Shown one piece after another: positions 1 through 39,828 of a stretch of DNA of 39,828 bases. A program made the translations under genes and the position numbers. The notes beneath the pieces were generated by a model. The model was not told where the DNA came from and did no database searches. It worked only from the letters and a program-made list of their open reading frames with translations. The stretch's first letter is position 1. Every line of letters starts with the position of its first letter. The stretch covers positions 1 to 39,828 of the forward strand of contig JALWZT010000289.1 in the NCBI GenBank assembly GCA_027002405.1, read 5' to 3'. The stretch is from Anaerolineae bacterium (lineage in GTDB: Bacteria > Chloroflexota > Anaerolineae > J102).

Positions 1-158
1 GGCATGTTGGCGGGCGCACCGCCCGAAGGGGGCCGCGGGGGCGGCGCGCCAGGTTTGGGCGCGCGGCGGTCCCGGGTGGGGGTGGAAGCCTGCTCCCGCG
101 GGCCCGATGAGGTGGTGCGGCGACGGCGTTTCGCCCGCACAGTGCGCTTTTCGCTCAT
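1..158 (-). CDS. Partial gene running off the left edge; Arg-rich N-terminus
   Basis: An ATG (156-158) is preceded by an AGAGGAAAT ribosome-binding site, and the frame stays open to the window edge (52 codons visible). The visible N-terminus is strongly basic (starts MSEKRTVRAKRRRR) and then Pro/Gly/Arg-rich and probably disordered. It starts 12 bases after the stop of the Gly-rich gene upstream, so it is likely co-transcribed with it. The product cannot be recognised because only the low-complexity leader is present. Such a leader could precede a membrane or nucleic-acid-binding domain, but that is a guess. Confidence 0.5.
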   Translation of the reverse strand, partial: MSEKRTVRAKRRRRTTSSGPREQASTPTRDRRAPKPGAPPPRPPSGGAPANM

Positions 159-170
159 ATTTCCTCTTGA

Positions 171-686
171 TTATTCCGACGCGTCGGCCGCGTCCGCGAG
201 CATCTGCATGGCGTCCTGCATCCCTGCCGCCACCTGCTCCTCAGCCAGGCCGGTCTCCTCCGCCACCTGGGCCACCACCTCGGACTCGTCCGCGAATTCT
301 GCATCCCAGTCATCGAAGTCCATACCGCTCAAATCGGAGGCGCCCGACCGCTTCATCTTGCTGGTGAGCATGGTGATGGCGCCCGAGACCAGGATCGCGG
401 CCTGGGAGGCGGGAATGCCCAGTTTCCCGGCCACCTGCTCGACGATATCGCCCACGATGGGTAGATTCATGAGCTGGTCCGCGCCCATTCCGGCCACATT
501 GCCCAGGAGGCCAACCAGATCGCCGCCCTGGCCAGGGGCCGCACCCAGCAGGGAGCCAAGCCCGCCCAGCGCGTCGCCGCCCGCGCCGCCAGCCAGGGAG
601 GAGGCCATGTCCATCATGCCGCCAAGGCCGCCTTTTTCGTCATCGTCTGAGCCACCAAGAAGGGAACCGAAGGGTTGGTAAGCCAT
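171..686 (-). CDS. Gly-rich hypothetical protein with acidic C-terminus
   Basis: This 171-residue protein starts at the ATG at 684-686 rather than the longer frame beginning at 782, because the longer form would overlap the upstream gene. Residues 10-70 are Gly/Leu/Met-rich low complexity with repeated GGLG/LLG patterns. A helical stretch around residues 75-105 (QVAGKLGIPASQAAILVSGA) loosely resembles the DUF937/YidB type, where a GIP-type turn joins helices. The C-terminal 55 residues are acidic (DFDDWDAEFADESE). No signal peptide or catalytic motif is visible. It lies 52 bases downstream of a small membrane protein gene and just upstream of the edge gene, probably as one transcript. Function is unknown and the DUF937 resemblance is weak. 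Confidence 0.7.
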   Translation of the reverse strand: MAYQPFGSLLGGSDDDEKGGLGGMMDMASSLAGGAGGDALGGLGSLLGAAPGQGGDLVGLLGNVAGMGADQLMNLPIVGDIVEQVAGKLGIPASQAAILVSGAITMLTSKMKRSGASDLSGMDFDDWDAEFADESEVVAQVAEETGLAEEQVAAGMQDAMQMLADAADASE

Positions 687-738
687 GAGAAAATCTCTTT
701 GGGTAAGGTGAAAGGATGGGTGTACCACGAACAACGCC

Positions 739-1149
739 TCATTGAAATTGATTCGTATAAGGCTTGACGATATAGAGCACAAGAATCATAGGCAGCAAGC
801 CGCCCATGATCATGCCCCACATCGCCGCTCCGGCCGTGGCAAAGATCACAAAGGCAAGGACAGTGATGGCAATCGTAGCGACAATGTACAGATAGAGCCC
901 CCACTTCTTCCAAAACCACATGAGCACGCCGCCCACCACGCTGACCACGGCCGATAGCCAGGTCAGGCCAATGAGTACAATCGGCGCGTCAGGGGAGAGT
1001 GTTCCCTTGAGGGAGTGGATGGCTATCGCCAGAATCACATTGGATACGATGATGAGCAGAATGGCGAAGGTAAGCAAGCCGCCACGCTTTGGAGAAGTCC
1101 CCGGGGATGAGGGGGAGGGTCCATGTTTTCGAGATTTCGACTTCGACAT
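739..1149 (-). CDS. Small four-helix integral membrane protein
   Basis: This 136-residue protein has a Ser/Lys/Pro-rich cytosolic-looking N-terminus (residues 1-24) followed by about four hydrophobic segments, near residues 25-47, 55-77, 84-106 and 108-128. The pattern is that of a small polytopic inner-membrane protein with no recognisable catalytic motif. The start is supported by AAAGGAG six bases before the ATG and by a promoter with -35 and -10 boxes 17 bases apart just upstream. The genes that follow it on the same strand are a Gly-rich protein and the edge gene. The family was not recognised, and no function is proposed. Confidence 0.75.
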   Translation of the reverse strand: MSKSKSRKHGPSPSSPGTSPKRGGLLTFAILLIIVSNVILAIAIHSLKGTLSPDAPIVLIGLTWLSAVVSVVGGVLMWFWKKWGLYLYIVATIAITVLAFVIFATAGAAMWGMIMGGLLPMILVLYIVKPYTNQFQ

Positions 1150-1178
1150 AAGCGCTCCTTTGAGAAATGATGATGGCT

Positions 1179-1207
1179 ATTTTAACAATTCTGGGAGGAA
1201 GACCCAA
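1179..1207 (-). promoter_or_regulatory. Sigma-70-type promoter for the small membrane protein operon
   Basis: Read on the minus strand, TTGGGT (1202-1207), a 17-base spacer and TAAAAT (1179-1184) lie about 30 bases before the ATG at 1149. Spacing is optimal and the -10 is one mismatch from consensus. Confidence 0.55.
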
Positions 1208-1229
1208 TTTGGGCTACCATGAAAATAGA

Positions 1230-1260
1230 GTAATCAGTGATCAGTTATCAGTAATCAGTA
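1230..1260. repeat. ATCAGT-type short tandem repeat
   Basis: This is a run of TAATCAGTGATCAGTTATCAG-like 6-8-base units. The same unit recurs at 7539-7568, 7701-7716, 9366-9404, 16815-16844, 28050-28093, 28187-28217, 28527-28557 and 36285-36305, always between or at the ends of genes. Confidence 0.8.
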
Positions 1261-1262
1261 GA

Positions 1263-1456
1263 GCCTTGCGACGTCATTCCGAGGGAGCGAAGCGACCGAG
1301 GCATGTCCTGAGCCTGTCCTGAACGAAGTGAAGGACCTCGCCGAAGGAAATCTAGCGAAGCGCAAAAACCACGGCATGGCGCTCGCTTCGCTCGCTAGAT
1401 GCCCTTCGATTCCTCAGGACAGGCTTCGCTCCCTTCGGTTGCTCAGCATGACGAAC
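1263..1456. repeat. Fold-back, MITE-like element with imperfect terminal inverted repeats
   Basis: The left end contains CGTCATTCCGAGGGAGCGAAGC. The right end, in reverse complement, reads CGTCATGCTGAGCAACCGAAGGGAGCGAAGC, so the ends pair imperfectly over about 25-30 bases. The interior repeats CCTGAGCCTGTCCTG and GAACGAAGTGAAGGAC blocks in both orientations. No transposase frame is present. Together with the flanking short repeats and a partial copy of the 190-bp element at 1497-1530, this accounts for the gene-free stretch 1150-1556. The C-rich/GAAGC wording is common among non-autonomous elements in environmental bacteria. Confidence 0.5.
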
Positions 1457-1556
1457 ATCTGCAAAATCAGCGCTGCGAAGCATCGGCGCAAATCTGCGTT
1501 CTATTTTCATCGTGATGCATGGGGGCCATGGCCCGGCTCCTTCATAAGGAACGCTC

Positions 1557-4500
1557 TTATGGGCTTACCAAGGCCCGCAGGCGTTCGACCTGATAGCCTG
1601 AAAGATGATGGGCCGTCGTGATCAAGCGAATCAGATCATAGCAATGGACCAGGGTTCGCAGAACTTGCCGTCGATCTTCGGGCTCGGTTACCAGTTCCAG
1701 GGCGGCGATACTGAAAAGGCTGTGCAATAGATTCTCCATGGCTTCTTTGTTATACCATACTACACCCTGATACAAATTCGTCCCCAGATACCGCCGGATA
1801 TCTTCATCTTCCAAAAGCGCATTCACCAGGGCACGCGGACGGGCCGAGTAAGGTTGGGTCATGATCCGGGGATTGAGATGCCAGTTTTGCCAGCCAATGA
1901 GAATCCCCACCAAAGTGGCGATCTGTTGGCCGCGAAAGGCATCGAGTCCCCATGCTTGCAGACTTGCACTCAGTTCTTCATCCAACAACCATGCATGGTA
2001 CCAGGCCCGAGCTTGAGCGGCCGTGTTCTCGCTGGGCGCCACCTCCCCTAACCGATGAAGCAAGGCATAACTGATCAGGGCGAGCCAGGCCCCCTGATCA
2101 GTGTCTTTGAACCCTTCCAACAGAAAAGCGACGGCTTCCCGGTATTTGCGCGAACGTGGCCAGGGGAAATGACGGGCAATGTGAGGTAAACGCAACGCGG
2201 CCCGGAGTTCCACCAATGTCTGGATGGCCAACGTGCGGGCATCCGGGGAAGAAAGCGCAGGGGGAAAAGCAGAAGAGGGAGGGGAGGGTTCCGAAGGTTG
2301 AGCTGAAGTTGGCGGGGTTTGGGATTCGGTCTGGGCCAAGGCCTCCAGCCGACGGCGTAAAATGTCTACATCCAGATCATCTTCCTGGCTTTGGGAAACC
2401 GCGAATCGAGCCGCTTCTTCCCAAAAAGCCTGGATTTGCGTCAGGAAGTGGGCATCCCACACTTTTTCCTGGGGCGGGGCCAGGGGGGCCTGATCACTGC
2501 GCTGGGCCAATAGTTGGTGTAAAAGCTCGGGGGCAAAAAGCGCGCGAAAGCGCTGATGCAAGGGCTTCAGCTCCTGACGCCGCAGCATGTGTTCAATGCT
2601 GGGGACACCGCGGCCTTGCAGTTCCGTAGCCAATTGAGCGTACCGGCCATCGCTATCATACACCACTCGCCAATCCAGAAAGACCAGACGTTGGTATGCA
2701 TGCAGCTCCACATGAAGCCCCTCGCGGGCGAGTTGGGCCGCGTTGTGGATGTGCTCCAGGCCAGAAAGCATTTCTCGGAAGATGACAAAAGCCGCGGGGT
2801 CATGGGGCAAAGCCAGGCCCTGGGCCAGGGTTTCTTGATGCAGGGTTTTATCCGGGCCTTTGAAAGGAACCGATATCCGTATCCGCCCCTGGGTTTCGGC
2901 ATAGGCGTTATGATACACCACCAGGGCCCGATCATCGCCCGAACGGTTGGAATATGCCAACACGTTCTCATTCACCCCCGTCTCTGTCTCGAAATCGTAA
3001 AGACGGAAGTGCGCGACCTCCGCGAACAGACGACGCCGCTTGAGGAGAGGGACGATCTCCCGATAATGGCGCTGCAAAAGCGCGGTGTCGGGGATTTCGT
3101 CGTGATAGGCGCGGCGGTATTCCATCCCATATTTTTCTTCAAATCCTTCGAACTGGCCATGCCCGATCAGGGGCAGGCCGGGCACGGTGGCCAAAACAGT
3201 AAAGACGCCGAAATACTTATCCCCCTTGCCAAATTGGAGGGCGGCGGGCTCCTCATCGGGGTTGGTCATGAAGTTGACATACCGCTTCAGGATTTCGGGA
3301 TCAAAGGCCAGGGTCTCTTTCAGTTGGTTTCGATACTTGGCATTATCCTCATCCCGCAGCATGTGCATGAACGCGCTGTTGTAGACCCGATGCATGCCCA
3401 GGGTACGGACGAAATATCCCTCCATCAGCCAAAAGGCTTCGGCCAAAAGCAAGGTGTCCGGCGCGTCGGCTGCGATCCGTTCCACCACCTCTCGCCAGAA
3501 TTCCTGAGGCATACGCCGTTCGAATTCGTCCCGGGGCATGGCAAATGCGGCCCGGGAGGGGATGGCGCCGCCCTGGCCTGGTTCGGGCCACCACAGACGG
3601 CGGATGTGGCGTTTGACCAGGGTCATGGCCGCGTCAAAGCGAATGATAGGGAATTGGCGGGCCACATGGAGGATGGTTTGGATCACCGCTTCCCGGGTTT
3701 CGGGGTTGAGGTAGTCCAGTTGCGCGGTATCGTTCCAGGGCATGTCTGCGCCGTCATTCCCATGATAGATGTAACGCACATCGCCCGTGTGGTTATCCAC
3801 CCGTTTGAACACCACCGCCGCGTCACTGCGGTCGTAGTAATGGTCTTCCAGGAAGATGCTCACTCGGGGATCATCACATAAATCCGGGCCGTGGAAGGTG
3901 TAATGGGGGAAGGGGGCATAAGGTAAAGAAAGGAAACGATCCGGATGTTCAATGACCCAACGGGAGTCAATAGCCATGTGGTTGGGAACCATATCGGAAG
4001 CCAGGCGGATTCCCCGTTGCCAGGCCCGGGCGCGCAGGTTTTCCAATGCAGGTTCTCCCCCCAGGTCTTCAGCGATGACATAGTCATCAATGGCGTAGGC
4101 CGAGGCCGCGGCCTCGGGATTCCCGGTCATTTGTTTGATGCGTTGCGACGCGCGGCTGCGCCGCCACAGGCCGATGAACCAGAGCCCCGTGATGCCGCGC
4201 TGGGCCAGAGTATCCAACTCTTCGTCGGGGATTTGATCCAGGCGGGTTATGGGGCGGCCATACTGACGAGAGAGCTGCCACAACCAGACATACGTGTTCT
4301 TGGCCAGCAGCACGACTTGAGGCATCCAATGGGTATCGGGGGTGTAGTTTTCGGGCTCTTCCTCCAGCCAGCTCAAATCGGGAGGAGGTGTGGGGCCGGG
4401 GGGGCCTCCTCGTGGGCGGGTTTCTTCGGCATAAAAGTCCAACCCTAGGAGTAATTTGAGGGCCAGGTCCCCCAGCCAGGGCGCCCAATGTTCCCGGATG

Positions 4501-5177
4501 TAACGCAACTGCCCTTCGAGAGAGTCTGGGGAGGCCAGAATAGGCTCTAAAAGCAGGTCGATGAGGTTTTTGCCCGTATGGGCGAAACCCGGTTGTGCAG
4601 CCAAAAAATCTCGTAGTTCCTGGATTGCAGCGAGGTAGGGGGCTGCCTGGGTTAATGGGGTGTCGTCAAAAAGGTCTCGATAAGGTGAAGCCGCGGGGTT
4701 CTGATTCAGAACCCACAAAAGGATGAGTTCTTCCAGGGCCATTTCGCGATGGGAAAGGCCCTGGCTCCACCCTTGCAGCCATGTTTCCACGGACATCTGG
4801 CCATGATACACGGCCAGAGGAGGGAAATGCTGCAAGAAGGTGCGCAAAAGGGCTTCGACCCTATCCTCGCCCAACGCGGCTTGCACGTGTTGCAATCCCC
4901 GAGCCAGAAGAGCTGGGTCCACTTGCTGGCGGTAGCGATGGATCAGCACGTGCATGATCTCATCCATCAGGCCCAAGGCGTAGATATCGGAGGCGCGGAC
5001 CGGTGCTTTGCCCTGGGCGTGCCCTTTTTGGTTTATGGCATGAGCGAAGCGCTGAGCTGCTTGATAATCCGCGAGGATAACCCGGCCGTCATAAGCAAAA
5101 AGGGACTCGTCAAATTGGTAGGTTTCGCGGGCCTCTCGAGCTACATGGAATTCAAAATGGGCCTGGTAGGAAGTCAT
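1557..5177 (-). CDS. GH13 alpha-amylase-family protein with long flanking domains
   Basis: This 1206-residue protein has an alpha-amylase (beta/alpha)8 barrel near residues 315-790, extra N-terminal helical sequence (1-300) and a long helical C-terminus (about 900-1206) joined by a Pro/Ser-rich linker near 960-985. Conserved GH13 regions are visible: region I DMVPNH (Asp395), region II IIRFDAAM with the nucleophile Asp515, region III LLLAEAFW with the acid/base Glu580, and region IV NFMTNPDEE with Asp641. The usual His before that Asp is replaced by Pro, so the acceptor or transition-state contacts differ. The likely substrate is an alpha-glucan or maltosyl donor, but specificity cannot be read. 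The start is supported by GGGAGG six bases before the ATG. There is no signal peptide, so it is probably cytosolic. It stands alone, flanked by repeats. Confidence 0.85.
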   Translation of the reverse strand: MTSYQAHFEFHVAREARETYQFDESLFAYDGRVILADYQAAQRFAHAINQKGHAQGKAPVRASDIYALGLMDEIMHVLIHRYRQQVDPALLARGLQHVQAALGEDRVEALLRTFLQHFPPLAVYHGQMSVETWLQGWSQGLSHREMALEELILLWVLNQNPAASPYRDLFDDTPLTQAAPYLAAIQELRDFLAAQPGFAHTGKNLIDLLLEPILASPDSLEGQLRYIREHWAPWLGDLALKLLLGLDFYAEETRPRGGPPGPTPPPDLSWLEEEPENYTPDTHWMPQVVLLAKNTYVWLWQLSRQYGRPITRLDQIPDEELDTLAQRGITGLWFIGLWRRSRASQRIKQMTGNPEAAASAYAIDDYVIAEDLGGEPALENLRARAWQRGIRLASDMVPNHMAIDSRWVIEHPDRFLSLPYAPFPHYTFHGPDLCDDPRVSIFLEDHYYDRSDAAVVFKRVDNHTGDVRYIYHGNDGADMPWNDTAQLDYLNPETREAVIQTILHVARQFPIIRFDAAMTLVKRHIRRLWWPEPGQGGAIPSRAAFAMPRDEFERRMPQEFWREVVERIAADAPDTLLLAEAFWLMEGYFVRTLGMHRVYNSAFMHMLRDEDNAKYRNQLKETLAFDPEILKRYVNFMTNPDEEPAALQFGKGDKYFGVFTVLATVPGLPLIGHGQFEGFEEKYGMEYRRAYHDEIPDTALLQRHYREIVPLLKRRRLFAEVAHFRLYDFETETGVNENVLAYSNRSGDDRALVVYHNAYAETQGRIRISVPFKGPDKTLHQETLAQGLALPHDPAAFVIFREMLSGLEHIHNAAQLAREGLHVELHAYQRLVFLDWRVVYDSDGRYAQLATELQGRGVPSIEHMLRRQELKPLHQRFRALFAPELLHQLLAQRSDQAPLAPPQEKVWDAHFLTQIQAFWEEAARFAVSQSQEDDLDVDILRRRLEALAQTESQTPPTSAQPSEPSPPSSAFPPALSSPDARTLAIQTLVELRAALRLPHIARHFPWPRSRKYREAVAFLLEGFKDTDQGAWLALISYALLHRLGEVAPSENTAAQARAWYHAWLLDEELSASLQAWGLDAFRGQQIATLVGILIGWQNWHLNPRIMTQPYSARPRALVNALLEDEDIRRYLGTNLYQGVVWYNKEAMENLLHSLFSIAALELVTEPEDRRQVLRTLVHCYDLIRLITTAHHLSGYQVERLRALVSP

Positions 5178-5235
5178 GCCATGCCTCCCGTTTTGAGGAT
5201 ACCCGTCATCGAAGCTAGGGAACGTCTGCTATGTA

Positions 5236-5642
5236 AATAGGATTCGGATCAGGATTAGGATTGAGGTCGTCAGGCCGACGTTGGGCGAGGCGGCAACGGG
5301 CGTGATGCGTGAAACGTGAAACGTCAGGTCATGACGCATGACGTTTGACGCTTGACGAAGTCGGCTTCCCGCGCCAACTTGGCCGCGAGATGTTTTCTTC
5401 GGTATCGGCGCGGGCGAGCCTGCCGTTGGACTGCTTTGTAAATAGGATTCGGATCAGGATTAGGATTGAGGTCGTCAGGACGACGTTGAGCGAGGCGACA
5501 ACGGACGTGATGCGTGAAACGTAAAACGTGAGAGCCTTACGCATCACGCATTACGCATCCCGGGCTCGGCTTCCCGCGCCAGCCTGGCCGCGAGGCGTTT
5601 TCCTCGGTATCGGCGAGCCGCCGCTCGTGGCGACTTCAATGT
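5236..5642 (+). repeat. Two head-to-tail copies of the ~200-bp composite repeat
   Basis: Copy 1 (about 5236-5433) and copy 2 (about 5434-5642) each run from GTAAATAGGATTCGGATCAG through a GTGATGCGTGAAACGT hairpin region to GGCCGCGAG...GTTTTC...GGTATCGGCG and a GC-rich end. The second copy starts exactly where the first ends. Other copies lie at 18286-18452 (reversed), 28268-28476, 29503-29697 and, partly, 17160-17266. Within most copies CGTGATGCGT and ACGCATCACG form a 10-base-pair inverted repeat. This fills most of the gene-free stretch 5178-5749. Confidence 0.75.
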
Positions 5643-5691
5643 AACACGCCCCCGCGTGAACGGCAAAATATCATGATGGCGCAACTGAAGG

Positions 5692-5722
5692 TTGGCTGTT
5701 TTGCCCTAAAATATGGTATGAT
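5692..5722 (+). promoter_or_regulatory. Extended -10 promoter of the polyprenyl-synthase-like gene
   Basis: TATGAT (5717-5722) is preceded by TGG, giving an extended -10 element. A weak TTGGCT box (5692-5697) lies 19 bases upstream. The predicted transcript starts near 5729, about 20 bases before the gene start, and no ribosome-binding site is visible in that short leader. Confidence 0.45.
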
Positions 5723-5749
5723 CCATGTGCCTCGCTTTCCTCATGTTTG

Positions 5750-6487
5750 ATGACCATGTTCGATAAACGCAACCTCCAAAAGATCTCCCCTGCCGCTGTC
5801 GTGGAATCCAATCTAGAATGGCTTTTGGGAGATGATCTCGCGCTGGTTCGTCAGATCATCCAGGCACGCATCCAAACCCAGTATCCATTGGTTAATGAGG
5901 TGTTACATGATTATGCGCCTGAGTATTTGCCTCGAGCCATCATTGTATTAGGGACCAGTCGTTTAGGGCGGGCCTCGCGCGATCATCGCACGGCGTTGGC
6001 TGCGGCCATTGAGCTTCTACACACAGCCGTCATGGTGCATGAGCTGATTCCCCGGGGAGAGGTGGTGGTGGATGAAGGGCAGCGGATAATGATGGGGAGT
6101 GTGATCCTTATTGGAGATTATTGTTTCAGCCAGGCATCCACACTGGCTGCATCCACGGAGAATCCCGCGGTGGTGGCTGCTTTTGCCAATGCGTTGGCCC
6201 GGCTTTCGGAACGCCGGGTGCGAGTTTTGCTGGAAAATCCGCATCAGCCTCATCATGATGAAGCTATCCTTTACGCAGCCGCGGCCGAGGTGGGGGCATT
6301 GCTGGCCGGGTTGCCCAAACCTCTACGCTATGCCTTAAGCGAAGCCGCGGCCTCCTTTGGCGAGGTGCTATCTGATTCCGAGACTTCCGTGTCCGAAGCC
6401 TTTCTCTATCTGGAATCGCTGACCAAAGAATGGCCTGGGGTCAAGCCTTTAAGCGCCTGGCTGCGAGGACACGGCCCTATGGTTTAA
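5750..6487 (+). CDS. Degenerate trans-prenyltransferase-like protein lacking DDxxD motifs
   Basis: This protein of about 245 residues resembles the N-terminal two thirds of IspA/IspB-type polyprenyl diphosphate synthases: AAIELLHTAVMVHELI corresponds to the helix that normally reads LELIHTASLVHDDV, and GDYCFSQAS to GDYLLAKA. The first aspartate-rich motif is absent (VHELIPRG instead of VHDDxxD) and the usual Arg-Arg after it is missing. It ends at the length where the second DDxxD would be expected. It therefore cannot bind Mg-diphosphate in the normal way. It could be a non-catalytic partner of a real synthase or a repurposed fold. The start is uncertain: TTG 5747, ATG 5750 and ATG 5756 are all possible and none has a clear ribosome-binding site. 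The gene lies 51 bases before a P1 peptidase gene. Confidence 0.65.
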   Translation: MTMFDKRNLQKISPAAVVESNLEWLLGDDLALVRQIIQARIQTQYPLVNEVLHDYAPEYLPRAIIVLGTSRLGRASRDHRTALAAAIELLHTAVMVHELIPRGEVVVDEGQRIMMGSVILIGDYCFSQASTLAASTENPAVVAAFANALARLSERRVRVLLENPHQPHHDEAILYAAAAEVGALLAGLPKPLRYALSEAAASFGEVLSDSETSVSEAFLYLESLTKEWPGVKPLSAWLRGHGPMV

Positions 6488-6538
6488 TGGAAGGACTGTA
6501 TTCCCCGCGAGGGCGTCCAGAAATAGCGGAGTATGCCC

Positions 6539-7513
6539 ATGCAACACGCTTTGACTGACGTCTTTGGCATTCGCGTAGGCCATTGGACAGACCAGGAAGG
6601 AGGGACGGGGTGCACGGTGGTGTTGTGCCCCCAAGGGGCTGTGGCCGGTGTGGATGTCCGTGGCGGGGCCCCGGCCACGCGCGAAACCGATTTGCTTCAT
6701 CCCACCTGCACGGTGCAAGAAGTGCATGCTATCGTGCTGAGTGGGGGGAGTGCGTTCGGTTTGGCCGCGGCCTATGGCGTCATGCGTTGGCTGGAGGAAC
6801 GAGGGTATGGGTTTGATGCAGGGGTGGCAAAGGTTCCTATCGTGCCCGCGGCGTCCATCTTCGACCTCCCCGTAGGACGGGCCGACGCGCGCCCCGATGC
6901 TGCCGCGGGATACGCGGCCAGCCAGGCCGCGCATGATGGCCCCGTGGCCGAAGGAAATGTGGGCGCGGGGACAGGCGCCACGGTGGGAAAGATTTTGGGC
7001 TTTAGTCAAGCCACCAAGGGAGGGTTGGGCACCGCGAGTAAAGTACTGGCTAATGGGATCATCGTCGCAGCCCTGGCCGTGGTCAATGCCGTGGGGGATG
7101 TCATCGATCCTGAAACAGGGGCTATCCTGGCAGGGGCTCGCCGCCCCATCATGGGAGGATTTGCGAATTCAGAAACTTTTATCCAAAGTAAAACGGGCCA
7201 GACCCTTCAAAGCCTGGTGGATAAACGGAGCAACACAACCCTGGCTGTGGTGGCTACCAATGTGCGGCTGGATAAGGCTCAAGCGACACGGGTGGCCATG
7301 ATGGCCCACGATGGCCTGGCTCGCGTGATCCGCCCCAGTCATCATCCCTTGGATGGGGATGTCATTTTTGCTCTTTCTCTTGGAGACAGGCAGGCGGATG
7401 TGGGGATTGTGGGAACCGCGGCCGCGCAAGTTGTGGCCCAGGCTGTGGTGCGGGGAGTGCTCATGGCTGACTCGTTACATGGCATCCCTGCCGCGCGCGA
7501 TCTGATGAGCTGA
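6539..7513 (+). CDS. P1 family (DmpA/Rv1333-like) peptidase or aminopeptidase
   Basis: This 324-residue protein belongs to the P1/DmpA family of N-terminal-nucleophile hydrolases. Members cleave themselves into two subunits and act as L-aminopeptidases, D-esterases or amidases. Visible family motifs are GVDVRGGAPATRETD near the N-terminus, LSGGSAFGLAAAYGVM, GNVGAGTGATVGK and the nucleophile region SNTTLAVVATN (Asn232-Thr233-Thr234), where self-cleavage would expose a Thr. The start is set to ATG 6539 because GGAG lies seven bases upstream; the in-frame ATG at 6533 is too close to it. There is no signal peptide, so it is cytosolic. The substrate is unknown. It follows the prenyltransferase-like gene on the only plus-strand transcript here. 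Confidence 0.88.
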   Translation: MQHALTDVFGIRVGHWTDQEGGTGCTVVLCPQGAVAGVDVRGGAPATRETDLLHPTCTVQEVHAIVLSGGSAFGLAAAYGVMRWLEERGYGFDAGVAKVPIVPAASIFDLPVGRADARPDAAAGYAASQAAHDGPVAEGNVGAGTGATVGKILGFSQATKGGLGTASKVLANGIIVAALAVVNAVGDVIDPETGAILAGARRPIMGGFANSETFIQSKTGQTLQSLVDKRSNTTLAVVATNVRLDKAQATRVAMMAHDGLARVIRPSHHPLDGDVIFALSLGDRQADVGIVGTAAAQVVAQAVVRGVLMADSLHGIPAARDLMS

Positions 7514-7538
7514 AGCCAGCGCCGGGGGAAAAATAGAG

Positions 7539-7716
7539 TAATCAGTGATCAGTAATCAGTAATCAGTGGGAATCTGCGTTGCATCTGCGTTCTATTTTCA
7601 TCGTTATGTGGTGAGCTATTGCTCATGGTGACTGTTCGATCAGGATTAGGATTAGGATTAGGATTGAGGATTGTCAGGGCGAGGTTAGGCGCGAGCATGA
7701 GTAATCAGTGATCAGT
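7539..7716. repeat. Mosaic of short repeats between convergent genes
   Basis: Between the P1 peptidase and miaA lie an ATCAGT repeat (7539-7568), a reversed fragment of the 190-bp element (7575-7640, GCTATTGCTCATGG hairpin), GGATTA-type hexamers (7641-7670) and a second ATCAGT repeat (7701-7716). The last supplies the miaA stop codon. No T-tailed terminator was found for either convergent transcript. Confidence 0.7.
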
Positions 7717-8641
7717 CACAGGGGGGCAATGCTTGTTGGACCCAGGTCAGGATGGTCTCGGGTGGGGTTTCTTCCAGATCGAACCAATGGATATGGGGAT
7801 CGCTGAGCCGGAACCAGTTGTATTGGCGGCGAATAAAAGCCCGAGTGGCCCGCTGGATGCGTCGTTTGGTCTTTTCCAGGGTATAGACCCCGGCCAAATA
7901 GGCCGCGATCTCTCGATATCCCAAACTGCTGAAGCTGGGGAGATGCGGGGTATACCCTGCCATCAAAAGTCGTTGGACTTCATCCACCCAACCGGCCTGG
8001 AACATGGCTTCGATGCGCCGATCCGCCCGGGCATAGAGCAGGGGCCGGGGCCGGGTCAGGCCAATCTGGAGGACGCGCCAGGGGGGCGGGCGTCGGCCGC
8101 GCTGTTCGCTAAAGGGCCGGCCCGTCACCAGGGTGACTTCCAGGGCACGGATGACACGGCGCAGGTTGCGATAGTCAATGCTCTGGGCGCTGGCTGGATC
8201 AAGGGCCTGCAAGCGGGCAAAAACCGCCTCTTTTCCCTGTTCTTGGGCCAATTGCTCCAGGGATCGGCGTAGTTCGGGCTGGGGGGGCACTCGGGGGATC
8301 TGCCAGCCTTCGAGCACGGCTCGTACATATTGGCCTGTGCCTCCCACCAGCAGGGGGAGCCGGCCCCGGGCCAGGATGTTGTGGATGGCGGCTTCGGCCA
8401 GACGTTTATATTCCCCCAGGCTGATGGTTTCATCGGGGTTGCGGATATCGATGAGGTGATGAGGCACCATGGCCCGTTCCTGGGGAGTGACCTTGGCCGT
8501 GCCGATATCCATGCCCCGGTACACCTGCCGCGAGTCCGCGGAAACGATCTCTCCACCCAAAGCGCGGGCCAGAAGAAGGGACGTTTCTGTCTTGCCCACG
8601 GCCGTGGGGCCGACCAGGGCTAAAACCACATTTTCTGCCAT
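7712..8641 (-). CDS. miaA: tRNA dimethylallyltransferase
   Basis: This 309-residue enzyme transfers the dimethylallyl group to N6 of A37 in tRNAs reading UNN codons. The P-loop GPTAVGKT is at residues 11-18, followed by SADSRQVYRGMDIGTAK (catalytic Asp around 36) and GGTGQYVRAVLEGW, all diagnostic of MiaA. The C-terminal RRQYNWFR matches the tRNA-binding end of the family, and length is normal. ATG 8639-8641 is chosen over the upstream ATG at 8656 because GGGA lies six bases before it. The gene starts inside the end of yraN (22 bases overlap), implying translational coupling. Its TGA stop lies in an ATCAGT-type repeat, so the exact C-terminus may differ between relatives. Confidence 0.95.
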   Translation of the reverse strand: MAENVVLALVGPTAVGKTETSLLLARALGGEIVSADSRQVYRGMDIGTAKVTPQERAMVPHHLIDIRNPDETISLGEYKRLAEAAIHNILARGRLPLLVGGTGQYVRAVLEGWQIPRVPPQPELRRSLEQLAQEQGKEAVFARLQALDPASAQSIDYRNLRRVIRALEVTLVTGRPFSEQRGRRPPPWRVLQIGLTRPRPLLYARADRRIEAMFQAGWVDEVQRLLMAGYTPHLPSFSSLGYREIAAYLAGVYTLEKTKRRIQRATRAFIRRQYNWFRLSDPHIHWFDLEETPPETILTWVQQALPPCD

Positions 8642-9024
8642 ACGATATCCCAACATTCAATGGCGTGGGGCCAGTGGGTGATCCGAAGCAGCGTTCCCTG
8701 GCTGGAAAAGGCCACGGCGACAATATCCAGGCGTACCTCTTCTTCCCAATTCACCTGTTCCACATAATACTGGGCCAGGCGACACAATTGCGCTTGTTTA
8801 CGAGCATCCACTCCTTCTTCAGGGGGTCCGGCCTGAGCGCCCCGGCGGGTTTTCACCTCCACCACCACCAACGTCCGACCGTCTTGGGCAATGATATCGA
8901 TCTCTCCGAAGCGGCAGCGCCAATTGCGGGCCAGGATGGTCATGCCCTTCTTTTTCAAAAGCTCTGCGGCCAAGCTTTCACCTAACGCGCCTAATCGTTT
9001 GCGCGTATCTTTTTTGCGCTTCAT
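8620..9024 (-). CDS. YraN/UPF0102 family nuclease-fold protein
   Basis: This 134-residue protein has the endonuclease-like core of the YraN/UPF0102 family: GALGESLAAELLKKKG near the N-terminus, then GEIDIIAQDGRTLVVVEVKTR (residues 40-60), whose Glu41, Asp43, Glu56 and Lys58 match the metal-binding E-xD-ExK layout of restriction-like nucleases. Biological function is not firmly established in the family. The ATG lies only six bases after a consensus TATAAT, so the transcript probably begins at or next to the start codon (leaderless). It is the first gene of a yraN-miaA operon. Confidence 0.92.
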   Translation of the reverse strand: MKRKKDTRKRLGALGESLAAELLKKKGMTILARNWRCRFGEIDIIAQDGRTLVVVEVKTRRGAQAGPPEEGVDARKQAQLCRLAQYYVEQVNWEEEVRLDIVAVAFSSQGTLLRITHWPHAIECWDIVWQKMWF

Positions 9025-9030
9025 GCCTGC

Positions 9031-9059
9031 ATTATATCAGTGAGCGGGCAGGTTTTCAA
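9031..9059 (-). promoter_or_regulatory. Consensus sigma-70 promoter of yraN-miaA
   Basis: On the minus strand, TTGAAA (9054-9059), a 17-base spacer and perfect TATAAT (9031-9036) stand just six bases before the yraN ATG (9024). The expected start site falls on the start codon itself, with no room for a ribosome-binding site. Confidence 0.75.
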
Positions 9060-9094
9060 CCTCTTCGTCCGCCAAGATCGCGGAGGGAGCCGCC

Positions 9095-9286
9095 ATGAGC
9101 GATGGCTCACCGCCTCACGATGAAAATAGAACGGCGGTTTGCAGGTTTACAAGTGGCAAGTGGCAGGTGGTCACGGTGTGCGTCTCAGACATTTGGCGTC
9201 GTTTAGCCGATCGAAGTGTCGTCTGCCACGCCCGCCCGGCGATGAAGTCGCCGGGCTTCAGAACGGCGCCGGATAATTCCGGCTAG
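9095..9286 (+). repeat. 190-bp dispersed element with open 63-codon frame (copy 1)
   Basis: This shares the order of blocks and most bases with copies at 28564-28755 (reversed) and 39631-39822. It contains stem-loops GAGC-GATG-GCTC at the left end, CCCGGCGA/TCGCCGGG and GCCGGA-TAAT-TCCGGC near the right end. All three full copies keep the same 63-codon frame open (common core VTVCVSDIW and CHARPAMKSPG). No ribosome-binding site is convincing, so it is listed as a repeat and not as a gene. The stretch 9287-9484 continues with more hairpins (9318-9340 stem GCTCGGAG/CTCCGAGC), a reversed ATCAGT repeat and reversed hexamers; no gene is seen there. Confidence 0.75.
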
Positions 9287-9484
9287 GCACGCAGCGCTGT
9301 TTCTTCTGCTCGGAGCTAAACCTCCGAGCTACGGATACGAAGCCCTGCGGGCTGGCCACGGGAGTGCTACTGAACACTGAACACTCGCTGATCACTGATT
9401 ACTCCTGCTCGCGCCTAACAATCCTCAATCCTAATCCTGATCCTATTTACGGAGCAGCCGGGAAACTTCACCCCCCGCGGGGCA

Positions 9485-10288
9485 TTAGCCTGACTGGGCG
9501 GAGGTATAGCGCGGGGGGCGTTTTTCCCGCAAGGCGTCGACCCCGTCCATCATGTCCTGATAGAAGAAGCCCAGCATCTCCATGGCTAATGAGTGGTCGA
9601 AGATAGGCCCGGCCTGGAGCAACCATTGGTTAAGGGCTCGCTTGGTGTAGCGGATGGCGTACTGGGGGCCTGTGGCCAATTGTCTGGCCACCTCCATGGC
9701 TTTTGCTTCCAGGGTTTCGTGGGGAACGCACATACTGACCAGGCCGATACGTTCAGCCTCTGGGCCACTGATGAACTCGCTGGTCATCAGATAATACTTG
9801 GCTTTGGCCATGCCACACAATAGGGGCCAAAGGATGGCCGCGTGATCCCCTGCAGCCACGCCCATGCGCACGTGACCATCCGCCAATCGGGCTTGATCCG
9901 AAGCGATGCTGATATCGGCCAGCAGAGCCACCACCAGCCCAGCGCCCACAGCTGCACCATTGATGGCGGAAATAATGGGTTTGCTGCAATGGAGGATGTT
10001 GTAGACCAGGTCCCGGGCTTCGTCCAGGATGCGGGCGATCTCTGTGAAATCCTGGTACGCGTTCTCCACCAATTGCAGGTCCCCGCCGGCAGAGAAGGCC
10101 CGGCCCGCGCCCGTGACCACCGCCACCCGTACCCAGGGGTCCCGATCAAGGGTCTTCCACACCTCCACCAGCTCGGTGTGGAGCCGGGCATTGGCTGCAT
10201 TGAGCACCTCGGGCCGGTTTAGGGTCATCCACAAAATGTGCGGGGCACGACGCTCGAATATGATGTATTGGAAATCCGCGTAGTCCAT
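9485..10288 (-). CDS. Crotonase (enoyl-CoA hydratase/isomerase family) without the two hydratase Glu
   Basis: This 267-residue crotonase-fold protein acts on acyl-CoA. The oxyanion-hole segments AFSAGGDLQ and NGAAVGAGL are present. In the hydratase paralog at 18478 the catalytic residues are Glu109 and Glu129; aligned positions here are Val119 and His139, and an Asp148 follows in VAAGDHAAI. Simple hydration is therefore unlikely; isomerase, lyase or hydrolase chemistry is more plausible. The ATG at 10286-10288 is chosen because GGAG lies seven bases upstream. It is last in the homogentisate-region operon (dioxygenase, FAD hydroxylase, DUF2783 protein, this gene), after a strong intercistronic hairpin. 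Its substrate is unknown; a CoA-linked aromatic intermediate is an inference from context. Confidence 0.85.
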   Translation of the reverse strand: MDYADFQYIIFERRAPHILWMTLNRPEVLNAANARLHTELVEVWKTLDRDPWVRVAVVTGAGRAFSAGGDLQLVENAYQDFTEIARILDEARDLVYNILHCSKPIISAINGAAVGAGLVVALLADISIASDQARLADGHVRMGVAAGDHAAILWPLLCGMAKAKYYLMTSEFISGPEAERIGLVSMCVPHETLEAKAMEVARQLATGPQYAIRYTKRALNQWLLQAGPIFDHSLAMEMLGFFYQDMMDGVDALREKRPPRYTSAQSG

Positions 10289-10305
10289 GGGGAAACTCCA
10301 GAAGA

Positions 10306-10330
10306 ACGCGCGGGGTCTGACCCCGCGCGT
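10306..10330 (-). other. Perfect 11-bp intercistronic hairpin
   Basis: The arms ACGCGCGGGGT and ACCCCGCGCGT pair perfectly around a three-base loop. It lies between the DUF2783 gene and the crotonase gene, 18 bases before the crotonase ATG, without a following T-run. It could limit read-through or stabilise the upstream mRNA. Confidence 0.7.
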
Positions 10331-10348
10331 GGGATTTTGGGGCATGCT

Positions 10349-10561
10349 TCATTCCACGCGGGAGGAGTCCATGTCCTTCCGCACCAGATCAATGGCTTCG
10401 TACACCACCGCTTCGTCACCGATATGGTTGATGAGCAAGAAGAGAAGCTTGGCGTTCACCACCAGGCTTTCTTCTGCCGAAAGATCGGTGTGGAGGTATG
10501 CCAGGGCTTTGTAAAGGGGATCGGGGTTCTGAATTCGGGGTTCGAGATGGAGTTTGGCCAT
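10349..10561 (-). CDS. DUF2783 family small protein
   Basis: This 70-residue protein reads MAKLHLEPRIQNPDPLYKAL followed by helical sequence with NAKLLFLLINHIGDEAVVYEAI, matching the small DUF2783 family that is typically encoded next to FAD-dependent aromatic hydroxylases. No catalytic residues are evident; an accessory or stabilising role for the neighbouring hydroxylase is inferred from linkage only. AAGGAAAC lies about six bases before the ATG. It begins 45 bases after the hydroxylase gene and is followed by the 11-bp hairpin and the crotonase gene. Confidence 0.85.
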   Translation of the reverse strand: MAKLHLEPRIQNPDPLYKALAYLHTDLSAEESLVVNAKLLFLLINHIGDEAVVYEAIDLVRKDMDSSRVE

Positions 10562-10606
10562 GGTGTTTCCTTGGAAAAAGGGAATGGATGCGCTGCAAAA
10601 GATTTT

Positions 10607-12298
10607 TCAGACGATCAGACGGCCGGCATGACGCTGGGCGGCTTCGACTTTGTTCCGATCCAAGGTGCGCCAGCGAGCACAAATGTATTGGTCCGGGCGG
10701 AGAAGGTAGTAAGTGCCAGGGGTGGCGTCGTAGCGTTTCCACGCGAGCCCTTGCACGTCCACCAACACAGGCATGCCTTCATATTCACGGAGCGGGGTGG
10801 GTTGAGCCACCACGAGAAGGGTGTGGATGGGAACGTCCTTCTGGGCCAGGGCTTTGAGATCTGCAAGCTGTTCCGCAGAAAGGTCCTCGGGCTTTTGCAA
10901 AAAGAGGAGCCCCTGGAATTGGCCACCCACTTGCTGGGTCAGGAAGCTGGACTGCCCCCCCACGGTCACCGGCGCGTCCGCAGGGGGCCATCCGGGCGCG
11001 AGCTGGCACGCGAAGGTGTCTTCATCGGGCGTGGAAAGGGGCGAGGAGGGATAGATGGTGGCTTTGGAAAGGCGGCCGCTATTGATGAAGGGGCGGGCAA
11101 ACGCGTACTCCCGGGCCAGGTCCAGGATGGCTTTGCGCAAGGTTTTCTGGCCTGACGTTTTGGGGGAGATGAATTCGGTGCTGGTTTCGGTGTGGAAAAG
11201 ATTTTCATCCGCGGCGTAGGTGCGTTCCTGGTTAAAGGTTTCCAAAAGCTCGGGGGAAGCCTGGCCCTGCATGACCAGCTTCAATTTCCAAATGAGGTTA
11301 TCCACATCCTGAAAACCGCTGTTGGCGCCTCGGGCGCCAAAGGGTGAGACAATGTGGGCGGCATCCCCCACAAAGAAAACCCGTCCGTGCCAAAACCGAT
11401 CCATGCGGCGGGAATGAAAGCGATAGAGGCTGATCCATTCCAGCTCGAAGGGCACATCGTCGCCTAACATGCGGCGGATGCGCTGTTCCACCCGTTCCGG
11501 GTCTTGGGCTTCGGCTTCGTCCGCATCTCGAGGCAATTGCATATCGATCCGCCACACGTTATCGGCCTGCTTGTGCAGGAGCGCCGAATACCCCGGATTG
11601 AAGGGAGGGTCGAACCAAAACCACCGTTCTGTGGGGAAATCCTCGTTTTGCATGACCACATCGGTGATGAGGAACTTGCTTTCGAATTGGCGCCCTTTGT
11701 AATCCAGGCCCATGAGCTTACGCACCGTGCTATGCGCGCCGTCCGCAGCAATGAGCCATTCTGCATCCATTTGATAGGTCCCTTGGGGGGTAGACACGGT
11801 GAGCCGGACAAAATCCTCATGGATTTCCAATGCTTCCAGGCGATTCAGCCAACGCAAATCAGCCAAAGGCTGATCGCGTAAGGGGCGGATGAGATATTCT
11901 TCCAGATAGTACTGCTGAAGATTGATGAAAGCAGGGTGGGCATGGCCTTCTTCGGGCAGGAGGTTGAATTGATAGACCTCTTCCTCCTGATGGAAAACCC
12001 GCCCGACATTCCAGGTGACTCCCTTGGCTTCCATGGGCTCGACCACACCCAGGCGGTCGAAAATTTCCAGGGCTCGTTTATCAAAACAGATGGCCCGAGA
12101 CCCCAGGCTGACTTTGTTGTCCTCGTCGATGAGCACCACAGGGATGCCGTGATAGACGAGATCATTGGCTGCGGTAAGCCCTACAGGCCCTGCCCCTACA
12201 ATCACGACCGGGTAATGTCCGATCTCCCCGGATTGTTCTTCGCGGCTGGGGCGGTAGGGGAATTCTTCGTATTGGTAAGTTCGCTGCATAACAGGCAT
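10607..12298 (-). CDS. FAD-dependent aromatic ring hydroxylase (PheA/MhpA/UbiH type)
   Basis: This 563-residue flavoprotein monooxygenase has an N-terminal Rossmann motif VVIVGAGPVGL (GxGxxG at 35-40), the family DG motif AADGAHSTVRK near residue 190 and the FAD/ribityl motif GDAAHIVSPFGARGANSG near residue 320. The C-terminal thioredoxin-like domain is typical of the phenol/3-hydroxyphenylpropionate hydroxylase group. Such enzymes add one oxygen to a phenol ring using NAD(P)H and O2. The ATG at 12296-12298 is chosen because GGAG lies six bases upstream. It follows the homogentisate dioxygenase-like gene and no 4-hydroxyphenylpyruvate dioxygenase is in the window, so a plausible reaction is hydroxylation of a hydroxyphenylacetate to homogentisate. 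The substrate is an inference. Confidence 0.88.
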   Translation of the reverse strand: MPVMQRTYQYEEFPYRPSREEQSGEIGHYPVVIVGAGPVGLTAANDLVYHGIPVVLIDEDNKVSLGSRAICFDKRALEIFDRLGVVEPMEAKGVTWNVGRVFHQEEEVYQFNLLPEEGHAHPAFINLQQYYLEEYLIRPLRDQPLADLRWLNRLEALEIHEDFVRLTVSTPQGTYQMDAEWLIAADGAHSTVRKLMGLDYKGRQFESKFLITDVVMQNEDFPTERWFWFDPPFNPGYSALLHKQADNVWRIDMQLPRDADEAEAQDPERVEQRIRRMLGDDVPFELEWISLYRFHSRRMDRFWHGRVFFVGDAAHIVSPFGARGANSGFQDVDNLIWKLKLVMQGQASPELLETFNQERTYAADENLFHTETSTEFISPKTSGQKTLRKAILDLAREYAFARPFINSGRLSKATIYPSSPLSTPDEDTFACQLAPGWPPADAPVTVGGQSSFLTQQVGGQFQGLLFLQKPEDLSAEQLADLKALAQKDVPIHTLLVVAQPTPLREYEGMPVLVDVQGLAWKRYDATPGTYYLLRPDQYICARWRTLDRNKVEAAQRHAGRLIV

Positions 12299-12369
12299 GA
12301 TGCTCTCCGGTCGAATGGTCAAAGTGGGATTTGGCCTTGAAAAATGTTCAGTGGAGCCATCCTTGTTCC

Positions 12370-13527
12370 TCACGGAATCCAGCTATAGGCGTAGTCCTTG
12401 TCTTCCATGGGCAGCGCGGCCTTGGCGACTTTCAGGGGCCGGAAGGTGTCCACCATGACGGCCAGTTCTGCGGTTTCTTTTTTGCCAATGGAGCCTTCGT
12501 ACATGCCGGGATGGGGGCCATGCGGGATGCCATTGGGATGCATGGTCACGGACGCGACCTCGATGCCTCGACGAGACATGAAGTTGCCCTCGACATAGTA
12601 GAGCACTTCGTCCGAATCGACGTTGGAATGGTAGTATGGGGCGGGGATGGCCTGGGGGTGGAAGTCGAACAACCGGGGGACAAAGGAGCACACCACAAAG
12701 CCTGGCCCGTCGAAGGTTTGATGGACGGGCGGGGGCTGGTGGATGCGTCCCACGATGGGCTCAAAATCTTCGATGTTAAAGGCCCAAGGCCAAAGATGAC
12801 CATCCCATCCCACCACATCCAGGGGATGATGGTGGTAGATGAAGCGGGTGACGACCCCCCGGGCTTTCACGCGAACCTCGAACTCGCCTTCTTCGTCATG
12901 GGTCACCAATTCATCTGGCGGGCGAATGTCCCGTTCGCAGAAGGGGGCATGTTCCAGGAACTGGCCGTAGTTGTTGAGATAGCGTTTGGGCGGGTCGATG
13001 TGGCCATAGGCTTCGATGACAAACATCCGCTGGGCCGAGCCTTCGTCGGGGATCACGCGCCACATGACCCCGGTGGGAATGACCAGATAGTCGCCCGGGC
13101 GGTAGCGCAGGAGGCCAAACTGGCTTTCTAAAACGCCCGTGCCTTCGTGGATGAAAAGGACGTCGTCGCCGGAGGCGTGCTTATACCAGTAATCCATGGC
13201 CCGGTCGGGTCGGGCCACGTACAGGATCACGTCACTATTGCCCATCAAAGGCACCCGGGCGCTGATGGCATCTCCGCCCGCGGGCGCTTGGGCCGTGAAA
13301 AAGTGTCGAGGCCGCACGCCCGCGCCCTCGTCGTATTCGATGCTCACAGGCCCAAGGACTTCAACTTTATGCACCTTGGTGGGAGGATGGATATGGTACA
13401 GGATGGATTGGATGCCCGCGAAGCCATGAATGCCCATGACTTCTTCTTGATAGATGCCGCCGTCGGGTTTGGGGAAAACCACATGGCGTTTATGGGGCAC
13501 TTGACCCAATTTGTAGTAATACGTCAT
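12370..13527 (-). CDS. hmgA: Homogentisate 1,2-dioxygenase-like cupin
   Basis: This 385-residue two-cupin protein is of the homogentisate dioxygenase family, which opens the ring of homogentisate to maleylacetoacetate using Fe(II) and O2. The C-terminal metal site is visible: YHSNVDSDEVLYY (His300, Asp306/Glu307) and PNGIPHGPHPG (His336), with the same 36-residue His-His spacing as the well-known enzyme. It is shorter than the classical roughly 430-residue form and the Glu ligand may be shifted by one, so a related substrate such as another hydroxylated phenylacetate is possible. GGAGG sits five bases before ATG 13525-13527. The next gene downstream is the FAD hydroxylase; fumarylacetoacetase is upstream, beyond the LysE gene and a repeat. 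Confidence 0.85.
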   Translation of the reverse strand: MTYYYKLGQVPHKRHVVFPKPDGGIYQEEVMGIHGFAGIQSILYHIHPPTKVHKVEVLGPVSIEYDEGAGVRPRHFFTAQAPAGGDAISARVPLMGNSDVILYVARPDRAMDYWYKHASGDDVLFIHEGTGVLESQFGLLRYRPGDYLVIPTGVMWRVIPDEGSAQRMFVIEAYGHIDPPKRYLNNYGQFLEHAPFCERDIRPPDELVTHDEEGEFEVRVKARGVVTRFIYHHHPLDVVGWDGHLWPWAFNIEDFEPIVGRIHQPPPVHQTFDGPGFVVCSFVPRLFDFHPQAIPAPYYHSNVDSDEVLYYVEGNFMSRRGIEVASVTMHPNGIPHGPHPGMYEGSIGKKETAELAVMVDTFRPLKVAKAALPMEDKDYAYSWIP

Positions 13528-13566
13528 GGTGACCTCCGGAGTGTGTGGAAGGAGGGAGCGGACGCC

Positions 13567-13582
13567 ACGAGCGGCCGCTCGT
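13567..13582. other. Perfect 16-bp palindrome upstream of hmgA
   Basis: ACGAGCGGCCGCTCGT is its own reverse complement and lies about 40-55 bases before the hmgA start. It could be an operator, but the sequence around it (GTATCG on one side, GTGGCGTC on the other, minus strand) matches the end of the ~200-bp composite repeat, so it may be only repeat remnant. Confidence 0.4.
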
Positions 13583-13633
13583 CGATACAAATAAAATGGG
13601 TGCGTCCTAAATGAGTTGGCGCCAGCCTCCTAT

Positions 13634-13752
13634 CCGAGTGAACTCGGACTCTTTTAGGCGCTTCGCGCCGACGGTCGACCTCCGTCGACCGGATGACTGG
13701 ACGGCGAAGGCCGTCCATTGGCCATAGGCCTTAAGTGTCCGACTTCAGTCGG
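13634..13752 (-). repeat. Six-hairpin chain element, copy 1
   Basis: Six stem-loops follow one another: 13634-13647 (CCGAGT/ACTCGG), 13657-13669 (GGCGC/GCGCC), 13673-13690 (GGTCGAC/GTCGACC), 13699-13716 (GGACGGC/GCCGTCC), 13720-13730 (GGCC/GGCC) and 13739-13752 (CCGACT/AGTCGG). A second copy in opposite orientation lies at 17003-17128. Two stems differ in sequence between the copies yet remain paired. The flanks contain AGTTGGCGCC and reversed short matches. No open reading frame is credible. It accounts for the gene-free stretch 13528-13829. Confidence 0.8.
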
Positions 13753-13829
13753 TGAGTACAGCCTCAACCGAAATAGGACGCACCCAAATAAAATGAGAAT
13801 GCCGATGACACAGCCGGTGCCGGCGCGCT

Positions 13830-14444
13830 TTACAAGGCTGTGGCGCCGGCCCAGATTTGCTGAATGCCGAGGATGATCAGCGCGAGGATGGAGATAATAA
13901 GAAGGGCCAGGTTGATCTTGGGGTTGAGTTTTCCCGCATGATGGAAAACAAGGATGAGCAGGAACATGCCGCCAATAAGGGCGCCGTAGAAGCCGAGAAG
14001 GAAAGCCAGGGCATATCCCGGCGCAATGGCCCATCCTGCCAGGGTTCGGGGGACAATGACCGAGCTCACAAAGAGGTAGGGGATGGGATTGAGGAAGTTG
14101 ATGCCCACAGCCTGGCCCATGGTACGCACGGTCTGTTCGGGCGAGGCGGGGCGGTAAGAAACGCCCCCTGCTCGCACAAAGGGGATCAGTTTCCATGCCA
14201 GGTAGATGACAAAGAGACCGCCCCCGATCTGGAGCAGATTGTAGAACCAGGTCGGGGTCTGGTGCAGGATGAGCAGGACCAGCAGGGCGATGGGGAGATC
14301 GGTGATGAGGGGGGTGAAGGTCGCGGGCCAAACCTGCCTCCAGCCATCCCGCAAGGTGCGAGAGATGAGGAAGACTTTGAGGGAGCTGGGAACGATGACC
14401 GCGGGGAGAGCGAGGAAGAAGCCCTCGAGGAAGGTAAGAAGCAT
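13830..14444 (-). CDS. LysE/RhtB-family exporter
   Basis: This 204-residue polytopic membrane protein has about six hydrophobic segments. The family signature is visible in the first and second helices (FLEGFFLALPAVIVPSSLKVF, with a Pro-rich turn where LysE family members have GPx), IGGGLFVIYLAWKLI in the third, and ALLGFYGALIGGMFLLI-type C-terminal helices. LysE/RhtB proteins export amino acids or small organic acids. GAGGA lies six bases before the ATG, and the start follows the fumarylacetoacetase stop by nine bases, so the two are co-translated. A role in exporting a toxic aromatic-degradation intermediate is plausible from context but not shown. Confidence 0.85.
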   Translation of the reverse strand: MLLTFLEGFFLALPAVIVPSSLKVFLISRTLRDGWRQVWPATFTPLITDLPIALLVLLILHQTPTWFYNLLQIGGGLFVIYLAWKLIPFVRAGGVSYRPASPEQTVRTMGQAVGINFLNPIPYLFVSSVIVPRTLAGWAIAPGYALAFLLGFYGALIGGMFLLILVFHHAGKLNPKINLALLIISILALIILGIQQIWAGATAL

Positions 14445-14453
14445 CTGCGTCCT

Positions 14454-15704
14454 CTATGTTCGGGACAATGCGGGGAGAATCTGGCCCGAGCATTCGCCAA
14501 AGCCCACCCGGTAGCCATCGCCCTGGCACCAGCCCGTGAGGATCACGGTGTCGCCATCCTGGAGGAAGATACGGGTTTCGCCGTTGGGCAGGGGAATGGG
14601 CCGTTCTCCCTTCCAGGCTAGTTCGAGCATGGAGCCGTACGCGTCGGGCGTGGGGCCGCTGATGGTGCCCGAGGCCAGCAAGTCGCCCGGTTGCAGGTTG
14701 CAGCCGGTGATGGTGTGGTGGGCAAGCTGCTGGGGCATGTTCCAGTAGAGATAGCGGAAATTGGAACGGGCAATGGTTGTGGGTTCGGACATAGAGGTGC
14801 TTTGCAGTTGCACCTCCAGGTGGATGTCAAAGGCCCAATCTTCGTCGATATGCAGGTAGGGCAGGGGAGCGGGGTCTTGTTTCGGGCCGGGGCAACGGAA
14901 GGGTTCCAGGGCAGCCAGGGGCACTACCCAGGGGGAGATGCTGGTGGCCAGGTTTTTGGCCAGGAAGGGGCCCAAAGGCTGGTATTCCCATTTCTGGATG
15001 TCTCGGGCGCTCCAGTCGTTGACCAGGACCAGGCCAAAGATGTGGCTTTGGGCTTCTTCGATGGGGATGGGATGGCCTAGATCGTTGCCTGGGCCGATGA
15101 AAAATCCCATTTCCAATTCAAAATCCATGAGCATGCTGGGCATAAAACGAGGGCGGTCCTCCCCTGGGAGAAGCACTTGTCCCCAGGGGCGGCGTACCGG
15201 GGTGCCGCTGATGACGACGGAGCTGGCCCGGCCATGGTAAGCAATGGGGAGATACAACCAGTTTGGAGGCAGGGTGTTTTCTTTGCCCCGAAACATGATC
15301 CCCACATTGGTGGCGTGCTCTTTGGAAGAGTAGAAGTCGGTGTAGTCGCCGATGCGCGCGGGCACATACATGGTGGCTTGGTTCATGGGCACCAAGGCCC
15401 GGGCCCGCAGGTCGGCGTTGTCGCGCAGGGTGGGGGTCTTTTCATCCAGGAGTTCTTGCAGGCGAGCACGGACTCGCGTCCAGGTCGCGGGGCCTGCGGC
15501 CATAAAGGCATTGAGCGCGGGTTCGTGAAAGAAGGAGGTGTCCAGCAGGCCCGCCTCCTCCAGCACGGCCAGGTCGAGGATCCGGTCGCCAATGGCGACC
15601 CCGCAGCGGGGGCCGCGGCCTGGGGCGCTGAAGACGCCATAGGGGAGGTTTTGGATAGGGAAATGAGACTCGGGCGGAACAGGAATGAAAGATGCTTGCG
15701 TCAC
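14454..15704 (-). CDS. fahA: Fumarylacetoacetase
   Basis: This 416-residue fumarylacetoacetate hydrolase splits fumarylacetoacetate into fumarate and acetoacetate, the last step of homogentisate breakdown. Family motifs are [13 protein letters not shown] at the start, [16 protein letters not shown] (catalytic His/metal region), [26 protein letters not shown] and [19 protein letters not shown]. The initiation codon is taken as GTG at 15702-15704: GGAGG is eight bases upstream and the protein then begins at the conserved point, whereas the longer ATG form adds 21 unrelated residues. LysE follows after nine bases; the conserved protein of unknown function precedes it by 103 bases. Confidence 0.95.
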
Positions 15705-15807
15705 AGAATAAGCCTCCGGATAAAAATGTGGGGAACGAGCCTGCCCAACGATAAAGTCGCGGGGCATCAGGAGTTTATCAGGTTCCCATCTTCAGAGAGG
15801 AACCATG

Positions 15808-16743
15808 TCACAGCCAGCCCAGGGCCCGCAGGTCTGCGCGGGGTTCGTCGAAGCTGCAGCTGCCGAAGGAGATGAGTCGTTGGGCCCGCACCCGGTGGAT
15901 CGCATCAATGGGGGTGTACAGGCCCCGCCAGGCAAAGCCATCCTCATCCCATGTGAAAGCCGTTGGGGCTTCTTCAGCCAAAATAGAGGCCAGGGTGGTT
16001 TGGTCCAGGCCGTGGACATGGGCCAGCACGCCGCCGCCAAAGATGTTGATGAAGCCATGCATCATGGTTTGCATCCCCTCATTGAAATGCCGAAGAGGAT
16101 GGTGTAAGCCGGCCGTGCATTTCAGGGGCACGCCTGCATCGCGGCAGGCCAGGAGGGTGCGGGCCACTTGTTCTATCGAGGGGAACATCTGGGGCTCGAC
16201 ACCGCCGCAGCGCAGCTTGAAGCCGGCATGGCCATCCCGGGCCAGGGCTTCCACGGCCAGAGGCATCCATGCATCCCAGGCTGGATGGTGTGGAATTTCC
16301 CAGAAAAGGGAAAGGTTTTCGCCCAGGACCTGACGGGTTTCGGCCACCAGTTGGGCCAGGGCCGCGACATCCCCTTGGGCCAAAAGCCGGGAAGGCCACC
16401 GAACTTCGAACAGGGTGATCGCCACTCGGCCCGGGTGCCGGGCCCGGAATTGGGCCATGGCCTCGGCGTCCTCCGCGATGCCGGCCAGAAAGCTCTCGCG
16501 ATCATCCCCCCCGCGGCCCAGGGCAGAAAACACAAAGCGCGGGCCATCCTGCAATTGTTCGGGAGTCAGCCGGGCCATGAGTCGGGTGGGGAGGATGAAC
16601 CGGGCCAGGATCCAGGCTTCGGGCTCGTTGCGATAACGGGCATAGTTGGCTATGGCCTCCTCCAGCGGCAAACGCGCGGGAGGGAAAAGTCCGGCATAAT
16701 CCAGGATGTGAGAAAGAAGCGCGCGGAGGGAAGGGGGAGTCAT
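15808..16743 (-). CDS. Conserved protein of unknown function in the homogentisate cluster
   Basis: This 311-residue cytosolic-looking protein was not recognised as a named family. Striking segments are GFKLRCGG (Lys176, Arg178, Cys179), VPLKCTAGLHHPLRH (Lys208, His214, His215, His219) and GFINIFGGGVLAHVHG. The alternation of short hydrophobic strands and helices, with charged residues at strand ends, suggests a (beta/alpha) barrel. Conserved-looking Lys and His residues hint at an aldolase or isomerase site, but no reaction can be assigned. It sits between an MBL-fold gene and fumarylacetoacetase. Maleylacetoacetate isomerase is missing from the cluster, and this gene is the best-placed candidate to replace it; that is inference only. 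The ribosome-binding site is weak. Confidence 0.75.
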   Translation of the reverse strand: MTPPSLRALLSHILDYAGLFPPARLPLEEAIANYARYRNEPEAWILARFILPTRLMARLTPEQLQDGPRFVFSALGRGGDDRESFLAGIAEDAEAMAQFRARHPGRVAITLFEVRWPSRLLAQGDVAALAQLVAETRQVLGENLSLFWEIPHHPAWDAWMPLAVEALARDGHAGFKLRCGGVEPQMFPSIEQVARTLLACRDAGVPLKCTAGLHHPLRHFNEGMQTMMHGFINIFGGGVLAHVHGLDQTTLASILAEEAPTAFTWDEDGFAWRGLYTPIDAIHRVRAQRLISFGSCSFDEPRADLRALGWL

Positions 16744-16756
16744 GGGGGGTGTTCCG

Positions 16757-16925
16757 TAAATAGGATCAGGATTAGGATTGAGGATTGTCAGGCCGAGGTT
16801 AGGCGCGAGCAGGAGTAATCAGTGATCAGTAATCAGTAATCAGTGGAAATCTGCGCTGCATCTGCGCAATCTGCGTCCCTATTTTCGTCGTGATGCGGTG
16901 AGCTATTGCTCATGGCGACTGTTCT
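16757..16925. repeat. Hexamer repeat, ATCAGT repeat and reversed element fragment
   Basis: Three repeat modules abut. GGATCAGGATTAGGATTGAGG plus GTCAGGCCGAGGTTAGGCGC is at 16757-16812; TAATCAGTGATCAG units are at 16815-16844; a reversed fragment of the 190-bp element with hairpin GAGC/GCTC is near 16855-16925. The same module order occurs at 7641-7716 and 28477-28557. Confidence 0.75.
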
Positions 16926-17002
16926 GAAAATAGCGTGATCATCGGTTGCGGAAAGATCGCTAAGTAACCGTCTAAAAATGTGTTTCCGTTTTTTGTACTC
17001 AT

Positions 17003-17128
17003 CGACTGAAGTCGAACACTTAAGGCCTACGGCCAATGGACGGCCTCCGCCGTCCAAAACGGCGACAAAAGGGGTCGCCGAAGGGCGACCCTTGGCGCGA
17101 AGCGCCTCCATAGGCACGAGTTTACTCG
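17003..17128 (+). repeat. Six-hairpin chain element, copy 2
   Basis: The hairpins lie at 17003-17014 (CGACT/AGTCG), 17024-17034 (GGCC/GGCC), 17038-17055 (GGACGGC/GCCGTCC), 17072-17091 (GGGTCGCC/GGCGACCC), 17094-17106 (GGCGC/GCGCC) and 17117-17128 (CGAG/CTCG). The order matches copy 1 exactly. A fragment of the ~200-bp composite element follows at 17160-17266. With 16757-16925 this explains the gene-free stretch 16744-17272. Confidence 0.8.
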
Positions 17129-17272
17129 GCAAGTGTTGCGGCAAAAGAGGGAAGTTATTTCTGGACGCTCGCTAAGCCCACGTTGAGCGGGTCTGCACGG
17201 GCGTGATGCGTGAAAGCGTGAAACGTGAGAACCTTACGCATCACGCATTACGTTTCACGATCCGCCGTGCTG

Positions 17273-18226
17273 CTATTCGCCCTGTAACGCGTGCCACATC
17301 TCCAGGTCACGCTCCGCGGTCCAGATGCGAGGATGCTGGATGCCTTGCAGCTCATCGTAGGCACGGCTGACGTTGAAGGGAATGCAATGTTCATAGATGG
17401 GCCAATCGCCGTATTTGGGCGTCATCACCGCATAGACGTGATCAAAAGCAGCCTTCAGGTCCGCGCCTCGGTCGATGGCTTCCTGGGTGAGGGTGAGGAG
17501 GTCATCGAGGAAGCCACGGGTGAGGCGGATGGCTTCCTGGACGTTGGCTTCGCCTACCACCGCGGCCCCCCGGCCCGGCACCAACACGCGCGGGTTCAAG
17601 GCCTGGACCCGGTCCAGGGTGCGCCGCCAATCTTGCAAGAAGGCATCGCCACAATAGAGCGCGCAGCGTTCCTCCACCAGATCGCCGGCAAAAAGAACCC
17701 GCTCCTCGGGCAGCCATACCACGCTGTCTCCCTGGCTGTGCCCGCGGCCCAGGTGCTCGAGCCGGATCTCTCGATCCCACCACAACGTCATCTCTCGTTC
17801 GAAGGTCACGTTGGGCCAGGTGAGGCCTGGGACTTCGTCGACCGCGTCGAAGAGGCGGGGGAAGCGACGGACTTCCGATTCGAAGTCCTGCTGACCTCGT
17901 TCGCGAATCAGGTCGAGGGTGCCGCGGCTGCTGATGACCGTGTGCGCGTCGGTGAACGCGGCCCGGCCCATCACTCGCACCGCGTGGTAATGGGTGAGGA
18001 AGATGTGGGTGATGGGTTTATCGGTGATGGTGCGGATGTCCGCGATCCATTCTCGGGCCATTTTGGGTGTAGCCCGGCAATCGATGACCATCACCGAATC
18101 CGGGCCCACGATGAAACCGGTGTTGGGATCGTAATCACTGATGTAACCGTAGACATGGGGGGCGAGTTCGGTGATCCGTGCCCGCTGGGTTTGCGTATCG
18201 GCTGTGGATGCAAAGGCTTTGGACAT
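17273..18226 (-). CDS. MBL-fold metallo-hydrolase with altered metal motif
   Basis: This 317-residue metallo-beta-lactamase-fold protein shows the strands and late motifs of the superfamily: DSVMVIDCRATP, HIFLTHYHAVRV, GRGHSQGDSVVWLPEERVLFAGDLVE and NPRVLVPGRGA. The canonical HxHxDH motif reads H79-Y-H81-A-V83-R84: the Asp and third His are replaced, so one zinc site is probably missing. The downstream His (GRGHSQGD) and Asp (FAGD) ligands remain. A single-metal hydrolase or a non-hydrolytic role is possible. ATG 18224-18226 is used, although no ribosome-binding site is clear. It lies between repeats, separate from the homogentisate and liv groups; substrate unknown. Confidence 0.85.
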   Translation of the reverse strand: MSKAFASTADTQTQRARITELAPHVYGYISDYDPNTGFIVGPDSVMVIDCRATPKMAREWIADIRTITDKPITHIFLTHYHAVRVMGRAAFTDAHTVISSRGTLDLIRERGQQDFESEVRRFPRLFDAVDEVPGLTWPNVTFEREMTLWWDREIRLEHLGRGHSQGDSVVWLPEERVLFAGDLVEERCALYCGDAFLQDWRRTLDRVQALNPRVLVPGRGAAVVGEANVQEAIRLTRGFLDDLLTLTQEAIDRGADLKAAFDHVYAVMTPKYGDWPIYEHCIPFNVSRAYDELQGIQHPRIWTAERDLEMWHALQGE

Positions 18227-18285
18227 GATGGGGTTTAGGGATTGGGGAGGAAGGGGTTTGGGATGGTTTACAAAGCAGTCACCAC

Positions 18286-18452
18286 GAACGGCAGTTCGCC
18301 GATACGGATGAAAACATCTCGCGGCCACGTTGGCGCGGGAAGCCGAGCCCGGGATGCGTAATGCGTGATGCGTAAGGCTCTCACGTTTTACGTTTCACGC
18401 ATCACGTCCGTTGTCGCCTCGCTCAACGTAGGCCTGGCGATCCTTCTGCAAC
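18286..18452 (-). repeat. Reversed copy of the ~200-bp composite repeat
   Basis: The minus strand reads from GGATCGCCAGGCCTACGTTG through the CGTGATGCGT/ACGCATCACG inverted repeat to GGCCGCGAGATGTTTTC and GTATCGGCG, matching the copies at 5236-5642. It fills most of the gap between the paaF-like and MBL genes. Confidence 0.7.
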
Positions 18453-18477
18453 CGACGATCATGCTATTTTCATAGAA

Positions 18478-19245
18478 CTACCGCCCCTGCCATCGAGGGG
18501 GGCGTTTTTCCAAAAAGGCGGTGAGGCCTTCACGCATATCTTCGGTGGCAAAGAGCAGGTAGAAGAGGCGGCGTTCGTCCAAAAGACCCTGGGAAAGGGG
18601 GGTTTCGAAGGCTTGATTGATGGCTTCTTTGATATGGCGCACCGAGAGAGGCGCCCGTTCCGCGATCGCCGCGGCCAGCTTCATGGCTTCTTCCAGATAA
18701 AGCTCCACCGGCACCACGCGGTTGACCAGGTGGTAATCCAGGGCCTCGTATGCCGTGAGGAATCGGCTATTCAGGGCCATCTCCATGGCCACGGCTTTGC
18801 CTACCGCCCGAACCAGGCGCTGGGTGCCCCCGGCCCCGGGCATGATGCCCAGGTTGATCTCGGGCTGACCGAAGCGGGCGGATTCCGACGCGATGATCAT
18901 GTCGCACATCATGGCCAGCTCGTTGCCGCCCCCCAGGCACCAGCCCGATACCGCGGCGATGATGGGGATCTTGATGGCCTGGAAACGCTGCCACAGGCTC
19001 AGACGGTCGCTCAGGATTTGCTTCACCACGTCGCTTTCGGCCAGTTCCTGGATATCCGCGCCCGCGGCAAAGGCTTTTTCATTGCCGGTGAGGACGATGA
19101 CCCGGATGGCCGGATCGGCCTCGAAGGCTTCCGCGGCTTCGACGACGCGACGGATGACGTCGCTGTTCAGCGCGTTGAGGCGTTCGGGCCGGTGGATGCG
19201 AATGAGCCCGACTTTGTCGTGGGTTTCGGTGAGAACAGAAGGCAT
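18478..19245 (-). CDS. Enoyl-CoA hydratase, PaaF-like
   Basis: This 255-residue crotonase keeps both hydratase glutamates: Glu109 in [11 protein letters not shown] and Glu129 in [19 protein letters not shown]. It also has the family end [12 protein letters not shown]. Hydration of a 2-enoyl-CoA is the expected reaction. In the phenylacetate route that would be hydration of 2,3-dehydroadipyl-CoA (PaaF role), but crotonases of fatty-acid or amino-acid oxidation look alike. It starts 25 bases after livF on the same strand and closes the long transport/catabolic gene run. No ribosome-binding site is obvious, so it may depend on coupling with livF. Confidence 0.88.
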
Positions 19246-19270
19246 AGGCGGGGTGGATGGCTAGGAGTAG

Positions 19271-20002
19271 CTAGGCTGCCAGGGCGTGGCCGCCCAGGTA
19301 CGCGGCCTGGACACGAGGGTCTTCCAAAAGTTCGTGGGCGTTACCTTCCAAAACGATGCGGCCTGTTTCGAGAATGTAGGCTCGGTCGGCGAGTTTGAGC
19401 GCGGCCCTGGCGTTTTGTTCTACCAGCAACACGGTCTGGCCCCGATCTCGCAATGAGGCGATCAACTGGAAGAGGTCTCTGACAATGAGTGGGGCCAGGC
19501 CCAGGGAAGGTTCGTCCAGGAGCAGCAGCTTGGGGCGGGCCATGAGCCCACGCCCAATGGCCAACATTTGCTGTTCGCCGCCGCTCAGCGTGCCGGCCAT
19601 TTGTTTTTTGCGCTCCCGCAAGCGGGGAAAAAGGTCGAAGATCTCTTCGATATCTCGTTGGACCGCCTTACGTCCATCCCGACGATAACGCTGGTACGCG
19701 CCCAAAAGCAGGTTGTCGTACACCGAAAGGGTCCCGAAAACCTGACGATGCTCGGGCACATGGCTGATGCCCGCGCGCACAATGGCCGCGGCCCGGGCTT
19801 TGGTGATATCTTGCCCCTGAAAAAGAATACGGCCGGAACGGGCTCGCAGCAGCCCGCTGATGGTATGGAGCAACGTGGTTTTGCCAGCACCGTTGGCACC
19901 TACCAGGGCTACGATCTCGCCCGGGTTGACATGGAGCGTGACCTCTTTCAGGGCCTGGATGTGGCCGTAATAGGTGTTGATGCGATCAATTTGAAGAAGC
20001 AT
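19271..20002 (-). CDS. livF: Branched-chain-type ABC transporter ATPase
   Basis: This 243-residue ATPase subunit of a LivFGHMK-type importer has Walker A GANGAGKT (residues 33-40), signature LSGGEQQMLAIGRGLM and Walker B LLLLDEPSLGLAP, plus the family C-terminus. It hydrolyses ATP at the cytoplasmic face together with LivG. The ATG at 20000-20002 is taken because GGATGG lies upstream; the in-frame ATG three codons earlier has no ribosome-binding site. It lies 36 bases after livG and 25 bases before the paaF-like gene. Confidence 0.95.
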   Translation of the reverse strand: MLLQIDRINTYYGHIQALKEVTLHVNPGEIVALVGANGAGKTTLLHTISGLLRARSGRILFQGQDITKARAAAIVRAGISHVPEHRQVFGTLSVYDNLLLGAYQRYRRDGRKAVQRDIEEIFDLFPRLRERKKQMAGTLSGGEQQMLAIGRGLMARPKLLLLDEPSLGLAPLIVRDLFQLIASLRDRGQTVLLVEQNARAALKLADRAYILETGRIVLEGNAHELLEDPRVQAAYLGGHALAA

Positions 20003-20038
20003 AAAAACCATCCATGGATGAGGAGGATGTGAAAAACA

Positions 20039-20803
20039 TCAATCGACACCCAGATACGCGGTGATCACTCGTTCATCCTGTTGGACTGCTTCGGGAGGTG
20101 CATCGGCAATGACCTCACCGTAATCCAAAACCAGGACCTCATCCGCCACATCCATGACCATCTCCATATCATGTTCCACCAGCACGATGGTCACACCTTC
20201 GTCACGGATCTGGCGGATCAAATCCACCAAGTCCTGGGTTTCGGTCGAGTTCAATCCGGCCGCGGGCTCGTCTAGCAAAAGCAGACGGGGTTGGCTGGCC
20301 AGCGCGCGGGCGATTTCCAGTTTGCGTTGCAAGCCGAAGGGGAGCTCGGTGGCATCATCATAGGCGCGATGGGCGATACCTACCTTGTTCAGCAAAGCCA
20401 TGCCCTGGGCAATGACTTCTTGTTCTTCTCGCCGAGCCCGGGGCAAGCGCAATGCCGCGGCTAAAAAGCCCGTGTGGGTACGTGTATGCGCGCCGACCAG
20501 CACGTTTTCCAAAACGGTCATATGTTGGAAAAGTTTGATGTTTTGGAAGGTGCGCGTGATGCCCAGGGCCGCGATCTCGTTGGGGCGAAGCCCTACCAGG
20601 CTCTGGCCCATAAATCGGATATCCCCCGCGGTGAGTTCATAGATGCCTGTGATCAGATTGAAAAGGGTGGTTTTGCCCGCGCCGTTGGGGCCGATGATGG
20701 CTTTGATCTGGCGCGGCCAGACCTGGCCCGAAACCTGATGTAGGGCTGTGAGGCCGGCAAAGGTTTTGGTGACGTGGTCGAATTCTAAGATGGGAGTGGG
20801 CAT
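20039..20803 (-). CDS. livG: Branched-chain-type ABC transporter ATPase
   Basis: This 254-residue LivG-type ATPase has Walker A GPNGAGKT (residues 38-45), the LivG-specific region ALGITRTFQNIKLF, the atypical signature LPFGLQRKLEIARAL in place of LSGGQ, and Walker B LLLLDEPAAGLN followed by the H-loop VEHDM. These are normal for LivG. It pairs with LivF on the LivHM pore, 23 bases downstream of livM. Confidence 0.95.
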   Translation of the reverse strand: MPTPILEFDHVTKTFAGLTALHQVSGQVWPRQIKAIIGPNGAGKTTLFNLITGIYELTAGDIRFMGQSLVGLRPNEIAALGITRTFQNIKLFQHMTVLENVLVGAHTRTHTGFLAAALRLPRARREEQEVIAQGMALLNKVGIAHRAYDDATELPFGLQRKLEIARALASQPRLLLLDEPAAGLNSTETQDLVDLIRQIRDEGVTIVLVEHDMEMVMDVADEVLVLDYGEVIADAPPEAVQQDERVITAYLGVD

Positions 20804-20826
20804 AGGGATGCGTCGAGAGGGGCGAA

Positions 20827-21912
20827 TTAAGAATCGGAAAGGGGTTTGTGTCGAAGGCGATGCAGTGTGTTGCGAACACCAAACACCACACCATCGGGCG
20901 CGAAGATCATGAGCAGGATGAGGATGAGGCCGAAAGCGATGACTTCGTATTCCCCACTGGCCCCTTCTACAACGAGGTGCATGCGGGCCCGCAAAAGTTC
21001 ACGAATCAGAAAGAAGGCAGCCACCCCGAAGGGAGCTCCCCACACGCTGGCCATGCCTCCCATCGCAGCCATGATCACCAGATCCAAAGATGCGACAAAC
21101 CCAAAAGTAGGAGGCGACACCGCGGCCTGAAAATGGGCATAAAGGCTTCCGGCCAGGGATCCCATGATGGCGCTAAGGACGAACACTCGGGTTTTGAATT
21201 CGGCCGTATTTACTCCGATCACCTCCGCCGCGAGATCGCTGCTATGAATGGCCCGCAAGGCCCGTCCTACTCGGGAATTCACGATATTCAAGGAGAGGAT
21301 GATGGAAAGCAACGCCATGGCCCATACCAGAAAGTAGTAACGGGTCACGGGCCAGAGCTCATAAGTGCCGATACGCAGCCGGGGGATCCCCGGAATGCCG
21401 TCCGAGCCCCCTGTTAAACTGAGGACTTTGGCGCTGATACCGAAGTTTTCTCGAAAAAGGATGACCACCACGATGCCCAGCCCCAGGGTGGCCATCGCCA
21501 GATAGTGGCCTTTCAGGCGCAGAATGGGGCGGCCAACCAGATAGGCAAAAAAACCGGTGATGAGCATGCCCGCGGGGATCAAAAGCCAGGGCCACCACCA
21601 ACTATTGGCGATGGTGTCGGGAATGCCCACGACACTGGCCCGGGCCGTGAAGATGGCCGAAAAATACGCGCCCATCCCATAGAACGCGGCTTGTCCCAAA
21701 GACGCCTGGCCTGTATACCCCATAAGCAAATTCAACCCCACCACCACAATGGTGAGAATGCCGATCCGGACCAGGGCATCGAAGGTGAAAATGCCGCCGG
21801 TGAGGCTGGAGAATCCTTCGGGATGGGTGATCTCAAACCAACCGGCAAAGAGAATGAAGCTGGTTAGAGCCAGAAGCCCCCAAAGGTTGCGATGGGATGC
21901 GATAAATTTCAT
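20827..21912 (-). CDS. livM: Branched-chain-type ABC transporter permease
   Basis: This 361-residue permease has about nine to ten hydrophobic segments. It shows the LivM signature GLNLLMGYTGQASLGQAAFYGMGAY near residues 58-82 and the cytoplasmic coupling motif SRVGRALRAIHSSDLAAEVIGVN. It forms half of the membrane pore with LivH. It starts four bases after the livH stop, so the two permeases are translationally coupled and probably made in equal amounts. Confidence 0.95.
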   Translation of the reverse strand: MKFIASHRNLWGLLALTSFILFAGWFEITHPEGFSSLTGGIFTFDALVRIGILTIVVVGLNLLMGYTGQASLGQAAFYGMGAYFSAIFTARASVVGIPDTIANSWWWPWLLIPAGMLITGFFAYLVGRPILRLKGHYLAMATLGLGIVVVILFRENFGISAKVLSLTGGSDGIPGIPRLRIGTYELWPVTRYYFLVWAMALLSIILSLNIVNSRVGRALRAIHSSDLAAEVIGVNTAEFKTRVFVLSAIMGSLAGSLYAHFQAAVSPPTFGFVASLDLVIMAAMGGMASVWGAPFGVAAFFLIRELLRARMHLVVEGASGEYEVIAFGLILILLMIFAPDGVVFGVRNTLHRLRHKPLSDS

Positions 21913-21916
21913 AGTT

Positions 21917-22972
21917 TCAGACCTTTTCCGTTTCTTTGGCTTTGGAAAGGATGCCTTGAGGCCGATAAAGCAGGACCAGGATGAGGATGATGAAAGCGAA
22001 AATGTCTTTAAGACCCGACTTGGTCACGCCCGCGGCCACATTTTCCACCACGCCCAGGAGCAACCCGCCAATCACCGCGGCCGGCGCGCTGACCAGCCCC
22101 CCCATAATCGCGGCCACAAAGCCTTTGAGTCCAAGTTTCAACCCCATATCGTAAGTGGGGGAGGTGACAGGAGCCAGGACGATGCCCGCCACCGCGCCCA
22201 CGGCCGCGGCCACCACAAAGGCCAGTAGCGACATTTTGCTGGGGCTGATTCCCATCAGTCGGGCTGCGGTGCGATTGATGGCACTGGCTTGAAACGCTTT
22301 CCCATAGATGGTGAAATTGAAAAACCAATACAAAACGGCCATCACCAACGCCGTGGTCGTCCAGATCCACAAACTTTGACCTTTGATGATCACGCCAAAT
22401 GGTCGGTATACCTTGTCGCGAGTGGCCTCAGTGAAAAAGGTGGAGAATGCAGGCAATTTCAGGGCGCCTGTCCCCCAATAGAGGAGTGCCAATCCCTGAA
22501 TCACGATATAAACCCCCACGGTGATGATGATCAATGTTAAAGGCGAGGCATCCCGCACGGGAGCGATGACCACCCGTTCGATAAACAACCCCACCGCGGT
22601 GGTGAACAAAATGGCAAACACGGCCGCCGCGAAAAGATTGACCGCAGGGGCGAAGGGTAGAAGTTGGTGCGCAAAAAGATCCGCGGTGATCATGGCTCCT
22701 AACATGACAAACGCACCCTGTGCAAAATTGATGACGTTGGTCACGTTGTAGATGGTCACCAGTCCTAAAGCGATCAGGGCATAAATGGCCCCAGCACGGA
22801 GGCCGTCCATGATCAACTGCGCGTATTGCCGAAGGCCAAAATGTTTTTTGCCTCCCAGCCAAAAGATAAGCAGGAGAAGCGCGAGGAGCAACAACACCGA
22901 GAGCCCTTGGCGAAGGCTCATGCTCGGCTTGCGCTTGCGGGTTGCCACGTTCGTGGTGATGGTGGATTCCAT
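21917..22972 (-). CDS. livH: Branched-chain-type ABC transporter permease
   Basis: This 351-residue permease has a basic N-terminus, a first membrane segment at residues 21-38 and about eight further segments. It carries the LivH signature GLRAGAIYALIALGLVTIYNVTNVINFAQGA and the coupling motif FQASAINRTAARLMGISPSKM. ATG 22970-22972 is preferred to the TTG-led longer frame. A 132-base gap with a long hairpin separates it from the stop of the binding-protein gene, which should let livK be made in excess over the membrane parts. Confidence 0.95.
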   Translation of the reverse strand: MESTITTNVATRKRKPSMSLRQGLSVLLLLALLLLIFWLGGKKHFGLRQYAQLIMDGLRAGAIYALIALGLVTIYNVTNVINFAQGAFVMLGAMITADLFAHQLLPFAPAVNLFAAAVFAILFTTAVGLFIERVVIAPVRDASPLTLIIITVGVYIVIQGLALLYWGTGALKLPAFSTFFTEATRDKVYRPFGVIIKGQSLWIWTTTALVMAVLYWFFNFTIYGKAFQASAINRTAARLMGISPSKMSLLAFVVAAAVGAVAGIVLAPVTSPTYDMGLKLGLKGFVAAIMGGLVSAPAAVIGGLLLGVVENVAAGVTKSGLKDIFAFIILILVLLYRPQGILSKAKETEKV

Positions 22973-23011
22973 AGTGGGTTCCGAGATGAAAAGCAATGAC
23001 GGGCCGGTAGG

Positions 23012-23062
23012 GCTCCTCCCGCCCGGTCTGGGGGGCGAAGGTTCACCCCAGGCGGGAGGAGC
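23012..23062 (-). other. Long hairpin between livK and livH
   Basis: A perfect 12-base inverted repeat (GCTCCTCCCGCC at 23012-23023, GGCGGGAGGAGC at 23051-23062) encloses a second TGGGG/CCCCA pairing. No T-run follows, so it reads as an attenuating or mRNA-protecting structure after the binding-protein gene. Confidence 0.75.
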
Positions 23063-23104
23063 ATAAGGTTTGTTAATGCAGATGAGGTCCAGGCATCGCC
23101 GGGA

Positions 23105-25594
23105 TTACTGACCCCAGGCATCCTGGGGGAAGAAGGTGAACTGACCATCCTGCACCCGCACCAGCGTCAGGGCCGTGGTATAGTCCTTCACCCCCAAGTG
23201 GTCATCCGGTTCCAGGGTGAAGACGCCACCGGTCCCGGGCCAGTCTTTCACATAGGTTTCCAGGTTGTCCCGGATGGCTGCACGGCGTTCCTGCAGAGAA
23301 AGCCCATCGGGCAGGTGTTCCATGGCGATCCGGAGCCAGGAAAGGCCATCCCACGCGTGCCCGGCGAAGCTATCGGCCCGTTTGCCGGTGTAGGCGTTGT
23401 AGTCAGCCATGAATTGGTGGATAACCTCGTATTGGGGATCCGAAGAGGGCAGTTGGTCCGCCACCAACAGCTTGGGGCATGTAGCGATCGCGCCTTCCAC
23501 CACGCCTGGATCCAAGGTGAGGAAGGCATCGTTGCAGATGCCACCGCTGTGGAGCACAGGAACGTCGGGCATGTAGTCTTGCAGGGCAGCCATCGCGTTC
23601 ACGGCCCCGGGCATGAGGGACCCAATGATCACGGCTTCGCAACCGGAGCTCTGAACCGAGGTCATTTGCGGGAATTCGGTGTCGGAACGTTCGAACGCGT
23701 CGGAGTACACCACTTCGATGCCTGCTTCTTCCATCACTTTTTCGCCATTTCGCAACACGTCCTGGCCGTAGCCAGTGTTTTCATACAGGTAGCAGACTTT
23801 GGTCACCCCCAGGGCTTTGAGGTAATCCTTGTGCCATTGGGCCACCTGCGAGTTGACATGGGGGGTTTTGAAGATCCATTTCCGGGTTTGACCGGTTTCG
23901 GGGTCACGAATGATGACGCCCGCGGACCCCATAGAAACCAGGACCGTCTCATTTTCGGTGGCAATGGGCACCATGGCCAGGGAATTGCCGCTGGTGGAAC
24001 CGCCCAGGACCGCGTCCACCTGTTCTTCGTTGATGAGGCGGTTGATGGCCGCGGCCGCGGTATCGGGGTTGGACTCGCTATCGAGGATGACAACTTCCAC
24101 AGGATGGGTGACGCCATCAGGCCCGGTGATGCCCCCGGCCTCTTCGAGCTGTTTGGCCACCATTTCCGCGGTTTCTCGTTCCTGCACGCCCAGGCTCGAG
24201 GCTCCGCCCGTGGCCGCGACCACGACGCCGATCTTGTAGGGCTGCCCCTGGCCACCACCGGTCGCTTCGCTCGATGCGGGCATGGAACCGCCCCAGGCTT
24301 CCGGAGGATAATACACGAACTTACCTCCTTCCACCTGGACAAAGGTCAAGCCTTTGTAATCCAGGCCCAGGTGATCTTGGGGGGAGAGATTGTAGATGCC
24401 GCCGGTGCCGGGCCAGTTCTTGATTTTCGATTCGATATTGTCGCGCACGCCTGCGCGTCGGGCCTGCAGATCGGAGTTATCGGGGAGGTTCTCCAGGCCG
24501 ATGATGGCCCATTGCAGCGCGTCCCAGGCATGGCCCGCGAAGGTGCTGACACTTTCGCTACCGGTAAAGGCTTTGTAATCCTGGGCGAATTTCTCCAGAA
24601 CCGGCTTCTGGGGGTCGGTATCGGGCAATTGATCCAGCACCACCAGGCGTCCGCAGGGCAGGACGACGCCCTCCACGGTCTCGGGATCGAGATCGATGAA
24701 CTTCTGGTTGCAAACCCCATGGCCGTGCACAATGATGGCATCGGGCACAAAGTCGCGCAGAGCTGCGGTGATGTTGGTGGCACCGGGCGGCAGAGCACCA
24801 ATGACCACCGCTTCGCAGCCCGCGCCCTGCACCGCGCTCATCTGCGGGAATTCGGTATCGGAACGTTCAAACGCATCGGAATAAACGATCTCGATGCCCG
24901 CCTCGGAGAAGGCTTTCTCGCCATTCCTCAGGGTGTCTTGGCCATAGCCGGTGTTTTCATACAGGTAGCACACCTTGGTCACGCCCTGGGCCTTCAGGTA
25001 TTCCGCCTGCCATTTGGCGCTATGGATGTTCTCCTGCGGGGTTTTGAAGATCCATTTGCGGGTCTCGCCTGTTTCGGGGTCCCGGATGATGGACCCGGCC
25101 GCGCCCATGGAGATGAGGACTGTTTTGTTTTCGGTGGCGATGGGCACCATGGCCAGGGAGTTGCCGCTGGTGGTGCCGCCCACGACCACATCGACCTGTT
25201 CTTCGTTGAGCAGACGGTTCAAAGCGGCCGCGGCGGTATCGGGGTTGGATTCGCTATCCAGGATGATCACTTGCACTGGATGCTGGACCCCGTCCGGCCC
25301 CGTGATGCCGCTTTTTTCCACCTGGGCTTTGATCATTTCCGCGGTGTTCTTTTCGGCCTCGCCCAGGCTGGCCGCGCCGCCTGTGGCCGCAACGACCACG
25401 CCGATCTTGTAAGGGGTCCCGGCCTGAGTTTCACCGCCCGCGGCGGGAGGCTGAGTGGCTGGGGCCGGTTGGCTGGTTTCTGGGGCCTGGGTGGGCTTGG
25501 GGGCTGCGGTGGGTTCGGCTTTGCCGCCACCACAGGCGGCCAGCACCAAGACCAGCACCATCACCGCCAACAATACGATAAACCAACGTCGCAT
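23105..25594 (-). CDS. livK: Lipoprotein with two fused LivK-type substrate-binding domains
   Basis: This 829-residue protein starts at ATG 25592-25594, with GGAGGAG upstream. A signal peptide ends in LVLAAC (lipidated Cys21), followed by a Pro/Thr/Ala-rich linker (25-60). Two full periplasmic-binding (type I, Leu/Ile/Val family) domains follow: about 61-435 and about 452-829, each opening with PYKIGVVVAATGG and containing IILDSESNPDTAAAA, SGNSLAMVPIATEN, RKWIFKTP, CYLYENTGYGQD and FERSDTEFPQM. The unit repeats at 391 residues (1173 bases) and the two halves are clearly a recent tandem duplication joined in frame by a Ser/Gly linker. A normal LivK has one domain. It delivers substrate to LivHMGF; given the paa genes upstream, an aromatic acid is likely, but specificity cannot be read. 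Confidence 0.93.
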   Translation of the reverse strand: MRRWFIVLLAVMVLVLVLAACGGGKAEPTAAPKPTQAPETSQPAPATQPPAAGGETQAGTPYKIGVVVAATGGAASLGEAEKNTAEMIKAQVEKSGITGPDGVQHPVQVIILDSESNPDTAAAALNRLLNEEQVDVVVGGTTSGNSLAMVPIATENKTVLISMGAAGSIIRDPETGETRKWIFKTPQENIHSAKWQAEYLKAQGVTKVCYLYENTGYGQDTLRNGEKAFSEAGIEIVYSDAFERSDTEFPQMSAVQGAGCEAVVIGALPPGATNITAALRDFVPDAIIVHGHGVCNQKFIDLDPETVEGVVLPCGRLVVLDQLPDTDPQKPVLEKFAQDYKAFTGSESVSTFAGHAWDALQWAIIGLENLPDNSDLQARRAGVRDNIESKIKNWPGTGGIYNLSPQDHLGLDYKGLTFVQVEGGKFVYYPPEAWGGSMPASSEATGGGQGQPYKIGVVVAATGGASSLGVQERETAEMVAKQLEEAGGITGPDGVTHPVEVVILDSESNPDTAAAAINRLINEEQVDAVLGGSTSGNSLAMVPIATENETVLVSMGSAGVIIRDPETGQTRKWIFKTPHVNSQVAQWHKDYLKALGVTKVCYLYENTGYGQDVLRNGEKVMEEAGIEVVYSDAFERSDTEFPQMTSVQSSGCEAVIIGSLMPGAVNAMAALQDYMPDVPVLHSGGICNDAFLTLDPGVVEGAIATCPKLLVADQLPSSDPQYEVIHQFMADYNAYTGKRADSFAGHAWDGLSWLRIAMEHLPDGLSLQERRAAIRDNLETYVKDWPGTGGVFTLEPDDHLGVKDYTTALTLVRVQDGQFTFFPQDAWGQ

Positions 25595-25634
25595 GAGATG
25601 CTCCTCCTTTTTGGGGGGTGAGATAGAGTAAGGG

Positions 25635-26057
25635 TTAGGATTGGGGAATGAACCAATGTTTTTTGCGATAAACCGTGGCCTGGCATTGCATGATGAGCGC
25701 ACCATCTGGCTGGCGATGGACGGTGATTTCATAAAGGCCAATGGGGCCGTTCAGATCACGTTCCCGACATTCGGCGATCAGCATATCCCCTGCTTGCGCG
25801 GGGCGCATGAAGCTAGAGCTCACTTGCAAGGCGACGGCGGTTTGCCCGCGGGCGTTGGACGCGGCGGCAAAGGCGATGTCGGCCAGGCTGAAAAGCAGCC
25901 CGCCATGCGCGACCTGGTGAAAGTTGAGCATGGCCTCGGTGACATGGAGGCGCACCCGGCTGTATCCGGGCTCGATGGCTTCGATGACAGCCCCGAGCCA
26001 GGACGCGTAAGCATCGGCACGGATATGTTGGGCGATGCGTTGGTCCCGGGATGTCAT
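25635..26057 (-). CDS. paaI: PaaI-type hotdog thioesterase
   Basis: This 140-residue hotdog-fold protein releases CoA from stalled ring-hydroxylated phenylacetyl-CoA intermediates. The motif VAHGGLLFSLADIAFAAASN (residues 49-68, with the catalytic Asp60 in the HGG-D layout) and SSSFMRPAQAGD are typical of PaaI. Its ATG overlaps the paaH TGA by four bases (ATGA), a sign of coupled translation. The TAA stop lies within a GGATTA-like repeat fragment. It is followed 40 bases later by livK. Confidence 0.92.
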   Translation of the reverse strand: MTSRDQRIAQHIRADAYASWLGAVIEAIEPGYSRVRLHVTEAMLNFHQVAHGGLLFSLADIAFAAASNARGQTAVALQVSSSFMRPAQAGDMLIAECRERDLNGPIGLYEITVHRQPDGALIMQCQATVYRKKHWFIPQS

Positions 26058-26926
26058 GATTCGTATGTGTAAAACCCTACGCCCGTTTTTCGGCCCAGGC
26101 GGCCGCTTGCCACCATTTTTTGCTGGATGGGGTGCGGGCGATATCTGGGGTCGTGGAAGTAGGCTTCGTAAACGCTGCGGGTGACCGCAAAGTTGACGTC
26201 CATCCCGATGAGATCGATGAGCTGAAAGGGCCCCATGCGGAAGCCCAGGGATGTCATGAGCCGGTCGATGGTGGGGACATCGGCCTGACCTTCGCCCAAG
26301 ATGCGCAGGGCTTCGCCATAGAAGGGGCGGGCCACCCGGTTCACGATAAAAGCAGGAGTGTCTTTGCACAGAACCGGGGTTTTGCCCAGGCGACGGGCAA
26401 AGGCCGCGCCCGTAGCCTGGGTTTCATCGGAGGTGGCATCCCCGCGAATGACTTCCACCAGGCGCATGATATGGGCGGGGTTGAAAAAGTGTAGCCCCAG
26501 CACCTGGTCAGGGCGGTTTGTGGCCGCGGCCAACGCGGTGATGCTGAGGCTGGAGGTGTTGCTAGCCAGGATGGCGTGAGCGGGCGCGTGCGCGTCCAAC
26601 TGCTGAAAGATGTCTCGCTTCAGGTCGAAGTTTTCGGGCACGGCTTCGATGACCAGGTCCGCGGTCGCGACCGCGGTTTCCAGCCGGGTGGTGAGATGAA
26701 AGGCGGCTTTGGCTTTTTCGGCCTGTTGGGGGTCTGTCTTGCCCAGTTGCACGCCTTTGTCGATGGAAGCATGGATGCGCGCCAGGGCTGCATCCAGAAT
26801 GGCTTCTGCGATATCGTAGAGGAAGACCTGGCAGCCCGCGAGGGCGCCCACTTGCGCGATGCCACGGCCCATGGCACCGGCGCCGATGACCGCGAGGGAT
26901 TGGATGGCGTTCGCGTCCATGGTCAT
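26054..26926 (-). CDS. paaH: 3-hydroxyacyl-CoA dehydrogenase
   Basis: This 290-residue NAD-dependent dehydrogenase has an N-terminal Rossmann motif LAVIGAGAMGRGIAQ (GxGxxG at 15-20), the catalytic His in LGLHFFNPAHIMRLVEVI, and the C-terminal dimerisation domain ending in YRPHPIQQKMVASGRLGRKTG. It oxidises 3-hydroxyadipyl-CoA in the phenylacetate route if it follows PaaH. ATG 26924-26926 overlaps the paaG stop as ATGA; an ATG two codons later (26920) is the alternative. It is flanked by paaG and paaI. Confidence 0.93.
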   Translation of the reverse strand: MTMDANAIQSLAVIGAGAMGRGIAQVGALAGCQVFLYDIAEAILDAALARIHASIDKGVQLGKTDPQQAEKAKAAFHLTTRLETAVATADLVIEAVPENFDLKRDIFQQLDAHAPAHAILASNTSSLSITALAAATNRPDQVLGLHFFNPAHIMRLVEVIRGDATSDETQATGAAFARRLGKTPVLCKDTPAFIVNRVARPFYGEALRILGEGQADVPTIDRLMTSLGFRMGPFQLIDLIGMDVNFAVTRSVYEAYFHDPRYRPHPIQQKMVASGRLGRKTGVGFYTYES

Positions 26927-27708
26927 GATCCTGTGAATTGAGGTGGGCGTTTTTCCAAAAAGGCCTGGACGCCCTCCCGGTAGTCGTGGCTGCGGCCCGC
27001 GATCTCCTGAAGATGGGCTTCGTAGGCCAGGGCATCGTCCAGGGTTTGGGTGAGGGCGCGGTGCATGGCGCGTTTGGTCAACCCAAACGCAAGGCTGGGC
27101 CCCGAGGCCAGGCGCTGGGCCCACGCGTTCACTTCGTCCTGGAACGCATCCGGAGACACGACCGCGTTGACCATGCCCCAGGCCAGGGCCTGGTCCGCGC
27201 GCACCTTTTCCGCGGTGATGGCCATCTGGTAGGCCCGGGCATAGCCGATAAGCCGCGGCAGGAACCAGTTGACACCGCTATCGGGGATGAGCCCCACCCG
27301 GCTGAATGCCAGGATGAAGCTGGCTTTTTCGGACGCGATGCGGAGATCCGCGGCCAGGGCCACGCCCACGCCCGCGCCCGCGGCCACACCATTCACCGCG
27401 GCGATGACCGGTTTTTCCAGGCGCACCATGGCCTGGATCAGCCGATGATAGCCGTGACGCAAATGATCGCCGATGGAGAAATCCCCCTCCCGTGCTTGCA
27501 CATCGGCCAGGTCCTGGCCCGAGCTGAAGCCTCGGCCCGCGCCGGTAATGACCACACAACGGATGTCGCGGTTGCGAGCGGCTTGTTTGAACGCGTGGGT
27601 GGTTTCACGGATCATGGTGTCGTTGAACGCGTTGAGGGTATCGGGCCGGTTGAGGGTGATGGTGGCCACCCCGTCGGTGAGGTCGAAGAGAATGGTTTCG
27701 TAGCTCAT
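26923..27708 (-). CDS. paaG: Ring-epoxide isomerase-type crotonase
   Basis: This 261-residue crotonase has the PaaG hallmark GLIPDSGVNWFLPRL, with Asp143 in place of the second hydratase Glu, and the oxyanion segments GFSSGQDLADV and NGVAAGAGVGVAL. PaaG converts the 1,2-epoxide of phenylacetyl-CoA to the oxepin-CoA. GAGGGAGACC leads to ATG 27706-27708. It follows the EthD-like gene by eight bases and overlaps paaH by four. Confidence 0.93.
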   Translation of the reverse strand: MSYETILFDLTDGVATITLNRPDTLNAFNDTMIRETTHAFKQAARNRDIRCVVITGAGRGFSSGQDLADVQAREGDFSIGDHLRHGYHRLIQAMVRLEKPVIAAVNGVAAGAGVGVALAADLRIASEKASFILAFSRVGLIPDSGVNWFLPRLIGYARAYQMAITAEKVRADQALAWGMVNAVVSPDAFQDEVNAWAQRLASGPSLAFGLTKRAMHRALTQTLDDALAYEAHLQEIAGRSHDYREGVQAFLEKRPPQFTGS

Positions 27709-27716
27709 GGTCTCCC

Positions 27717-28010
27717 TCAATCCTCGGCGCCGAGCAGGATGCTATGAAGATTGGCTCCAAAGCGGCGGGAATCTTTGCCCACCGCGGCCATTTCCGGGGA
27801 ATTCATGCCGGTTTTCATGTCTTCCTTGGTGGCAAACCGCATCTCAAACATCAGGTACAGGTCCTGGCCCGCGAGGGTTTTGTTGAATTTGGTGACGGCA
27901 TATCCGGCCGAACCAGGGACTTTTTCCACCAGTTTCAGGTGTTCGGCATAAGCGGCATCAAAGGCTTCGGGGTCTTCGGGCCGGGTGTAAAGGACGATCA
28001 TTTTGTACAT
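27717..28010 (-). CDS. EthD-family small protein
   Basis: This 97-residue ferredoxin-like alpha+beta protein of the EthD type begins MYKMIVLYTRPEDPEAFDAAY, with EHLKLVEKVPG and SPEMAAVGKDSRRFGAN further on. EthD-family members are small dimeric barrels found in aromatic-degradation clusters, some acting as lyases or oxygenases; the exact activity here cannot be read. GGAG lies seven bases before the ATG. It heads the group that continues with paaG, paaH, paaI and livK, after a 775-base repeat-filled gap. Confidence 0.85.
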   Translation of the reverse strand: MYKMIVLYTRPEDPEAFDAAYAEHLKLVEKVPGSAGYAVTKFNKTLAGQDLYLMFEMRFATKEDMKTGMNSPEMAAVGKDSRRFGANLHSILLGAED

Positions 28011-28049
28011 GGGGCATCTCCAGGGGAAACGAAGTGGGGAGGATTCCGT

Positions 28050-28557
28050 AGTTATCAGTAATCAGTTATCAGTAGTCAGTGTTCAGTGTTCAGGGGCATC
28101 GAGGCTAGGAACAGCAAGATAGGATCAGGGTTAGGATTAGGATTGAGGATTGAGGATTGTCGGGCCGAGGTTAGGCGCGAGTAGGAGTAATCAGTGATCA
28201 GTCATCAGTAATCAGTTGTGGGGCTAGCCGGAATTATCCGGCGCCGTTTCATAGCCCGGCGACTTCATGAGGCTTCGGATCAGGATTAGGATTAAAGATC
28301 GCCAGGCCGAGGTTGGGCGAGTCCGCAACGGGCGTGATGCGTGAAACGGGAAACGTGAGAACCTTACGCATCACGCATTACGCATTACGGCATTGGCTTC
28401 CCGCGCCAACCGGGCCGCGAGGCGTTTTCCTCGGCATTGCCGCGCTGCCGGGCGTGGCGACTGTTCCGTAAATAGGATCAGGATTAGGATTGAGGATTGT
28501 TAGGCCGAGGTTAGGCGCGAGCACGAGTAATCAGTAATCAGTCATCAGTAATCAGTT
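28050..28557. repeat. Large block of stacked repeats
   Basis: The gene-free stretch 28011-28785 is built from known modules: ATCAGT repeats (28050-28093, 28187-28217, 28527-28557), GGATTA hexamers (28122-28186, 28477-28526), a full ~200-bp composite copy (28268-28476) and the reversed 190-bp element that follows at 28564-28755. A head-to-tail arrangement, composite element then hexamer then ATCAGT, is clear from 28268 onward. No gene or RNA of its own was recognised. Confidence 0.8.
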
Positions 28558-28563
28558 GCGGGG

Positions 28564-28755
28564 CTAGCCGGAATTATCCGGCGCCGTTCTATAGCCCGGC
28601 GACTTCATCGCCGGGCGGGCGTGGCAGACGCCACTTCGCTCGGCTAAACCACGCCAAATGTCTGAGACGCACACCGTGAGCACCTGCCACTTGCCACTTG
28701 CAATACCTGCAAACTGCATCCTATTTTCATCGTTATGTGGTGAGCTATCGCTCAT
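28564..28755 (-). repeat. 190-bp dispersed element, copy 2 (reversed)
   Basis: The minus strand repeats the 9095-9286 element, again with a 63-codon open frame and stem-loops GAGC-GATA-GCTC, CCCGGCGA/TCGCCGGG and GCCGGA/TCCGGC. The loop of the first hairpin differs from the other copies while the stem is unchanged. Confidence 0.75.
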
Positions 28756-28785
28756 GGTGACTGTTCCGTAAGTGGGAATTCGTCA

Positions 28786-29499
28786 CTAGGGCATTGTGCG
28801 TATGCCCGCGGAGGCCATTCGCATGAGCAGGGGGTGGGGCCGATAGCGGTCTTCATGCCATTCCGCGTACAGGCCGTTCATGATGCCGTAGATGGTATCG
28901 ATGCCCAGGTATTCCCCCCATTCCAGGGGGCCGTGGGGGTAATTAGTGCCCAGTTTCATGGCGGTATCGATGTCTCTGGCCGAAGCGACTCCCTCGGCCA
29001 GGGCGCTCATGGCTTCGTTGACCAAGCAGGCCAGGACCCGGGCCCGCACCAGGCCCGGGCCTTCGCCCACTTCCACGGGCTCCAGGCCAAGGCTTTGCCA
29101 AAAACGAAGGCCCCGCTCAAAGGTGGCGTCGGAGGTCTGTAGACCGCGGGCGACTTCTACCACCTCCCCTTTTTGCAGGGGGGGCATCAGCGAAAATCCC
29201 ATCAGCCGTTCGGGATCACTCATATCATACGCGGCCATGGTGACGCTGGCAGGCAAGGCCGAGGTGAGCATCAGGGTTGTGGGCGCGATCAGGCTTTCTA
29301 GATTCCACAGGGCCATGGATTTGTCCCCGTGGTGGTAGAAGTCGATGACGATTTCTTTGTCGAAGAGAGGAAGATCGCCTGGCAGCACATTCACAAACGC
29401 GTCTGCTTCGAAAAGGTCGACCTGATGGCCGGCTTTTCGACACAGGGATGCGAGGGCATCGCCGAAGGGTGGGTTTCCGAAAATCGCGATGGAGGTCAT
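28786..29499 (-). CDS. 3-hydroxyacyl-CoA dehydrogenase-like protein lacking the catalytic His
   Basis: This 237-residue protein keeps the C-terminal 3-hydroxyacyl-CoA dehydrogenase domain (KLGTNYPHGPLEWGEYLG, EDRYRPHPLLMRMASAG) and a short, degenerate Rossmann N-terminus (TSIAIFGNPPFGDAL). The position normally HFFNP reads GFSLMPPLQKGE, so the catalytic His is absent. It may be a structural or regulatory partner of paaH or a reassigned enzyme. The hexamer repeat begins two bases upstream of its ATG, and no ribosome-binding site can exist there, so translation initiation is odd. It lies downstream of paaD across a repeat copy. Confidence 0.78.
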   Translation of the reverse strand: MTSIAIFGNPPFGDALASLCRKAGHQVDLFEADAFVNVLPGDLPLFDKEIVIDFYHHGDKSMALWNLESLIAPTTLMLTSALPASVTMAAYDMSDPERLMGFSLMPPLQKGEVVEVARGLQTSDATFERGLRFWQSLGLEPVEVGEGPGLVRARVLACLVNEAMSALAEGVASARDIDTAMKLGTNYPHGPLEWGEYLGIDTIYGIMNGLYAEWHEDRYRPHPLLMRMASAGIRTMP

Positions 29500-29502
29500 T
29501 TG

Positions 29503-29697
29503 GATCAGGATCAGGATCAGGATTAGGATTAAGGATCGCCAGGCCCACGTTGGACGGGGCGACAGCGGACATGATGCGTGAAAACGTGAAACGTGAGAAC
29601 CTTACGCGTCAAGCATCACGTTTCACGGCTCGCCAACCGGGCCGCGAGGCGTTTTCCTCGGTATCGGCGCGTTGCCGGGCGTGGCGTCTGGTTACAA
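29503..29697 (+). repeat. Copy of the ~200-bp composite repeat
   Basis: It starts with GGATCAGGATCAGGATTAGG, continues through the GTGATGCGT-type stem and CCTTACGCGTCAAG, and ends in GGCCGCGAGGCGTTTTCC and GGTATCGGCG. Its end overlaps the last codons of paaD by a few bases, and its left end lies against the start codon of the 28786-29499 gene. Confidence 0.7.
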
Positions 29698-30186
29698 AGG
29701 CTTGAATTGTTCAAACGCGTCCTGGCAATCGAGACAGTAGTAGATCGCGCGGCACAGGGTGGAACCGAAGGTGTTTTTTACGGTCACGCGGGAGGAGCCA
29801 CAACGGGGGCATGTCACCTGAGGTTGCAGGATGATGGTCTGATCGCCCTGATGAACGGGGGGTGGGGCCAGGCCAAAGGCTCGGAGTTTTTCCCGGCCTT
29901 CGGGGCTGATGTCGTCGCTGGTCCAGGGAGGATTCAGGACCATCTCCACGTCTACCGAGGCCGCGCCCAGGTCCTGGAGTTTTTGTTCCACCAGGGCACG
30001 CATCACGTGCAAGGCCGGGCATCCGGAAAAGGTGGGGGTCATCACCACCCGCACGTGAGCACCATCGGTTTCCACCGCGCGCACCACCCCCAGGTCGACC
30101 AGGGAAACCACGGGGATCTCCGGGTCCATGACCTGGCGCAGGGCCTGCCATATGGCGTCTTCGGTAAGTTGCTCGGAAGTAGACAT
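29692..30186 (-). CDS. paaD: Phenylacetyl-CoA epoxidase assembly protein PaaD
   Basis: This 164-residue protein pairs a DUF59/MIP18-type domain (VMDPEIPVVSLVDLGVVR, TPTFSGCPALHVM) with a C-terminal zinc ribbon (CPRCGS and CLDC). PaaD helps load metal clusters of the epoxidase. Its ATG is 32 bases after the paaC stop. The rest of the paaABCD order is intact, but the paaE reductase is absent after it. Confidence 0.92.
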   Translation of the reverse strand: MSTSEQLTEDAIWQALRQVMDPEIPVVSLVDLGVVRAVETDGAHVRVVMTPTFSGCPALHVMRALVEQKLQDLGAASVDVEMVLNPPWTSDDISPEGREKLRAFGLAPPPVHQGDQTIILQPQVTCPRCGSSRVTVKNTFGSTLCRAIYYCLDCQDAFEQFKPL

Positions 30187-30218
30187 CGCAAATGATCCAG
30201 AGAAACAGTCAGAGAGGG

Positions 30219-30971
30219 TTACCACACGGCCTTGGGGATGCTGCGGGCGACAAGTTGCATATCGGCCAGCAAGTCCACCAGGTGTTCTGTGTGATGGTGA
30301 CGGTGGGCGTAGATGGGTTCCGCGTCCGGAGGGGTGAGGTCCGCGTTTTTGAGATGAGGGAGCACCACATCCTGCCACGCGGTTTGGAGCTGGTCCGGAT
30401 CGGGGAAGAAGCCCGCTTCTACCAGATGGGCATCCAGAGGCATAGGGCGGAAGAGTTGCAACGCGTAGGGCCAGAGGTGATCCAGGGCCCGTTGCATCCG
30501 GGCATGACTTTCTTCCGTGCCCAGGCCCAAGCGTTCCACCCAAATGCTGCTATGGCGAAAGTGGTAGATCTCCTCCCGTCGTATTTTTTCCGCGGCTTCG
30601 GCCAAAGGCGCGTACTGACTGGTCATCAGTCGCGTCAGCAAAGCCATTTCGTAGGCATCGAAGAGGTACTGGCGCAACATGGTGAAAGCCCAATCGCCAT
30701 TCGGAAGCTCCACCATTTGCACGTTGCGAAATTGTCGGGCATCCCGGAAGAAGGCCATGCTGTCCGCGTCGTTGCCGGTGTAAGGTTCAGCCAGCTCGTA
30801 CCAGATGAGGGCATGGCCGAGTTCGTCCTGAGCGATGTTGGCGATGGCGATGTCTTCCTCCAGGATGGGCGCGTGGCCGGTCCATTCAGAATCTCGATGC
30901 CCGAGAATGACTTCGTCATCCGCCATCGCGACCAGTCGATCCATGAGGGCTTGCTGCAATTGTTCGTTCAT
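30219..30971 (-). CDS. paaC: Phenylacetyl-CoA epoxidase structural subunit PaaC
   Basis: This 250-residue ferritin-like subunit partners PaaA in the diiron epoxidase. It has the helical pattern EDIAIANIAQDELGHALIW and REEIYHFRHSSIW, with residues of a former di-iron site. The ATG overlaps the paaB TGA by four bases (ATGA), so translation is coupled. The gene follows paaB and precedes paaD. Confidence 0.94.
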   Translation of the reverse strand: MNEQLQQALMDRLVAMADDEVILGHRDSEWTGHAPILEEDIAIANIAQDELGHALIWYELAEPYTGNDADSMAFFRDARQFRNVQMVELPNGDWAFTMLRQYLFDAYEMALLTRLMTSQYAPLAEAAEKIRREEIYHFRHSSIWVERLGLGTEESHARMQRALDHLWPYALQLFRPMPLDAHLVEAGFFPDPDQLQTAWQDVVLPHLKNADLTPPDAEPIYAHRHHHTEHLVDLLADMQLVARSIPKAVW

Positions 30972-31537
30972 GATAGGCGAATATCCTCCGGTCGGCGTTG
31001 AGAACGGCGGGCGAAGACGCTGCCTGTGTAGTAGCTTTGGTCTCGATAGGTTTTGTCTTCGGCGGGTTCGAACATGCTGGGGACATCCTCTTCGTTGCTG
31101 CGGGTGATGGCGCTTTCGGGCACAACCCACCACATGTAAGCGATTTTTTCGACAAATTGGCCGCTATCGATGGCTTTGCGCAGGGCTTCGCGCGAGGAAC
31201 GGGCCTGGATGTTTCCCACATGGGTCACCGCAACCATGGACCGGCGCTGGGTTTGTTTGTTGAAGATGTGGTAGGTTTCTTCCGGGGCTTCTTCAGGCAG
31301 GTCCTCCTTCCACCAATTGGGGGTGGTTTCGAGCTCGTAAGCGGTCATTTTGAATACCGCGCTTTCTGGCGCCACCCACAAGCTGTAGCAGGAAGGTCGG
31401 CGCACATACACATCTCTGGCATTGAGCAAAGCCACGTCGGCATCCGGGGCATGAACCGTGCCCACGGCTTCATGAGGTCGATCGGGCCGATCTTGCTTGA
31501 AGACCTCCCAGCGAGGCCATTGGGTATCTCGGGTCAC
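30968..31537 (-). CDS. paaB: Double-length PaaB subunit
   Basis: This 189-residue protein is about twice the usual PaaB length (about 95 residues). The first half (residues 9-75) reads [20 protein letters not shown]...[19 protein letters not shown]; the second (87-175) reads [21 protein letters not shown]...[11 protein letters not shown]. Both show the PaaB pattern: W/Y-x-V/I-F start, a variable core and a W-V-x-P end. It is an internal duplication or fusion of two PaaB domains, which would alter subunit stoichiometry in the epoxidase. It overlaps paaC by four bases and begins 33 bases after the paaA stop. Confidence 0.9.
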
Positions 31538-31570
31538 AACAGTCCCTCCTGTGTGAATGGCTTACGGGGT

Positions 31571-32521
31571 TCAATTCATGCTGGCCTGGCGCTGGCGTTG
31601 GGCATAGGCTTCCAAGGCCTCGCGTACCCATGCGCCTTCTTCGTGGGCGCGGCGACGAGCTTCGAGCCGGTCTCGGTTCATGGGCCCGTTGCCGCGGATA
31701 ACCCGCCAAAATTCATCCCAATCAATGGGGCCAATCACCCAATTGCCGGTTTCCTCATCGTAATGCAGATCGGGATCAGGGATCTTCAGCCCCAGGGCCA
31801 GGAATTCGGGCACGATTTCGTTGATGAATTCCTGACGCAGTTGGTCGTTGGTCTTGATCTTGACTTTCCAACGCATGAGGGTTTTGGTATGGATGGATTG
31901 GGAATCGGGCGGGCCGAACATCATCAGCGCGGGCCACCACCACCGATCCAGGGCGTCCTGGGCCATCTGGCGTTGTTCGGGCGTGCCTTTGGCATAGATG
32001 GTGATCATCTCTTTGCCCTGCTTGTAGTGGAAGGTTTCTTCCGCACAGATGCGCACCATGGCCCGGGAGTAAGGGCCGTAGGAAGAATGGGCCAGCATGG
32101 TTTGGTTTTTGATGGCGGCACCGTCTACCAGCCATCCGATCATGCCGATGTCGGCCCAGGTTAGGGTGGGGTAATTGAAGATGTTGGAGTATTTGGCTTT
32201 GCCTGCGAGCAGGGCCGCAATGAGTTCTTCCCGATCGACGCCCAAAGACTCGGCCGCGTGGTAAAGATATTGGCCATGCCCCCCTTCGTCCTGGACCTTC
32301 GCGATGAGGATCATCTTGCGGCGGAGGGTGGGGGCGTGAGGGATCCAGGCGCCTTCAGGGAGCATGCCCACGACCTCGCTGTGGGCGTGCTGGGAGATCA
32401 TGCGGATGAGTTGGCGACGGTATTCGTCGGGCATCCAGTCGCCGGGTTCGATTTTCTCGCCTCGCTGGATGCGGGCTTCGAACTCGGCCAGTTTCTCTTC
32501 GTAGGTTTTTTCTTCAGACAT
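31571..32521 (-). CDS. paaA: Phenylacetyl-CoA epoxidase catalytic subunit PaaA
   Basis: This 316-residue diiron monooxygenase converts phenylacetyl-CoA to its ring-1,2-epoxide. Iron-ligand motifs are [20 protein letters not shown] and [17 protein letters not shown]-terminal DIDWDE-type helices also match the family. AAGGATT lies before the ATG; an upstream GGAGAG also fits. It heads paaABCD and follows the thiolase across 66 bases without an obvious promoter. Confidence 0.95.
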
Positions 32522-32587
32522 AATCCTTATCTCTCCTTGGGAGTATGGACATCGGGAACGAGGATCCCTTGGTAAATTGGTCTCATT

Positions 32588-33838
32588 TCACGTATCCGAT
32601 ACCCATTCAAGCACTGCGGCCACGCCCTGTCCTACGCCCACGCACATGGTTACAAGCCCATACGGGGAGGTGGCGATGCCTTGCGCGTGGCGTCGTTTCA
32701 TTTCGTGAAGCAGGGTGGTGGTGAGACGGGCGCCTGTGCATCCCAGGGGATGGCCCAGGGCGATGGCGCCGCCATTCACATTGGTGCGGTCATGAGGAAA
32801 GCCTAATTCATCCATCACGGCCAGGGCTTGCACCGCGAAAGCTTCGTTGAGTTCGATGATGTCCATGTCGGCCACGGTGAGCCCCGCCCGGGCCAGGGCC
32901 TTGCGGGTGGCGGGAATGGGGCCTAATCCCATTGTACGGGGATTGACGCCCGCTGCAGCGACGCTGATTACTTTTGCCATGGGTTTCATGCCCAATGCTC
33001 GTGCTTTTTCTTCGGACATGAGCAGCAGGGCGGCTGCGCCATCATTGATGCCCGAAGAATTGCCCGCGGTCACAGTGCCTCCTTTTCGAAACGCGGGTTT
33101 GAGCCGGGATAAAAGGGCCATGTTCGTGGTGAGTTCCCAACGCCCGTTCACTTTTTTCATGCGGGGATGTTCGTCGGTATCCACGAGGATGGGATCGCCT
33201 TTGCGCTGGGGAACAGGGACGGGAATGATCTCGTCTTTGAACTTCCCCGCGTTGATGGCCGCTACAGCCCGACGTTGGCTTTCCAACGCGAAGGTGTCCT
33301 GGCGTTGTCGGGAGATCCCGGTCATTTCATAGATGTTTTCTGCGGTTTCTCCCATGCTTTCCAGGGGGAACATGGCGGCCATTTTGGGGTTTGGGAATCG
33401 CCAACCAATGGTGGTGTCGTACATTTCGGCCTTGCGGTCGTAGGCTCGCTCAGCTTTGGCCACGACAAAGGGGGCCCGGGACATGCTTTCGACGCCCCCC
33501 GCGAGGTACACGTCCCCTTCGTCCAAACGAATGGCCCGATAAGCATGGATGATGGCATCCAGTCCCGAAGCGCAGAGCCGGTTCACCGTGATGCCCGCGA
33601 CTTCTTGGGGCAAGTCGGCCAAAAGCAAGGCCATGCGAGCCACATCCCGGTTATCTTCGCCCGCCTGGTTGGTGCATCCCAATACCACTTCTTCTATCAG
33701 GGTGGGGTCAATGCCTGTGCGGTCGACTAGTGCGCGGATAACCAAAGCAGCCATGTCGTCGGGACGTACTTTGGCAAGCACGCCTCCGAAACGGCCGACC
33801 GGAGTGCGTACGGCGTCGATGATGACAGCGTTTTTCAT
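32588..33838 (-). CDS. Acetyl-CoA acyltransferase (PaaJ/PcaF-type thiolase)
   Basis: This 416-residue thiolase has nucleophile Cys89 in [11 protein letters not shown], His in [16 protein letters not shown] and a second Cys in TMCVGVGQG. It matches the 3-oxoadipyl-CoA thiolases that finish phenylacetate degradation, releasing acetyl-CoA and succinyl-CoA (PaaJ/PcaF role). Ordinary 3-ketoacyl thiolases look similar, so the exact name is left open. ATG 33836-33838 is used and no ribosome-binding site is clear. It follows paaK by 13 bases. Confidence 0.9.
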
Positions 33839-33851
33839 GAGGGAATCAGGG

Positions 33852-35195
33852 TTATTGGAGTGTACGGTTATCGATAACACGACGGAGTTTGCCGCCCTGA
33901 CTGCGAGGGGCCTCGCCAGGTCCCAGAAGCTTAACCCGGGTGTTCAACCCCAAGGTCTCCCAAAGGCGGGCTTTGACTTGTTCCTCCAGTTCCTGGATTT
34001 CCACGACAGCCTCCATAGCATGGCCGGCAAAGAGTTCATCTCCGATTTCGCGGAAGAAGTCTTCGGTCACTTCCACCTGCACTTCCATAACATCCAGATG
34101 GTTTTCGCGAGAAAGCACGATGCAGTAGTGGGGTGCGATGTGCTCGATGTTGAGCAATGCGGATTCCACCTGGGAGGGGAAGACGTTGACACCCCGGACG
34201 ATGAGCATGTCGTCCGCGCGGCCCAGGACGCGACTCATGCGGGCATGGGTGCGGCCACATTTGCATTTTTCGTACGTGATGGAGCACAGGTCCCCGGTGC
34301 GGTAGCGGATCAGAGGCAGGGCTTCTTTGGTCAGGGTGGTGAAGACCAGCTCGCCCACCTGACCTTCGGGCAGGGGGTCACCGGTTTTGGGATCAATGAT
34401 CTCGGGCAGGAAGTGATCCTCCATGATGTGCATGCCATCTTTGGCCTCTACGCATTCGTTGGAAACGCCGGGCCCGATGATCTCGCTAAGGCCGTAGATG
34501 TTCACCGCGTCGACGTGGAGTTTGGCTTCCAGTTCCCGGCGCATTTCTTCGGTCCAGGGTTCCGCACCCAGGATAAAGACCCGAACCCGCAGGTCTTTGG
34601 GGTTCACGCCTTCCTCCAGCAGACGGTCGGCCAGGGTGAGGGCATAGGAAGGGGTGCAGGCCATGACGTCGGGCTGGAAGTCCTGAAGGATCATCATCTG
34701 TCGCGCGGTGTTGCCTCCCGAAACAGGAATGACCGAGACGCCCATGTATTCTGCGCCGTAGTGCATGCCCAAGCCTCCGGTGAAAAGCCCATATCCGTAA
34801 GCATTTTGGAACATATCACCGGGTTTGGCGCCACTGAGGGCCAGGGAACGGGCACAGACTTCGGCCCAGACCTGCAGATCGTTGCGGGTGTATCCCACCA
34901 CTGTGGGTTTGCCTGTGGTGCCGGAGGATGCATGGATGCGGATGAGTTCCTCGCGGGGCACGGCAAAGAGCCCGAAGGGGTAGTTATCCCGCAGATCGGT
35001 CTTTTTGGTAAAGGGAAGTTTGGTCAAATCTTGAATGCCGCGAATGTCGTCGGGCTTGATGCCTGCTTCATCGAATTTTTCTTTATAGAAAGGCACCCGG
35101 TCATAGACGTAGGCCACGACTTTGCGCAGGCGTTCGCTTTGCAGGGCCTCGAGTTCCTCCCGAGGCATGGTTTCGATCTTTTCGTTCCAGAACAT
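33852..35195 (-). CDS. paaK: Phenylacetate-CoA ligase
   Basis: This 447-residue AMP-forming ligase activates phenylacetate with ATP and CoA. The P-loop-like [11 protein letters not shown] (residues 88-98), the PaaK-type ANL-fold middle motif [11 protein letters not shown] and LIRYRTGDL are seen, with the C-terminal domain ending in [18 protein letters not shown] lies nine bases before ATG 35193-35195; the longer ATG-led frame is unsupported. It opens the paaK-thiolase-paaABCD run. A tandem CACTAAGG block lies upstream (about 35275-35310). Confidence 0.95.
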
Positions 35196-35339
35196 AGGCG
35201 GCTCCTGATGGAGAAGGGAGATAGAGGATTTAGGCGTGTCACTATACACGTACCCTCTCATAGCAAGGCAAAAACCACTAAGGCCACTAAGGACACTAAG
35301 GCACAAAGGGAAAAATAAAAAGTTACTTAGGCGTTTGGG

Positions 35340-36083
35340 TCAGCGCTGTTGTTCGGCCAAAAAGTCGAGAACAAGCTTGTTGAACAGGCTTGGTCGGCGA
35401 GCATGAACCCGATGACCGGTGCCTGGAATGATGGCGAGTTGGGCGCTGGGGAGGATGCGATAGAGTTTGATGGTTTGATCCAGGGGGATAATCTCATCTC
35501 GATCGCCATTGATAAGAAGGGTGGGCATGGTGACCGGGGCGAGTTCTGCGGGCTTAAAATCGGGCCGGACGGGGTCTTCTTGTTTCCACCAATGGAGCAG
35601 GCGGATGGGATTCGGATGCAAACGATGGAGTTGGTCCCACCAGGCAGGCATGCTTTCTCGAATGCGGTGGGGATTCCAAAAGTCCAGGTCTCCGGTACGT
35701 ACTCGATCCGCCTCGAAGTTGTTGCTGACCAGGATCAAAGCCCGGACGCGATGCGGATGACGCACGGCCATGAACAGGGCCGTGGACGCGCCCCCGCTGT
35801 GACCACACACAAAGGCGGTTTCGTAGCCCAGATGGCTCAGCAAATTGGCCATGTCGTCGGCCATCTCTCGCAAATCCAGCCTGTCGGCCGGGTTGTTGCT
35901 GCGGCCATGCCCGCGCAAGTCGGGCCCGATGACGCGGTAGGATTGACTGAAGGCCGGGATCTGATGCCGCCAACCGCTGCGAAAGGTGGCCGTGGCGCCA
36001 TGAAGCAACAACAAAGGCGCCGCGTCCTCAGGGCCAATGAGTTCGTAATGAAGGTCTACCGAGCGTAATCTGGCAATGGGCAT
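35340..36083 (-). CDS. Alpha/beta hydrolase
   Basis: This 247-residue serine hydrolase has an oxyanion HGA motif near residue 28, nucleophile Ser96 in GHSGG, an Asp in LLINGDRDE near 197 and the catalytic His in GTGHRVHA near 224. The layout is of the esterase/lactonase group; PcaD-like lactonase, carboxylesterase or CoA-ester clean-up are all possible. It lies between the SARP regulator and paaK, 144 bases before paaK. Its upstream region carries a consensus -10 and TTGACG half-sites, so it may be the first gene of the catabolic transcript. Confidence 0.88.
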   Translation of the reverse strand: MPIARLRSVDLHYELIGPEDAAPLLLLHGATATFRSGWRHQIPAFSQSYRVIGPDLRGHGRSNNPADRLDLREMADDMANLLSHLGYETAFVCGHSGGASTALFMAVRHPHRVRALILVSNNFEADRVRTGDLDFWNPHRIRESMPAWWDQLHRLHPNPIRLLHWWKQEDPVRPDFKPAELAPVTMPTLLINGDRDEIIPLDQTIKLYRILPSAQLAIIPGTGHRVHARRPSLFNKLVLDFLAEQQR

Positions 36084-36119
36084 GATTGGGAGTCATCAGT
36101 GAGGTGGCAAGATTCTGTC

Positions 36120-36177
36120 ATTATAGAGGGGGCACGTCAATAGGCCGTTGACGCGCGTCAACCGCACGATTGACGCG
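36120..36177 (-). promoter_or_regulatory. TATAAT with tandem TTGACG half-sites, SARP-like operator
   Basis: On the minus strand, TATAAT (36120-36125) has no good -35 box. TTGACGT (36134-36140) ends eight bases before it, a second TTGACGC starts 21 bases further upstream (36155-36161), and inverted CGTCAA copies lie at 36148-36153 and 36170-36175. The pair forms a perfect palindrome TTGACGCGCGTCAA (36148-36161). Centred near -41, this resembles activator-controlled promoters. Whether the neighbouring SARP binds it is an inference. Confidence 0.5.
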
Positions 36178-36231
36178 GGGCATCCCAGAAATCTGGCGTC
36201 GTCCCCCCCGTCGGGCCAACGCTGACCAGAC

Positions 36232-36264
36232 CTTGAAGGGTCTCCCAGACCTTCAAGTTTTTTT
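36232..36264 (+). terminator. Intrinsic terminator-like hairpin with T7 tail, plus orientation
   Basis: CTTGAAGGGTCT (36232-36243) and AGACCTTCAAG (36247-36257) pair around a CCC loop with one bulged G, followed by seven T on the plus strand (36258-36264). It points rightward although no plus-strand gene lies upstream. On the minus strand, it is a hairpin without a T-run downstream of the SARP gene. Confidence 0.5.
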
Positions 36265-36344
36265 GCCACCCGCCCTGAACACGGATTACTGATAACTGAT
36301 TACTCTCCTTACAGTGTCTCCTACCCCACGATGGATTATGAGGA

Positions 36345-39300
36345 CTATCTATCCCCCATGTATCCCTGTACGACTTCCAAAGCCCAAAGATTGCCCGTAC
36401 GCTGGGCCCCTTGCTTGAGTGCGATAAGTTGGGCGGCCAGGGTAGCTTCATCCCCTTGATCTCGGGCGATTTCAGCCAAAAAGACATGCGCCATGAACCG
36501 GAAAAGCCAGTAGTCGTGGGTTTGAGCCCAATGGATGGCTTCGTATAACATCCGATAGGCCTGTTCTCGGTCCTTTTTCAAGAAGTATTCGGCCCGGGCC
36601 AGGACGGTCTTTGCCACAAAGACGTACACAGGCAGAGCCTGTTCTTCGCACAGCCTCATGCCCACCCGGGCCCAACGAGAAGCTTCCTGCCATTGGTCCA
36701 GGGCATTGAAGGCCACCGCCATCTGAACTAAAATCACCCCTCGCAAGGAAGGACTGCCGAGCTGGCGCGTGGCCTGGTCCAATGTGCGAGCCAAGCTCTG
36801 CACCTCCTGGGCCTTCCCCAAACGGCCATACGCGGTGATCAGGTAGCCTTGGGCGGTGATGCGGTTCAGACGTTGCTCCGGGCCTTCGCCCGTCAGGGCC
36901 AGGGCTTTTTCCAGGGCCTGAGCGGCATCGGCATAACGGCCTTGAGCAATATGCACCCGTCCCAATAAGCGCCAGGCCGCGGCCTCCCATTCCGTTAACG
37001 CGGTGTCAGGCTCCTTTTGGATTTTGCTCAGACAACGGGTCACCTCGATCCGGGCCCGACTGGCGTCGCCTCGCAACCAATGAATTTGAGCGATTCGCAG
37101 CAGCGCTTGCACCGCGGCCTTTCTGTCCCGACATTGCTCTGCCATCTTCGCGGCCCGCTCAAGCAAGGTCAGTGCCTGATCTGTTTCTCGGCGAAAAGCA
37201 TACGCCAATCCTAGCTGAATGGTTAACGTTACCTGATCCTGGACTTCCGCGGCTTCAGGGGCCTGTTGAATGATGGAAAGAAGTGTATCACCCACCAATT
37301 GGGCTTCCCGATAGGATCGTAAGTTGAGGGCTCGCTGTCCTTGCCAAAGGAGCCCCGGGATGGCTTGTTCCGGGGTGTCGCTGAGGGTGTAATGCTGGGT
37401 GACGCGTTCGATGTTGGGGGATTTTTCTTGCGCCAGGGCCTGGGCGATGCGTCGGTGAATCCGACGCCGACGGGATCGGCTGAGGCTTTGATAAGCGACA
37501 TCCCGGATTTGTTGTTGATTGAAGTCATAGCCCCCCGAGGTTTCTACGACCAAGCCCCGACGCAGCCAGTCATCCAGATAGCTCAATAAGGTGTCGTCAT
37601 CCAGGCCCGAAATCCGGACCAGGAGAGAGATGGTAAATTCCCGGCCAATGGCCGCGGCCATGCACAAAACCCGACGACTTTCTAATGGCAATCGTGCTAA
37701 ACGTAACTGGATAAGGCTTTTGACAGCATCGGGCAAGCGGAGTTGTTCCAGGCTTTCGGCCGTATAAGGACGAGGCAAATCGCTTTCTAAAAGCGCGCGC
37801 AGAATTTCGGTGACGAAGAAGGGATTGCCCTGGGTAAGCTGGTGGAGCTTCAACGCGAAGGGCTCGATGGCCGCGATATCTTTGCGTAGTTCTGGGGGGA
37901 TCAGTCGGGTTACTTCGTTGGGCCATAGCAAAGACAAGGGCAAGGATTGCACATGCCGGTCCCGCTGCAAAGCCCGGAGCCGACGATGAGCCTCCTCATC
38001 CGCTTCGGTAGTGGAGAAAGTCACCACGATCAAAAAGGGCAACCCGCGCATCCGACGACTGATAAAGGGTAGAAATCCCCACGTGGAGCGATCAGCCCAA
38101 TGAAGGTCGTCGATCAGAAGCACCAAGGGGCGCTGGCGGGCCAGGACCAACATAATTTGGGCCAGACCTTCCATGATGTAGTGGGCGGTATCGCTGTCTG
38201 TGGCCGCGGGGTAGGGGGGAAGGTTGGGGACATGGTAATGCAGGTCCGGCAGGAGTTGCGCCAAGGGTGCCAGCCACGCATAGGAGGTGGCAGGAGGGAG
38301 TTGGTCCCAAGGGGTCAGGGATAACGCGGGTTGGATGGCGTCGAGCAGAGGTAGGTAGGGAATGCTTTGTTCAAATTCATGACCACGCCCTTCGAGCACC
38401 AAGGCTCTGTTTTGGATTTCCTGCCGCCATTCGTGCATAAGCCGTGTTTTCCCCACGCCGCTGGCCCCCAAAATAATGAATGTATCTATTGGGCTTTGGC
38501 GCCGTTCCTGCAATGCCAGGCGCAGACGCAGGAGCTCCGAACGCCGCCCCACAAAGGGTGGCACAAAGTCCACGGCCGGGCTGGAGGAAGGCTGCTCGGG
38601 CGATGTCGCAAACGCAGGCTGTAACGACGCGGGTTGTTGGATGCGTTGGCCCAAAGCAAGCATGGTGGAATCGGGTGTGAGGCCCAGTTCCCGCTGCAAC
38701 CATGTTTCGTAACGTTGATACCAGGCCCGGGCTTCCTCCTCGCGCCCGGCTTCGTACAGCCACTGAATCAGTTGTGCCCAATAAGGTTCGTGGTAAGGTT
38801 CGAAGGACACGCCGTGTTGAGCTGTTTCGATGGCGGCCTCGACCTGTTTTTGTTCCCAGAAGGCTCGGGCAAGGGATTCTAAAGCCAGGATGGCTTGACG
38901 ACGAAATTGGGCCCGGGGCCCCAAAAGCCACGGATCATCCAACGACGCCAGCAGATCACCCCGATAGAGACGCCACGCGGCCTGCAGGTGGGGGATTCGG
39001 GCCGCAGCAGAAGAAGCTTGCTCAGCTTTTTGGATATGTTGTTGAAAAGCCCAAATATCGACCCAATATCGAGATGAATCAGGAGGGAGAAAGGTGACCT
39101 GGTCCTCTTCGGTGACCAGCACGCTCTCATCGGGCCAGAGGCGGGAGAACACCTGCCGGCCGCGATAGAGGTATTCTCGCAGATTACGCCGGGCGGAGCT
39201 CGCGGCCTGATGAGGCCACAGGATCTGGGCCAGCTCTGAACGGGAAAGGGGCTGACCCGCGCGCCAGATGAGATAGCCTAACATGCTGGCCAGTTTGGCC

Positions 39301-39389
39301 GATCGGATGACCAAAGGCTCACCATCGGGACCTTGGAGTTTTAAGCGCTCGAATAGGTAAAGGCGTGCCGGTGCAGGAAATGGGGACAC
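36345..39389 (-). CDS. SARP/BTAD-type regulator with AAA ATPase and TPR repeats (AfsR-like)
   Basis: This 1014-residue regulator has an OmpR-like winged helix (about 1-85; SRSELAQILWPHQAASSARRNLREYL), a bacterial transcriptional activation (BTAD) domain (about 90-240), an AAA/STAND ATPase with Walker A GASGVGKT (around 308-315) and Walker B LVLLIDDLHWAD (around 421-432), and a C-terminal series of TPR-like helices (about 690-1014). Large SARPs activate antibiotic or catabolic clusters. The start is a GTG at 39387-39389 without a clear ribosome-binding site, but a strong promoter lies upstream. It is encoded next to the alpha/beta hydrolase and paa genes and may control them. Confidence 0.92.
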   Translation of the reverse strand: MSPFPAPARLYLFERLKLQGPDGEPLVIRSAKLASMLGYLIWRAGQPLSRSELAQILWPHQAASSARRNLREYLYRGRQVFSRLWPDESVLVTEEDQVTFLPPDSSRYWVDIWAFQQHIQKAEQASSAAARIPHLQAAWRLYRGDLLASLDDPWLLGPRAQFRRQAILALESLARAFWEQKQVEAAIETAQHGVSFEPYHEPYWAQLIQWLYEAGREEEARAWYQRYETWLQRELGLTPDSTMLALGQRIQQPASLQPAFATSPEQPSSSPAVDFVPPFVGRRSELLRLRLALQERRQSPIDTFIILGASGVGKTRLMHEWRQEIQNRALVLEGRGHEFEQSIPYLPLLDAIQPALSLTPWDQLPPATSYAWLAPLAQLLPDLHYHVPNLPPYPAATDSDTAHYIMEGLAQIMLVLARQRPLVLLIDDLHWADRSTWGFLPFISRRMRGLPFLIVVTFSTTEADEEAHRRLRALQRDRHVQSLPLSLLWPNEVTRLIPPELRKDIAAIEPFALKLHQLTQGNPFFVTEILRALLESDLPRPYTAESLEQLRLPDAVKSLIQLRLARLPLESRRVLCMAAAIGREFTISLLVRISGLDDDTLLSYLDDWLRRGLVVETSGGYDFNQQQIRDVAYQSLSRSRRRRIHRRIAQALAQEKSPNIERVTQHYTLSDTPEQAIPGLLWQGQRALNLRSYREAQLVGDTLLSIIQQAPEAAEVQDQVTLTIQLGLAYAFRRETDQALTLLERAAKMAEQCRDRKAAVQALLRIAQIHWLRGDASRARIEVTRCLSKIQKEPDTALTEWEAAAWRLLGRVHIAQGRYADAAQALEKALALTGEGPEQRLNRITAQGYLITAYGRLGKAQEVQSLARTLDQATRQLGSPSLRGVILVQMAVAFNALDQWQEASRWARVGMRLCEEQALPVYVFVAKTVLARAEYFLKKDREQAYRMLYEAIHWAQTHDYWLFRFMAHVFLAEIARDQGDEATLAAQLIALKQGAQRTGNLWALEVVQGYMGDR

Positions 39390-39428
39390 GAGAAGATTCT
39401 ACAGGGAGGATGGTCTTTTCGATGGTTT

Positions 39429-39457
39429 ATTTTAGCCTGAAATTCCTCCGTTCACAA
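39429..39457 (-). promoter_or_regulatory. Sigma-70 promoter of the SARP gene
   Basis: On the minus strand, TTGTGA (39452-39457), a 17-base spacer and TAAAAT (39429-39434) stand about 40 bases before the GTG start at 39389. Confidence 0.65.
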
Positions 39458-39482
39458 GGGCGAGAGATAAGCAGCATGTTTA

Positions 39483-39822
39483 TCATGAGCGATGGCTCAC
39501 CGCCTCACGACGAAAATAGGACGCCGGTTTGCAGGTATTGCAAGTGGCAAGTGGAGAGAACGCAGATTGACGCAGATAATCTTTCACCACAAAGGACACG
39601 AAGAGCACAAAGACACCAAGAACAGTCGCCATGAGCAAGAGCTCACCACATAACGATGAAAATAGAACGTCGGTTTGCAGGTTTGCAAGTGGCACGTGGC
39701 AGGTGGTCACGGTGTGCGTCTCAGACATTTGGCGTGGTTTAGCCGAGCGAAGTGGCGTCCACCACGCCCGCCCGGCGATGAAGTCGCCGGGCTATAAAAC
39801 GGCGCCGGATGAATCCGGCTAG
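39483..39822 (+). repeat. 190-bp element: one truncated and one full copy
   Basis: A truncated copy (about 39486-39560, starting ATGAGCGATGGCTCACC) breaks into CACAAAGGACACGAAG-type repeats (39580-39615), then a full copy follows at 39631-39822 with the open 63-codon frame and hairpins GAGC-AAGA-GCTC and CCCGGCGA/TCGCCGGG. This explains the gene-free stretch 39390-39828. No gene is seen in it. Confidence 0.75.
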
Positions 39823-39828
39823 CCCCGC

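Follow-up and report, generated by a model that had tools for sequence, protein, structure and literature searches.

Among ABC importers, tandem binding domains have, to our knowledge, been described chiefly for proteins of the GlnPQ type, in which they form one chain with the membrane subunit. GlnPQ of Lactococcus lactis carries two tandem binding domains that differ in specificity (PMC8025302). The closest described proteins in fold and family to the one presented here are CouP (RPA1789) and the other aromatic-acid binders of Rhodopseudomonas palustris (4jb0/4jb2, 3tx6/4f8j, 3ukj/4eyq and 4dqd/3sg0), which are LivK-type proteins and its nearest PDB sequences. In CouP, ferulate is contacted by Leu46, Glu50, Ser100, Thr102, Leu122, Arg197, Ser222, Gln305, Phe306 and His309 (PMC3610893). 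No description of tandem LivK-type lipoproteins was found in the open-access literature searched, and the same literature held nothing relevant beyond GlnPQ on conversion within tandem binding proteins. The window considered here (the whole stretch of DNA analysed, 39,828 nucleotides) is a phenylacetate (paa) cluster, and a gene for such a tandem lipoprotein lies in it upstream of livHMGF, with all four partners, LivH, LivM, LivG and LivF, encoded alongside. Two intact binding domains share one lipid anchor and one LivHMGF set, the fusion is conserved, and its halves have diverged independently. The favoured reading, given a probability of roughly 0.6, is that of an aryl-carboxylate importer with two diverged sites on one anchor, in which the C-half has specialised and the pair has largely escaped conversion.

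The lipoprotein gene is laid out as follows.

25601..25610, minus strand: strong Shine-Dalgarno sequence AAAGGAGGAG, read directly from the sequence, with an ATG start behind it
23105..25594, minus strand: tandem two-site substrate-binding lipoprotein of 829 aa, a single ORF with two PF13458 domains and orthologues in G009 and G005
25532..25594, minus strand: lipoprotein signal peptide with lipobox LAAC and Cys21, from the sequence
25415..25531, minus strand: disordered Pro/Thr/Ala-rich tether, residues 22-60 (AF2 pLDDT <50 at 16-56)
24284..25414, minus strand: N-terminal binding domain, residues 61-437, a PF13458 match, closest to the ancestral single-domain form
24242..24283, minus strand: Gly/Ser-rich linker between the domains, residues 438-451 (AF2 pLDDT <50 at 439-448)
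23108..24241, minus strand: C-terminal binding domain, residues 452-829, a PF13458 match with a derived pocket (Gly684, Ser742)

The earlier note had described two full binding domains fused on one lipoprotein with a repeat of 391 residues, and this description holds, with exact coordinates, an uninterrupted ORF and two PF13458 domains. The 829-aa protein scores 283 bits against the curated PF13458 cut-off of 31.7, in two stretches (24323-25414 and 23150-24241, minus strand), and its repeat is spaced by 1173-1176 nt in the DNA. At the lipobox, A20 and C21 are invariant among the 11 tandem proteins compared. The AF2 model (mean pLDDT 85.8, pTM 0.53) contains two complete two-lobed domains, whose relative placement is not fixed because the pTM is low. 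LivH is encoded by a separate ORF, and the binding lipoprotein carries only its N-terminal lipoprotein signal and no fusion to a transmembrane subunit. The genes around it are the following.

21917..22996, minus strand: LivH-type permease (PF02653; best NCBIfam match LivH)
20827..21912, minus strand: LivM-type permease (PF02653; best NCBIfam match LivM)
20039..20803, minus strand: LivG-type ATPase (profile match)
19271..20011, minus strand: LivF-type ATPase (profile match)
18478..19245, minus strand: PaaF-like enoyl-CoA hydratase (NCBIfam)
25635..26057, minus strand: PaaI-like thioesterase, directly upstream of the lipoprotein gene (TIGR02286, 111 bits against a cut-off of 118.9)
26054..27124, minus strand: PaaH-like 3-hydroxyacyl-CoA dehydrogenase (ORF bounds; true start near 26.9 kb)
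26923..27720, minus strand: PaaG-like isomerase (TIGR02280, 308 bits against a cut-off of 345)
28786..29499, minus strand: second PaaH-like protein, divergent in its N-terminal part (profile match)
29692..30543, minus strand: PaaD (ORF, domain from near residue 138; TIGR02159 over cut-off)
30219..31133, minus strand: PaaC (ORF, domain from near residue 70; TIGR02158 over cut-off)
30968..31537, minus strand: PaaB, apparently two PaaB-like units (TIGR02157, two stretches, 82.6 bits against 85.45)
31571..32521, minus strand: PaaA (TIGR02156, 517 bits, over cut-off)
32588..33880, minus strand: PaaJ/PcaF-like thiolase (profile match)
33852..35306, minus strand: PaaK-like phenylacetate-CoA ligase (TIGR02155, 606 bits against a cut-off of 646)

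The NCBIfam cut-offs are exceeded by PaaA, PaaC and PaaD, and the matches for PaaK, PaaJ, PaaG, PaaH, PaaF, PaaI and PaaB lie below theirs. The 90-position PaaB model matches the PaaB ORF (189 aa) in two places, which makes this subunit of the phenylacetyl-CoA epoxidase look internally duplicated too. Near the paa cluster, the region 10607-15767 (minus strand) encodes a fumarylacetoacetase and an FAD monooxygenase (PRK08132), both over cut-off, as well as a weak homogentisate-dioxygenase-like protein, which make up a second aromatic route within the same window. A regulator of 1014 aa with BTAD, AAA_16 and TPR repeats (36345-39389, minus strand) adjoins the cluster and is possibly a paa activator.

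The complete fusion occurs in a second species of the same genus (G009; 89%) and in a second genus (G005; 86%). Its surroundings in G005 retain the paa genes and livHMGF, and the short contig of G009 retains paaI and paaH. Its publicly named relatives are Anaerolineae/Chloroflexota metagenome assemblies. Neither a frame break nor an absence of the fusion from related genomes, either of which the earlier note would have taken against it, was found. In the domain tree, the N-halves of the three genomes group in one clade and the C-halves in another, which implies one duplication older than the divergence of the genomes carrying the fusion; the sister of the two clades is a single-domain protein (L069, 64% identical), with a support of 0.85 for its placement and of 1.0 for the group of N- and C-halves. 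The two halves of the window gene are clear paralogues, but the earlier claim that they are near-identical does not hold, since they share 66% of protein residues, 69% of nucleotides and 51% of third codon positions, with synonymous sites saturated (dS about 1.2; 1.19). AAGSIIRD versus SAGVIIRD, offered as an example of a difference between halves, arose in this genome alone, since the N-halves of both orthologues read SAGVIIRD. Across the three fusion genomes (G000, G009 and G005), 66 positions hold one residue in all N-halves and another in all C-halves, and at these sites the single-domain L069 outgroup is N-like in 40 cases, C-like in 8 and neither in 18. Pocket differences are among those fixed in all three genomes, with His292 of the N-half facing Gly684 of the C-half, and Thr351 facing Ser742. 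Purifying selection acts on each half (dN/dS about 0.03-0.08), more strongly on the C-half, and amino-acid identity between genomes is 92-93% for C-halves vs 87-90% for N-halves. These L069 site counts and this selection pattern make the N-half look ancestral, and the C-half derived yet constrained. Such constraint is what one would expect if the second site served a role of its own. Many of these 66 differences between halves may be neutral or lie on the protein surface.

The earlier note's premise that standard systems have one domain applies to the well-studied ones; in Chloroflexota, however, tandem forms are frequent. Nine proteins exceed the PF13458 cut-off in this genome and four of them are tandem, namely the window gene, C281, C347 and C217. 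The C281 halves are 99.9% identical in DNA over 1178 nt (L016 531-3101, plus strand); because C281-type proteins are single-domain in four relatives, this duplication is either very recent or an assembly problem. Those of C347 are 98.8% identical over 1146 nt. C217 (L018 7176-9863, minus strand) is a hetero-tandem, with an N-half of the C347 type and a C-half from another PF13458 subfamily, which occurs as a single-domain protein in G003 and G018; the resemblance of its linker to the C347 linker suggests that the second domain was replaced. Tandem genes were found in 10 of the 20 family genomes searched, two of these cut by a contig end. A three-domain protein (G164 contig C108, L200 27-3782, minus strand) has domains that are 86-94% identical in amino acids, and further tandems appear in the class and phylum samples, including those of a Chloroflexus-like group in which some genomes consist of a single contig (G402, 5.26 Mb). 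The class and phylum surveys scored about three candidates per genome, so that their counts are lower bounds. All fused genes among the best 79 public loci are from Chloroflexota, and in several other phyla these loci have a pair of neighbouring, unfused genes. Unfused pairs of neighbouring LivK-type genes stand ahead of one LivHMGF in Betaproteobacteria and an unassigned proteobacterium (L077, L080, L082, L083). Some draft contigs start inside tandem-type genes (L215 1-1547 in G010 C391, L154 in G013 C146, and L155 in G011 C75), as would follow if short-read assembly tends to break at halves that are almost the same.

Exchange between halves was assessed by comparing two species and two halves at a time, sites being classed as P (a difference between halves that both species share), S (a difference between species that both halves share) or X (a crossed pattern, used as homoplasy control). 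In the window gene, three pairs gave P 135-140, S 22-34 and X 19-21; since P dominates and S is close to X, the halves evolve nearly independently. G000 vs G009 (P 140, S 23, X 19) gives no homogenisation. G000 vs G005 has a clustered excess of S (34 vs 21 for X, p 0.001), a weak sign of some ancient exchange. A conversion origin for the conserved blocks of this gene is unsupported, S being near X in two of the three pairs. The c118 group (P 100, S 19, X 24) resembles the window gene. Other families give other patterns. G017c4 vs G006c22 has P 34, S 97 and X 4, with the sites clustering in blocks (permutation p 0.0005), and most pairs of the Chloroflexus-like group have clustered S of 59-189 vs X of 3-15, three closely related pairs being dominated by P instead. 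In both mapped families, a central run of S sites (about alignment columns 51-270) has P blocks on either side; conversion between halves is indicated because P and S blocks lie within one gene, a pattern that independent re-duplication leaves unexplained. In the C347 group, G000 vs G015 gives S 168, P 0 and X 0, and the linker and start of the second domain (PPEDPLGVVKIGP) are common to both species; with P absent within the domain, re-duplication would be a possible alternative there. The site patterns indicate that several tandem families, including some in single-contig genomes, have been homogenised by conversion. The odds appear about even that Chloroflexota repeatedly build free-standing two- or three-domain LivK-type lipoproteins by internal duplication, that conversion across the mid-domain homogenises many of them, and that the architecture alternates between two states, one with several copies for the same ligand and one of dual specificity, the latter being reached once conversion ceases, as it has in the window gene. 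To judge from these patterns, the recurrence of tandem lipoproteins homogenised by conversion is more surprising than the window gene.

In the mechanism proposed for the window gene, the lipoprotein would be the substrate-binding subunit of an aryl-carboxylate ABC importer, most likely for phenylacetate and close relatives. Its two flexibly linked domains, on one lipid anchor, would load aryl acids and dock alternately on the single LivHMGF. The N-half, with its ancestral sequence retained, would probably keep the ancestral ligand too, and the C-half, with its fixed derived pocket, would probably prefer a different or differently substituted aromatic acid, escape from conversion allowing the second site to specialise. 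The strongest competitor, itself unlikely, is that both halves bind the same ligand and that the tandem brings no more than twice the number of receptors on each anchor and twice the rate of capture close to the pore. The many other tandem proteins of the phylum with halves 85-100% identical favour equal function there, and many pocket residues are common to both window halves; however, the 66% identity, the saturated dS and the 66 fixed half-specific residues argue against it for this gene, as do the pocket differences fixed in every fusion genome. Together with the near absence of homogenisation, the same evidence favours divergence of the sites, one part of the diverged specificity that the earlier note had considered; the ligands, the other part, are predicted. 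Altogether, its observation is partly confirmed and its interpretation partly supported.

For an importer with two diverged sites, an aryl carboxylate is the likely ligand of both halves. The nearest solved structures of each half, by sequence and by fold, are R. palustris aromatic-acid binders, the closest being 4dqd with phenylpyruvate (E 2.5e-31), 3sg0, 4f8j with p-coumarate and 4eyq with caffeate. When the pocket is mapped by sequence alignment, at about 25-27% identity, Leu46, Glu50, Arg197, Phe306 and His309 of CouP are retained in both halves, Thr102 becomes Ser, Leu122 becomes Met and Ser222 becomes Leu in both. Ser100 corresponds to Thr141 in the N-half and Ser533 in the C-half, and Gln305 to Thr351 and Ser742, respectively. 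Glu226 of the Leu-binding protein (reference letters checked against 1usg), which we take to be the residue binding the ammonium group of the ligand, is replaced by His292 in the N-half and Gly684 in the C-half; CouP, 4dqd and almost every single-domain relative also have His here. PaaK-family ligases adjoin one- or two-domain binding proteins with LivHMGF at L067, L068, L069, L071, L074, L076, L078, L081 and L087 and in G006 and G017; these comprise the tandem and single-domain Chloroflexota relatives that were examined, and L078 from Rokubacteria. An aromatic-acid substrate is probable because of the paa cluster, the nearest folds, the retained pocket residues and the absence of Glu226. A hydroxylated aryl acid might, speculatively, be a second ligand, since the fumarylacetoacetase and the FAD monooxygenase share the window. 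It is improbable that the locus encodes an ordinary branched-chain amino-acid importer whose binding protein was duplicated and which lies in the paa cluster by chance. The family name (LivK/PF13458) and the LivHMGF partners would fit such an importer, but Glu226 is missing, the lipoprotein scores 99.8 bits against the cut-off of 477 for PRK15404 (the branched-chain LivK of NCBIfam), aromatic-acid binders are the closest structures, and the linkage to PaaK-type ligases is kept across many genomes. The branched-chain substrate implied by the earlier note was rejected as the leading view on the same grounds and on the paa cluster.

Two further explanations can be dealt with briefly. A C-half devoid of transport function, acting as spacer, docking module or sensor, would be consistent with the loss, at the Glu226 position, of a His that almost all relatives have, but is very improbable for the more conserved of the two halves, which retains the pocket Arg, Ser, Phe, His, Glu and Leu. 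An assembly artefact, conceivable in a draft genome of 363 contigs whose other tandem genes have nearly identical halves, has a negligible probability and was rejected for the window gene because the fusion is kept in assemblies of a second species and a second genus, 31% of nucleotides differ between its halves, and single-contig genomes carry tandem genes of another family.

If the aryl-carboxylate importer with two diverged sites is correct, the likely substrate of the operon shifts from amino acids to aromatic acids, which would aid the annotation of aromatic degradation in uncultured Chloroflexota. The tandem set offers natural replicates of domain duplication, from identical to fully diverged halves, with single-domain outgroups. 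Such replicates make it testable whether two equal sites bring a gain, and at what point conversion ceases and leaves a second site free to change its ligand.

Compared with known systems, the window protein shares its domain family and LivHMGF partners with LivK/LivJ (PF13458, HAAT family), and differs in having two domains instead of one, in lacking Glu226 and in its probably aromatic substrate. In Dechloromonas agitata (L082), Rhodocyclaceae (L083) and others, two related binding proteins are encoded ahead of one LivHMGF, as separate genes and not as one polypeptide. Likeness to CouP lies, as far as the alignment maps them, in most of the ferulate-contacting residues, with Ser222 and Gln305 replaced in both halves, and in being encoded with catabolic genes for the substrate, which is predicted here; however, CouP is a single-domain protein, whereas two domains share one lipid anchor in the window protein, and its neighbours are paa genes, not coumarate genes. 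GlnPQ belongs to structural sub-cluster F-IV of the substrate-binding proteins and has its domains fused to the membrane subunit, whereas the window protein is a separate lipoprotein of the LivK type. With two binding domains per chain serving one translocator, GlnPQ is its nearest functional analogue.
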